A stretch of DNA of 43,127 bases from Candidatus Aegiribacteria sp. Its GTDB lineage: Bacteria > Fermentibacterota > Fermentibacteria > Fermentibacterales > JCC-6. The notes under the pieces are model-generated. The model did no database searches, had not been told where the DNA came from, and worked only from the letters and a program-made list of their open reading frames with translations. This document shows positions 1 to 43,127 of the stretch, piece by piece. The translations under genes were made by a program, and so were the position numbers. Position 1 is the stretch's first letter, and every line of letters begins with the position of its first letter. The stretch covers positions 1-43,127 of the forward strand of contig JAUWMQ010000007.1 of assembly GCA_030613065.1 (NCBI GenBank), read 5' to 3'.

Positions 1-1250
1 ACGATGATCTTGTAGTCAGACATGTGGTAGGGCTGCGATATCCTGGAGAGAAGGCTGTGCATTGAATGCCCGGCTTCGTGAGCCAGGGTAAAAACACTTT
101 CAAGCGTACCGTTGAAGTTATGGAGTATGTATGGATGTGAATCGTAGCATCCTCCTGAGTAAGCACCGGACCTCTTACCTATGTTCTCGTACCTGTCCAC
201 CCATCTGTTCCTGAAACCCTGAGCCAGTGCATCAACGTACTCCCTGCCGAGGGGGGCTACAGCTTCAAGCGTCAGGTTCACTGCCTCATCCCAGCTGTAA
301 TCCAGCTTGGATTCAGTCACAATGGGGACGTGAATGTCATACATGTGTGCTGAATCAAGTTGCAGCGCATTCTTGCGATACTGGAAGTACCTGTGGAGCA
401 CCGGAAGGTTATTATGAACGGATTTTATAAGGGAGTTGTAGACAGAAACATTGACCTTGTCATTGAAAAGAGAGGCCTCAAGGGCTGAATCATATTTCCT
501 CGTACGTGCTCCGAAGATATCGGATTTAACCTGTCCCTCAAGAAGGGCGGCCTTTGTTGCTACATTTCCCTTAACTTCGCCGTAGAAACCGAGGAAGGCG
601 TCCTTTCTTACCCTTCTGTCCTTTTTCTGAAGGAAAGTGCTGAAGTTGCCGCTGGTAAGCTTGACACTTTTTCCATTCTCATCCTCGATCTCCGGGAATC
701 TTGCCGGCATATCAACGTTGCTGAGTTTTCCGAAGGCTGAGCTGAACCCGCTGGTAATTTCACCGGCGTTTGCAAGAAGTTCCTCTTCTTTCTCTGAAAG
801 AGTGTGGGAACGGTACCTGAGAGTATCCTGAAGCCATGTTCTGTAAGGCTCCAGTTCCGGTGTTTTCAGCCATGAATTGATTGTATCCTCGGGTATGGCC
901 AGAAGCTCAGGTGTGAAGAAGGAGTAAGCAGCTTTGAATTTGACGAGTCTGCTCCTGATCCTGGAAACCATTCCGCTGTACTCTGAATTTCCAAGATCCT
1001 CATCTTGCTTCATACTTGCATACGTGAAGAGTTTTTCCAGAAGTCTTTGCTGTGAGAGCAATTCTTCGACCGCGGCTTTCAGTGTTCCTGAATCTTCATC
1101 GAGCCTTCCGGCCCAATTATTATTGCTCTCCAGATAAACTTCCGTCTTATTGAAGTCCTGTTCCCATTCATCATCTGAAGCGTAGAGAGCCTCTACATTC
1201 CATTTTGCTTCACCAGGGATATCTATTCTGTATTTCAATTCATCAGGCAT
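1..1250 (-). CDS. pepF: Oligoendopeptidase F (M3 family), C-terminus off the left edge
   Basis: The reverse strand from the ATG at 1250 is open to the window edge, giving the first ~416 residues of an M3-family zinc oligopeptidase. It starts MPDELKYRIDIPGEAKWNVE and reaches the zinc motif HEAGH (bases 66-80, residues 391-395) followed by SMHSLLS, as in PepF. The Gly/Tyr-rich stretch GAYSGGCYDSHPYILHNFNG before the motif is also typical. PepF normally has about 600 residues, so roughly a third is missing. It is a cytoplasmic enzyme that cuts short peptides. ATG 1250 is chosen over the in-frame downstream ATG at 1243 because it is the first Met after upstream gene debris; no strong ribosome site separates them. 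Family call is firm; the exact subfamily is not. Confidence 0.93.
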   Translation of the reverse strand, partial: MPDELKYRIDIPGEAKWNVEALYASDDEWEQDFNKTEVYLESNNNWAGRLDEDSGTLKAAVEELLSQQRLLEKLFTYASMKQDEDLGNSEYSGMVSRIRSRLVKFKAAYSFFTPELLAIPEDTINSWLKTPELEPYRTWLQDTLRYRSHTLSEKEEELLANAGEITSGFSSAFGKLSNVDMPARFPEIEDENGKSVKLTSGNFSTFLQKKDRRVRKDAFLGFYGEVKGNVATKAALLEGQVKSDIFGARTRKYDSALEASLFNDKVNVSVYNSLIKSVHNNLPVLHRYFQYRKNALQLDSAHMYDIHVPIVTESKLDYSWDEAVNLTLEAVAPLGREYVDALAQGFRNRWVDRYENIGKRSGAYSGGCYDSHPYILHNFNGTLESVFTLAHEAGHSMHSLLSRISQPYHMSDYKII

Positions 1251-1270
1251 ACTTATCCAATCCACCAGTC

Positions 1271-1630
1271 TTTCAATTTCTTTAAGACAGTCTCTTTAAT
1301 GAATCTGTTCAAATTACATCAAAGTATTCAGGGTTAACAGAAATGAACGGTATCTACAGTAAGCAGCAACTAATATACATTATACCCCACTGATTTCAAT
1401 CTGCAACCGGGCTGGCGTACAGCGAGGAGTACGATCTGATTCTTCTGGGATTATGGAATAACTCAAACAATGATTACGTGTACTCCTATCTCCCCCGGAG
1501 GTGTATACATTGGTTCGGTGAGCATGTGCGGGGGGTGAGGAAATCCTGTCTCGTCGGTGACGGGACTTGCAGCTCATATGGATTATCTCTATCTCTCCTC
1601 AAGGTCTCAGAACAGAACCTATCGTTATTC
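1271..1630 (+). repeat. Degraded duplicate (copy A) of the propeller-lipoprotein locus
   Basis: This stretch is closely similar to 2975-3661 (copy B). Bases 1271-1400 match B 2975-3103 and bases 1401-1630 match B 3433-3661, so copy A lacks about 329 bp, including the start codon, lipobox and first propeller blades. Copy A also has an extra base at about 1490 (ctcctatctccccc against ctcttactccccc in B), which breaks the frame. It keeps the same in-frame TGA found in copy B. It starts immediately upstream of pepF. It is a non-functional remnant. Confidence 0.85.
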
Positions 1631-1651
1631 TGGCGCAAGGCTGATTGAAGA

Positions 1652-1747
1652 GTGACTGCCGGGAATTACTGCGCCGATGATATCAGGTTCACCTGGAGAC
1701 AGATTGACCGGAGCGCGTTCATGTGCTATGATTATATTCTTGATTAA
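1652..1747 (+). pseudogene. C-terminal gene scrap
   Basis: A 31-codon open stretch ending at TAA 1745-1747 reads as protein-like sequence (…RFTWRQIDRSAFMCYDYILD). It has no convincing start or ribosome site and lies between the degraded copy A and the LamG-like gene. I do not recognise the family. It is probably the tail of a gene whose front was lost; it could also be chance. Confidence 0.25.
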
Positions 1748-1788
1748 AGTGTTGCAGGTGGTGCAGTTTGCCGAAGGGAGGAATGGTA

Positions 1789-2469
1789 ATGGTTATGAGG
1801 TTTGTACTCGCTTCAATCATGTGTGCGGGTTTCCTTGGTGTGGCTAATGGTCAGAACAACTGGTTCTCCGATGACTTCGGGGATGGTGTCATCGATCCGC
1901 AGTACTGGAGTTCCAGCGGAGACATAACCGAGTCCGGGGGGTTCCTGAATCTCGACAGGGAAGATCCCGATGACTGTATTGAAACCGTTTCGGACTACAG
2001 CGGTGACTGGGTGGTGGAACTCGACATCCGTCTCAACTACATAGTGTGGAACGATATGCTCCACGGGATCGCCATCGGACCCGTGAACGGTCCCTTGGGT
2101 GTGGGGATCACCTTCGGTTACTCCATATACGGTAAATTGTACATGGGACAGAGATGGGGCAACGGAATCACTACCTTCCTTTACGGTCCTGAGGGCTCCA
2201 ATCAGCCTGGCACCTGGCTCCACTGGAAGTTCGAAAAGACCGGGGGCTCCGTAACCATCGAGGTCGATGGTCAGCCCGTACCAGGGATAGGCGCAGGGAA
2301 CATCGCTGAAGAATCGTACATCTACCTCCCGGGTAAATACGAAGACGGAGACGGTCTTCCTCACGTGGGATTCACCTCGTCCACTGCAGACAATTTCTCC
2401 ATAAGCAGCTCGGTCTCACTGGATAGATCGACCTGGGGACAGCTGAAAGCAGTGTACTATGGCAACTAG
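1789..2469 (+). CDS. Secreted LamG/concanavalin-like protein
   Basis: About 226 residues. A signal peptide (MRFVLASIMCAGFLGVANGQ, cleavage probably after ANG) is followed by DDFGDGVIDPQYWSSSG, the usual opening of a concanavalin-A-like jelly-roll domain, with alternating beta-strand sequence and no catalytic motif that I can see. The protein is probably exported and may bind carbohydrate or sit on the surface. ATG 1789 is preferred because GGGAGG at 1776-1781 lies 7 bases upstream; ATG 1783 is too close and ATG 1795 a little far. It stands alone between debris (left) and a 500-bp gap (right). The product ends with LKAVYYGN, with no sorting domain visible. Function unknown. Confidence 0.75.
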   Translation: MVMRFVLASIMCAGFLGVANGQNNWFSDDFGDGVIDPQYWSSSGDITESGGFLNLDREDPDDCIETVSDYSGDWVVELDIRLNYIVWNDMLHGIAIGPVNGPLGVGITFGYSIYGKLYMGQRWGNGITTFLYGPEGSNQPGTWLHWKFEKTGGSVTIEVDGQPVPGIGAGNIAEESYIYLPGKYEDGDGLPHVGFTSSTADNFSISSSVSLDRSTWGQLKAVYYGN

Positions 2470-2471
2470 AG

Positions 2472-2684
2472 TTACCTTACATTACGTTTGGCGACCTTTC
2501 TATCCAAAAGTTCGAACCAACTGATTGGTTCAGAAAAGTCATCATAGCAGGAGACGCTATCACACAGAGGAATGAGGGCGATTCGAAAGCGTAAATCACG
2601 TACATCGATGAACTGGACGTTTAGACCCCTTCTGTGGTTCAAACAGAAGGGACTTTCCTTCTTCTCCGTACGAAACTCATTCAT
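2472..2684 (-). CDS. Doubtful small ORF
   Basis: A 70-codon reverse-strand ORF with a plausible ribosome site (GAAGGATGTTAC before ATG 2684). The product (…FIDVRDLRFRIALIPLC…) has no domain I recognise. The ORF covers two strong hairpins (2514-2531 and 2627-2651), which argues that the DNA works as a terminator region rather than as coding sequence. Kept only because the start region is reasonable. Confidence 0.2.
   Translation of the reverse strand: MNEFRTEKKESPFCLNHRRGLNVQFIDVRDLRFRIALIPLCDSVSCYDDFSEPISWFELLDRKVAKRNVR
2627..2651 (+). terminator. Hairpin with pyrimidine tail, probable terminator
   Basis: A perfect 9-bp stem CCCTTCTGT / ACAGAAGGG (2627-2635, 2643-2651) with a 7-base loop is followed by actttccttcttc. 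A second hairpin, GAACCAA-ctga-TTGGTTC, lies at 2514-2531 just after the LamG-like gene. One or both probably end that transcript. From here to about 2974 I see no credible gene. Confidence 0.55.
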
Positions 2685-2974
2685 GTAACATCCTTCGATT
2701 AGCAGATCATTACTGGTATCTGAGATCTGGTTTCTCGCAAGATCAATGAAGCAAGGTTAATAGTACACCTCAAATAACTGAGAAAAAATCAGCCCGTTCC
2801 AAGAACACTAACTCACCAGCAGTTAAATACATAAAAATAGGTAGGAAACAAAGAGATCAAGCATAACTCAGTCCGGAGAATATTTCCACTGATTCCGTTT
2901 TTATCTTTCCAGCAAATTCCGGTGTAAAGTTTCCATTCAGATTCCTCGTGTTTTCCAGTTCCGGCGTTGCCGAA

Positions 2975-3661
2975 TTTCATTTTCTTTAAGACAGTCTCTT
3001 CATGAATCTGTTCAAATTGCATCAAAGTACTCAGGGTTAACAGAAATGAACGGTATTTACAGTAAGTAGCAACTAATATGCATTATACTTCACTGATTTC
3101 AATATTTGCCTGTGAAATGCTATATTCAGTTAAACATCGTGAAGATATTACTGCATTATTGGAGAAAACTATGAAATTACTAGGAATTGTATTTGCTGCT
3201 GTTATCATTGTTTCCTCAGGCTGCCTGAGTGAATCGAACCTGGATGATTCCAGCATTGAAACCATTGTTGTTTTAAATACCCTTGAATCTCCCGGTGAAG
3301 ACATTACCGGGCTTGCATGGGGAGACGAATTCCTCTGGGCGGTAGACGCGGAAAGCGACAGTATCTTCTGTATAAACACCCTTACTGGAGAGATCATTGA
3401 TTCCTTCAAATGCGGTACTCCCACATCATTCTCTGCAACCGGGCTGGCGTACAGCGAGGAGTACGATCTGATTCTTCTGGGATTGTGGAATAACTCAAAC
3501 AATGGTTACGTGTACTCTTACTCCCCCGGAGGTGTATACATTGGTTCGGTGGGCATGTGCGGGGGTTGAGGAAACCCTGTCTCGTCGGTGACGGGACTTG
3601 CAGCTCATATGGATTATCTATATATCTCCTCAAGGTCTCATAACAGAACCTATCGTTATTC
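2975..3661 (+). repeat. Copy B of the duplicated segment
   Basis: The intact partner of the degraded copy at 1271-1630. It covers about 195 bp upstream of the propeller lipoprotein gene, its start, and the reading frame through to about codon 163. The duplicated unit therefore contained the promoter region as well as coding sequence. The two copies are in direct orientation about 1.7 kb apart and flank the LamG-like gene. Confidence 0.85.
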
Positions 3662-3935
3662 ACTTCCGAGTGTATCCGGCAGGACAAGCAGCACGTCCTT
3701 TGAAAGTAACAGTCGAACGAATGATATTGCCCGTGATTCCATGGGACGCATCTGGGCAGCTTCCGATGATTCCCAGATTCCCATTCGCTGCTGGGATTCA
3801 TCCGGAAATAGCGTTAAAGAGATAAGTAATAGTATTATTTCATCCGCTGCGGGCCTGACAATTGATGATGATGGGCATCTCTGGGTAAGCAACAATGATG
3901 ACATGATGCTGTACTGTATTGATATAGCAGAATAG
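3171..3935 (+). pseudogene. Beta-propeller lipoprotein with an in-frame TGA
   Basis: The reading frame runs 255 codons from ATG 3171 (GGAG 6 bases upstream). It starts MKLLGIVFAAVIIVSSGC, a lipoprotein signal with lipobox SSGC, and continues with NHL/WD-like blades such as DITGLAWGDEFLWAVD, SATGLAYSEEYDLILLG, SVTGLAAHMDYLYISSR and GLTIDDDGHLWVSNND. A TGA at 3567-3569 interrupts it after GMCGG, yet the same frame stays open for another 122 codons and keeps the propeller pattern. Either the gene carries one nonsense mutation, or the stop is read through, or two peptides are made (a GTG lies at 3588). The degraded copy upstream carries the same TGA, so the change is older than the duplication. 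Several other genes here end in TGA, so the code is not globally altered. Confidence 0.75.
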
Positions 3936-4025
3936 ATATGGCAAGAAATTGAACACTTCTGTGCCGTCGCGTTAATAATTACAATTTACTGATTAGCTTT
4001 TCCTATCATCGAAAATGGAGAAATA

Positions 4026-5414
4026 ATGCGTGATTGCATCTATGGACTTGACAGAAAAGTACCCCTTCTGGATGGAACACTGGTACGTTACGTCAATCTT
4101 GACAATGCGGCCAGTACACCACCACTGAAAAGCGTTGTTGACGGCATCAACTCACTGGCAGCCTATTATTCCAGCGTTCACAGGGGAACGGGTTTCAAAT
4201 CGAGACTCTGTACTGAAGCGTACGACAGAGCTCATCAGATAATAGCAGAGTTCGTAGGCGCAGATCTCAACATAAATACGGTGATTTTCGTTAAAAACGC
4301 AACAGAAGCTATAAACAAGCTCGCTCACCGCCTGAAAGCCCCCCCTGATCACGTTGTCATCACAACGCGCATGGAACACCATTCAAACGATCTTCCATGG
4401 AGGTACAATCATAGAACTGCCCATGTACGAACGACTCCGGACGGACGTTTCGATGAAGACCATTTTGATTCACTTCTCAGTGAGCACAAAGGAAAGATAG
4501 CCCTTGTTGCACTAACAGGTGCTTCCAACGTTACCGGATATATTCAACCGATACATCATCTGGCGGAGAAAGTTCATAAGGCCGGCGCAAGAATCATGAG
4601 AGCAGCCGCACAGCTGGCTCCGCACAGAAAAATAGATATGAGACCGGATGACGACCCCGGTCATCTTGATTTCATTGCGATTGCCGGTCATAAGATGTAC
4701 GCCCCCTACGGTACGGGCGCCCTTATCGGTCCGAAGTCCGATTTTCTTGACAGTCCTCCCGATTACTCTGGGGGAGGTACTGTAAGTGTGGTTACACCCG
4801 ATGAAGTATACTGGGCCGGAATGCCAGACAGGGATGAAGCTGGAAGTCCCAATGTCATGGGGGCTATCGCCATGGCTATTGCTGCAGAAACACTCATGAA
4901 AAAGGGATTAGATCGTATAGCGGAGCATGAAAGGGAATTGACCGCCTACGCGCTTGAAAAGCTGGGGTTGATGGAGGGTGTAACGGTTTACGGAGAGACG
5001 GATCCTTCGAAGGCTTCGGAGAAAGTGGGAGTAATTCCCTTTAATCTGGAGGGTGTTGATCATGCGCTTCTGGCTGCAATCGCAGGTTATGAATATGGTG
5101 TGGGAGTACGCAACGGTTGTTTTTGCGCTCATCCATACGTAGTTGAACTACTGAAACTTGAAGGTTCCGAGATAGACAAATGGAGGAACCAGTTCCTGAT
5201 GGGTGATAATTCAAAAATGCCCGGCATGGTCAGGATGAGCTTCGGATGCTACAGCAACCATGAAGATATTGACCGCTTTCTTGAAGTTCTTGAAATGATT
5301 AAATTGAAAGAATACAGAGGAAAGTACTACCAGCTTCCCGAAACAGGTGAATTCCTGCCCGAAAACTACAAGGATGATTTTTCAGGATTCTGGCGGTATC
5401 CTGACTCAGTCTGA
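4026..5414 (+). CDS. Class V aminotransferase, cysteine-desulfurase-like, lacking the PLP-anchoring Asp
   Basis: 462 residues of the SufS/CsdA-like fold-type I PLP family. The N-terminal YVNLDNAASTPP, the HHSNDLPW region, the Schiff-base lysine in IAGHKMYAPYGTGALIG and the cysteine-containing loop VGVRNGCFCAHPYV are all present. The strand that normally reads V-D-A/G-A-Q reads IMRAAAQLAPH, so the Asp that contacts the pyridine nitrogen of PLP is Ala and the residue before it is Arg. GGAG sits 5 bases before ATG 4026. It stands between the propeller pseudogene and a thioredoxin lipoprotein, with no Suf or Isc partners nearby. It could be a desulfurase or lyase with unusual chemistry, or an inactive relative. 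Confidence 0.85.
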   Translation: MRDCIYGLDRKVPLLDGTLVRYVNLDNAASTPPLKSVVDGINSLAAYYSSVHRGTGFKSRLCTEAYDRAHQIIAEFVGADLNINTVIFVKNATEAINKLAHRLKAPPDHVVITTRMEHHSNDLPWRYNHRTAHVRTTPDGRFDEDHFDSLLSEHKGKIALVALTGASNVTGYIQPIHHLAEKVHKAGARIMRAAAQLAPHRKIDMRPDDDPGHLDFIAIAGHKMYAPYGTGALIGPKSDFLDSPPDYSGGGTVSVVTPDEVYWAGMPDRDEAGSPNVMGAIAMAIAAETLMKKGLDRIAEHERELTAYALEKLGLMEGVTVYGETDPSKASEKVGVIPFNLEGVDHALLAAIAGYEYGVGVRNGCFCAHPYVVELLKLEGSEIDKWRNQFLMGDNSKMPGMVRMSFGCYSNHEDIDRFLEVLEMIKLKEYRGKYYQLPETGEFLPENYKDDFSGFWRYPDSV

Positions 5415-5487
5415 CGTTTTAATTTAGAATAGATATGCCCTTTTCTCATATGCCCGCATCTGTTCTCACATATACAAGGAGTACCCG

Positions 5488-6687
5488 ATGAAAAGAAGAA
5501 CAATGATCGCGCTTATTATTGCACTGACTGCGGCCGGGGTGATCGGATCCTGCGGTGGAACCGCTGAACAGCCACAGGCTGATCAGGATATAACGGAGGA
5601 TGTGGAGAATTCCGCATTCGTTCTTGCAGACAGTGCTTCCGAATCATTCAGCAGCTGCTCGTACAGATTCAGCGTATATATGATAAGCCCCTATTCGGAT
5701 ACGCCTGAATTGACGGGAAACCTGACAGGCATAATGTCCGATGAATTGGAAACTCCTCTACTCAGAATTGAAATGGAACAGGTTTCATCACCTGAAGGAG
5801 GTATTTCCGTTGCACAGTCCATGATCCTGGTATCAGGGGCCGATTCGGCGTATGCCTACAACCCTGACGAAAATATTCTTGATAAGGGTGCCCTGGAAGA
5901 CGGAGGAGCTAACCTCCTGGGACCTGGAGTATACTCCGTGATGATCGAGTACTTCCTTGATGATCCATTCGCGGATGAGATAGCTTCGCAGTCAGTGGTG
6001 TCAGAAGGCCTGGATACTGTTGGCACGGTCTCATGTGAAACCTACCTTGTAACATATTCAGGTGGTGAGAAGGCCAGATGGTCCTTCGGACTGGAGGATC
6101 ATATCCCCAGGCGTGTGGAGCGTATGATGACCGATCGCGATGGAATTGAAATATCCAGGGTTCTGGAAGTTTACGATCTTGATATCTCGCCTGTAACAAC
6201 AGACGTTGTCTTTACCATTGAACCCTCTGAGGGAACCACTGTGGGACTGTATAGCGCATTTCTTCCAGTTGGCACGGATGCGCCCCTCTGGACTCTGACC
6301 GATCGTGACGGTAATACAGCATCCCTTGAGGATATGAGAGGCAGTATCGTCGTGCTGGATTTCTGGGCAACATGGTGTGGTCCCTGTATTACTGTAATGC
6401 CTGAGGTGCAGTCAATATTCGATAACTACCCGCCTGACCAGGTTCGTGTATACGGTGTTAACGTATGGGAAAGCGGTGATCCTGCTTCATTCATGGATGA
6501 AAACGGCTTCACTTACGGACTGCTTCTTGAGGGTGACGCTGTTGCCGATGATTACAGAGTAACGGGAATCCCCACACTGTACGTTATCGATCAGGAGGGC
6601 AGAATAGCCTTCGTTGAAGTAGGAGCAAATCCTGAATTGGGAGAGATGCTGTCTTCCGCTGTGGATAGCCTGCTGGCAACTGACTAA
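5488..6687 (+). CDS. TlpA-like thioredoxin lipoprotein with N-terminal LolA-like domain
   Basis: 399 residues. The signal ends in lipobox IGSC, so it should be membrane-anchored in the periplasm. Residues ~40-250 form an all-beta region resembling the LolA/DUF2092-type domains often joined to thioredoxins. Residues ~260-397 are a TlpA/AhpC-TSA thioredoxin: FWATWCGPC with the redox pair C297/C300 and the cis-Pro loop in VTGIPTLYVIDQEGR. It likely reduces or isomerises disulfides of exported proteins. It is followed at once by a hairpin (6694-6711), so it appears to be a single-gene unit or the end of one. GGAG lies upstream of ATG 5488 (aaggagtacccg). Confidence 0.9.
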   Translation: MKRRTMIALIIALTAAGVIGSCGGTAEQPQADQDITEDVENSAFVLADSASESFSSCSYRFSVYMISPYSDTPELTGNLTGIMSDELETPLLRIEMEQVSSPEGGISVAQSMILVSGADSAYAYNPDENILDKGALEDGGANLLGPGVYSVMIEYFLDDPFADEIASQSVVSEGLDTVGTVSCETYLVTYSGGEKARWSFGLEDHIPRRVERMMTDRDGIEISRVLEVYDLDISPVTTDVVFTIEPSEGTTVGLYSAFLPVGTDAPLWTLTDRDGNTASLEDMRGSIVVLDFWATWCGPCITVMPEVQSIFDNYPPDQVRVYGVNVWESGDPASFMDENGFTYGLLLEGDAVADDYRVTGIPTLYVIDQEGRIAFVEVGANPELGEMLSSAVDSLLATD

Positions 6688-6693
6688 ATAAAT

Positions 6694-6711
6694 GGGGGCC
6701 GGAAGGCCCCA
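6694..6711 (+). terminator. GC-rich hairpin after the TlpA-like gene
   Basis: GGGGCC-ggaa-GGCCCC (stem 6695-6700 / 6705-6710) starts 7 bases after the stop codon of the thioredoxin gene. There is no T-tract, so termination may be Rho-assisted or the hairpin may protect the mRNA 3' end. Confidence 0.5.
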
Positions 6712-6743
6712 ATACACCTATCTGAAGTTCAAGGGGATGTAAT

Positions 6744-7391
6744 CTGAAGCCGGATGAATGTGCCCAAATAATCATCAATGAAATTGAATCGCTTCCTGAA
6801 TCGAGTACATCATCGATGAGGAAGCTGCGTCGAGAGTATTCAAAGAAGCTGAGCACTGAAGATGCATTGTACGTTCTTGAAGTAGCGTATTCGATTTTCA
6901 ATTCCGGCAAATACAGATGGATCGCATACGAATTGATTCACGATCATCCCGAGGCATTTCACTCACTGGACAGGAAAAGTCTTGAAACCTTAGGGTGCGG
7001 TATTAACAGCTGGTCATCTGTTGATTGCTTTTCTCGTACGCTATCCGGTCCAGCATGGCTGGAGGGACTGATCACTGACGATACGATTCGGAATTGGGCA
7101 GAGTCAGAAGACCGTTGGTGGAGGCGTGCAGCACTTGTCAGCACAGTAGCTTTGAACGTGAGAACTCATGGTGGGACAGGAGATGTCACTAGAACGCTTG
7201 CAATATGTGAGATGTTAATCGAAGATCATGATGATACGATTGTAAAAGCCCTATCCTGGGCTCTAAGAGAGCTTGTTGTCCATGATTCCGAAGAAGTGGA
7301 TAAATTCATTCATACCTATGAAAGTGTACTCGCCGCCCGAATTAAGAGGGAAGTGCGAAATAAGCTTAAAACAGGCTTAAAGAATCCGTAA
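6744..7391 (+). CDS. AlkD-like DNA alkylation repair / HEAT-repeat protein
   Basis: The recognisable part (MRKLRREYSKKL from ATG 6816; RWIAYELIHDHPEAF; DRWWRRAALVSTVAL; VKALSWALRELVVHD) matches the AlkD-type HEAT-repeat DNA glycosylase family, which removes bulky or cationic alkyl adducts. The W-RRAA and KALSWALRE segments are family hallmarks. The frame is open upstream to 6726, and the extra residues (KPDECAQIIINEIESLPESS) look like the normal first helix. No ATG, GTG or TTG lies there; a CTG at 6744 follows AGGGG at 6732-6736 by 7 bases and is my preferred start (about 215 residues). With the ATG at 6816 the protein would lack its first helix. No operon partner. Confidence 0.78.
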   Translation: MKPDECAQIIINEIESLPESSTSSMRKLRREYSKKLSTEDALYVLEVAYSIFNSGKYRWIAYELIHDHPEAFHSLDRKSLETLGCGINSWSSVDCFSRTLSGPAWLEGLITDDTIRNWAESEDRWWRRAALVSTVALNVRTHGGTGDVTRTLAICEMLIEDHDDTIVKALSWALRELVVHDSEEVDKFIHTYESVLAARIKREVRNKLKTGLKNP

Positions 7392-7545
7392 GTCACCCGA
7401 GCCTGGTTCTATTTGTGAGTGTGGGTATGCTGTTCCGGGTGATCAGCAACTACTCATAATGTTGACTTGAAAGAATATGGAAAGATAGTTAATTTTATAG
7501 TGCACTCCGGAAATCAGGATTAAATATTTAACCGGCCCCCTGGGG

Positions 7546-7653
7546 AGCATACCACAGGTAGAGCACACCTACTCGTACTTCGACGGCAGCTATGTCACTG
7601 CTATTGATACCCTGGAGAAAAGGAAAGACAAGCTTGAAGATATTCATGATTAA
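7546..7653 (+). pseudogene. C-terminal gene scrap in the 7392-7686 gap
   Basis: The gap after the AlkD-like gene holds an open stretch that ends at TAA 7651 and reads PQVEHTYSYFDGSYVTAIDT…LEDIHD. It looks protein-like but has no start codon or ribosome site and the frame is closed at 7498. I do not recognise it. It is probably the remains of a lost gene; nothing else is evident in the gap. Confidence 0.3.
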
Positions 7654-7686
7654 CGAGTACGGGTGTACTGAAAATGATTTGGAAAA

Positions 7687-8454
7687 ATGAAAATACTGAA
7701 GCTAATCTTACAGACAATACTGATCCTGTCTATTTCCAGCTGTGGATCCATATTGGAAAAGCCAAGTATTAGAACAGTCATGCTCAAGGCCCCCGGGACC
7801 CTTTTGCTCTCCGATTTCAGCAAACCGGACCTCTGGCCGCTAAAAGACTGGGCTCTCCAGGAGCTTTCAACAGCAGCAGACGCGGAATTCCTTGACGATC
7901 TTGAGAAAGACGTAATCCTGCATCTGAATATGGCGCGTACTGATCCGGCTCGTTTCGCACACGATTTCATCGAACCAAGGATGGAGTACTTTTCCGGGAC
8001 AGCGTATCGAGAGCCGGGAGAATCGATACTTTTGACCCAGGAGGCTGTGCAGGCAGTTGATGAGTGTGTTTCGAATATGGAAGATACTGAGTTGATGAAT
8101 CCTCTGGTTCCATCGGAGGGAATTAGTCTGGCTGCTCTGGATCATGCTCTGGATCTGTCGGTAACAGGAGAAACTGGTCACATCGGGAGCGATCAGTCGG
8201 AGTTTGCAGCCAGGATCGAGCGGTATGGTCAATGGCTGATTACAATTGGAGAAGTCATCTCATACGGTCCTACTACAGGAAGAGAGATCGTAATTGGCCT
8301 TCTGATTGATGATGGAGTCTCTGACAGAGGACATCGAACGGCCGTTCTGAATCCGTATTTCAGACTGGTCGGAATTGCAATAGAAGAGCATCCTGCCTAT
8401 GGAAATGTGTGTGTCATCGAGTTTGCAGGGGATTACATTCGCGCAGAAAGATGA
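7687..8454 (+). CDS. CAP (SCP/PR-1-like) domain lipoprotein
   Basis: 255 residues with lipobox SISSC. After a ~60-residue linker comes a CAP domain: LEKDVILHLNMARTDPARFA (helix 1), ITIGEVISYG, IVIGLLIDDGVSDRGHRTAVLNP and YFRLVGIAIEEHPAYGN, matching the usual order with the GHR..LL.P-type motif and the terminal VIEFAGDY strand. Bacterial CAP proteins are envelope proteins of mostly unknown activity. It sits alone among gene debris on both sides. The ribosome site is weak (ggaaaa before ATG 7687). The family call is good; the role is unknown. Confidence 0.85.
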   Translation: MKILKLILQTILILSISSCGSILEKPSIRTVMLKAPGTLLLSDFSKPDLWPLKDWALQELSTAADAEFLDDLEKDVILHLNMARTDPARFAHDFIEPRMEYFSGTAYREPGESILLTQEAVQAVDECVSNMEDTELMNPLVPSEGISLAALDHALDLSVTGETGHIGSDQSEFAARIERYGQWLITIGEVISYGPTTGREIVIGLLIDDGVSDRGHRTAVLNPYFRLVGIAIEEHPAYGNVCVIEFAGDYIRAER

Positions 8455-8587
8455 TTAGCTGTATGAAAAGATTCAAACAGTAGTAATCAGTCCGTAACTA
8501 TCGAATTTAATTTACTTTGCAGGATATTGGCGATTAATTGCAGCAGCAGCTCATTTGAAGCATTTGATTTTACAGGGGAGCAATTCT

Positions 8588-8725
8588 ATGGCTGACTTGA
8601 TATTTGTCCGGGTCCATGCAATGCCCTGTGTCAATCGATGCTGTCACTGCTTCTGCAACGGAAGCCCTGAAGGCGATGGTATTGAATGGTCAGAGGCGTA
8701 TCTGAGAGAATGCTTCCAACATTAA
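8588..8725 (+). pseudogene. Radical-SAM N-terminal fragment (45 codons)
   Basis: ATG 8588, with GGGGAG a few bases upstream, opens a 45-codon ORF reading IFVRVHAMPCVNRCCHCFCN, which contains the CX3CX2C iron-sulfur motif of radical SAM enzymes, then a stop at 8723. The following 150 bases contain further protein-like pieces (EEELSGYRKAATEF) with stops between them, so this is most likely the front of a decayed radical-SAM gene. An independent cysteine-rich mini-protein is possible but less likely. The rest of 8455-9118 shows no gene. Confidence 0.5.
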
Positions 8726-8901
8726 AAAACAGGAAGTATTGTAATTACTATGGAGCCTGACATGAGTGTCAAGGAAAAAGGCAAAACCTGGGGATCGCTC
8801 TGAAGAAGAACTATCAGGGTACAGGAAGGCTGCTACCGAATTCTGAAGAAGTGCTCAAGGGGATGGCATGATGATACCATTGGTTGTATCTTGACCCGTG
8901 A

Positions 8902-8930
8902 TTGACACACTTCGCTTCCAATGTAATTAT
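8902..8930 (+). promoter_or_regulatory. Candidate promoter of the Flx-Hdr operon
   Basis: TTGACA (8902-8907), a 17-base spacer, then AATTAT (8925-8930). It points toward hdrA, about 190 bases upstream of its start. A small hairpin CCTCT-gaat-AGAGG follows at 8956-8969. Sequence match only. Confidence 0.4.
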
Positions 8931-9118
8931 TCAGGCGTCTTCATTGGAAAGCATACCTCTGAATAGAGGGATAATCCTGTATATTATTAAATAACCGGAG
9001 AGTGCTGATTAGCTGAAAACTTAATGTTTCCCAGTGCTTGAAGCATATACTGTTTCATCAGGGAAGTACGATCAGTATAGCATCGTTACCATGCGGAAAT
9101 GGATGTGGAGAAGGACGT

Positions 9119-12100
9119 ATGTCATCGACTCAGATAACAGGAGCGGTACTCGTTGTCGGCGGCGGCATAGGCGGTATCCAGTCATCCCTTGATCTTGCTG
9201 AGTCCGGATTCAAAGTATATCTGGTGGAAAAATCTCCGGCAATAGGTGGAACAATGCCTCAGCTTGATAAAACCTTTCCCACCAATGACTGCTCCATGTG
9301 TATTCTCTCTCCCAAGCTTGTGGAATGCGGCCGGCATCTCAACATTGAAATTCTCACCAACGCGGAGTTGAAAGGGATCAGCGGAAAGCCCGGAAACTTC
9401 AAGGCGGTCATTGAGCAGAAACCGAGATACGTTGCCATGGACAAATGCACGGGATGTGGTGACTGTGCTGAAAAATGCCCGGTAAAGCTGCCTGATTTAT
9501 TCAACAAAGGATTAAGCCAGAGAAAAGCAATCTTTCGTCTCTTTGAGCAGGCGTATCCCCCCACCTTTGCTATTGATAAAGAGGCATGCAAAGAGTGCAA
9601 TGTATGTGTCAAGCTATGCAAAGCAGAAGCTATCGATTTCGAAATGGAGCCGAAAACTCAGGAAATCAATGTAGGCTCTGTTATACTATCCCCGGGATTT
9701 GAAGAATTTGACGCCGGTCTCATTGCTAATTACGGTTATGGCATTTTCAAAAACGTAATTACAAGTATTGAATTTGAAAGAATCCTGAGTGCTTCCGGCC
9801 CCTATCAGGGGCAGCTACTCCGGCCCTCTGATATGAAACCACCGAAAAGAATTGCCTGGATTCAGTGTGTGGGCTCCAGAGATATTCATAGAGTAAATAA
9901 CAACTACTGTTCAGCGGTATGTTGCACATATGCGATAAAGGAAGCGATAGTAGCGAAAGAGCACAGTTCAATCGATCTGGATACAACCATCTTTTACATT
10001 GATATCAGAACATATGGTAAAGGCTTCGAAAGTTATTACAAGCGGGCAAAAGAGGAGCACGGAGTCAGATTCGTTAAATCAGAAATTCACCGGATTTACA
10101 GGGATGATAATGAAAACCTCATTCTCAGGTTTTCTGATGATAACAGAATAAGAGAAGAGGAATATGACCTTGTTGTACTTTCCGTAGGGGTCACTCAAAG
10201 CGAAGCAAATCAAAAGCTGGCTATAAAATTAGGCATTCAATTAAACCAACATGGCTTTTGCCTGACTGAAGATTTCTCCCCGGTAAAAACATCTCAAGCT
10301 GGAATATTTGCCGCCGGCGTATTTTCAGGACCAAAGGATATTCCTGAAACAGTGATGGAAGCAAGCGCTGCTGCCAGCGAGGCTTCCGGCATTCTCGCTA
10401 CTGCGCGGCACAGCCTTACCAGGGATAAAGAATACCCTCCGGAAAATAATATTATCGGCGAGAAGCCAAGGATCGGGGTATTTATCTGTCACTGCGGTAT
10501 CAATATCGGCAGTGTGGTGGATATTTCCGATGTTAAAGACTATGCAGCCACTCTAGAGAATGTGGTTTTTGTTGAAGATTCCCTTTTTACCTGTTCACAG
10601 GACAGCCAGCAGAGAATAAAGGAAAGAATAGAGGAGTATAGTCTCAATCGTGTTGTAGTTGCCGCATGCACACCGAGAACCCATGAGCCACTGTTCCAGG
10701 AAACTCTGAGAGAGACCGGGCTCAACAAATACCTCTTTGAAATGGCGAATATCCGTGACCAGTGCTCATGGGTACACCAAAGGCAGCCGGAAAAAGCAAC
10801 AGAGAAGGCGAAAGATCTCATTAGAATGTCCGTTGCAAAGGCGAAACTTAACGAACCTCTTTTTCAAACGAAGCTGGAAGTTAACCATTCGGCCCTGGTT
10901 GTTGGAGGCGGCATTTCAGGAATGGTGAGCGCATTGGCCATTGCCAGACAGGGTTTCGAGGTTCATGTGATAGAAAAATCCTCGCGGTTTGGAGGAATCG
11001 CCAATAACATTCATTCCACTATAGAAGGTTCTGATGTTCAGGTGTATTTGAAGGAGTTGATAGACAAAGTATCAAGTAATCCATTGATTCACCTTCATAC
11101 AGAAACTGAAATCCAGGATGTGAGTGGGTATGTCGGCAATTTCAAGACCAGGCTTGTAATCGGCGAGGTTGAAGAAGTAAAGGAAATAACGCACGGAGTT
11201 GTAGTAATTGCAAGTGGTGGTGATATCTATAAACCGAATGAATATCTTTACGCCATCAACCCGAATGTTTTCTCATTAATAGAGCTGGAAGGTGAAATCG
11301 CAAAGAAGAATAAGCTGATTTCAACGAGCAGGAACATTGTTCTGATTCAGTGTGTCGGCTCACGTGATGATGAAAGACCCTATTGCAGCCGGGCTTGCTG
11401 CAGTGAAGCAGTAAAGCTCGCTCTTGAATTGAAGAAATTGAACTCTGACGTTAATATCTATATTCTGTATAGGGATATAAGAACCTATGGTTTCAAGGAA
11501 CAGTATTACCTTGAAGCGCGGGAAAAGGGTGTACTGTTTATTCCTTATGATGTTTCAGACAAGCCTGCTGTAGAGGCAATCAATAAAGAAGGAAAAGACA
11601 TTATCAAGGTAACTGTTAATGACTTGCTGCTTAATGAAAGCTTCTCGATAGATGCTGATATACTTGCCCTCGCGACAGCAATTATTCCTTCTCCGGAGAG
11701 TGCAAAGTTGGCAGGGCTGTTCAAGGTGCCGTTAAATGAAGACGGTTTCTTCATGGAGGCTCATATAAAATTGCGTCCTGTAGATTTTCCGACCGAGGGT
11801 GTTTTTGTATGCGGATTGGCTCACAGCCCGAAATTGATTGAAGAAAGCATTATTCAGTCAAAAGCCGCGGCATCCAGAGCCGGTATTATACTCAGTAAGG
11901 ACAGAATTGAATCGAACGCTATGGTAAGTACCATTGATAAGGATAAGTGCAGCGGTTGTGGTATGTGTGTGGAATTATGCCCTTTTATTGCAATTGAAAT
12001 TGACGTGATAGATAACACGGCGATAATCAACGAAGCCCTGTGTAAAGGGTGTGGTGTATGTGCATCATCATGCAGGTGCGGTGCTGTTGATATCATGGGA

Positions 12101-12166
12101 TTCACCGATAATGAGATTTACTCGATGATAAAGACTGGAGCATTGGAGTGTTGGGGTAATGTTTAA
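9119..12166 (+). CDS. hdrA: HdrA, large double-module form
   Basis: 1015 residues, against about 650 for classical HdrA. Module one (residues ~1-440) has an FAD-binding VVGGGIGGIQSSLDLAESG, KTFPTNDCSMCILSPKLVE, two Fe-S motifs (CTGCGDCAEKCP; CKECNVCVKLCK) and IQCVGSRD…YCSAVCC. Residues ~460-1015 are a standard HdrA: VFICHCGINIGS, VVVAACTPRTHEPLFQ, a second FAD site VVGGGISGMVSALAIA, IQCVGSRDDERPYCSRACC, and a terminal two-cluster ferredoxin (CSGCGMCVELCP; CKGCGVCASSC). HdrA holds the bifurcating flavin and exchanges electrons with ferredoxin. ATG 9119 is chosen because GGAG lies 8 bases upstream and the FAD motif follows at once. First gene of the seven-gene operon. Confidence 0.95.
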   Translation: MSSTQITGAVLVVGGGIGGIQSSLDLAESGFKVYLVEKSPAIGGTMPQLDKTFPTNDCSMCILSPKLVECGRHLNIEILTNAELKGISGKPGNFKAVIEQKPRYVAMDKCTGCGDCAEKCPVKLPDLFNKGLSQRKAIFRLFEQAYPPTFAIDKEACKECNVCVKLCKAEAIDFEMEPKTQEINVGSVILSPGFEEFDAGLIANYGYGIFKNVITSIEFERILSASGPYQGQLLRPSDMKPPKRIAWIQCVGSRDIHRVNNNYCSAVCCTYAIKEAIVAKEHSSIDLDTTIFYIDIRTYGKGFESYYKRAKEEHGVRFVKSEIHRIYRDDNENLILRFSDDNRIREEEYDLVVLSVGVTQSEANQKLAIKLGIQLNQHGFCLTEDFSPVKTSQAGIFAAGVFSGPKDIPETVMEASAAASEASGILATARHSLTRDKEYPPENNIIGEKPRIGVFICHCGINIGSVVDISDVKDYAATLENVVFVEDSLFTCSQDSQQRIKERIEEYSLNRVVVAACTPRTHEPLFQETLRETGLNKYLFEMANIRDQCSWVHQRQPEKATEKAKDLIRMSVAKAKLNEPLFQTKLEVNHSALVVGGGISGMVSALAIARQGFEVHVIEKSSRFGGIANNIHSTIEGSDVQVYLKELIDKVSSNPLIHLHTETEIQDVSGYVGNFKTRLVIGEVEEVKEITHGVVVIASGGDIYKPNEYLYAINPNVFSLIELEGEIAKKNKLISTSRNIVLIQCVGSRDDERPYCSRACCSEAVKLALELKKLNSDVNIYILYRDIRTYGFKEQYYLEAREKGVLFIPYDVSDKPAVEAINKEGKDIIKVTVNDLLLNESFSIDADILALATAIIPSPESAKLAGLFKVPLNEDGFFMEAHIKLRPVDFPTEGVFVCGLAHSPKLIEESIIQSKAAASRAGIILSKDRIESNAMVSTIDKDKCSGCGMCVELCPFIAIEIDVIDNTAIINEALCKGCGVCASSCRCGAVDIMGFTDNEIYSMIKTGALECWGNV

Positions 12167-12252
12167 AAAGCCGACTGTCAGCAGTATATATCCAGTACCC
12201 CAATTCCATTAAGATTCTGAAAATAGAGAGCAAATCGGATTAACAAACAGGT

Positions 12253-12693
12253 ATGGAAATGGGAAAAATAGACACTAACTGGGAACCGAGAATAATCGCA
12301 TTTCTCTGCAACTGGTGCAGCTACGCAGGCGCTGACCTGGCAGGGGTCGGCAGGATGCAGTATCCCGCGAATGTCAGGGTCATACGAGTGCCGTGCTCAG
12401 GAAGGATAAGCCCCTTCTTCATACTTTCCAGTTTGCAGAATGGCGCGGACGGTGTTCTGGTCAGCGGCTGCCATCCCGGTGATTGTCACTACCTCACCGG
12501 CAACTACAGTGCCAGGAGGAAATTTGCCCTGCTGAAAAGCCAACTGGAACACATAGGTATTGAAAAGGAACGAGTGCAATTTACCTGGGTATCTGCATCC
12601 GAGGGGGGAAAATTCGCGGAAGTAATTAACAGGGTAACGGAAACAGTAAGAGCGTTGGGGCCGGCGAAGAAACTGGTTAAGAAATGTTTGTGA
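12253..12693 (+). CDS. flxD: MvhD/FlxD-type Fe-S subunit
   Basis: 146 residues of the MvhD family (hydrogenase iron-sulfur subunit), the small adaptor that carries electrons from the input module to HdrA. The family cysteines are visible: FLCNWCSYAGAD, RVPCSGR and GCHPGDCHYLTGN. MvhD normally has ~130-150 residues. It lies 86 bases after hdrA; the ribosome site is weak (acaggt before ATG). With no hydrogenase subunit in the operon and an FNR-like subunit present, it is the FlxD form rather than MvhD of a hydrogenase. Confidence 0.93.
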   Translation: MEMGKIDTNWEPRIIAFLCNWCSYAGADLAGVGRMQYPANVRVIRVPCSGRISPFFILSSLQNGADGVLVSGCHPGDCHYLTGNYSARRKFALLKSQLEHIGIEKERVQFTWVSASEGGKFAEVINRVTETVRALGPAKKLVKKCL

Positions 12694-12756
12694 AGTTGAT
12701 CGCGCGTAACATGAATCCCACGAATTGGATTATGAAGGAATAATTAAATTAACATT

Positions 12757-13710
12757 ATGACAGATGTTTCAAGCAAAATCAGGGAAGAGGCAAGAAAGCT
12801 TTTGAAAAATGGCGAAGTTGATGTAATAATCGGCTTTGAGAAAGGCTCAATACCTTTTTCCGCAACTCCTTGCTTTGTTAGAAATGAAGCGGATACTGAT
12901 AAGCTGATATGGAATGAATATTGCGGAAATAACCTGGCTCGGTATCTGTCAGAAGTCAGAGGCAAAGCAGGTATCATCGCAAAGGGATGCGACACTCGTG
13001 CAATCGTTGAGCTTATCAAAGAGAAACAAATTCAAAGAGAGCGGATTTCAATAATCGGCGTGCCGTGCGAAGGGATGCTTGACAGAAAACGAATCATGAT
13101 GAGTTGTCAGAGGAAAGATAAAACAGGCATTGAAGATCAGGATGGGCAGTTACTGACCAGGGGTGATTCTCTGAATACAGCTGTAAAAAAAGACGAATTC
13201 CTTTATCCGGCCTGCCACGTCTGCACTAACAGGAATCCGGTTATGTACGATGTATTGATTGGAAATACTATCGAGGAACGGAAGACTGATGACTTTGCGG
13301 ATGTAACCGAATTTGACGAAAAACACTCAGAGGAAAGATGGGCGTATATCACTGACGAGATAGGCAGGTGCATACGCTGTTATGCCTGTAGAAACGCTTG
13401 CCCGCTTTGTTATTGTAAAGAGTGTTTTGTTGATTCTACCCAACCACAATGGGTTGGGAAAACAACCGAACAGAGTGATACACTTTCATTTCACATTATG
13501 CGATCTATTCACCTTGCCGGCAGATGTATCGAGTGTGGTGCGTGCGAGCGGGCCTGCCCTGTACTGGTGGACATAAGAATACTCAACAGAAAAATGTCTG
13601 CTGATGTTAAGAATCTGTTTGGTTATAAAACCGGCCTTGATATAGACCAACCGGCTCCTCTGTCAATATTCAAGCCTGATGACTCAGAGGAGTTCATGCT
13701 TGATGTATAG
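12757..13710 (+). CDS. Flx Fe-S subunit, FrhB-like N-terminus plus ferredoxin clusters (FlxB/FlxC type)
   Basis: 317 residues. The N-terminal half (VIIGFEKGSIPFSATPCFVR; GIIAKGCDTRAIVELIKE; ISIIGVPCEGMLDRK) resembles FrhB/FdhB-type electron-transfer subunits. An extra cysteine cluster YPACHVCTNRNP lies in the middle. The C-terminal half has a cysteine-rich ferredoxin-type motif (CIRCYACRNACPLCYCKECF) and a second (CIECGACERACP). In Flx-Hdr operons two Fe-S proteins sit between FlxA and FlxD; this is one of them, but I cannot say from sequence alone which letter applies. No flavin motif is obvious. It should link FlxA to FlxD. Confidence 0.85.
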   Translation: MTDVSSKIREEARKLLKNGEVDVIIGFEKGSIPFSATPCFVRNEADTDKLIWNEYCGNNLARYLSEVRGKAGIIAKGCDTRAIVELIKEKQIQRERISIIGVPCEGMLDRKRIMMSCQRKDKTGIEDQDGQLLTRGDSLNTAVKKDEFLYPACHVCTNRNPVMYDVLIGNTIEERKTDDFADVTEFDEKHSEERWAYITDEIGRCIRCYACRNACPLCYCKECFVDSTQPQWVGKTTEQSDTLSFHIMRSIHLAGRCIECGACERACPVLVDIRILNRKMSADVKNLFGYKTGLDIDQPAPLSIFKPDDSEEFMLDV

Positions 13711-13727
13711 TATTATGGAATAGTATA

Positions 13728-14747
13728 TTGGATTATAAATCAATTAGAAAAAGTGAAATAACTGAATTCCTTGACAACCTGATCAAGGAGTATGTAATAT
13801 TTGCTCCAATTGAGAAAGATGATATCGTTCTCTATGGCAGAATAAAATCCGGTAATGAGGTAATCCTTGATTACTCCAATTCTGTAAATTCACCGAAAGA
13901 AGCTGTTATTCCTCAGCTGGAAACTTTGATATCCTGTAAAACTGACAAAGATATAACATGCGTAAAAGAACATCTTGATGAACAGGAACAGTTTCTTCTC
14001 TTTGGAGCAAGGCCCTGTGACGCAAGAAGCCTGTTATTTCTTGACAAAGTTTTCAGCGATGAAGAATGTAAAGATATCTACTATGTAAATAGAAGAAACG
14101 CTGTAACCATTATCTCACTTGGCTGCACACTACCGCAGGAAACCTGCTTCTGCACAACTACCGGTGGCGGTCCGTTCTCAACGGATGGTTCGGACTTGCT
14201 ATTCATTGATATTGGTGATAGTTACATCGTTCAGATAATTACTGAAAAAGGCGCAGAGCTTGTTGAAAAACTTGACCTTAGAAAGACGCAGGATGATGAA
14301 CTGACTGGAATGGACATGTTAATAAAAAAGAGCAGGGCAAGTATAGAGCCTGAGATAGAGTTAGATAAACTGAAAGATAAACTTGACAGATCTTTTGAGG
14401 GGTCAGCCTGGGAAATCCTTGCCGAAAAGTGTTTAAGCTGCGGCATCTGCACCTATCTCTGCCCTGCATGCCATTGCTTTGACATAGTTGACGAGGAAAG
14501 AAAGTGTGAAGTAGAGAGGATTCGCCTCTGGGATTCCTGTCAGTTTCCACATTTCACCATGCAGACATCAGGATTCAATCCCAGACCAACGTACAAGGAA
14601 AGATACCGGCAGCGCATCATGCATAAATTCAGCTATTGCATCGATAATTATGGTATGGTTGGCTGCGTGGGGTGCGGGCGGTGTGTTACGCAATGTCCGG
14701 TAAACCTGGATATTCGTCAGGTGTTAACTTCTTTTTATGGTAAGTAG
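13728..14747 (+). CDS. Flx Fe-S subunit, AsrA/HydB-like 4Fe-4S protein
   Basis: 339 residues. It resembles anaerobic sulfite reductase subunit A and sulfhydrogenase beta subunits: LFGARPCDARSLLFLDKVF, SLGCTLPQETCFCTTTGGGP, then two Fe-S motifs CLSCGICTYLCPACHCFD and CVGCGRCVTQCPVNLDIR. These proteins pair with an FNR-like NAD(P)H subunit, here the next gene. Start is TTG 13728, since the only nearby ATG (13715) runs into a stop after two codons; GGAA at 13717 could serve as a weak ribosome site. It ends 10 bases before the FlxA start, so translation is probably coupled. Confidence 0.9.
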   Translation: MDYKSIRKSEITEFLDNLIKEYVIFAPIEKDDIVLYGRIKSGNEVILDYSNSVNSPKEAVIPQLETLISCKTDKDITCVKEHLDEQEQFLLFGARPCDARSLLFLDKVFSDEECKDIYYVNRRNAVTIISLGCTLPQETCFCTTTGGGPFSTDGSDLLFIDIGDSYIVQIITEKGAELVEKLDLRKTQDDELTGMDMLIKKSRASIEPEIELDKLKDKLDRSFEGSAWEILAEKCLSCGICTYLCPACHCFDIVDEERKCEVERIRLWDSCQFPHFTMQTSGFNPRPTYKERYRQRIMHKFSYCIDNYGMVGCVGCGRCVTQCPVNLDIRQVLTSFYGK

Positions 14748-14757
14748 AGGAGATCGG

Positions 14758-15597
14758 ATGAAGAACCTTTACCTCCCGATACCGATGAAAGTCGAAAAAA
14801 ATCTTATTGAGACAGAGGATAGGAATATAAAGACCCTTACCCTGTCTTTTCTCAATAAAAGGGATGAAGAATCTTTCGGCTTCATGCCCGGGCAATTCGC
14901 TGAGCTATCAGTTCTGGGTGCCGGTGAAGCACCTTTTGGTATCGCGTCATCCCCGATGTATAAAAAACATCTCGACTTTTCAATAAGCCTGGCGGGGCTT
15001 GTAACAACCGAGCTCCACAACCTTGACCCCGGAGACACGGTTGGTATGAGAGGACCACTTGGAAACGGCTACCCTATAGACATGCTTCAGAATAAGAATG
15101 TTCTCATCATTGGCGGTGGATTTGGTTTTTCTACTCTGAGGGCTTTCACCAGCTTCATGTTACATCCGGAAAACCGAAAGCAATATGAAGATATATCCGT
15201 CGTTTATGGAGCAAGAAATCCGGGGCTTTTGCTTTACAGGAATGAATTGTCGGAATGGGAAAAGCGTAATGATGTCCAATTGCATGTAACAGTTGATAAA
15301 GGCGACGAGAACTGGGAAGGCAGAACAGGCGTTGTGCCTGTTATTGTTAAGGAACTCAGGGTAGATACGGAAAACACCGTGGCTCTGGTCTGCGGGCCGC
15401 CTGTAATGATTAAATTCACCCTGCCGGTACTTGCGGAATTGGGATTTGCCCCGGAGCAGGTTTATCTTTCTTTAGAAATGAAAATGAAGTGTGGGATTGG
15501 TAAATGCGGGCGGTGTAATATAGGAAGTAAATATGTATGCACTGACGGCCCGGTGTTCAGCCTTGCGCAGTTGAATCTGTTGCCGCAGGAGTATTGA
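14758..15597 (+). CDS. flxA: FlxA, FAD/NAD(P)H-binding oxidoreductase subunit
   Basis: 279 residues of the ferredoxin-NADP reductase / sulfhydrogenase gamma / PyrK-like family. FAD region: GFMPGQFAELSVLGAGEAPFG with the following GIASSP. Nucleotide region: NVLIIGGGFGFSTLRAF and ALVCGPPVMIKFTLPVL. The end carries four cysteines for a [2Fe-2S] cluster: MKCGIGKCGRCNIGSKYVC. It is the site where NAD(P)H meets the complex. ATG 14758 is chosen over an in-frame upstream TTG/GTG-type start because AGGAG (14749-14753) sits just before it. It ends three bases before hdrC. Confidence 0.93.
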   Translation: MKNLYLPIPMKVEKNLIETEDRNIKTLTLSFLNKRDEESFGFMPGQFAELSVLGAGEAPFGIASSPMYKKHLDFSISLAGLVTTELHNLDPGDTVGMRGPLGNGYPIDMLQNKNVLIIGGGFGFSTLRAFTSFMLHPENRKQYEDISVVYGARNPGLLLYRNELSEWEKRNDVQLHVTVDKGDENWEGRTGVVPVIVKELRVDTENTVALVCGPPVMIKFTLPVLAELGFAPEQVYLSLEMKMKCGIGKCGRCNIGSKYVCTDGPVFSLAQLNLLPQEY

Positions 15598-15600
15598 GAT

Positions 15601-16110
15601 ATGATTGACCTGACAAAGACAAATACCAGACTATGGCAGGAAATAACTGATAATTGCGGTGATATTAGAAAATGCTTTAACTGCAACACCTGCGTTGCAG
15701 GCTGCCCCGCGGCTGAAGGTAATCCCCCGCTTCTCATACGCAATCTGGTGCGCAAAGTTCTCTTCGGTCTTGAGGACGAGCTTCTTGATGATGAAACACC
15801 ATGGCTGTGCGTTACCTGCTCTGCCTGTGAAGAGATGTGCCCAATGGGAGTACACCCATTTGAAATATGTCTTGAAATAAGAAGGTGGCAGAGTAAAAAT
15901 GATGAGACTTACATTCCCGCGGCAACAGCGGAGATTTTTGAAACCGGTCATACCCAGGCAGTAGGTCAGGTCCAGGAAAAGAGGAAAGCAGTGGGACTGG
16001 AGGCGGTGCCGCCTACGATCATTAAATTCCCTGAATTATTGAAGAAGTTTCAGGAGATGCTCAGAAATACTGATATTGTCAGAGAAAACGATTATATGTT
16101 CAGGAGCTGA
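15601..16110 (+). CDS. hdrC: HdrC, heterodisulfide reductase Fe-S subunit
   Basis: 169 residues with the two 4Fe-4S motifs of HdrC, CFNCNTCVAGCP (residues ~25-36) and CVTCSACEEMCP (~63-74), followed by a helical tail. It wires HdrA to HdrB. Gap to the preceding gene is 3 bases, and GGAG lies 10 bases before the ATG. Length is a little below methanogen HdrC (~190) but normal for bacterial Flx-Hdr. Confidence 0.94.
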   Translation: MIDLTKTNTRLWQEITDNCGDIRKCFNCNTCVAGCPAAEGNPPLLIRNLVRKVLFGLEDELLDDETPWLCVTCSACEEMCPMGVHPFEICLEIRRWQSKNDETYIPAATAEIFETGHTQAVGQVQEKRKAVGLEAVPPTIIKFPELLKKFQEMLRNTDIVRENDYMFRS

Positions 16111-16114
16111 TTTT

Positions 16115-17017
16115 ATGAAATATGGCTTATTCCTTGGCTGTAATGTTCCGGCAGTAAGGCCTGATGTTGAACGGGCGATCAGATTGACCATGCCCAGGCT
16201 GGGAGCGGATCTTGTTGACCTGGAAGGAAGCGCATGTTGCCCCGCTTTTGGTTCATTCCCGTCTATGGATGAGACAGCAAGCCTTGCGATCAGCGCATGG
16301 AACTTCTCCATTGCTGAAGAAACAGGAGTCGACCTTATTACCGAATGCGGCTCCTGCTACAGCTCACTGAGAATAGCCAGAAGTAAACTTCTGGAAAGTG
16401 AAGAGAAAAGAGAACGGGTTAACAAATTGCTTGAACCAACCGGAAAAAAATTCCGGGGGACTGTTAAAGTACGCCATCTGATCGATGTCCTGTTCAACGA
16501 TATCGGTCCGGAAAAGATCAGAGAATCCATTAAATATCCTCTTGAAAATATTAACGCGATAGTCCAGTATCCATGCCACACCCTCTTTCCAAGCGAGATC
16601 GTCGGATTTGACAGCCCTTCGGGACGACCACACATGTTTCGGGAGCTTGTCGAAGCTCTTGGAGCCTCTGTTCAAACCTATAGCAGGGAACTTCAATGCT
16701 GCGGCGGGGCCGGAGGCTTCGTAAAAGGAAGCTTTGCTGACGCGTCGGAATTTGCTTTTAAAAAATTGAGAGCTGTTAAAAAAGAAACAGATGCTGAATT
16801 CATCGTAGCTTCCTGTATAACCTGCCTTCAGCATTTAGACAGGATGCAGGATGAATTGAATAAGAAGAATAATGACAACGCTTATTCCCTTCCTGTCTTT
16901 GATTACAATCAGATATTGGCTGTCTGTATGGGTTTTCAGCCCAAAGAAGTTGCTTCCATCTCAACCATTTCAAGAGATGAATTCATAAGAAGAATTACAA
17001 AAGTGATTGTATCTTAG
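16115..17017 (+). CDS. hdrB: HdrB, heterodisulfide reductase catalytic subunit
   Basis: 300 residues with two CCG-type cysteine-rich domains. First: YGLFLGCNVP, EGSACCPAFGS, TECGSCYSS. Second: YPCHTLF, LQCCGGAGG, ASCITCLQH. These bind the non-cubane Fe-S clusters at which a disulfide is reduced. CoM/CoB heterodisulfide is not expected in a bacterium, so another disulfide must be the substrate; the DsrC gene 72 bases downstream on the other strand is the obvious candidate. ATG 16115 follows CAGGAG by 8 bases; four bases separate it from hdrC. Last gene of the operon. Confidence 0.93.
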   Translation: MKYGLFLGCNVPAVRPDVERAIRLTMPRLGADLVDLEGSACCPAFGSFPSMDETASLAISAWNFSIAEETGVDLITECGSCYSSLRIARSKLLESEEKRERVNKLLEPTGKKFRGTVKVRHLIDVLFNDIGPEKIRESIKYPLENINAIVQYPCHTLFPSEIVGFDSPSGRPHMFRELVEALGASVQTYSRELQCCGGAGGFVKGSFADASEFAFKKLRAVKKETDAEFIVASCITCLQHLDRMQDELNKKNNDNAYSLPVFDYNQILAVCMGFQPKEVASISTISRDEFIRRITKVIVS

Positions 17018-17023
17018 AATGAA

Positions 17024-17047
17024 AAGCCCGAGCATATACCCGGGCTT
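17024..17047. terminator. Bidirectional terminator between hdrB and dsrC
   Basis: Stem AAGCCCG (17024-17030) / CGGGCTT (17041-17047) with a 10-base loop. On the minus strand the stem is followed by TTTTC, and on the plus strand by aaattt, so it can end both converging transcripts, best on the dsrC side. Confidence 0.75.
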
Positions 17048-17088
17048 AAATTTCTGGATGCCAGTTTAAACATATTTGCTATGGAATG

Positions 17089-17406
17089 CTACACACACCC
17101 ATCAGGCTTGGGAAGGCCTGCTATTTTGCATGCACCTCTTGCCGGTCCCATCGGGAAAAGAGCATAAATATCACGTAATTTAAGGCCGGTTGTTTTGCAT
17201 ATCTTACGCACTGGAGGTGCCATATCAGTTTCTTTCCAGTGGTCTCTTATTAAATTAATTGTTACCCAGTGTATTTCAGTCAATTCGCCGGTGCCATCAA
17301 GTTTCGCGAACTCAGCTGCTACCTCTTCATTCCAGACCTCAGGCTGCTGTAAGAATCCATCTCCGTCAACGTTCAGTTCTTTGCCATTTACATTAACAAT
17401 TCCCAT
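17089..17406 (-). CDS. dsrC: DsrC, sulfur-relay protein with both redox cysteines
   Basis: 105 residues, the standard DsrC length. The C-terminal arm reads GPARGACKIAGLPKPDGCV, giving C93 and penultimate C104 spaced as in true DsrC; TusE-type proteins keep only the last one. N-terminal VNGKELNVDGDGFL and DHWKETDMAPPVRKICKTTG are family-typical. DsrC carries sulfur as a trisulfide or becomes an intramolecular disulfide that HdrB/DsrK-type proteins can reduce. No dsrAB or dsrMKJOP is in the window. It lies downstream of a cysteine desulfurase on the same strand and converges with the Flx-Hdr operon. Confidence 0.93.
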   Translation of the reverse strand: MGIVNVNGKELNVDGDGFLQQPEVWNEEVAAEFAKLDGTGELTEIHWVTINLIRDHWKETDMAPPVRKICKTTGLKLRDIYALFPMGPARGACKIAGLPKPDGCV

Positions 17407-17556
17407 GCTCTAAAATCCTTTGCTGTTAAAAACCATAATTTGAATGATTTAATACATTACACTTAACTGAAAGTGCGTACTATTGTAGCCTGTAGATGCA
17501 GGTTTAAATATACTCCTTCACGAATATCTCACTGTAAGTTATATCAGCTGCGGAAG

Positions 17557-18720
17557 TTATGCTTTCTTTATAGATGCAATCTCCCGAACCGCTTCAATGG
17601 CCTTGTCGATATGTTCTTCCGTATTAAAGGGTCCGACGCTGAACCTGACAGTTCCGTGCATTTTATCGGTTCCTAATTGTACATGAACAAGTGGAGCGCA
17701 CTGTAATCCTGTACGGGTCGCGATGTTATAATCAACATCAAGCATGGTTCCCGCATCTCCCGCGACCCAGCCTTCGATATTTATGCTGAGTACGGCATTC
17801 TGGTTCTCGGTATCATCAGCGCAATAGGTAGTAACCCCATCTATCTCCTGAAAACTTCTCCGGAGTTTGTCCCACAAAACCAGTTCTTCTTTATGAATCT
17901 TTTCCATTCCCTCTCTCAGAACCCATTTCACACCAGCATTAAGCCCGGCAACACCAACTGTATTCAAGGTTCCGGCTTCCATTCTGTAGGGGAACTCATC
18001 AAGGTGAAAGGGGTAGGCGGAGCGAACGCCGGTTCCTCCATAGCGAGTGCCTCTGATCGGCACATCCTCGCAAATGTAAGACCCCCCGATACCGGTCGGA
18101 CCCATGAGGCACTTGTGGCCTGTAAACACAAGGATGTCAATATTCATTGCCTCAACATCAATGGGAATAGCTCCGGCACTCTGGCTTGCGTCCACGGCAA
18201 AATAGATGCCTGCTTCCCTGCAGTACTTCCCGATCTCACTGATCGGTTGAACAGTGCCAATAATATTTGATGCATGATTTATGATCACGAGCCTCGTGTT
18301 TTTCCGGAAAGCCTTCTTAACATCATCAGGATCAATATATCCTTTGTCATCAAACGGTATATAGGTCAGCTCAATTTCTCCGTCATGCTTTTTATGATAC
18401 AGGGGGCGGAGTACAGAGTTATGCTCAACATTGCTGGTGATAACATGATCTCCTTTTGAAACCATCCCCTGAATTACCATGTTGAGAGAATCAGTCGCAT
18501 TATAGCTGAATGTCAAATGATTCGGATTTGTGCCATTGAACAATTGCATTAACAATTTTCGTGTAGAGTGAACAACTTCCTCAGCTTCAAGAGCTTTATC
18601 AAACCCGGAGCGCCCTGGATTCACTCCGTGTGACTGATAAAACTCCTTCATATAATCGTAAACCTCCTGGGGTTTAGGAAAACTTGTGGCAGAATTATCC
18701 AAATATATTAATCCGTCCAT
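17557..18720 (-). CDS. Cysteine desulfurase (class V, SufS/CsdA-like)
   Basis: 387 residues. The PLP family features are intact: YLDNSATSFPKP, NVEHNSVLRP, the anchoring Asp in FAVDASQSAGA, the Schiff-base lysine in FTGHKCLMGPTGIGG, and the catalytic cysteine in ATRTGLQCAPLVH. It removes sulfur from cysteine as an enzyme persulfide. ATG 18720 is chosen over GTG 18726 because AGGAG at 18725-18730 would overlap the GTG. It is followed by dsrC after 150 bases on the same strand, so it may feed sulfur toward DsrC, directly or through a carrier not seen here. It has no Suf partners nearby. Confidence 0.92.
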   Translation of the reverse strand: MDGLIYLDNSATSFPKPQEVYDYMKEFYQSHGVNPGRSGFDKALEAEEVVHSTRKLLMQLFNGTNPNHLTFSYNATDSLNMVIQGMVSKGDHVITSNVEHNSVLRPLYHKKHDGEIELTYIPFDDKGYIDPDDVKKAFRKNTRLVIINHASNIIGTVQPISEIGKYCREAGIYFAVDASQSAGAIPIDVEAMNIDILVFTGHKCLMGPTGIGGSYICEDVPIRGTRYGGTGVRSAYPFHLDEFPYRMEAGTLNTVGVAGLNAGVKWVLREGMEKIHKEELVLWDKLRRSFQEIDGVTTYCADDTENQNAVLSINIEGWVAGDAGTMLDVDYNIATRTGLQCAPLVHVQLGTDKMHGTVRFSVGPFNTEEHIDKAIEAVREIASIKKA

Positions 18721-18975
18721 CCTCACTCCTTTCTGGTAATTGAAAACTATTTAATCCTGTTATTTCGATACACTATGATTTGGTTTTCATATGCACAAGA
18801 CCTGGCCGGTAGATTCATTATGCAGGGCCGAAAAATACTCCGCTGTATCAGACTACCTTGAAGCAAACATAGTAACTGATCTGTCAATAGTAAACTGGTT
18901 TTCCAAACATCTGTTCAGGAGCAGCAGGATTATCCCAATCATGTTTCCTGTCTTCTAAGAACGCTTCATTCTTAC
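18721..18975 (+). other. Intergenic stretch with one 55-codon ORF of doubtful value
   Basis: Left edge of the accessory island. ATG 18791 to TAA 18956 gives 55 codons (…EKYSAVSDYLEANIVTDL…) that I do not recognise and that has no ribosome site. It may be a remnant of an older gene. Nothing else is clear. Confidence 0.2.
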
Positions 18976-19182
18976 ATGCATAGAATTCATTCGGCCTCAG
19001 ATACCTCTGGTGGTGTAACGCTACACCTGGAGTACGAACTCTCTTCTACTGCTCATAACTCAAAAACAAATAAGACTTACCGTAATCCAATCATCTATGC
19101 CATGGAACTCAGAGAAGGAATGAGGAGGGAGGAGCTGACTCAGGCTGAGCTAGCCCGGATGTTGAGGGATTGGCATACATGA
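18976..19182 (+). pseudogene. HTH paralog copy 1, truncated
   Basis: The stretch from about 19015 encodes a diverged copy of the small HTH protein found intact at 20010 and 22490: NKTYRNPIIYAMELREGMRR and ELTQAELARM match TYRNPIIYAQEL…MRREGLTQAELA. It stops after …MLRDWHT, exactly where the recognition helix (SRARVNQW) should start, so it cannot bind DNA in the same way. The equivalent of the start ATG is GTA. The end abuts the MntA/HepT operon 41 bases on. It is probably a recombination relic. Confidence 0.7.
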
Positions 19183-19223
19183 CACTGCAATAGACTCTTT
19201 ACATATTCCATTAGGAGGTAGAG

Positions 19224-19523
19224 ATGGGAATCCCAGATCATATTATCACTAAAGTCAGGACATATTGCAGGGAACATGGCGTGAAGAGCCTTTTCTTGTT
19301 TGGATCATACGCAAGGGGCGATGCAATAGAATCAAGCGATATAGATCTCCTTATTGAGTTTAAGAGCAGTGAACACATTAGCTATTTTGACCTGTTGATC
19401 GTTAAGTCAGATCTTGAGAAAATTCTGGGTTCCAAAGTGGATCTTGTTGAAATTGAATCTCTGGTGAATCCAATCCGACGTAAGAGTATACTATCTGAGC
19501 GGATATCTCTTTATGCTTCCTGA
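19224..19523 (+). CDS. mntA: MntA-type minimal nucleotidyltransferase antitoxin
   Basis: 99 residues of the MNT family: FLFGSYARGDAIESSDIDLL holds the GSX10DXD nucleotide-transfer motif, and a third acidic residue lies in KVDLVEIESL. In MntA/HepT systems this enzyme adds AMP units to a tyrosine of the HEPN toxin and silences it. An excellent ribosome site (AGGAGGT) precedes ATG 19224. The stop overlaps the hepT start by 11 bases, so the two are co-translated. Confidence 0.92.
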   Translation: MGIPDHIITKVRTYCREHGVKSLFLFGSYARGDAIESSDIDLLIEFKSSEHISYFDLLIVKSDLEKILGSKVDLVEIESLVNPIRRKSILSERISLYAS

Positions 19524-19878
19524 GGAGAGAGATGCTGCCCTCATCCTCGATATTGTTCTAGCTGCCCGTGATATCGAAGGATTTATTTCTAATATTGATT
19601 TGAAGAAATTCGAATCGGATAAGATGCTGCGCTATGCAGTGGAAAGACAATTACTTGTTATCGGTGAAGCTGCGAGACACCTTTCAGAGAATTTCAAGAA
19701 GAACGTTCCTTCGGTTCCATGGAGTGCCATTATCGGTTTGAGGAACATCATAGCTCATGAATATGGAGAGATTCTCTCTGAGCGTGTCTGGCTGGTGGCA
19801 GTCAGAGACCTGAAAGGACTAGTCGAAGAACTGCTACCCCATCTTCGCAAGCAAGGGTATAACGAAGCCATTCCTTAA
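19513..19878 (+). CDS. hepT: HepT-type HEPN RNase toxin
   Basis: 121 residues of the DUF86/HEPN family. It has the RX4HXY active-site motif in GLRNIIAHEYGEI, with the tyrosine that MntA modifies, and helical segments YAVERQLLVIGEAARHLSENF typical of HepT. HEPN toxins cut RNA (tRNA in characterised cases) when free of antitoxin modification. It overlaps mntA by 11 bases. The pair sits between HTH copies 1 and 2. Confidence 0.92.
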   Translation: MLPEERDAALILDIVLAARDIEGFISNIDLKKFESDKMLRYAVERQLLVIGEAARHLSENFKKNVPSVPWSAIIGLRNIIAHEYGEILSERVWLVAVRDLKGLVEELLPHLRKQGYNEAIP

Positions 19879-19934
19879 CTGTTCAACTAACTTCATTCTC
19901 TTCAATTCCGCAAGTTCTTGGACATGATTCATGC

Positions 19935-19950
19935 GACCCCATCGGTTGGG
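19935..19950 (+). repeat. Short hairpin repeat upstream of HTH copy 2 (partner 22155-22170)
   Basis: GACCCCATCGGTTGGG here and GCCCCCATCGGTGGGG at 22155-22170 differ at two aligned bases. Each can fold (CCC…GGG), follows a toxin operon, and precedes an HTH copy by 60-80 bases. It may be a terminator or part of the repeated module boundary. Confidence 0.5.
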
Positions 19951-19962
19951 TAGAGCTGATAT

Positions 19963-19975
19963 ATTGGCGCCTCGA
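19963..19975 (+). other. Candidate attachment site (copy of the tRNA-Asn 3' end)
   Basis: ATTGGCGCCTCGA is identical, in direct orientation, to 25362-25374, which is the last 11 bases of tRNA-Asn (including CCA) plus two flanking bases. Elements that enter tRNA 3' ends leave such a copy at their far end. The interval between them (5.4 kb) holds two AbiE operons and three HTH copies. Confidence 0.6.
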
Positions 19976-20009
19976 TTCCCGATTTGCTCGAACCCTTGGT
20001 GGACCAATC

Positions 20010-20291
20010 ATGAAACTGGAACATATACTGCCTGTAAATCCCAGTGATTCAAAGATTAAGAGGACTTACCGCAATCCAATTATCTATGCTCAAGAACTAG
20101 CTTATGAGATGAGGAGGGAAGGCTTAACTCAGGCAGAATTAGCTCTGAAGTACGATATCTCCCGGGCAAGAGTTAACCAGTGGTTATCTCTATTAAAGCT
20201 GCCGAACAAGAAAATCAGACGGATCTTGGCGATGGGTGATCACTGGGAGCGACGACTGTTAACAGAGCGGAGTTTCAGAGGTCTTTACTAG
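20010..20291 (+). CDS. Small HTH protein, copy 2
   Basis: 93 residues. A conserved N-terminus (MKLEHILPVNPSDSKIKRTY) leads to RNPIIYAQEL, then a helix-turn-helix: EGLTQAELALKYDISRARVN, QWLSLLKLP, and a tail MGDHWERRLLTERSF. The pattern 'LTQAELA…ISRARVNQWLSLLKLP' resembles the HTH of ParB/KorB-like and recombinase-associated proteins. It is nearly identical at DNA level to copy 4 from 8 bases before the ATG through about codon 32. No ribosome site is evident. Role unknown: candidates are a repressor of the next module or a DNA-binding factor of the mobile unit. Confidence 0.7.
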   Translation: MKLEHILPVNPSDSKIKRTYRNPIIYAQELAYEMRREGLTQAELALKYDISRARVNQWLSLLKLPNKKIRRILAMGDHWERRLLTERSFRGLY

Positions 20292-20386
20292 ACCAAGCCA
20301 TGAATAACATTCAGATCAGGTTAGAAATTATTTATGAATGTACTGCAGGAGCACTGCAAGTATATCACATCAGGTTCTAATTGAAG

Positions 20387-20427
20387 TTGCATAGTAGTGT
20401 CACGAATAGTATATATTATTCGTGACA
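20387..20427 (+). promoter_or_regulatory. Promoter and palindromic operator of AbiE operon 1
   Basis: -35 TTGCAT (20387-20392), 17-base spacer, -10 TATATA (20410-20415). A perfect 11-bp inverted repeat, TGTCACGAATA (20398-20408) and TATTCGTGACA (20417-20427), brackets the -10. AbiEi antitoxins are known to bind inverted repeats in their own promoter, so this is the likely autoregulatory operator. Confidence 0.75.
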
Positions 20428-20447
20428 TGAAGAAGTGGAGAGTATAA

Positions 20448-21053
20448 GTGTATAGTATTGCACAGAAAGTTACTAGCAGGATATATGGCAAAGGTCGGGG
20501 TTGGTGCTTTACTCCAAGTGTATTCTTCGATCTCGGTAGTCCCGAAAACATCAGGAAAATTCTCTCTCGATTAGTGATGAGAAAAACCATCCGTAGACTG
20601 GCACAAGGTATATTTGATTATCCGAGAAAACACCCAGCATTAGGTTATCTTCCACCAAAGCCTACTGATGTTGCGCAAGCGCTTGCGAGCAGAGATACAT
20701 GCAATTTTCAGCCTTCAGGAGCTACCGCAGCGAACATATTGGGACTGAGTGAGCAGGTACCCGCTAGAGCTTTATTCTATACAGATGGGCCATCGCGTAA
20801 GGTGATCATCAATGGTAGGGAAATAATCATGCGGAAAACAACACCAAAGAAAATGATATGTGCTGGGAAAATAAGCGGGACGGTGATCAGCGCGCTTAAG
20901 TTTCTCGGACGAAATAATGTGAGTGAATGGCAACTTAAACATCTACGGAAGATTCTACCACAAGAGGAAAAACAGCAATTACTTAAAGATAAGATATTCG
21001 CGCCTGAATGGATAAGACCCCTACTGGAGAGGATTGCTGAACAAGGAACATGA
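20448..21053 (+). CDS. abiEi: AbiEi-type antitoxin (DUF6088)
   Basis: 201 residues of the DUF6088 branch of AbiEi-like antitoxins: SIAQKVTSRIYGKGRGWCFT, the winged-helix part ending GIFDYPRKHPALG, FQPSGATAANILGLSEQVPA, then FYTDGPSRKVIINGREI. Type IV antitoxins of this class repress their operon through the N-terminal winged helix. The start is GTG 20448, with GGAGAG 7 bases upstream; no ATG fits. The end overlaps the toxin start by ATGA, so translation is coupled. The operator palindrome is 20 bases upstream. Confidence 0.9.
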   Translation: MYSIAQKVTSRIYGKGRGWCFTPSVFFDLGSPENIRKILSRLVMRKTIRRLAQGIFDYPRKHPALGYLPPKPTDVAQALASRDTCNFQPSGATAANILGLSEQVPARALFYTDGPSRKVIINGREIIMRKTTPKKMICAGKISGTVISALKFLGRNNVSEWQLKHLRKILPQEEKQQLLKDKIFAPEWIRPLLERIAEQGT

Positions 21054-22078
21054 TTAAGTTTGCGTCTCTTTCACAGCGTGACAGGAATCCATACTTCGAG
21101 GAAGTTGCCAGTCGTCGTGGTATTACACCTTTGATTGTAGAAAAGGATTTCTGGGTTTCCTTTCTTCTCAGAATGATATTTGATCTAAACGAGACTCGGA
21201 ATATCCTGTTTTTCAAGGGAGGAACTTCCCTCTCAAAGGTTTATGGTGTTATCAACCGCTTCTCTGAAGATGTTGATCTCTCGCTTGACCCGGAATGGCT
21301 TGGATTTAGAGGAGATAACAGTCCCACATCCGCTCCATCCCGTTCACAGTTTCTAAAAAGGCTCTCAACTCTTAATAATGTTTGTGCCGAAAAGGTCGAG
21401 AATACGTTGGTACCTCTCCTTGAGATCGAAATCAGGAAGTTGATAGGGGATCCTCCATTCTCCGGAAATTGTATGAATTTTCTACTCGATGAAAGAACGA
21501 AGTCACCCGTGATTCACGTTAAATATCCGACAGATAGAGAATCGGGAGCAGGTTTGATTAGGCCGGAGGTGAAGTTGGAACTAGGCTCACTCACTGATCA
21601 GAGCCCAACAGAGTACCGCAATATCTCGTCCTGGGTAGCAGAGGAATTTCCCAGTGTTATCCATGATCCAAGCTTTGCTGTTGTAGTACTGATTGCAGAA
21701 CGTACATTCTGGGAAAAGGTGACTATTCTGCATGCTGAGTCCAACAGACCAATGAGATCTCCAATGCGCAGGAATCTCTCTCGAGATTTCTATGATGTAT
21801 GGTCGATATCCAGAAGTGAGATTGGCAGAAGCGCACTGGAAGACAGAGCTTTACTTGCAAGAGTCGTGGAATACAAGAAGACCTATTATTACTCGAGCTG
21901 GGCAAGTTATGAAACTGCGAAGCCTGGCACGCTCAGACTATTGCCAAATGAGCAACGCATTCGAGAGCTTCGCTCTGATTACATTAGAATGAGAGAGATG
22001 TTCTTCGAGGAACCACCCAGCTTTGAGGATCTAATGACCGGGATATCCAGCTTACAGGATATGATAAACAGTGATTAA
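21050..22078 (+). CDS. abiEii: AbiEii-type nucleotidyltransferase toxin
   Basis: 342 residues of the AbiEii/AbiGii (DUF1814) family. Motif I FKGGTSLSKVYGVI, motif II RFSEDVDLSLD, and the later motifs FWEKVTILHAES and LSRDFYDVWSI are all present, so the enzyme looks intact. Family members transfer nucleotides, in studied cases to tRNA 3' ends, and block growth or phage. Overlaps abiEi by four bases. The gene is followed by about 75 bases, then by the hairpin repeat at 22155 and HTH copies 3 and 4. Confidence 0.92.
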   Translation: MIKFASLSQRDRNPYFEEVASRRGITPLIVEKDFWVSFLLRMIFDLNETRNILFFKGGTSLSKVYGVINRFSEDVDLSLDPEWLGFRGDNSPTSAPSRSQFLKRLSTLNNVCAEKVENTLVPLLEIEIRKLIGDPPFSGNCMNFLLDERTKSPVIHVKYPTDRESGAGLIRPEVKLELGSLTDQSPTEYRNISSWVAEEFPSVIHDPSFAVVVLIAERTFWEKVTILHAESNRPMRSPMRRNLSRDFYDVWSISRSEIGRSALEDRALLARVVEYKKTYYYSSWASYETAKPGTLRLLPNEQRIRELRSDYIRMREMFFEEPPSFEDLMTGISSLQDMINSD

Positions 22079-22233
22079 AGTAAGCATATGGATTCAGAGA
22101 CTTTGCATACTATAGGTTAAGAGTCAGAGCCTTATGTGCCTGATATTGGAAAGTGCCCCCATCGGTGGGGTAAAACCGAGCCCCAATTAGAAGTGGCTCC
22201 TCGGTAGTGTCTCCCAGCGAACCATCCTGTGGT

Positions 22234-22433
22234 ATGATACAATTCATTCTAATCAAATAAAACGCAAACCAAAGAAAACTTTCAGGAATCCAATCATTCT
22301 TGCTCGTGAGATGACACTGATGATGGAGATGGAAGAATTGAGTCGAGCTGCCCTTGCTAGAAAATTGAGTTTATCCAGAGCCAGAGTAACACAGATGCTC
22401 AATCTGCTTGGACTACCTGAAATGCTTATTTGA
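22234..22433 (+). pseudogene. HTH paralog copy 3, frameshifted and shortened
   Basis: ATG 22234 opens MIQFILIK, the counterpart of MKLEHIL, then meets TAA at 22258. In the -1 frame the family continues: KKTFRNPIILAREM, then ELSRAALARKLSLSRARVTQ, ending at TGA 22431 just after the HTH. A frameshift in an A-rich stretch (aaataaaacgc) and loss of the MGDHW tail mark it as decayed. It is the most diverged of the copies. Confidence 0.65.
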
Positions 22434-22489
22434 AGAGCGAAGATTAATATTCCCGACAGGAAGAACAAATTGACGCTTGACAACCAATC

Positions 22490-22855
22490 ATGAAACTGGA
22501 ACATATACTACCAGTAAGTCCCAGTGATTCAAAGATTAAAAGGACTTACCGCAACCCAATTATCTATGCTCAAGAACTGGCAGATGAGATGAGGAGGGAG
22601 GGACTTACTCAAGCTGATTTTGCTCGAAAGCATGGATTATCACGGGCACGTGTCAACCAGTGGGTGTCTTTGCTGAAGCTTCCCACGACAGAGATCAGAC
22701 AGATCCTGGTGATGGGTGATCACTGGAATAAGCGACTAGTTACGGAAAGACATTTACGAAACTCTATGTGTTTCTTCAGGAATCAAGAACTATACGAGCT
22801 AACTACTTTGAATGAGATTAATCCTGATTTCAAGTCTCAAATTTCTCTCAGGTAA
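22490..22855 (+). CDS. Small HTH protein, copy 4
   Basis: 121 residues. Same architecture as copy 2: MKLEHILPVSPSDSKIKRTY, RNPIIYAQELADEMRREG, HTH ADFARKHGLSRARVNQW, tail MGDHWNKRLVTERHL, plus about 30 extra C-terminal residues (FRNQELYELTTLNEINP) not seen in copy 2. The upstream ACCAATC and the first ~100 coding bases are almost the same as copy 2, so the duplication is recent. Direction is toward the converging AbiE operon 2. Function not known; see copy 2. Confidence 0.7.
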   Translation: MKLEHILPVSPSDSKIKRTYRNPIIYAQELADEMRREGLTQADFARKHGLSRARVNQWVSLLKLPTTEIRQILVMGDHWNKRLVTERHLRNSMCFFRNQELYELTTLNEINPDFKSQISLR

Positions 22856-22982
22856 TTCTGTAGTGACAGATGTTACATTCAGCATGTATTACAAATTTAG
22901 AGTTTGAAATATTCTTATTATCAGATTCAAGGACGTGATAGAAAGTGATATTGCTTTGGACCGGCATATTTAGATAAATGGT

Positions 22983-24407
22983 TTAGCGATACCTTGTGTC
23001 AACAACATGGCCTCTTCTACTATAGCAGTTATTTCCGTATTTATCCTTGTGCTTTCTCAAAGCAGTATTTCTCACAGAGTGAGGAAACCGGCGACCACAT
23101 GAGTAACATTCGATGATGTATACTCGGCTCTGATTTCCTTGTGCCCTAGAAGCTCGTGATCTTCCAGATGATCGAGAAGAAGTTCTTGCAGTATCGCCAT
23201 CGGTTGTTGGGGGAATACCAATAGTTCCTCTTTGGCTAAATTCGATAATATTTCTTGGATTAAAAGGTCTCTTCGAAACAGTAGCTTTCAGAAGACGATC
23301 TACTCTATAAGTTCTGTAACCGTCACTGCTCTTGTCATATGCGTGAAGGATGATGTTACCGTCCTTTGTGCGTCTAAATGCATATGGTTCAATATCTCTA
23401 TATACATCCTGACCATTTGGCTTCATGTAATGTATTTTTACTAGAAGCCTATTCGCTCCAGCAAAACGGATTGGCTCAAGGGGTGTTTGTGTTCCCAAAG
23501 TATATAGGATTTGAGGTGGTGTCCAATCCACATCCTCGTTTGGTCCCATCGGCAGCGCAGCCAGAATCCTTGGTTCAACTCTACCTTCAAGCCACTCAAA
23601 GAACTCCTGCATTCCTGTTAAATAGGCAGGATAAGGTGGGAGAGTATGTAATTGGTGTCCAAGCATATTCTCCCACTCAGATTCAAGTTCGGGGAAGAAA
23701 ATAGAAGATAATATCTGATTATACGTAGGTACTGGTACGCCCTTTGATTCACATTTTCTCGAAAGAGTCTTGTATACTAATCTAGGAGCATTGCGAAGGG
23801 TAGAGTTTCTATGAATGCTAACAACATCATAAAGATCTCTTGGTCGACACCTTTCACCTAGAGCACGGATTTTCTCTGCGAATAGCTCTTCGAATGAATA
23901 AGATCTTACGCCTGTCCTGCCTGGGAGTTCATCACTGAATGGATGGCGAATCCTTTGAATTACAGGAGGACGTGCAACTTTTTCTTTTGAATCCAAATCA
24001 ATCTTTACTTTGGCGTATGATCGACTCTGAAGTGGTCCTCGATAGTATATCCTACCTTCGGCTGATGTGGAGGAAGGTCTAAGTTTGTAAAAGACATCCT
24101 TGCCGGAGAAGTCAATTCCAGACTTATCGTAGACATTCTCCAATACATCTTTAATGAGGGGTACTACATCATCTGAACTAATACCTCTAGATGGCAATAC
24201 GGTGAAGTCCAGGTCTTCAGAGAATCGATAAGTTTCGAAATAACACTTCTTTAGGCAGGTTCCTCCTTTGAATACCCAGGAATCTCGGAGTATCTGATTA
24301 CTGCTTATACCCCAAAGCAGCCAACCGATTACATAGTCTTTCTCAACTACAGTCGCACGAAGTCCCCATTCAACCGATAAATTCGCTATTTCGGACTTAG
24401 GGATCAT
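22983..24407 (-). CDS. AbiEii-type toxin fused to WYL-like and zinc-finger-like domains
   Basis: 474 residues. Residues 1-~280 are an AbiEii nucleotidyltransferase: VFKGGTCLKKCYFETYRFSE followed by DLDFTV (motifs I and II) and FAEKIRALGERCRPRDLYDV. Residues ~318-388 match a WYL ligand-sensing domain: RLLVKIHYMKPNGQ, EPYAFRRTKDGNIILHAYDK and GYRTYRVDRLLKATVS. After a Ser/Arg-rich linker, residues 430-474 contain CYSCGRRFPH…LRKHKDKYGNNC, a possible zinc finger. AbiEii toxins are usually ~280-340 residues. It is preceded at one base by the AbiEi gene, same strand. The toxin call is firm, the WYL call good, the zinc call tentative. Confidence 0.88.
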   Translation of the reverse strand: MIPKSEIANLSVEWGLRATVVEKDYVIGWLLWGISSNQILRDSWVFKGGTCLKKCYFETYRFSEDLDFTVLPSRGISSDDVVPLIKDVLENVYDKSGIDFSGKDVFYKLRPSSTSAEGRIYYRGPLQSRSYAKVKIDLDSKEKVARPPVIQRIRHPFSDELPGRTGVRSYSFEELFAEKIRALGERCRPRDLYDVVSIHRNSTLRNAPRLVYKTLSRKCESKGVPVPTYNQILSSIFFPELESEWENMLGHQLHTLPPYPAYLTGMQEFFEWLEGRVEPRILAALPMGPNEDVDWTPPQILYTLGTQTPLEPIRFAGANRLLVKIHYMKPNGQDVYRDIEPYAFRRTKDGNIILHAYDKSSDGYRTYRVDRLLKATVSKRPFNPRNIIEFSQRGTIGIPPTTDGDTARTSSRSSGRSRASRAQGNQSRVYIIECYSCGRRFPHSVRNTALRKHKDKYGNNCYSRRGHVVDTRYR

Positions 24408-24408
24408 C

Positions 24409-25239
24409 TTATGGAATATCGGATGAGAGGGTGGAATTTATCTCTAGCATCCATCTTCTTGTAAGTATGCCCTTCTTGGCAATAGATGGATCGAGACGAG
24501 AGTATCCTGCACTAATATTCATCATGCAAAAAGAGAGCACATCAGGAGCGTCGAGATGACAATGCTCAATAATATACCCCAGCCTTTTACACACTGTTCT
24601 ATTACCCCAGTTTCTCAATATCTCAATAATAGCAGTTTCGTCCTTGTAGTCACCTGAAAGGAGCTCAGAGGCAATTTGTGATATATGCTTAATACCACCA
24701 CCAAGCTCTGGCTTATCAAGAATATCCACAAGCGTCCTAGCTGGATTAGAAACAGCTACTCTTTCACTCTCTCTCCAAACTTGGACTGTATTCGAAATAA
24801 GATCTGATGGAATCGTCACTACTAAATATTTAGTATTTTTGACTTCGTGCTTTCGGTAACGAGTATCCAAGGATGTAAATACTACGATATCACGGAATAT
24901 TTGTTCAGTAAGTCCCCAATGTTCGGCGGCACTCCAACCACCAATGTAGCAGGGAGAAAAGAGCTTCTTAGCTATTAACCACGGATCAACTACCCATTTA
25001 CTTGGATTGATGGCATCAAGCGGTACTGTGATGTATACACCACGCCTTATTCTTGAGAGCCATCCTCTTGCTGCCCAATATGCTAGAAGCCTATTTGTTC
25101 GATTCGATGGTAACGCAAGGCATTCTGCTGCTTCTCGGGATGAAAACGGGCTTTGAAAGGTACGATGTAGTCGAGAGAGTAGCGCCCTGTGGTCTTTTGA
25201 GATTCCTCTTGGTTGGGATATGGTATAATTGCTATGCAT
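24409..25239 (-). CDS. AbiEi-type antitoxin (operon 2)
   Basis: 276 residues. The N-terminal winged helix (FSSREAAECLALPSNRTNRL, YWAARGWLSRIRRGVYITVP) and the C-terminal AbiEi part (YIGGWSAAEHWGLTEQ; SNPARTLVDILDKPELGGG) match the classic AbiEi antitoxin, a different branch from the DUF6088 antitoxin of operon 1. ATG 25239 is chosen because GAGG lies 9 bases upstream and the earlier in-frame ATGs lie inside the operator palindrome. It ends one base before the toxin gene. It represses its own promoter, if the family rule holds. Confidence 0.88.
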   Translation of the reverse strand: MHSNYTISQPRGISKDHRALLSRLHRTFQSPFSSREAAECLALPSNRTNRLLAYWAARGWLSRIRRGVYITVPLDAINPSKWVVDPWLIAKKLFSPCYIGGWSAAEHWGLTEQIFRDIVVFTSLDTRYRKHEVKNTKYLVVTIPSDLISNTVQVWRESERVAVSNPARTLVDILDKPELGGGIKHISQIASELLSGDYKDETAIIEILRNWGNRTVCKRLGYIIEHCHLDAPDVLSFCMMNISAGYSRLDPSIAKKGILTRRWMLEINSTLSSDIP

Positions 25240-25246
25240 AAGTTTC

Positions 25247-25299
25247 ATCCTCATTGAAACAAGATGAGGATATATATACCACCAATGAAAAATATGCAA
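25247..25299 (-). promoter_or_regulatory. Promoter and inverted repeat of AbiE operon 2
   Basis: On the minus strand: -35 TTGCAT (25299-25294), 17-base spacer, -10 TATATA (25276-25271). A perfect 8-bp inverted repeat ATCCTCAT / ATGAGGAT (25247-25254, 25264-25271) lies at the expected transcription start. Same promoter hexamers and spacing as operon 1, but a different operator sequence. Confidence 0.65.
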
Positions 25300-25363
25300 G
25301 TTGCCTTTAGCATCGTTGTACCACTTGTCAACCAGAGATGGGGGGGGCGAGCAGATCGGGAAT

Positions 25364-25439
25364 TGGCGCCTCGACGAGGACTTGAACCTCGGACCTAGTG
25401 GTTAACAGCCACCCGCTCTACCAACTGAGCTATCGAGGC
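25364..25439 (-). tRNA. tRNA-Asn (GTT)
   Basis: A complete cloverleaf on the reverse strand: acceptor GCCTCGA / TCGAGGC, D-arm GCTC AGTTGGTA GAGC, anticodon arm GGTGG CTGTTAA CCACT (anticodon GTT), T-arm CGAGG TTCAAGT CCTCG, discriminator G, and encoded CCA. Its 3' end is the right copy of the 13-bp repeat that bounds the accessory island, so it has probably served as an integration target. Confidence 0.96.
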
Positions 25440-25457
25440 GCGCATTGATGGACGGGA

Positions 25458-25486
25458 AAAATACGCCCTGTTACCCATTTCGTCAA
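25458..25486 (-). promoter_or_regulatory. tRNA-Asn promoter
   Basis: On the minus strand TTGACG (25486-25481), exactly 17 bases, then TATTTT (25463-25458), 19 bases before the tRNA 5' end. Strong sigma-70-like match at the right place. Confidence 0.7.
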
Positions 25487-25499
25487 GTTTCAGAAAGGT

Positions 25500-25830
25500 G
25501 GTAAAGCGTATCTGTCATGATACGGCTTACTTTATCAGATATCACTGGAACCACTATAGTTCAGCATTATGGTTGATACAACAGTAACGAGTGTTAAAAG
25601 TTAAGACCTGACCCAGGCTGAGATCCCTGCTTAAGCAGAGGGCTTGTCAATTAAAAACGAAACCGTATAATACCTGAAGCTTTTAAAAAACAGGTATTTT
25701 AGAAGCAAGTTACTGTCATTTGTTCACTGTGTACTGAAGAGGTTGCGACATTTCTGAATCATATCGGTTTCTCACATTCCATCGCTTTCATCGCATGGGT
25801 GAAAATATTAATAAGAATACATTTATTTTC
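25500..25830. other. Non-coding stretch with one palindrome
   Basis: No credible gene. CCCTGCTTAAGCAGAGGG at 25625-25642 contains the perfect 12-bp palindrome CTGCTTAAGCAG and could be an operator or hairpin. The promoter of the RNA-binding protein gene should lie in the right part, but I see no convincing -35/-10 pair. Confidence 0.35.
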
Positions 25831-25938
25831 TGCTGCGATTCTGCAGCACGGTTCCGGGCCGTATCCCGGTTAAGCACGACCCCTGCTACAGGGGCAACTG
25901 CGGCATGGTGCCGCATGGTACTAAGGGACGAAGGTCCC
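25831..25938 (+). promoter_or_regulatory. Structured 5' leader: five tandem hairpins
   Basis: Five perfect stem-loops follow each other in 108 bases just before the RRM gene: TGCTGC/GCAGCA (25831-25848), CCGGG/CCCGG (25854-25869), CCCCTG/CAGGGG (25880-25894), TGCGGCA/TGCCGCA (25899-25915) and GGGAC/GTCCC (25925-25938). The ribosome site AGGAG (25945-25949) follows directly. Known RNA-binding-protein and cold-shock genes often have regulatory leaders; here autoregulation by the RRM protein or temperature sensing is an inference. It could also be a small RNA. Confidence 0.7.
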
Positions 25939-25954
25939 GGGAACAGGAGTTCTA

Positions 25955-26215
25955 ATGAGTAGAAAATTATTTGTTGGTGGATTAGCCTGGGCAACAAACG
26001 ATGAAAGTCTGAAGAAGGCTTTCGATGAATTTGGTGTTATTGAAGAGGCTAACGTTGTCTGTGAAAGAGACTCAGGCCGTTCAAGAGGCTTCGGCTTTGT
26101 AACCTTCGAAACTGCTGAGAGCGCAAAGGCAGCTCAGGAAGCAATGCACGGACAGGAAATAGACGGACGCCAGCTCAGAGTGGATTTTGCTAACAGCAAA
26201 CCAAGAGAGAACTAG
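25955..26215 (+). CDS. RRM-domain RNA-binding protein
   Basis: 86 residues, a single RNA-recognition motif with RNP2 (KLFVGGLAWA, residues 4-13) and RNP1 (RGFGFVTF, residues ~44-51). It ends NSKPREN without the glycine-rich tail seen in many cyanobacterial Rbp proteins. It binds single-stranded RNA, often as a chaperone or cold-response protein. AGGAG lies 5 bases before the ATG. A T-tailed hairpin at 26239 ends the transcript, so this is a single-gene unit with a highly structured leader. Confidence 0.94.
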   Translation: MSRKLFVGGLAWATNDESLKKAFDEFGVIEEANVVCERDSGRSRGFGFVTFETAESAKAAQEAMHGQEIDGRQLRVDFANSKPREN

Positions 26216-26238
26216 CGTAATTCTATACCGGTGATGTT

Positions 26239-26267
26239 AGGGGAGGCATTTCTGTCTCCCCTTTTTT
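26239..26267 (+). terminator. Rho-independent terminator of the RRM gene
   Basis: Stem AGGGGAG (26239-26245) / CTCCCCT (26256-26262) followed by six T's. It lies between the RRM gene and the convergent glutaminyl cyclase gene. Confidence 0.9.
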
Positions 26268-26273
26268 CATTTT

Positions 26274-27068
26274 TCACAAGGTTACAATGAAGATGGTCGG
26301 CCAGTTCTTTCCGGTAAGAAGGAAAGCTTCCCTCTCGGGATCCCAGGCGATTCCGTTCAGTACACCGGGGTTTATCCAGTTTGAACCTAGAAGTGATGAG
26401 GCATCGATAAGCGCTGTGACGTTTCCCGTTGCAGGATCTATCCGATAAATGTAATTCGAATAGTACTTGTTTGCGTAGATGTAGCCTCCAGCGTATTCAA
26501 GCTCGTTAAGCTGGTTAACGGGGCCACCGTCAATATTCACGCTGATTGTCTGTAGAGTATCGAAAGTGGTAATGTCCCTGAAACTGAGAGTAGCAGTGCC
26601 GTTGCTGGTAACGACAGTGCTGCTGCTGACGGAGCAGATACCCCAGCCATTGGTCTCAATCGTATCGGATACTTGAAGAACCGGATTCTGAAGATCCCAT
26701 TCAAGTACGAGTCCTGATTGCCATGTGAGCTGATAGATTTTATCATTCACTATGGTAATTCCCTCACCGAATAGTGTATCAGGCAGGGGGTAGGTTTCTA
26801 ATATGGAACCGTTGGAAGGATTGAGTTTTCTGAGAGTTGAATATCCGTAAAGACCTGTAGATTCCCAGAGAATACCATCATGTATCTCTAAACCCTGCGT
26901 GTATGCTGAAGTGTCGTGGGGAAGGGTTCCGATGACAGTAACTTGAAGTGTTTCGGGTATCATCGGGTCCGGATTTGAATTGGAATCGCTGGTCCCGCTG
27001 CACGAAAACAGAGTAACAGACAGTGTCATAATCAAGCATGCAAGCAGCAACCGGTATTTCTTCAACAC
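26274..27068 (-). CDS. Glutaminyl-peptide cyclotransferase, lipoprotein (plant/bacterial propeller type)
   Basis: 264 residues. The signal MLKKYRLLLACLIMTLSVTL ends in lipobox LFSC. The body is the five-bladed propeller glutamine cyclotransferase: AYTQGLEIHDGILWESTGLY, GEGITIVNDKIYQLTW, GWGICS, LNELEYAGGYIYANKYYSN, NGIAWDPEREAFLLTGKNWP. It converts N-terminal Gln to pyroglutamate on exported proteins. GTG 27068 is preferred: it lies 7 bases after the stop of the M48 gene, and the frame upstream overlaps that gene. Last gene of the SH3 - M48 - cyclase operon. Confidence 0.9.
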   Translation of the reverse strand: MLKKYRLLLACLIMTLSVTLFSCSGTSDSNSNPDPMIPETLQVTVIGTLPHDTSAYTQGLEIHDGILWESTGLYGYSTLRKLNPSNGSILETYPLPDTLFGEGITIVNDKIYQLTWQSGLVLEWDLQNPVLQVSDTIETNGWGICSVSSSTVVTSNGTATLSFRDITTFDTLQTISVNIDGGPVNQLNELEYAGGYIYANKYYSNYIYRIDPATGNVTALIDASSLLGSNWINPGVLNGIAWDPEREAFLLTGKNWPTIFIVTL

Positions 27069-27075
27069 TGTGATA

Positions 27076-28065
27076 TCAGCTCCTTGTTGATGGTGTGGTT
27101 CCGGAGTCTGTGTCGTCACCAGTGCCTCCAGTTGAACCGCTGCCCGTACTCCCTGAACCTCTCCCTCCGGTTCCCGTTGTCTCAGAGCCTGAAGCAGGAA
27201 CGGGTACCGAACCCGAAGCGTACTCATTGAACCTGGCAGTACGGACGGGATCAATCTGTATCTGCGGCAGCATGGTTATGATAGCATTCACTGCTTCAAG
27301 TCTGTCTTCAGGTGAGGGATGCGTCTGCCAGAAACCGGGTCCTGACCTTGAATCGATCGCGCTCATGCTTTGAAGAACAGAGGAGAGGGCACGGGGATCG
27401 TATCCTGCCGAAGCGCATATCACGGCAGCCAGGCTGTCCGCCTGGTATTCGGTCTCACGGCTGTACCCTTTCGTGATGATGTTGGAAACTACATCCTCCA
27501 CAATGTCTCCATAATCATTCGCTGCATTCTGTACTTCGCTGCTGCCCCATCTTTCCGTGGATTCCTCTGCGACCAGGGTACCGAATTCAGTCCATCTGGC
27601 CTGGTCGATGGATGATATTCCATGCTGCAGGGTGACATGCGCTACTTCATGTGCAAGAATGGCCGCGAGCTCATCCTCGTTGGACGCCATGTTAACCAAT
27701 CCGCTGCAGATAAAGATAAGCCCTCCGGGGCAGGCAATTGCGTTAATTTCGCTGCTGTTCAGGACAAGGAAATGATACCCTCCGAAAAGGGTTGGCTTTG
27801 GGGAACTGCAGGCGACTGTCTGGCCTACAAGATTTACGTACTGCTGCATGGCAGGATCTGCCAGGGGTACGTACATGTTTACTACAACTGCCGCAACGGA
27901 TCTACCGATGTAATACTCCTCGACTTCTGTGATTTCCCTGTTTGCCCTCTGGAATGATTCCGCTACATCAAGAGCGCTCTGGACATCGTCGTCTTCAAGA
28001 AAGTCAACAACATCTCCCAGTCCGAAGGCAATGAGAGATGAAAAGATAATACTTATTAAAGTCAT
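27076..28065 (-). CDS. M48-family zinc metallopeptidase, exported
   Basis: 329 residues with an N-terminal hydrophobic segment (LISIIFSSLIAFGLG). The zinc motif HEVAH (in AAILAHEVAHVTLQHGISS) and the third ligand region GYSRETEYQADSLAA identify an M48/BepA-like protease, whose relatives act in outer-membrane protein quality control. The last ~45 residues are low-complexity Gly/Ser/Thr (TGTGGRGSGSTGSGSTGG), an unusual tail. Its ATG overlaps the stop of the SH3-like gene by four bases, and its stop is 7 bases before the cyclase start. Confidence 0.92.
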   Translation of the reverse strand: MTLISIIFSSLIAFGLGDVVDFLEDDDVQSALDVAESFQRANREITEVEEYYIGRSVAAVVVNMYVPLADPAMQQYVNLVGQTVACSSPKPTLFGGYHFLVLNSSEINAIACPGGLIFICSGLVNMASNEDELAAILAHEVAHVTLQHGISSIDQARWTEFGTLVAEESTERWGSSEVQNAANDYGDIVEDVVSNIITKGYSRETEYQADSLAAVICASAGYDPRALSSVLQSMSAIDSRSGPGFWQTHPSPEDRLEAVNAIITMLPQIQIDPVRTARFNEYASGSVPVPASGSETTGTGGRGSGSTGSGSTGGTGDDTDSGTTPSTRS

Positions 28066-28595
28066 CCTCTTGTCCCCCCTACGGTAGAGGTGGTTTCGGA
28101 TGGAATATCGCTTACGGTACCTTCGATGAGGTTTCCATTAACAAGGAACTGGTAGAGCTGCTGGGGTGAGACTGTCCAGGATGTTTCCATGTTATCAATA
28201 ATTGAGAAGTCAAGTTCGGGGTGATCTCCCGCGTAGGCATTTTCGATATCCTGACTGAATCCCCGGCCAGCCAGCATTATCTCGTCGGAGGTTACGCTCC
28301 CCGAGGCTGATGTACCTCCTGAGGTTGTCTGGATAGCTCCTGTAACTGAAGTGCGGTGTATCCAGCCGATCTGCCCCAGAGAAGTGGTGACATTGTACCA
28401 TTCTCCATTTATTTCGTTAATTGCGGCAATAGTTCCATAGCTTACCGGTACTACAGGTGATGCGTAGAATGCCGGCATAGGGTAGATTGACTGGTTCTGA
28501 ACCGAGATTGCAACCTCATCTCCCACCTGAGGTTCAGCATCCTCGGCAGTGGCAAGAGAGATTGAGAACATCAATAGAATCAGCAGAAATCTCAT
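28062..28595 (-). CDS. Secreted SH3-like domain protein
   Basis: 177 residues. Signal MRFLLILLMFSISLATAED, then a bacterial SH3-like domain (SIYPMPAFYASPVVPVSYGT, EINGEWYNVTTSLGQIGWIH) and a Ser/Thr-rich linker with a short helical region (LAGRGFSQDIENAYAGDHPE). SH3b domains often bind peptidoglycan or partner proteins. ATG 28595 is chosen since GGAGG lies 6 bases upstream; the longer frame from 28616 begins inside the ribosome site region. First gene of the operon, overlapping the protease gene, so it may guide or pair with that protease. Confidence 0.8.
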   Translation of the reverse strand: MRFLLILLMFSISLATAEDAEPQVGDEVAISVQNQSIYPMPAFYASPVVPVSYGTIAAINEINGEWYNVTTSLGQIGWIHRTSVTGAIQTTSGGTSASGSVTSDEIMLAGRGFSQDIENAYAGDHPELDFSIIDNMETSWTVSPQQLYQFLVNGNLIEGTVSDIPSETTSTVGGTRG

Positions 28596-28734
28596 TGTAT
28601 ACCTCCATTTCAGCAAAGATTGTAAGCACAGCGCGGTTTATTGTCCAGACCTGTTATCGGTGATGTAGCTTAACCCGATCAGTGGCAATGGACGTGCAAT
28701 CCGCATAGTTATATATAATTAAAGGGGGTAAGAT

Positions 28735-30600
28735 ATGTTATCACTAGTTTTATCCGTTCTGATGATGGTCGACAGAGCTGCGTTACCTGCAGCGTATCCA
28801 GTCAGATCTGACTTCGATCAGCCTCTCCAGCAGCCGCCAGTAGAGGTGGAATTGATCTCTCCGCCATCCGGGCAGATGTATCTGGAGGATCTCTGGAGGG
28901 TGCGGCTTCACAACAATTCGTCTGAAGTGTATTCTGTTTACCTTTTCGTAACAATAGAATTGGTTGGCGCAGGGTTGCTGATGGATGCAACCACGGCGGT
29001 ATTCCTGCTGCCTCCAGGAGTAATGATCTTGAGTTCTGCTGAACTTTCACCTATAAGCACTGAGTTCTACGACAGCAATTTTCAGTCAAGTGTAAGCATG
29101 ATGGGGCAATTTCCGGACGGCACCTATATCATTACAATCTACGTTTACGAGGATGGGGGAGGTCTGATCGGGGAAGGTAGTTTTATCCAGGATGCTAAGA
29201 ACCATTCCTCTCCCGGACTTCAGTATCCCTCTGATAACAGTGAGATCACTGAACCTCTGCCGATTTTCACCTGGTTCCCTTCATACCCTCCGGGAACCGC
29301 TGACTACACGATCAGGATTGTCGAGATAATGGATGGGCAGTCTCCCCAGAGCGCAATATCCGCGAATCCTGCCTGGTTCCTTGCGGAAGATATTCTCTTT
29401 GAGGAAATTATCTATCCTGTTTACGCTGAGAGTTTTGAGTCTGATAATATTTACGCATGGCAGGTGGAAGGCTTTTATGAAGGTAACTCAATAGGTAAAA
29501 GTGAAGTCTGGACTTTTTCCTGCGTAAACACCAGTTCATCCTTTGAAGAAGGATCGGAGATATGGAGTTTTGAAACCGGTAACAGGGTGCGTTGCAGCCC
29601 TGCTATCTCATTGGACGGAAGCATTATCTGCGGCAGTACCGATGGTTTCATATACTCCCTGGATCCTTGTGGAAGCGAATTGTGGAGGTATTCTGTTGGT
29701 GGAGCAGTTTACTCAGCTGCAATAGGACCAGATGGAAGGATTTTCTCAACGGGTGATTTTGGTATCTGCTGCCTTGATCCCTCAGGTTTTCTTTTATGGC
29801 ATAACGGTATGGCGGGGTCCGTAGAGGCGTGTCCTCTGATTCTGCCATCAGGCAGGGTATACGCAGGCTCCAAAGACGGAATGTTCTATTCAATCGACGG
29901 AGTGTATGGTGACATCCTTGATACTCTGAGAGCAGGCGATCATATGTACCTGCCAGCATCTTCTGATGCAGCAGGAAGGATCTATTATGTCTGTGATGAC
30001 AAATGTTTTTCAGTGCAGGACAGCGAAGATGGACTTCTTGAGCTATGGTCATACAGGGCTGACGAGAGTTTTTCGGGCGGGCCGGTGATTGTTGGAGAAC
30101 ATATCTACGCTGCCGCAGGTACTGAAGTGTTCTGTTTCAGTTCGGATGGAGTGGTCTTATGGAGCGCAGCACTGCCTTCGCAGGTGTATGTCGGACCTGT
30201 TGTATCTTCTGAAGGTACAGTTCATGCGGGTACGGGAAGCGGGAATATCTACGCTCTGGAGGGAGAAACGGGCAGAAGAGCAGGGGTGATACCCGCAGGA
30301 ACTGTGATAACATCCACTCCGGCCATGAACGTCACCGGGTCGCTGTTCTTCGGTTGCGATGATTTTTGTCTGTACTGCTTCTCACCCTCCGGCTTCAGCC
30401 TGTGGGACTTCGCGACAGAAGGCTCCGTCCGCTCCAGTCCTGTGATTGGAATTGACGGTACTGTTTATTTCGGGAGCGATGATCACAGGATCTACGCTGT
30501 GACAGGATCGGGCGCTGGTCCGATGATTGACGGCTGGCCACAGTTCTGCAGAAACTCATTCAATAACGGCTTCATACCTGATGAAGAGGAAGAACAATGA
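28735..30600 (+). CDS. Secreted PQQ-like beta-propeller protein
   Basis: 621 residues. After a signal-like N-terminus comes an all-beta region (~35-260, with PPSGQMYLEDLWRVRL and a fibronectin-like FTWFPSYPPGTADYTI), then at least six PQQ/YncE-type blades from ~275: IWSFETGNRVRCSPAISLDG, IICGSTDGFIYSLDP, ELWRYSVGGAVYSAAIGPDG, VYAGSKDGMFYSIDG, TVYFGSDDHRIYAV. Probably an extracytoplasmic scaffold or binding protein. AAGGGGG precedes ATG 28735. It overlaps the following beta-barrel gene by ATGA, so the two products are probably made together. Confidence 0.85.
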   Translation: MLSLVLSVLMMVDRAALPAAYPVRSDFDQPLQQPPVEVELISPPSGQMYLEDLWRVRLHNNSSEVYSVYLFVTIELVGAGLLMDATTAVFLLPPGVMILSSAELSPISTEFYDSNFQSSVSMMGQFPDGTYIITIYVYEDGGGLIGEGSFIQDAKNHSSPGLQYPSDNSEITEPLPIFTWFPSYPPGTADYTIRIVEIMDGQSPQSAISANPAWFLAEDILFEEIIYPVYAESFESDNIYAWQVEGFYEGNSIGKSEVWTFSCVNTSSSFEEGSEIWSFETGNRVRCSPAISLDGSIICGSTDGFIYSLDPCGSELWRYSVGGAVYSAAIGPDGRIFSTGDFGICCLDPSGFLLWHNGMAGSVEACPLILPSGRVYAGSKDGMFYSIDGVYGDILDTLRAGDHMYLPASSDAAGRIYYVCDDKCFSVQDSEDGLLELWSYRADESFSGGPVIVGEHIYAAAGTEVFCFSSDGVVLWSAALPSQVYVGPVVSSEGTVHAGTGSGNIYALEGETGRRAGVIPAGTVITSTPAMNVTGSLFFGCDDFCLYCFSPSGFSLWDFATEGSVRSSPVIGIDGTVYFGSDDHRIYAVTGSGAGPMIDGWPQFCRNSFNNGFIPDEEEEQ

Positions 30601-32192
30601 GAGCATCAGCCATCCTGCTGATACTTATTGTTGCTATAACAGCGGCGGATGATATAGAAATATCGGGAAGCTCTTCTTTTTATTACCAGCATTCTTCCGA
30701 GGATAATACATGGTCTGAAATACCGAGCGAGTTCTGGCGCTGGAGACTCAATCCCGTATTCAGAATCTACGGAATCCCGGTTGTAGCACATCTATTTATT
30801 TCATCAGAGGAGAGCATGCAGAGGCAGAATATGAACAGGATATACATCTCCTCTTCTCCCTCGGCATCGTCTCGTGATGGATCTGTCCTCTCATGGATAT
30901 CAACGATCGGAATTGGAGCTTCTAACCCATACTTCACGACTTTTACACTGAATGCCGCGGATATATCAGGCGCGAACATGGCAATTAATCCCGGTGGATT
31001 CTATTTTGCCGCTGCCGGAGGCAGAAACAGGCGGGGGGTTGAGCCTGATGGTGATGACCCGGGAGAGTATGAACGTAACCTGTATGCCGTGAAAACGGGC
31101 CTTGGATCTCCATTTGGCAGCCATCTACACCTCTGCATGCTTTACGGAAAGGATGAGAACGGTTCAATTATTGAAGACAGCACTTTCAGAATTACACCAT
31201 CCGAAAACATGGTGGCATCCCTTGATTATGGTTCAGTCATGTTTGACGGTGCCTTCCGCATTGATGGCGAAATAGCTGGATCAATGTTCACCAGGGATAT
31301 CAGGAGCCCTGGAATAGATTCAGATGAGGTTCCGCAATGGCTGCTGGATTTCTCAGGGGCTAACGTCAGCTCGGGCTTAGGTTGGGCTCTTGATCTTTCA
31401 TCCTCAGTGAGATTTTCAGAAAACATGCTGTCGGCATCTTTCAGACGTGTGGGACCAGGTTTTGAAACCATGGGGTCGCCGTACCTGAGGAACGATGAAA
31501 TATCAATTGAAACCAGTGCGGACAGATATTTTTTGAACAGACAGATATCCGCAGGTTTGTGGTACAGGTGGGAATCGGATAACTTACTGGATACGAAATC
31601 CTCCACCACCACAGGGAATACCTACGGCGCACGGGTCGGATTTGCTTTCAGGGACTTTCCAAAGATCTATTTAAGCTATTCCCCCTCCTATACTGACCTG
31701 CAGGACAGTTCCAGCACAAGGTTCGAAACTTCCATGATCTCTATTTCAGCGCACTATCGACATGACATTGCCGGCCTGGATGTGAATTCACAAGCAGCTT
31801 TCAGTATTCATGACAATTCTGCTGGTAGCGGAAGCAGTGATTACAGCTCTACGAGTGCAGTATTGAGAGAGACAGTTTCACTGGAACTTCCAGTAGTGAT
31901 AACCGGCTGCATTTCCACAAGACGAACAAGAACTGGAAGTTATCCTGTCTGGACGTATACGGGTGATCTGAGAGGTACGTGGTTCCCTTCCAGTTCTTTA
32001 TCCATAACCCTCGGCGGCTATTACACTACAGGAGATGATGAGCGGAAACGAGGAATTGTACTGAAGGGGGGGGTTCCGATCTGCGATTTCCTTACAGCGA
32101 ATCTGTCCGGAGAATACGTCAGTTATTCAAGCGATATCGAGAAGGATTACACGAACACTGTCGGAGGGGCAGGGATCACTGTTATATGGTGA
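30597..32192 (+). CDS. Predicted outer-membrane beta-barrel protein
   Basis: 531 residues. Signal peptide (ILLILIVAITAADD), then long runs of amphipathic strands alternating polar and aromatic residues (SSSFYYQHSS; WYRWESDNL; RVGFAFRDFPKIYLSYSPSY; LSITLGGYYTTGDD) and a last strand AGITVIW ending in an aromatic residue, the outer-membrane insertion signal. No known family recognised. It overlaps the propeller gene by four bases, hinting at a propeller-barrel pair. Its stop codon directly abuts the stop of the convergent cyclase gene with no spacer. Confidence 0.75.
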   Translation: MRASAILLILIVAITAADDIEISGSSSFYYQHSSEDNTWSEIPSEFWRWRLNPVFRIYGIPVVAHLFISSEESMQRQNMNRIYISSSPSASSRDGSVLSWISTIGIGASNPYFTTFTLNAADISGANMAINPGGFYFAAAGGRNRRGVEPDGDDPGEYERNLYAVKTGLGSPFGSHLHLCMLYGKDENGSIIEDSTFRITPSENMVASLDYGSVMFDGAFRIDGEIAGSMFTRDIRSPGIDSDEVPQWLLDFSGANVSSGLGWALDLSSSVRFSENMLSASFRRVGPGFETMGSPYLRNDEISIETSADRYFLNRQISAGLWYRWESDNLLDTKSSTTTGNTYGARVGFAFRDFPKIYLSYSPSYTDLQDSSSTRFETSMISISAHYRHDIAGLDVNSQAAFSIHDNSAGSGSSDYSSTSAVLRETVSLELPVVITGCISTRRTRTGSYPVWTYTGDLRGTWFPSSSLSITLGGYYTTGDDERKRGIVLKGGVPICDFLTANLSGEYVSYSSDIEKDYTNTVGGAGITVIW

Positions 32193-34265
32193 TCATTTGG
32201 AAGACAGGTTAAAAACTCCGTCCCATTTTCCAATGTCATCAGCGTACTCCTCAGCAAAATTTCTGCATCTTTGTGCCATTATAAGAGATGTTTGATCGCC
32301 GATTGAGGAGAAAATGCGTTCTGCATCCCTGAAATCACCTTTTCTATAGAGAGCCAGGGCGTCTGAATAGTGCTTTAAAGATGATTCAAGCTCATCAGTT
32401 ATTTCATTACGCCTGCACTTCAATTCGTATATGGTGACTGGTTCCTGCTGACCGACGACCCGTACTGTATCCATTTCAAGGAAGATAAAATCATCTCTGG
32501 CATTTATGAAAGTGTCTTCCTGGACCATAATGGAAGAACCATAAACTTTATTTGCACCCTCAAGCCTTGCACCTAGATTGACTGTGCTTCCCATTACAGT
32601 GTAGTCGAATCGCTTTGAAGAGCCCATATTGCCTACAACCATGTCACCTGTTGAAATACCCATTCTTGTGATTAGCTCTGAATGTCCCTCCTGCGCCATT
32701 TGAAGATTCAAATCAGAATGGGCTTCCTGGCATCTGAGGGCAGCAGAGCATGCGCGCGAAGCGTGATCGTCCAGCCGCAGAGGGGCGCCCCAGAAGGCTA
32801 TGATGGCATCACCTTCGAACTTATCAACAGTTCCACCTGTTTCAAGGATGATATCGGTCATGGTTGTCAGATAACGATTTATCACTGATACGAGTTTTTC
32901 AGGTGAGAGTTTTTCCGAAATCCCTGTGAAACCCCTGATATCAGAGAAGAAAACGGTCATGTATCTCTTATCGCCTCCAAGAACCAGAGTTTCAGGATGC
33001 TCTGTTACCTGCGCTACAACGTCCGGTGACAGGTACTGGGAAAAGGCGTTCCTTATCTCCTGCTTTCTTCTGTTCTCTGAACTGAAGAGAAAAATGCCCC
33101 CGGCGAGTATGGTCAGGACTCCAGAAGTTGCGGGCCATACAGTTTCAAGCCATATCCCGCTGCGGAAAAGCAAAAGGGAAGCTGCAAGGAACAGTAAAGT
33201 CGGCAGAGCCGCGAGAAGCGCACCAACAGGTATCCGTTTTACAGTAGAGAGAAAGAAGGCTGATAGAAGTGATATCAGCAGTGCAATTAACAATGATACC
33301 CAGGACGGGTACCTTCTTATGTAGTTTTCATTCATAATGTTATCAACAGCAGTTGCGAGAACTTCAACACCCGGGCACTGCGGTGAGTAGGGTGTTGGTT
33401 TAAGATCATACAGGGCCGGCGCGGCGTAACCGATAAGAACGGTGGCTCCGTTGAATAGCGTTGTATCTACAGGGCATGGCTGTCCGGTTGAACGTGCATT
33501 CAGAGCGGCGGTAAGATCAGCAAGGGGAATACTTGTATAAGTTCCCGTGGCGCCGTGAAACTTGAGCTGCAGCCTGCAATTGCCGGAAGTGCGCAATGTG
33601 ATGTCGCCGATATTGAATTTGTCACCGCTAACGGAGATATCCGGACGGTCAAGGGCGAGCCACGCGAGTGCTACGGGAAGAGAGGCGGCTATCCCCTCTG
33701 GCGTAGCTGTCAGAAGCCGGATGCTTCTGAAAACACCATCGGGATCCTGCCTGTCGCTGGTGCTTCCGAGTAGTTCAGCACCTCGTGCTATCATCAGGGT
33801 AGGCGGTGTGCAGTACCAGGCAGAGTCAAGTTCAGCCGAGTTGATGGAAACATCGATAATGGCGTTTTCAGGTACCTGGGAGCCTTCGCGTTGCAGGAGG
33901 GCCATGACGAACGCTGTATTACCCGCAGATGCAACCGTCCCGAAAATGCTGTCCTCGACAGCTGAATATACGGATGAAAGATCAAATAGAATATCGAAAG
34001 CCACAGCTCTGACTCCCCACTCCTGAAGCAGACTGAGGACCTCTGAGTAGAGCTGTCTCGGCACAGGCCATGGCAGGCGGTCCATGGACCCTCCATCAAG
34101 AAGCACGAGGATTATGCTGCTGTCAGCCTCGTTCGGCGTAGGTGACAGCCTGAAACGCAGATCAAGTGTACTGCGTTCAAAGTTATCAAAGAATTCAAAA
34201 CTTGAAATACCCCATAAACAAACCGTTACAAGTATACTGATCAGAGCAACCTTGAGAGTTCTCAT
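32193..34265 (-). CDS. CHASE2-domain adenylate cyclase (class III)
   Basis: 690 residues. A first membrane segment (~5-20), an extracytoplasmic CHASE2 sensor (~30-330; LVLLDGGSMDRLPWPVPRQL, AVAFDILFD, VLIGYAAPALYD), three or so membrane helices (~345-420), then a class III cyclase: TVFFSDIRGFTGISEKLSP (metal Asp), GGTVDKFEGDAIIAFWGAP (second metal Asp and adenine Lys), DYTVMGSTVNLGARLEGANK (substrate Asp and the Asn/Arg pair). Residue choice points to ATP, hence cAMP. ATG 34265 is 25 bases after the HD-GYP gene; the longer frame would run far into that gene. Confidence 0.93.
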   Translation of the reverse strand: MRTLKVALISILVTVCLWGISSFEFFDNFERSTLDLRFRLSPTPNEADSSIILVLLDGGSMDRLPWPVPRQLYSEVLSLLQEWGVRAVAFDILFDLSSVYSAVEDSIFGTVASAGNTAFVMALLQREGSQVPENAIIDVSINSAELDSAWYCTPPTLMIARGAELLGSTSDRQDPDGVFRSIRLLTATPEGIAASLPVALAWLALDRPDISVSGDKFNIGDITLRTSGNCRLQLKFHGATGTYTSIPLADLTAALNARSTGQPCPVDTTLFNGATVLIGYAAPALYDLKPTPYSPQCPGVEVLATAVDNIMNENYIRRYPSWVSLLIALLISLLSAFFLSTVKRIPVGALLAALPTLLFLAASLLLFRSGIWLETVWPATSGVLTILAGGIFLFSSENRRKQEIRNAFSQYLSPDVVAQVTEHPETLVLGGDKRYMTVFFSDIRGFTGISEKLSPEKLVSVINRYLTTMTDIILETGGTVDKFEGDAIIAFWGAPLRLDDHASRACSAALRCQEAHSDLNLQMAQEGHSELITRMGISTGDMVVGNMGSSKRFDYTVMGSTVNLGARLEGANKVYGSSIMVQEDTFINARDDFIFLEMDTVRVVGQQEPVTIYELKCRRNEITDELESSLKHYSDALALYRKGDFRDAERIFSSIGDQTSLIMAQRCRNFAEEYADDIGKWDGVFNLSSK

Positions 34266-34290
34266 CAGCCTGCCGCCTGGTGAGAAACCT

Positions 34291-35409
34291 TCAGTCAACG
34301 GGGACTTCTTCCGCTGAAAGCTTACCGATATCGATGAAGTAATCCCTGAGCGCAAGAACGGCTTTCCTGTCAAACTGAGTGCCGATCCCATCGATTAAAA
34401 GATTAAGTGTTTTCTTCAGGGAATAGGGTTCGCGGTAGTGCCTCTTCGCTGTAAGCGCCTCGAATACGTCGGCAACGGCAATGATCTTGCCTCCTATCGA
34501 TATCTCATCGCCCTTCAGGCCATCAGGATATCCTTTTCCATCAATCCTTTCATGGTGCTGGGATGCGAATAGTGGAACCTGTTCGAGCTTTCCCTCAAAT
34601 TCTATTGAAGAGAGAATGATCTTCGTGTGGTGGACATGTTTTCTGAGTATGGCGGTCTCATCTTCAGAAAGTGTCCCGGGTTTTTTCAGTATACTGTCGG
34701 GAACGGCAATTTTGCCGTAGTCATGCAGGAGGGCTGCGTAATAGATCGCTTCCTTGATATCGCAGTCTATATTCATGTAATCAGCTATCTTACCGGATAG
34801 AAAAGTAACATCAAAACTGTGTCCTGCCGTTAATGGATCCCTTGCTTCAATTGAGACGGTTAGAGCTTTTATGAGATCCTCGAACATCCGTTCGCGACTT
34901 TCAAGAAGCCTGACATTTTCTATGGTTACGGCAGTCTCCGAGGATACTATCTCCAGAAAGTGTACATCCTTTGTGGTAAAATTGTCATCCTTCTTGTTTA
35001 TGACCTGGAATACACCTATGCAGACCCTTGATGGGTTGATGATAGGCGCCGTTATCATGTTCCTTGTAATGAAACCGGTTGTCTTATCGATTGCTTTATT
35101 GAATCTCTGGTCTTTTGAGACATCGTTCAGTACTAGAGTCTTCTCGCTACGGAAGACTGAACCCGCTATACCATGGCTTGCGCTGAACCGTATCTCCTCC
35201 GATTCGCCCTCTGCGACGTATGACCAGAGTTCATCGGTTTTACTGCTGTGAAGGAATACAGTTGACCTCTCAACATCGAGTACCTTGCTGGTTTCCGAGG
35301 CGAGAAGAGTTATCAGGGAATTGAGGTCCCTTACGTGGCTGATGGCCCGTGTAATCCTCAGTAGCGATTTCAGTTGAATGGCTTCGATGTTTTTGCTATT
35401 GAAAAACAT
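34291..35409 (-). CDS. GAF-HD-GYP cyclic-di-GMP phosphodiesterase
   Basis: 372 residues. A GAF domain (residues ~20-170; FSASHGIAGSVFRSEKTLVL, VCIGVFQVINKKD) is joined to an HD-GYP domain (~180-360) with AALLHDYGKIAVPD and ASQHHERIDGKGYPDGLKGD, the complete HD and GYP signatures. It should hydrolyse cyclic-di-GMP (or a related cyclic dinucleotide) in response to a ligand of the GAF domain. It is followed by the CHASE2 cyclase on the same strand after 25 bases, so two second-messenger enzymes are co-expressed. Confidence 0.93.
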   Translation of the reverse strand: MFFNSKNIEAIQLKSLLRITRAISHVRDLNSLITLLASETSKVLDVERSTVFLHSSKTDELWSYVAEGESEEIRFSASHGIAGSVFRSEKTLVLNDVSKDQRFNKAIDKTTGFITRNMITAPIINPSRVCIGVFQVINKKDDNFTTKDVHFLEIVSSETAVTIENVRLLESRERMFEDLIKALTVSIEARDPLTAGHSFDVTFLSGKIADYMNIDCDIKEAIYYAALLHDYGKIAVPDSILKKPGTLSEDETAILRKHVHHTKIILSSIEFEGKLEQVPLFASQHHERIDGKGYPDGLKGDEISIGGKIIAVADVFEALTAKRHYREPYSLKKTLNLLIDGIGTQFDRKAVLALRDYFIDIGKLSAEEVPVD

Positions 35410-35516
35410 TACATCTCCCAGTATTGAAGGTCTGGAGCAGTTCTTAAAAAGAATCTTTTCAGTAACAGTTCTTTGAAAGGTAATCTAACATGTTCAAATA
35501 CTCAGCGGGAGTGAAG

Positions 35517-35975
35517 TTATTCAGGGAGGATCTCGAAGAAATCATGGATTTTCCACAGTCCGTCATCGGATATCATTTCAAGATATAATGTATCCCTGTT
35601 TCCGAACAAACCATATCCAACGGGAACGAATATCCTGTCATTATATCTCATGGGCTCTTCAGGTGTGATTCCGAAGATAAATATTGCTCCTGAAACAGCA
35701 GGGCTGGAAAGGATTTCAGTCAGAAGCTGCCTTCCACCCATTTGTTCCATCTCCAGTATCTCATTTTGCAGCCCGAAGTATAATAGCACTCTGCTTATCT
35801 GCTGTGGGTCACTTGCGAGAATTGAATCCACCATCAGAATGGCATCTTCAGATATCATGTCAGCGGCAGCGGATGCGTTTCCAGCTAGAATTGAATCCCT
35901 GAAGGCAGGAACAATTTCGGTGGAATCGGTGAACGAGGAAATGAACAGCAGTACTGTGATAAAGCAGTGAAACAT
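35517..35975 (-). CDS. Small exported protein of unknown family
   Basis: 152 residues. A signal peptide (MFHCFITVLLFISSF) is followed by a helix/strand mix ending NRDTLYLEMISDDGLWKIHD, reminiscent of the DUF4878/NTF2-like cystatin-type folds in which a final strand carries a W-K-I pattern. I cannot name a function. It lies upstream of the HD-GYP gene on the same strand, about 107 bases away, and diverges from der. GGAGAA lies just before the ATG. Confidence 0.6.
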   Translation of the reverse strand: MFHCFITVLLFISSFTDSTEIVPAFRDSILAGNASAAADMISEDAILMVDSILASDPQQISRVLLYFGLQNEILEMEQMGGRQLLTEILSSPAVSGAIFIFGITPEEPMRYNDRIFVPVGYGLFGNRDTLYLEMISDDGLWKIHDFFEILPE

Positions 35976-36000
35976 ATTTTCTCCAATATGAATGAATTAT

Positions 36001-36025
36001 TGCAGGCTCCCTTATCAGGCCTGCA
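36001..36025. other. Hairpin in the divergent region before der
   Basis: TGCAGGC (36001-36007) / GCCTGCA (36019-36025) with an 11-base loop lies between the divergent starts at 35975 and 36074. It has no T-tract; it may be an operator or leader hairpin. Confidence 0.4.
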
Positions 36026-36073
36026 AAACGTATAATTGTTGCTTGCCAGTAATCTACGGAATGGAGTTAAAGG

Positions 36074-37375
36074 ATGTCCAGCGTACCGACTGTCGCAATA
36101 GTCGGCAGAGTCAATGTAGGAAAGTCCACACTGTTCAACCGCATCGCAGGCGGTCGCGTTGCGATAATCGATGATCAGCCGGGGGTCACAAGAGACAGGA
36201 AGATGACCTGGGCACACTGGGCGGGGTACGATTTCCTGGTTATTGACACCGGCGGGCTCGAGCCCGGCAGTGAAGATGCCTTTCAGGAAGGCATCGAAAG
36301 GCAGATAAATCTGGCTATTCTGGAAGCGGATGCCGTAATACTTGTGGTTGACGCAACTTCCGGGATCCACCCCTTTGATATTGAGGCTGCGAAACTGGTA
36401 AGGAAATCAGGTCTGCCCTCATTTCTTGCGGTTAACAAGGTAGATAACAACCAGAGAATGGAACTTATTCCCGAATTCTACAGTCTCGGCCTTGATACAC
36501 CGTGGCCGGTCAGCGCTCTTCACGGCCATGGATCAGGTGATCTGCTTGATGCCGTAATATCGGTTCTCCCGTGCACTGAAAAAACTGAATACCTGGGGCT
36601 GTCTCTGGCCGTTGTGGGAAGGCCTAATGTAGGTAAAAGTTCAACTGTCAACAGGTTGTGTCGGGAGGACAGGAGTATTGTCACCGATTTACCCGGCACC
36701 ACGAGGGATTCCATCGATACGATGGTTTCCTGGCATGACAGTGAGATAAGGATAGTGGATACGGCAGGACTGCGCAGAAAATCACGCAAAATGGATGATG
36801 TTGAGTTCTACAGCACTGTAAGAGCGTGGAAATCCATTGCGAGGGGGGATGTTGTACTTGTTCTGATGGATGGTACCGAGTACCCTGTTCAGCAGGATAT
36901 CAGAATCGCTGCAAAAGCCTGGGAGATGGGCAAGGGTGTTATTATCGCGGTTAACAAAATAGACCTCGGGATCGATAAGAAACTCTGGGTGGCAAGCATT
37001 ATCCAGCGTTTCAACCAGGCGAAGTATATCCCCATCCTTTTCATCTCAGCTCTGACCGGGGAAGGTATTGGCCGAATACTGCCAACCGTCTTCGAGGTTG
37101 GGAAAACACGTGAAATGAGTCTGTCAACCTCTGACATAAACAGGAGATTACGGAATGCAGTTGAGGATGTTCAGCCGCCTTCGCCGCGAGGCAAACCTGT
37201 CAAGCTCTTTTATGCTACTCAGGTCGGGGAGAAACCTCCGAGAATCCTGATATTCTCAAATCATCCTGCGGACATTCCGGAAAACTACCGGAAGTACATT
37301 GAAAACAACCTGATGGACAGTCTCGGTATGAAGGGTGTTCCTCTGAAGATTATCTATAGAAAGAGAGAGCACTGA
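36074..37375 (+). CDS. der: Der (EngA) ribosome-assembly GTPase
   Basis: 433 residues, the standard two-GTPase-domain Der with a KH-like end. First domain: GRVNVGKST, DTGG and NKVDNN; second domain: GRPNVGKSS, DLPGTTRDS, DTAG, NKID. The last ~110 residues (VQPPSPRGKPVKLFYATQVG, LIFSNHP) are the KH-like domain that touches the ribosome. Der helps mature the 50S subunit. ATG 36074 follows AAGG by a few bases. It ends two bases before plsY and begins the long plus-strand operon. Confidence 0.96.
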   Translation: MSSVPTVAIVGRVNVGKSTLFNRIAGGRVAIIDDQPGVTRDRKMTWAHWAGYDFLVIDTGGLEPGSEDAFQEGIERQINLAILEADAVILVVDATSGIHPFDIEAAKLVRKSGLPSFLAVNKVDNNQRMELIPEFYSLGLDTPWPVSALHGHGSGDLLDAVISVLPCTEKTEYLGLSLAVVGRPNVGKSSTVNRLCREDRSIVTDLPGTTRDSIDTMVSWHDSEIRIVDTAGLRRKSRKMDDVEFYSTVRAWKSIARGDVVLVLMDGTEYPVQQDIRIAAKAWEMGKGVIIAVNKIDLGIDKKLWVASIIQRFNQAKYIPILFISALTGEGIGRILPTVFEVGKTREMSLSTSDINRRLRNAVEDVQPPSPRGKPVKLFYATQVGEKPPRILIFSNHPADIPENYRKYIENNLMDSLGMKGVPLKIIYRKREH

Positions 37376-37376
37376 T

Positions 37377-38003
37377 ATGAGTCTCTGGCCGGAAGCATTA
37401 TATGCTGCCGCAGCATTTCTTTCAGGCTCGATACCATGGTCATGGCTTCTGGGTAAATTCAGGGGAATTGATATCAGAAATGAAGGATCGGGGAACACGG
37501 GTGCTACGAACCTGTTCAGGGTATGCGGAAGAGGAGCCGGTTTTACCGGTCTGTTTCTGGACACGCTGAAAGGTGCTCTTCCCGTTCTTGCGGCGAAACA
37601 CGGTGTTGCAGGTATCGCGCCTTCCGCTGGAGATTGGGCATTGGCGGTAACCTCTATCTTTGCGATTATCGGTCATGTTTTCAGCCCCTGGCTTGGATTC
37701 AGAGGCGGAAAAGGAGTGGCAACAACTCTGGGCGTGTTGCTGATTCTGTCTCCACTGACTGTAGCCGCGGGTCTTTTTGTATTCGCTCTGGTTCTTTCGA
37801 TTACAAGATATGTTTCTCTTGGGTCAATATCCGCTGCGGTAGCTGTGATCCCTTCAGTATTCATCTTCGAGCCAGATAAGTTCCCTGTCCAGATAATCAT
37901 ATGCCTTGTTGCCGTTCTGGTTGTAGTTCGTCATAAATCCAATATTGTCAAACTTCTGCGTGGGGAAGAGAATAGATTTAGTTTTCAGGGTGATAAACGA
38001 TGA
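37377..38003 (+). CDS. plsY: PlsY, acyl-phosphate:glycerol-3-phosphate acyltransferase
   Basis: 208 residues, integral membrane. The three PlsY motifs are visible: AFLSGSIPWSWLLGK, GSGNTGATNLFRVCGRGAG, and GHVFSPWLGFRGGKGVATTL. It makes lysophosphatidic acid from acyl-phosphate, the first step in phospholipid synthesis. It sits one base after der and overlaps the next gene by ATGA. The der-plsY link is common in bacteria. Confidence 0.95.
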   Translation: MSLWPEALYAAAAFLSGSIPWSWLLGKFRGIDIRNEGSGNTGATNLFRVCGRGAGFTGLFLDTLKGALPVLAAKHGVAGIAPSAGDWALAVTSIFAIIGHVFSPWLGFRGGKGVATTLGVLLILSPLTVAAGLFVFALVLSITRYVSLGSISAAVAVIPSVFIFEPDKFPVQIIICLVAVLVVVRHKSNIVKLLRGEENRFSFQGDKR

Positions 38004-38797
38004 GTGCCGGATGGAATATCGGAAGACTGACTCTTCTCATGGAAAGTCTTGTCGCTAAGGATCTCAAAGTAAGGTATAAGAGGTCGATACTCGGTTTCGC
38101 CTGGTTCCTTCTAAAACCCCTTTTCAGTATGGTGGTCTACTATTTCGTATTTACAAGAATACTTCGGTTCGGGGGTGCGATACCTCACTTCTCACTTTTT
38201 CTTCTGACCGGACTGCTGCCATGGAATTTTTTCTCATCATCCCTGAGTGCCACCTCATCCAGCCTTCTCGATAACCACAGGCTGATAAGAAGCATATATT
38301 TTCCAAGGATGGCTCTCCCGGCTGCCGAGGTCGCGGCCAATCTTGTTCACCTTCTGCTTGCCCTTCTGGTTCTTGAGGTTCTGCTGATCACCTTCGGGCA
38401 CAATCCCGGATTGTCAATCGTTCTCATACTGCCGGCGCTTATTCTTCTGACAATGATGACGGTTGGAATCGGAATGATACTTTCCGTAGGAAATGTCTTC
38501 TACAGAGATGTCAAACAGTTCATAGAAATTCTGCTTCTGGCATGGTTCTACTCATCTCCAATAATATATCCGCTGGATTCCATTGGTGTTGATATTATTC
38601 AGTCTCAGCGACTTATGATGATTTTGAAATTCAATCCCATATCCGGTTTTATGGAGATAATGCACTCTATTTTCTACCTTGGAACATGGCCACGCTTATG
38701 GTGCTGGATATCTCTGGGTTCATGGTCAATCATTTTCCTGCTCGCAGGGATGGCCATCTTCAGGAAGGCCGAATCTGTGGTTGTGAAGGAGTTATAG
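38000..38797 (+). CDS. ABC-2 polysaccharide exporter permease (Wzm/TagG-like)
   Basis: 265 residues with six predicted membrane helices. The N-terminal LVAKDLKVRYKRSILGFAWF and LLPWNFFSSSLSATSSSLLD are typical of the ABC-2 polysaccharide and O-antigen permeases; VGNVFYRDVKQFIEILLLAWFYSSPIIYPL is the family's signature region (shown in pieces: VFYRDVKQFIEI, FYSSPIIYPL). It moves a lipid-linked glycan across the inner membrane with the ATPase encoded next. It overlaps both neighbours. Confidence 0.93.
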   Translation: MSAGWNIGRLTLLMESLVAKDLKVRYKRSILGFAWFLLKPLFSMVVYYFVFTRILRFGGAIPHFSLFLLTGLLPWNFFSSSLSATSSSLLDNHRLIRSIYFPRMALPAAEVAANLVHLLLALLVLEVLLITFGHNPGLSIVLILPALILLTMMTVGIGMILSVGNVFYRDVKQFIEILLLAWFYSSPIIYPLDSIGVDIIQSQRLMMILKFNPISGFMEIMHSIFYLGTWPRLWCWISLGSWSIIFLLAGMAIFRKAESVVVKEL

Positions 38798-39990
38798 TGT
38801 CCGGCGGAATCAGAATGAAGAATGTTACGCTGTATTACAGGCTTTACCACGACAGAGCCGTTACCCTGCGGGAAACAATGCTGAACCTTTTCAACAGAAA
38901 AACCAGGATTGAGAACTTCATGGCTCTTGATGATGTCAGTTTTAACATCGAACCAGGCGAATCCGTGGCGATCATAGGATCAAACGGGGCTGGAAAATCG
39001 ACCACGCTCAAAATACTTGCGGGCATTTACATACCCACTTCCGGAACGGCTGATTCGACGGGAAGAATCGCTTCCCTTCTTGATCTGGGGGTTGGTTTCC
39101 ATCCGGATCTTACAGGAGAAGAAAACCTGATGCTTAACGGCGCCCTGCTCGGCCTGGGCAGGAACGATATGAAAAAACTCGTTCCTGAAATCGCGGATTT
39201 TGCACAGCTGGAGCGTTTCATGGATACTCCTGTCAAATACTATTCCAGCGGCATGTTCATGAGACTCGGTTTCAGCCTTGCTACCGCTGTTGATCCGGAT
39301 ATACTGCTTATTGATGAAGTCCTGGCAGTAGGTGATGTTGGATTCCAGAACAGATGCTACGAGCGTATATGGGATTTCAGACAGAAGGGAAAGACGATTA
39401 TCTTCGTCTCCCATGATCTTGATGCCGTCTCAAAACTCTGCGAAAGGGCTATCTGGCTGCACGAAGGCAGGATAGAAATGGATGGGGATGCAGATAGTGT
39501 TCTCTCAGCATATCTGGAAACCTCGCAGAAGAAGTACATTTCTACAACTGCAACTCCAAAGGAATGGGGCAGCAGGGAAATATGGTTCGATTCGGTCATT
39601 CTCAGGAATGCGGATGGCACTCCCTCCAGAACGTTTCGAAGGGGAGAGAGGATAGTAATTGATACACTTATTAAAAGCCGACTTCCTTCCGGTGTTGATA
39701 ATGTGGTGTTCGGCTTCTCGATACACAGGCCGGACGGAGAGACGGTGATAGGATCGAATAATCTTGAAATGAACCAGCCCCTTTTGAAATTTCAGGGATC
39801 TGTCAGTTCCAGGATCGAGATCGATCTGGATATTGCTGAACCCGGAACCTATCTTCTGGGGCTTGCCCTTACAGACCCTGAAGCATCCAGAGATTATCAC
39901 TGGCAGGAGTTCTTCTATCCCATTGCATTGATAGAGGAGAGGAAGGACCCGCCTCTGAGACTATCTGAAGCGATCTGGATTCAGGAATGA
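38797..39990 (+). CDS. ABC exporter ATPase with Wzt-type C-terminal domain
   Basis: 397 residues. Residues ~25-245 are the ATPase: Walker A GSNGAGKST, signature YSSGMFMRLGFSLA, Walker B ILLIDEVLAVGD, switch VSHD. The C-terminal part (~250-397; GTPSRTFRRGERIVIDTLIK, GFSIHRPDGETVIGSN) is a Wzt-like beta-sandwich that, in known exporters, binds the end-modified glycan. The start is GTG 38797, which overlaps the permease TAG stop; AAGGAG lies 5 bases before. The extra domain implies a defined non-reducing end on the exported glycan. Confidence 0.92.
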   Translation: MSGGIRMKNVTLYYRLYHDRAVTLRETMLNLFNRKTRIENFMALDDVSFNIEPGESVAIIGSNGAGKSTTLKILAGIYIPTSGTADSTGRIASLLDLGVGFHPDLTGEENLMLNGALLGLGRNDMKKLVPEIADFAQLERFMDTPVKYYSSGMFMRLGFSLATAVDPDILLIDEVLAVGDVGFQNRCYERIWDFRQKGKTIIFVSHDLDAVSKLCERAIWLHEGRIEMDGDADSVLSAYLETSQKKYISTTATPKEWGSREIWFDSVILRNADGTPSRTFRRGERIVIDTLIKSRLPSGVDNVVFGFSIHRPDGETVIGSNNLEMNQPLLKFQGSVSSRIEIDLDIAEPGTYLLGLALTDPEASRDYHWQEFFYPIALIEERKDPPLRLSEAIWIQE

Positions 39991-41324
39991 AACTGCTCCT
40001 GAAATACAGATATTCCATTATTGTTCTGGCGGTTCTACTACCCAGGATCGCATGGTTCCTTCTCCTTGGCGGTGACCTGCCCTTACCCCAGAGGGATCAG
40101 GGCTTATACATATCAATGACCGGAAGGATTGCAGAAGGCGAGGGGCTCTCATACAGCAGAGAAATGGGCTGGCTCAGAAGCAATATGACTACAGAGTCGG
40201 TGTTTCTCAATAACTTTTGCATGGATCCTGAATACCTCTTCGGCATAGTACCTGTTGAAACTCCCACTGCTTCAATTGAACCGGGATATCCGCTTCTTCT
40301 TGCATCTCTGTTTATGATAACGGGGCCCTGTACGGGAGCTGTATTCCTCCTGAATTCGATCTTCGCGCTTATTGGGGCATGGGCGGTCTGGAAGCTTGCC
40401 TCTGAGAACTGGGGGGAAAAGCAGGCTCTGCTTGCTGCCCTGATATGGTCATTTTACCCCTACTACATCTATTATAGCGCCTATGCGATGACCGATATGA
40501 TCCATATTTCAATGCTTCCTCTCATTATGCTTCTGACTCTGAGATCGGCTTCGAAAACGAGAGCAGGTTTCACTTCCGGCCTTGCGTCAGGTATTCTCTT
40601 TCTGATAAGAAGTACCGCGATCTTCCTTGTGCCGCTGCAGCTTGCATGGCTCTTTTTTAAAAGAAAATGGAGAACAGCTCTGCTGGTCGTGACGGGTTTT
40701 GTTCTATGCTGCATCCCATGGATTTTGAGAAACCAGCTGGTGCTTGGAAGTCCTGTCATTATGCCAACAAAGGGTTCCCTTAATCTGTGGATGCGGAACA
40801 ATCCATCCATGCTTGCCATTGAAGGGATAAGTATTCCCGGCTTCATCGAGGATGGCATCAACAGGAGAGATCTTCTTGAGTATCCTCCCATGGACGGCCT
40901 TGACACGGAGCTGGCTCGAAGCGTGCTTCTAATGGATAGAGCAAAGGAATTCATCTTCGCGAATCCTCTGCTTTTTTCATATCTGACGCTGGTAAGGTCC
41001 GGACTATTCCTGACTCCCTTTGGCGGCACATTGGAGAATATGACAGCAAAAATGGCGGGGATACTTATATATCTTCCTATGCTTTTCATAGCTGCAGCGG
41101 AAGCATTCAGACGCAGAAGGGACGGGAGAATAATCCTTCTTGTATGTTTTTTCATTATCTACCTCGGTCTGCATTCACTTGCCCACGGTGGAGTTCGGTA
41201 CAGGCTACCTGTTGATACGATTCTTATCGTACTGACATCACTCGCTATAGGGCGATGGGCAGGATGGGGAGAGAGGGAGAAGGCAAGTGAACAGTCAGAA
41301 AGCCTGGAGAAGGTAGAAGAGTGA
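39987..41324 (+). CDS. Membrane glycosyltransferase (ArnT/GT39-like)
   Basis: 445 residues with about ten membrane helices. The first loop QRDQGLYISMTGRIAEGEG carries the acidic residues seen in ArnT/PMT-like GT-C enzymes, and SIEPGYPLLLASLFMITGP and the LIWSFYPYYIYYSAYAMTD region follow the usual layout. These enzymes use polyprenyl-phosphate sugars on the outer face of the inner membrane. Its ATG overlaps the ATPase stop. Substrate unknown. Confidence 0.85.
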   Translation: MKLLLKYRYSIIVLAVLLPRIAWFLLLGGDLPLPQRDQGLYISMTGRIAEGEGLSYSREMGWLRSNMTTESVFLNNFCMDPEYLFGIVPVETPTASIEPGYPLLLASLFMITGPCTGAVFLLNSIFALIGAWAVWKLASENWGEKQALLAALIWSFYPYYIYYSAYAMTDMIHISMLPLIMLLTLRSASKTRAGFTSGLASGILFLIRSTAIFLVPLQLAWLFFKRKWRTALLVVTGFVLCCIPWILRNQLVLGSPVIMPTKGSLNLWMRNNPSMLAIEGISIPGFIEDGINRRDLLEYPPMDGLDTELARSVLLMDRAKEFIFANPLLFSYLTLVRSGLFLTPFGGTLENMTAKMAGILIYLPMLFIAAAEAFRRRRDGRIILLVCFFIIYLGLHSLAHGGVRYRLPVDTILIVLTSLAIGRWAGWGEREKASEQSESLEKVEE

Positions 41325-42046
41325 AGGTAGTTGTTACTGTAGATGATGTTGGAATGGCCGCAGGTGTAAACTGTGCAGTTGAAGTTCTATTGTCCGAAGG
41401 TGTGATCCACTGCCTGAGCATTATGGCTACGGGTTCCGACATGCCCCGGGCAGTTGAACTGGCACGCAGTTCGGATGTTGCTGTTTCAGTACACCTTAAT
41501 TGTGTGCAGCCACCATTTCTTGTCGAGGAGGATTTTCCCGGTTCTCATTTCGTATGGTTCATGAAGGGCGCAAAGTACGCTGAAAAAGTAAGAAATGAAT
41601 GGCGCAGTCAGATAGAGAAAGTTCTTTCAACAGGACTTCTGGTTACCCGGTTGGACAGCCACCAGCATATTCATAACGCTGCCGGGTTGAGGGAGGTAAT
41701 TCTAGACCTTGCCGAAGAGTACGGAATAGGAGCAGTGCGGGGAGCAGTGCTTCCCGAAAGGCTGCAAAGCCCCTCGTGTTTCATTCTTGACAGGCTTGGG
41801 AGAAGGCTTGCGAAATCAGCGGTCAATCGGGGCATCAAGACCACTGACCTTTTGCTGGGATTCTCCAGAAGCGGAAATGTTTCCAGAGATTATCTCGATA
41901 GAATTGATGTAAGCATTGAAGGTAATGGAGTTGCCGAACTGGTTATGCACCCTGCAACGACCCCGGTATGGGCATCAACACAGACCGATGAGCTGGAGCT
42001 GATGCGGTCGGAATGGTTTGCCGAATGGTTGAAAAAGCACTTATAA
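41321..42046 (+). CDS. YdjC/ChbG-family carbohydrate deacetylase
   Basis: 241 residues. The N-terminal VVVTVDDVGMAAGVN holds the DD motif, AVSVHLN and LDSHQHIHN hold the metal histidines, and LVMHPA ends the fold, as in YdjC/ChbG deacetylases that remove N-acetyl groups from amino sugars. It starts at GTG 41321, overlapping the previous gene by four bases. In this operon it probably trims an acetylated sugar of the exported glycan or its lipid-linked precursor. Confidence 0.9.
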   Translation: MKVVVTVDDVGMAAGVNCAVEVLLSEGVIHCLSIMATGSDMPRAVELARSSDVAVSVHLNCVQPPFLVEEDFPGSHFVWFMKGAKYAEKVRNEWRSQIEKVLSTGLLVTRLDSHQHIHNAAGLREVILDLAEEYGIGAVRGAVLPERLQSPSCFILDRLGRRLAKSAVNRGIKTTDLLLGFSRSGNVSRDYLDRIDVSIEGNGVAELVMHPATTPVWASTQTDELELMRSEWFAEWLKKHL

Positions 42047-43127
42047 GAAGAATTCTGCTGATTGCCCTTGTTGCACGAATACTTGTGTTCGGTGCGGCTT
42101 CGCAGGGCATTTTCCTGATAGGAGAAGGCAGAGTTCAGGCTGATCTGGCGCAGAATATTCTCAGTGGAAAAGGTTTTATGCTTTCCGAAAGCATGCTGTA
42201 TCCATCCAGAGAAGAAAACGCTCCTCAGTCGTTCCGTAATTCCTTTGAATTCTACAGGAGGGTAGACGGCTTTTATGGAGGATTGCGACCCGAACAGCCT
42301 ACATTATTCCTTGTGCCGGGATACGCGTTCTTTATGGCGGCAGTTTTTGCTGGATTCGGAACTGGCAATTACCTTGCTGTAAGGGCTGTCCAACTGATTC
42401 TAGGGCTTTTTACTGTGTTGATCGGGTTGAAAATCGCGGAAAGATTCCTTTCAGGACGCTACCTTTTGCTTGCTGGGCTATTTATCGCGCTTGATCCCTT
42501 TGAGCTATATTATGAAGCCGTGCCTGCAACGCAGGCGCTCTTCTCGCTTTTCTTCCTTCTGGGGATTCTTCTATCATTGAAAATACTCGAGAACAGCCTT
42601 AAAGGGGGAAGGTTCCTGTTTAACGCGTCCATGGCCGGAATAGTCTGGGCGGCTGCCTTCTATGTGCGTCCCGTCGCACTGCCGGTAATGCTCTGGCTGC
42701 TTCTGATACTGCCATTCACACCTCTATTGAGAAGATTTACCGACAGATTCAAAGACGATCGCGAAACGGAAAGAGAGACTGGATGGTTTTCAAAGCAGGG
42801 CTTCCTTTCAGCGGTTATCATTCTGGTGGTATTTTCGCTTCTCATGCTTCCATGGGGGTTGCGGAACCGGGAAATCTCCGGAACATTCCGTATCATGCCG
42901 GTACAGGGCGGCGTGAATATATGGGAGTATAACGGAAGAATATTCACAGATCATTTCGAGAACGAGTTGGAGGGAGCACTGCTGCTCTATAGTGATTTGA
43001 GAAATGAATATCTGGGAAAACTCAACTCCCCGGAGCTTGCGGAGTTTCCGGAATTCAGGGATGAACCTGAATGGATAAGGGATGAAATCCTGTACGAAAG
43101 GAATATCCGCTTCATGCTCGAAAATCC
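42025..43127 (+). CDS. Second membrane glycosyltransferase (GT-C type), cut by the window end
   Basis: 367 codons are visible from ATG 42025, which overlaps the deacetylase gene by 22 bases. The product has an N-terminal helix (RRILLIALVARILVF), an acidic first loop (GEGRVQADLAQNILSGKGF), the proline-rich RPEQPTLFLVPGYAFFMA, and LDPFELYYEAVPATQALFSL, the same layout as the gene at 39987. The C-terminal part is missing. Likely another polyprenyl-phosphate sugar transferase of the same pathway. Confidence 0.85.
   Translation, partial: MVEKALIRRILLIALVARILVFGAASQGIFLIGEGRVQADLAQNILSGKGFMLSESMLYPSREENAPQSFRNSFEFYRRVDGFYGGLRPEQPTLFLVPGYAFFMAAVFAGFGTGNYLAVRAVQLILGLFTVLIGLKIAERFLSGRYLLLAGLFIALDPFELYYEAVPATQALFSLFFLLGILLSLKILENSLKGGRFLFNASMAGIVWAAAFYVRPVALPVMLWLLLILPFTPLLRRFTDRFKDDRETERETGWFSKQGFLSAVIILVVFSLLMLPWGLRNREISGTFRIMPVQGGVNIWEYNGRIFTDHFENELEGALLLYSDLRNEYLGKLNSPELAEFPEFRDEPEWIRDEILYERNIRFMLEN

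Follow-up and report, generated by a model that had tools for sequence, protein, structure and literature searches.

Tandem cassettes with attachment sites of the large-serine-recombinase type at a tRNA-Asn gene of Candidatus Aegiribacteria

Results

Organization of the tRNA-Asn locus

The window, by which we mean the whole 43,127-nt stretch of Candidatus Aegiribacteria sp. contig JAUWMQ010000007.1 that was analysed, contains a tRNA-Asn(GTT) gene with an encoded CCA (25364-25439 (-), ARAGORN), the 3' end of which recurs 5.4 kb away. The 13-mer ATTGGCGCCTCGA is found, exactly and in direct orientation, at 19963-19975 and 25362-25374, the right copy consisting of the last 11 bases of the tRNA gene plus two, as a first-pass annotation of this DNA had reported. 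The 2.81 Mb genome contains no further exact copy, and our own arithmetic predicts about 0.08 exact chance copies per 2.8 Mb; the objection, raised in the annotation itself, that the 13-mer might be common across the genome is thereby removed.

The T-arm and acceptor 3' strand of the tRNA gene correspond to the left half-site of an attB, and its end holds the proximal copy of the site core (TCGAGGCGCCA(AT), 25362-25374 (-)). Leftward of it, a P' arm and the remnant of a large serine recombinase (LSR) gene together occupy 25325-25368. The remnant (25325-25366 (+)) represents the LSR C-terminus: it reads LSTRDGGGEQIGNW, aligns with ..MSTRNGGFEQIGKW of the LSR of a relative (G006), and its frame runs on antisense into tRNA-Asn as RLDEDLNLGPSG, followed by a stop. 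The arm, a type-1 P' half-site (CGCCAATTCCCGATCTGCTCGCCCC, 25344-25368 (-)), is an inverted match to the distal arm at 19 of 25 positions and also adjoins the G006 LSR gene. A run of eight G lies inside the remnant (25340-25347); the G-runs of relatives differ in length there, one of them coinciding with a frame change (G045:C56), and slippage or an assembly error is possible.

The first cassette contains an AbiEi-type antitoxin (AbiEi_4, AbiEi_1; 24409-25299 (-), Pfam) and an AbiEii toxin (22983-24407 (-), Pfam) whose C-terminal WYL domain makes it an unusual fusion. Leftward of these lies a type-1 helix-turn-helix (HTH) segment (intC, the LSR C-terminal domain; 22490-22855 (+)) that has lost its arm and core. 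Next come a type-2 HTH pseudogene (22188-22439 (+)), which reads through a degenerate core, and the degenerate type-2 site itself (GGTTCGCTGGGAGACACTACCGAGGAGCCA, 22194-22223 (-)). The operon of the second cassette (20448-22078) pairs an AbiEii toxin (21050-22078 (+), Pfam) with a DUF6088 protein (20448-21053 (+), Pfam) that is, from its position, the probable antitoxin; it precedes a type-1 HTH (intC, 19965-20291 (+); annotated ORF 20010-20291) that is open from the core (WRLDSRFARTLGGPIMKLE..), and the distal site, composed of P arm and core (GGTTCGAGCAAATCGGGAATCGAGGCGCCA, 19965-19994 (-)). Beyond this point lie a HepT-like protein (19513-19878 (+), Pfam) and an MNT nucleotidyltransferase (19224-19523 (+), Pfam), which belong to a third cassette, and, at the far end of the array, an HTH remnant (18994-19179 (+)).

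The first-pass annotation had described the interval between the repeats as a single, possibly non-autonomous 5.4-kb unit holding two AbiE operons and HTH genes without an integrase. Its account of the contents agrees with our domain searches of 19963-25374, in which Pfam gives AbiE-type operons, ParB-type HTH ORFs and no recombinase domain, and the island is indeed non-autonomous as present, only the LSR C-terminal remnant being left. The single unit gives way to at least two cassettes, with leftovers of a third past 19963, so that the window holds three (AbiE, AbiE and MNT/HepT). The annotation had also overlooked the inverted arm pair around the repeats, the degenerate third copy of the site (22194-22204), the continuation of the array left of 19963 with MNT/HepT and a further HTH remnant, and the LSR remnant abutting tRNA-Asn. 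Because both type-1 ends match each other, the 5.4 kb may originally have been one unit, or two that fused.

Geometry of the attachment sites

When joined, the inner ends of the island form a 50-bp pseudo-palindrome that matches at 19 of 25 positions and has the size of an LSR attP. The equivalent figures are 20/25 in G006 and 21/25 in G001, compared with 9/25 for a mismatched pair of ends and a mean of 6.3 (maximum 16) for random 25-mers; G011 has a complete P-core-P' site without any joining of ends (L023:2896; 20/25). Within the tRNA, the T-loop motif GGTTC(A/G) is 5 bp nearer the centre than its counterpart in the island arm, both at tRNA-Asn and again at tRNA-Arg(ACG). The same 5-bp shift separates attB from attP of serine integrases, the attP half-sites of which measure 25 bp (Rutherford et al. 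2013, PMC3783163). A pseudo-palindromic attP of ~50 bp, an attB of ~40 bp and an outer motif 5 bp nearer the centre thus combine here as in LSR-type sites.

The HTH-side arm can be written GGTTCG-N13-TCGAGGCGCCA, with inverted arms on both sides of the core. A search allowing one mismatch recovered 40 P-core sites, spread over 17 of the 42 phylum genomes, against 1 for a reversed-pattern control. In relatives these sites fall between cassettes and invariably 5' of an HTH, and extended arm-plus-core sites are confined to cassette context. Most cassettes are without a recognisable P' arm, and exchange among their repeated HTH/arm segments by homologous recombination is another way in which they could be reshuffled. 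As a candidate attP half, the inner proximal sequence GGCTCTACNCCA.. found no support, being rare and irregularly spaced.

LSR genes at tRNA ends of relatives

Among Candidatus Aegiribacteria and their kin, tRNA-Asn was detected in 38 of 40 genomes searched. Its upstream side is conserved in same-genus relatives; downstream of the CCA, each has a different sequence. Directly after this CCA, and on the opposite strand, G001 (Candidatus Aegiribacteria sp. MLS_C), G006, G021 and G022 carry LSRs with Resolvase and Recombinase domains, whose frames pass through the core (read W-R-L) into the antisense tRNA and stop there, giving the ending WRL(D/E/V)..NL(G/R)PSG. Two of these LSRs are only 27% identical, yet end in the identical manner, and other LSRs of the group do so inside tRNA-Ser, Arg, Glu and Met genes. 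LSR C-terminal ORFs that run antisense into tRNA-Ser, Arg, Glu and other tRNAs (G000:C134 (L178) 2076-3896; L183, L187, L188, L186, L191, L195) are a wider habit of the lineage.

Since a C-terminal remnant persists in the window without an LSR body, the island must have lost its recombinase; and since the gene is missing here, yet present at the same tRNA in relatives, the island is a defective derivative. The only LSR in its own genome (92.7% complete) is of another type and located at tRNA-Ser, so that the island, lacking a matching enzyme, is probably immobile at present.

Flanks and array-free alleles

Window genes up to ~7391 represent the far flank of the array. The ortholog of 5488-6687 is found 10.2 kb from tRNA-Asn in G016 and 19.6 kb from it in G005, where no cassette site or HTH occurs in the stretch that was read. 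G005 can serve as an array-free allele of the tRNA-Asn locus, of the kind that the first-pass annotation had proposed to look for, although other genes fill the space; no relative was found to have an empty site in the strict sense, in which the two flanks would adjoin directly. Gene order at tRNA-Asn differs among them, contrary to the constant order that the annotation had named as evidence against an island. Gene 17557-18726 was rejected as an empty-site flank, being carried in G011 and G021 on contigs other than that of tRNA-Asn. The block 9038-18726 (DsrC, class-V aminotransferase) is 84-95% identical to one on a different contig (C49) in G011 and seems to have moved relative to tRNA-Asn.

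The HTH as a proposed recombinase C-terminal domain

The small HTH genes match the C-terminal domain of an LSR, which fits the earlier suggestion that the HTH proteins may take part in mobility. In G001, a continuous 654-aa ORF ends in the HTH; this sole in-frame LSR-HTH ORF is a chimera, because it is located at the junction of two neighbouring elements. In G045:C56, a contig that was also checked for circularity and has ends without overlap, LSR and HTH are unsplit and adjacent, off by one base at a G-run. Viral contigs, plasmids and phages were searched for LSR-HTH fusions in free form, and none with an HTH end was found. The core is read in one common frame by all LSRs at tRNA-Asn and nearly all HTHs, about 33 of 36-38 HTHs (two spurious rows left out) being open from the core, and in G001, G006 and the window remnant no stop interrupts the reading across joined ends. 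With a dN/dS of ~0.15 (medians of 0.14, 0.16 and 0.17 in three groups), the HTH frame is under purifying selection. By predicted fold and by profile, the HTH comes closest to Noc/ParB HTH domains, at Foldseek E-values >0.03 that denote fold resemblance only. As LSR, core and HTH share one frame, attP seems to be situated inside the LSR reading frame, which integration would split.

The strongest of the competing explanations, although we regard it as unlikely, keeps the LSR elements as described but makes the HTH an independent gene, for a regulator or directionality factor, that merely abuts attP. It would suit the different frames of the adjacent LSR and HTH in G045:C56, the HTHs that remain intact in cassettes without an LSR, and the possible start codon past the core of some type-1 HTHs. 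The single core frame and the open in-frame junctions argue against it, as do the 654-aa ORF and most type-2 HTHs, in which the stretch from core to HTH contains no separate start codon.

Cassette arrays and their cargo

HTH copies occur in 37 of the 42 phylum genomes and in 9/9 genera. The 16.4-kb contig G012:C18 is an array throughout, with HTH copies and cores at intervals of 1-3 kb, and L108 has 8 HTH copies on 16.4 kb. Matches between homologous cassettes of different genomes start 1-35 nt past the CCA and end exactly at the next core, and the same cargo appears in differing positions, contexts and species. This cargo includes secreted beta-propellers, a hybrid histidine kinase, HigB-like and Fic toxins with HTH partners, AbiE and MNT/HepT; a 29-kb element of G001 contains helicase, methyltransferase and viperin-like defence genes.

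Many copies of a 2.2-kb cassette encoding a secreted PQQ-type beta-propeller with a sorting tail are distributed over arrays and genomes (L108, L109, L023, L025, L115, L117), and a two-gene cassette of unknown function is 93% identical between two species in different array contexts (L028:10440-12322, L122:1849-4186). The own genome carries a second family of HTH cassettes (G000:C69 (L127) 74-1904; G000:C121 (L126) 1-3561), the arm of which (GAGTTCGACTGGACAAGAGTCCGGTGTACCA) abuts tRNA-Arg(ACG) on G000:C69. Cassettes of both array families often open with a hairpin-like module, GGCTCTAC(A/C)CCA..GGGGCAC (window 22150-22194 and 19925-19958; L108, L023, L112), in place of which genus g5 has a terminator-like hairpin.

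Short cassettes of the same orientation, many of them with a single cargo gene or operon, one site each and no integrase inside, together with arrays as long as L108, might also reflect an integron-like system in which an integrase acting in trans exchanges cassettes, the tRNA end playing the part of attI and core plus arm that of attC, as a counterpart of the integrase-less CALINs. This we consider very unlikely: the sites combine an LSR-type arm with the 3' end of a tRNA, LSRs are present in the full elements with P' arms, every cassette has an HTH, and no integron integrase was found in the arrays that were read.

Discussion

In all probability, LSRs deposited integrative cassettes in tandem at this locus, and the region is the part of the resulting array that lies nearest to tRNA-Asn. 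Sites, arms, spacing, frames, remnant, arrays and cargo can be read from the DNA itself, and they suggest recombination at these sites, and mobility.

The direct repeat had initially been attributed to a tyrosine integrase. That it marks recombination at the 3' end of a tRNA gene is supported, the repeat being the end of tRNA-Asn(GTT); the type is serine instead, as indicated by the 50-bp attP palindrome, the 5-bp motif shift and the LSRs at tRNA-Asn in relatives, and the 13-mer is the common centre of LSR attachment sites rather than a tyrosine-integrase footprint. A tyrosine-integrase genomic island that has since lost its integrase is even less likely than an integron-like system. The 3' ends of tRNA genes are classic targets of tyrosine integrases, and PF00589 proteins are present in all genomes examined; however, neither the window contig nor any tRNA-Asn junction examined has a PF00589 match, the recombinases at those junctions are of the serine type, the site geometry fits LSR attP and attB, and the C-terminal remnant kept in the window is that of an LSR. 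A third conserved tyrosine recombinase (G000:C78, 281 aa), considered as an integrase acting in trans, was dropped after LSRs were found at the tRNA. The odds of a chance 13-bp repeat within an ordinary variable region are negligible: comparison with shuffled windows, at up to 2 mismatches, is unremarkable alone (3 observed vs 0.89 expected), but the 13-mer is confined to two places in the genome, the joined ends match far above random 25-mers, and the extended sites recur in relatives in cassette context only.

For the array of LSR-deposited cassettes, the following mechanism can be proposed. Next to the tRNA, an autonomous element would have a core and P' arm, followed by an LSR gene that is antisense to the tRNA and then by cargo, with HTH, P arm and another core closing it; its circular form would contain a 50-bp attP (P-core-P'), to be recombined with an attB whose left half is the tRNA T-arm and acceptor stem. 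LSR body, core (read W-R-L-D) and ParB/Noc-like HTH would make up one frame, with attP lying within it, and the protein made before integration would be an LSR-HTH fusion. Upon integration, the catalytic body would stay by the tRNA and end in antisense-tRNA codons, while the HTH (intC) would pass to the far end; loss or regain of the HTH may then control direction. Each later element would enter on the tRNA side of its predecessors, so that arrays build up, and the window would contain derivatives in which both arms, the HTH and the toxin-antitoxin cargo survive but the LSR body is gone.

In its fullest form, the proposal is of a bacterial LSR family with attP in its own frame, in which insertion into a tRNA severs a ParB/Noc-like C-terminal domain as a built-in direction switch, and whose detached HTH-plus-arm pieces serve as mobile cassette ends, generating integron-like, tRNA-anchored arrays of toxin-antitoxin, defence and secreted-protein genes across the phylum. 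We put this forward tentatively, with a little less than even confidence. If it is right, self-splitting integrases extend beyond archaeal tyrosine recombinases; serine integrases are used as one-way tools in biotechnology, and an enzyme altered by its own insertion would make direction control directly testable. The arrays also appear to constitute a cassette platform, distinct from integrons, for toxin-antitoxin and anti-phage genes in an uncultured bacterial phylum.

Comparison with known systems

Like integrons and CALINs, the arrays consist of short cassettes in the same orientation with one recombination site each and no local integrase, and the window contig, devoid of PF00589 proteins, has no integron integrase next to an attI. 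They differ in that the site is a tRNA 3' end with an LSR-type arm, every cassette has an HTH, and autonomous relatives carry LSRs. In the phages with integration-dependent immunity, mycobacteriophage BPs and relatives (PMC4557955), attP also lies in a coding gene, and integration alters the protein made; the altered gene is that of the repressor there, whereas here it would be that of the recombinase itself.

Staphylococcal and enterococcal cassette chromosomes (SCC/ECC) use Ccr large serine recombinases and target the rlmH 3' end (PMC6222049). Shared with them are the LSR, a conserved gene 3' end as attB, sites of ~50 bp with inverted repeats in the circular att, several att sites per region and very variable cargo. 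Unlike SCC/ECC, the target is a tRNA 3' end, here that of tRNA-Asn, attP appears to be placed inside the reading frame of the LSR, an HTH domain is part of each cassette, the cassettes are often 1-3 kb with many in tandem, and there is a single LSR, which Pfam does not call Ccr.

The archaeal 'suicidal' integrases of SSV type (SSV1, pTN3, pT26-2) belong to the recombinases that disrupt their own gene, which have been described as exclusive to archaea (review, 2021, PMC8371274). As with these, the target is a tRNA and remnants mark old insertions, and attP would be inside the recombinase gene, which integration would cut in two; the frames to either side of the core agree and the junctions are open, one case (G045:C56) being off-frame. 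By contrast, the recombinase here is serine rather than tyrosine, its hosts are bacterial, and its catalytic, recombinase and zinc-ribbon domains stay together, so that only the C-terminal HTH would be separated. No paper on a serine-type self-disrupting recombinase was found in the literature searched, although one may exist.

In summary, the system appears to work like a self-disrupting SSV-type integrase but, with its serine recombinase domains and bacterial genomes, is not a member of that group; SCC/ECC is nearest to it in mechanism, and the archaeal suicidal integrases are nearest in logic.

Follow-up and report, generated by a model that had tools for sequence, protein, structure and literature searches.

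Locus and transcription unit

The window, i.e. the whole 43,127-nucleotide stretch of DNA analysed here, stems from a genome that, among named organisms, is closest to the metagenome-assembled Candidatus Aegiribacteria and Fermentibacteria. On its forward strand it carries a gene for an 86-aa single-RRM protein (25955..26215, +; PF00076, E 5.1e-23), one of three related RRM genes in the source genome, and the orthologues of this protein within the genus are 84–92% identical. The start codon is preceded by a Shine-Dalgarno (SD) sequence, GGAG (25946..25949, +), that is invariant in the alignment. Further upstream, a sigma70-type promoter, TTGTCA-16-TATAAT (25644..25671, +), was recognized by 11 of 12 consensus matches. 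Both hexamers are kept in the orthologues, 263–283 nt 5′ of the start codon, and similar promoters are found 210–290 nt before the start codon in most RRM paralogues and in other families of the phylum. Transcription is accordingly predicted to start at about 25678, some 275 nt upstream of the start codon, which would give a leader of ~277 nt. Provided that this conserved promoter is used, the whole hairpin array described below would lie within the 5′ UTR. The first-pass annotation had named a transcript starting downstream of 25915 as a refutation; such a start is unsupported, as the conserved promoter at 25644–25671, from which the start is predicted, places all of the array in the transcript.

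The 5′ part of the leader is conserved as well (25731..25775, +), with the core GTACTGAAGAGGTTnCGnCATTTCTGA, and this block is kept in the orthologues and in several paralogues. Among the leaders of the genus clade (clade A) it reads GTACTGAAGAGGTTnCGnCATTTC. Leaders of a second paralogue group and of other families likewise show a conserved 5′ block, GATTCAGTGTCTTT..TTGGTCAGGTTC, at +3 to +40. On the other side of the RRM gene, an intrinsic-terminator-like hairpin (26239..26262, +), made up of a 10-bp stem and a T run behind it, suggests that the gene is transcribed on its own. In the wider surroundings, reading frames at 21050–22078 (+) and 22983–25299 (−) resemble AbiEii-type nucleotidyltransferase toxins, one of them with an AbiEi-like partner, as judged by eye from the translations; a tRNA-Asn gene (25364–25439) lies beside them.

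Five hairpins in tandem before the ribosome site

The array was first noticed as five perfect stems of 5–7 bp within 108 bases before the ribosome site of an RRM gene, and this description is confirmed: at 25831–25938, stems of 6, 5, 6, 7 and 5 bp stand end to end, directly 5′ of the GGAG and the ATG. Hairpin 1 (25831..25848, +) has a 6-bp stem, TGCTGC/GCAGCA, with pairs that are altered on both sides in homologues. Hairpin 2 (25849..25878, +) is built on the 5-bp stem CCGGG/CCCGG at 25854–25869, which can be extended by outer pairs (25849–25853/25873–25878); its inner stem is invariant within the genus clade, and both sides are altered relative to the paralogue leaders. Hairpin 3 (25880..25894, +; CCCCTG/CAGGGG, 6 bp) shows a compensatory change from U-A to C-G in homologues, and hairpin 4 (25900..25914, +; GCGGCA/TGCCGC, 6 bp, or 7 bp with a flanking T-A pair) a change from G-C to A-U in one leader, L037. 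Hairpin 5 (25925..25938, +; GGGAC/GTCCC, 5 bp) ends 16 nt 5′ of the start codon. Every clade A leader has this hairpin, and it recurs in the second paralogue group, where its letters differ; wherever hairpin 5 is the last stem detected, its distance to the start codon is 14–16 nt.

The density of stems is well above chance, as had been supposed. Dinucleotide shuffles contain on average 0.72 non-overlapping perfect stems of at least 5 bp, and none out of 2000 reaches the observed five; no other site in the 43-kb window holds even four such stems in 124 nt. Sampling of 307 kb from the same genome, window included, revealed one further five-stem cluster (L173:17031–17146), which leaves the present array as the only one ahead of a known gene start in this ~307-kb sample of the Fermentibacterota genome. 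A relative (G001) was examined over 395 kb; only two five-stem clusters were found there, and both are leaders of RRM paralogues. The folding energy of the segment as a whole is moderately low (z −2.2), because much of the signal resides in the tandem arrangement. Three paralogue leaders (L055, L057, L059) carry a tandem duplicate of hairpin 4, with GCGGCATAAGCCGC occurring twice; the array has thus grown by whole hairpins.

Conservation and covariation in the Fermentibacterota

A DNA search in the relatives identified the leader 5′ of eight orthologues and also 5′ of paralogues, where most matches are reduced to the hairpin part (25831–25960). Alignment of the genus clade gave standard pairs in 95.9% of the pair cells, with four pairs altered on both sides. 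This level of covariation is matched by 8 of 500 shuffles, and less than 47% of the cells pair when the partner is slid. The modest covariation within clade A alone is a consequence of the closeness of the sequences. The second paralogue group, aligned independently and by sequence only, is 97.4% paired with four double-change pairs (1 of 500 shuffles), and, like the leaders of RRM genes in other families, it retains the five-hairpin plan with stem sequences nearly unrelated to those of the first group. Compensatory changes, whose absence had been named as a refutation, are thus present in the genus clade and, independently, in the second paralogue group. When the clades were joined, 93.6% of the cells paired and double changes occurred at 30 of 32 pairs, in an alignment that was fitted to the structure and is hence biased towards it. 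RNAalifold predicts five corresponding hairpins in the second paralogue group and a sixth one upstream. It also proposes a long-range helix, TCCAT/ATGGA, that would enclose the five hairpins and cover the ribosome site in L003, L066–L068 and L023–L027; this helix is absent from L019 and L065.

Two covariance models, R1 from the first group and R2 from the second paralogue group, were used for further searches. Across 42 whole genomes of the phylum, R1 gave 23 matches, every one of them directly 5′ of an RRM gene. Its matches extend to the second group and to some leaders of other families, with a constant position relative to the start codon, and in the other families L015 and L071 ranked above weak background matches. 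Conversely, R2 recovers the first group including the array in the window (E 0.0014), and it detects leaders of other families with E values of 7e-16 (L078), 1e-10 (L077), 1e-9 (L018) and 4e-6 (L015), as against a single weak match in ~500 kb of background. The mean number of hairpins per leader is 4.1, 4.9, 3.6 and 3.1 by group, as compared to 0.7–0.9 in shuffles. Judged by these alignments, the array is evolutionarily real, with helices that are kept while their letters change. The suggestion of a new structured RNA motif gains support from the compensatory changes, the kept architecture, the RRM-only association and the lack of a relevant Rfam match to the window and related leaders. The computational analysis thus shows that the array exists, that it is conserved and linked exclusively to RRM genes, and that it is situated in a long 5′ UTR.

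The distribution has clear limits. RRM leaders of a sister genus (g5) are without the array, with 0.80 stems vs. 0.66 in shuffles, and all 61 RRM leaders from outside the phylum hold fewer than four stems (mean 1.16 vs. 0.73 in shuffles). The array is therefore no general need of RRM genes. The RRM leaders of g5 (L084, L083, L081, L030, L031, L032) have a different conserved leader in the last ~95 nt before the ATG. A variable hairpin comes first in it, and just 5′ of AAAGGG there is a likely H-type pseudoknot (GGGCTTC..GAAGATT, TGTCGTC..GATGACA). In its alignment, 90.1% of the cells pair and 12 pairs show double changes, a level attained by 0 of 500 shuffles, and scans of three loci provided no relevant Rfam match.

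Established regulatory devices

Several familiar types of leader were compared with the array. The predicted energy of each hairpin at 37 °C is −8 to −10 kcal/mol, and all are predicted to be still folded at 70 °C. The SD sequence in the window has a predicted exposure of 0.95–1.0 between 10 and 37 °C, and there is no consistent temperature trend across homologues. An RNA thermometer, in which a helix hides the ribosome site and opens within the range of growth temperatures, does not fit an exposed SD sequence and hairpins of this predicted stability. In this sense, the temperature-responsive leader proposed in the first-pass annotation is disfavoured.

The loops of the hairpins in the window are GATTCT, CCGTAT, CTA, TGG and GAAG. 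No loop or linker motif is common to the hairpins of one leader, and no loop 4-mer occurs in three or more hairpins of any leader. A binding array of the CsrA/Rsm type, defined by a series of hairpins whose loops contain GGA, does not match these loops, which are free of GGA and have no 4-mer common to three or more of them. The proposal of an autoregulatory binding array consequently has to be divided: autoregulation is plausible, as inferred below, and a series of identical sites is disfavoured by the lack of a common loop or linker motif. Intrinsic attenuation, which depends on a terminator hairpin and U tract within the leader, was rejected as well, since the + strand from 25678 to 25954 lacks any terminator-like site. 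The same applies to attenuation by a leader peptide (uORF), as ATG-started ORFs are constant neither in frame nor in extent and several homologues lack the ATG at about −40. Finally, the hairpins are unrelated to one another and do not form a repeat or REP array.

Function of the leader

RRM proteins are the commonest RNA-binding proteins of eukaryotes, and to our knowledge little is known about the control of RRM genes in bacteria. The leader probably sets the amount of RRM protein made. Because the helices are kept, no motif is common to them and hairpin 5 lies near the start codon, selection acts on the helices and on how they are packed beside the ribosome site. We tentatively attribute to the array the role of a cis-acting structured leader on which the RRM protein feeds back, in the manner of Csp proteins. 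Over its last ~125 nt, the leader would form five hairpins that are closely spaced and independent of one another, a fold supported by the covariation. The RRM protein would bind or open this hairpin-packed leader of its own mRNA, and translation or stability of the mRNA would be altered, so that the level of RRM protein could follow how much structured RNA the cell contains. As the helices are kept while loop and stem letters change, the quantity sensed would probably be structure itself and not a repeated sequence motif.

The exclusive linkage to RRM genes suggests a control that is tied to the encoded protein; we infer the RRM protein as ligand, and likewise the direction of the effect. Hfq is absent from all 42 phylum genomes and CSD proteins were found in 3 of 42, although absence is approximate in these incomplete genomes; RRM proteins may therefore be the main small RNA chaperones here. 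It counts against feedback that RRM domains usually bind single-stranded RNA and that the hairpins have no common loop or linker motif that could identify an RRM site. A precedent for feedback may be seen in Bacteroides RbpB, with its CLIP-seq site in rbpB mRNA (PMC11697453).

The main competitor is a passive leader, with hairpins that block ribonucleases at the 5′ end, form a standby platform by the ribosome site, or both, resulting in a stable, well-translated mRNA for an abundant protein, without feedback. Conservation of structure rather than sequence agrees with such a role, as do the very high predicted stability of the hairpins, the end of hairpin 5, which at about 14–16 nt from the start codon lies where the ribosome footprint begins, and a strong consensus promoter. 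However, other abundant proteins would benefit from the same arrangement and no other five-stem leader was found in ~700 kb of two genomes; the exclusive linkage to RRM genes again suggests a tie to the protein. We consider the passive leader rather unlikely and favour feedback, although the data do not decide between the two.

The remaining readings carry less weight. A cold-shock leader in the manner of cspA, where the long 5′ UTR rearranges with temperature and RRM synthesis is thereby increased in the cold, would account for the length of the conserved 5′ UTR and its conserved 5′ block, and RRM genes may replace missing CspA-type genes; yet with hairpins stable to 70 °C or above and a predicted ribosome-site exposure that does not change consistently with temperature, it is improbable. 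The hairpins could also serve as platform for another factor that regulates the RRM gene, such as RNase III, an sRNA partner or another RRM paralogue. Since one genome can hold several RRM paralogues whose leaders are related, cross-regulation would be feasible, but no specific partner is indicated and the loops lack a common motif, which makes this reading slightly more improbable still. Palindromic repeats or chance, i.e. no functional RNA at all, can be put forward on account of the one hairpin that is tandemly duplicated in three paralogue leaders. This is very hard to reconcile with the shuffle statistics (0 of 2000), with hairpins that are not copies of one another, and with an architecture that is kept across families with compensatory changes.

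Returning to feedback, a wider and distinctly more speculative proposal, which we regard as unlikely in this full form, is a phylum-wide class of autoregulatory leaders that regulate by hairpin structure as such: by way of some five hairpins of free sequence, an RRM chaperone would gauge how heavily bacteria without Hfq and mostly without CspA-type proteins are loaded with structured RNA. With an RRM-only leader of conserved architecture in a phylum without Hfq, possible RRM autoregulation becomes open to testing, and similar arrays that were overlooked by sequence-based motif searches become worth seeking.

Comparison with known RNAs

Rfam scans of the window and related leaders gave no relevant match. 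In E. coli, the small RNA chaperone gene cspA has a 5′ UTR that is long and structured; the present leader is likewise long and structured, but the domain encoded by cspA is CSD, not RRM, and the likeness is a general one with no homology claimed. In cyanobacteria, the cold-regulated rbp genes also encode a small single-RRM protein and have conserved 5′ UTR elements linked to the cold response (PMC9333190). These elements are described as conserved boxes, and the comparison with the five-hairpin leader is by description alone. RbpB of Bacteroides is an RRM protein with a site in its own mRNA, which implies possible autoregulation; it reportedly prefers AU-rich sequence, and a five-hairpin leader for rbpB is not reported in the passages of PMC11697453 that were consulted.

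The Chlorobi-RRM motif (RF01697) is a structured RNA of RRM genes that has been listed as likely cis-regulatory (Weinberg 2010, PMC2864571). Like the five-hairpin leader, it is a conserved structured RNA tied to the RRM genes of one phylum, in its case Chlorobi of the FCB group, and the position upstream of an RRM gene that characterizes it is shared by all 23 R1 matches (23/23). Its model, however, comprises 73 positions, belongs to a different phylum and matches no leader here. With the membership cut-off of 45 bits to the family covariance model, no match was found in the 42 phylum genomes, in line with negative scans of the window; two weak matches lie on contigs other than those carrying RRM genes. 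Chlorobi-RRM is thus the closest known kind, and the five-hairpin leader is not a member of it. The leader is a new RNA of the same functional kind as Chlorobi-RRM, unusual in that it keeps its tandem-hairpin plan and not its sequence.
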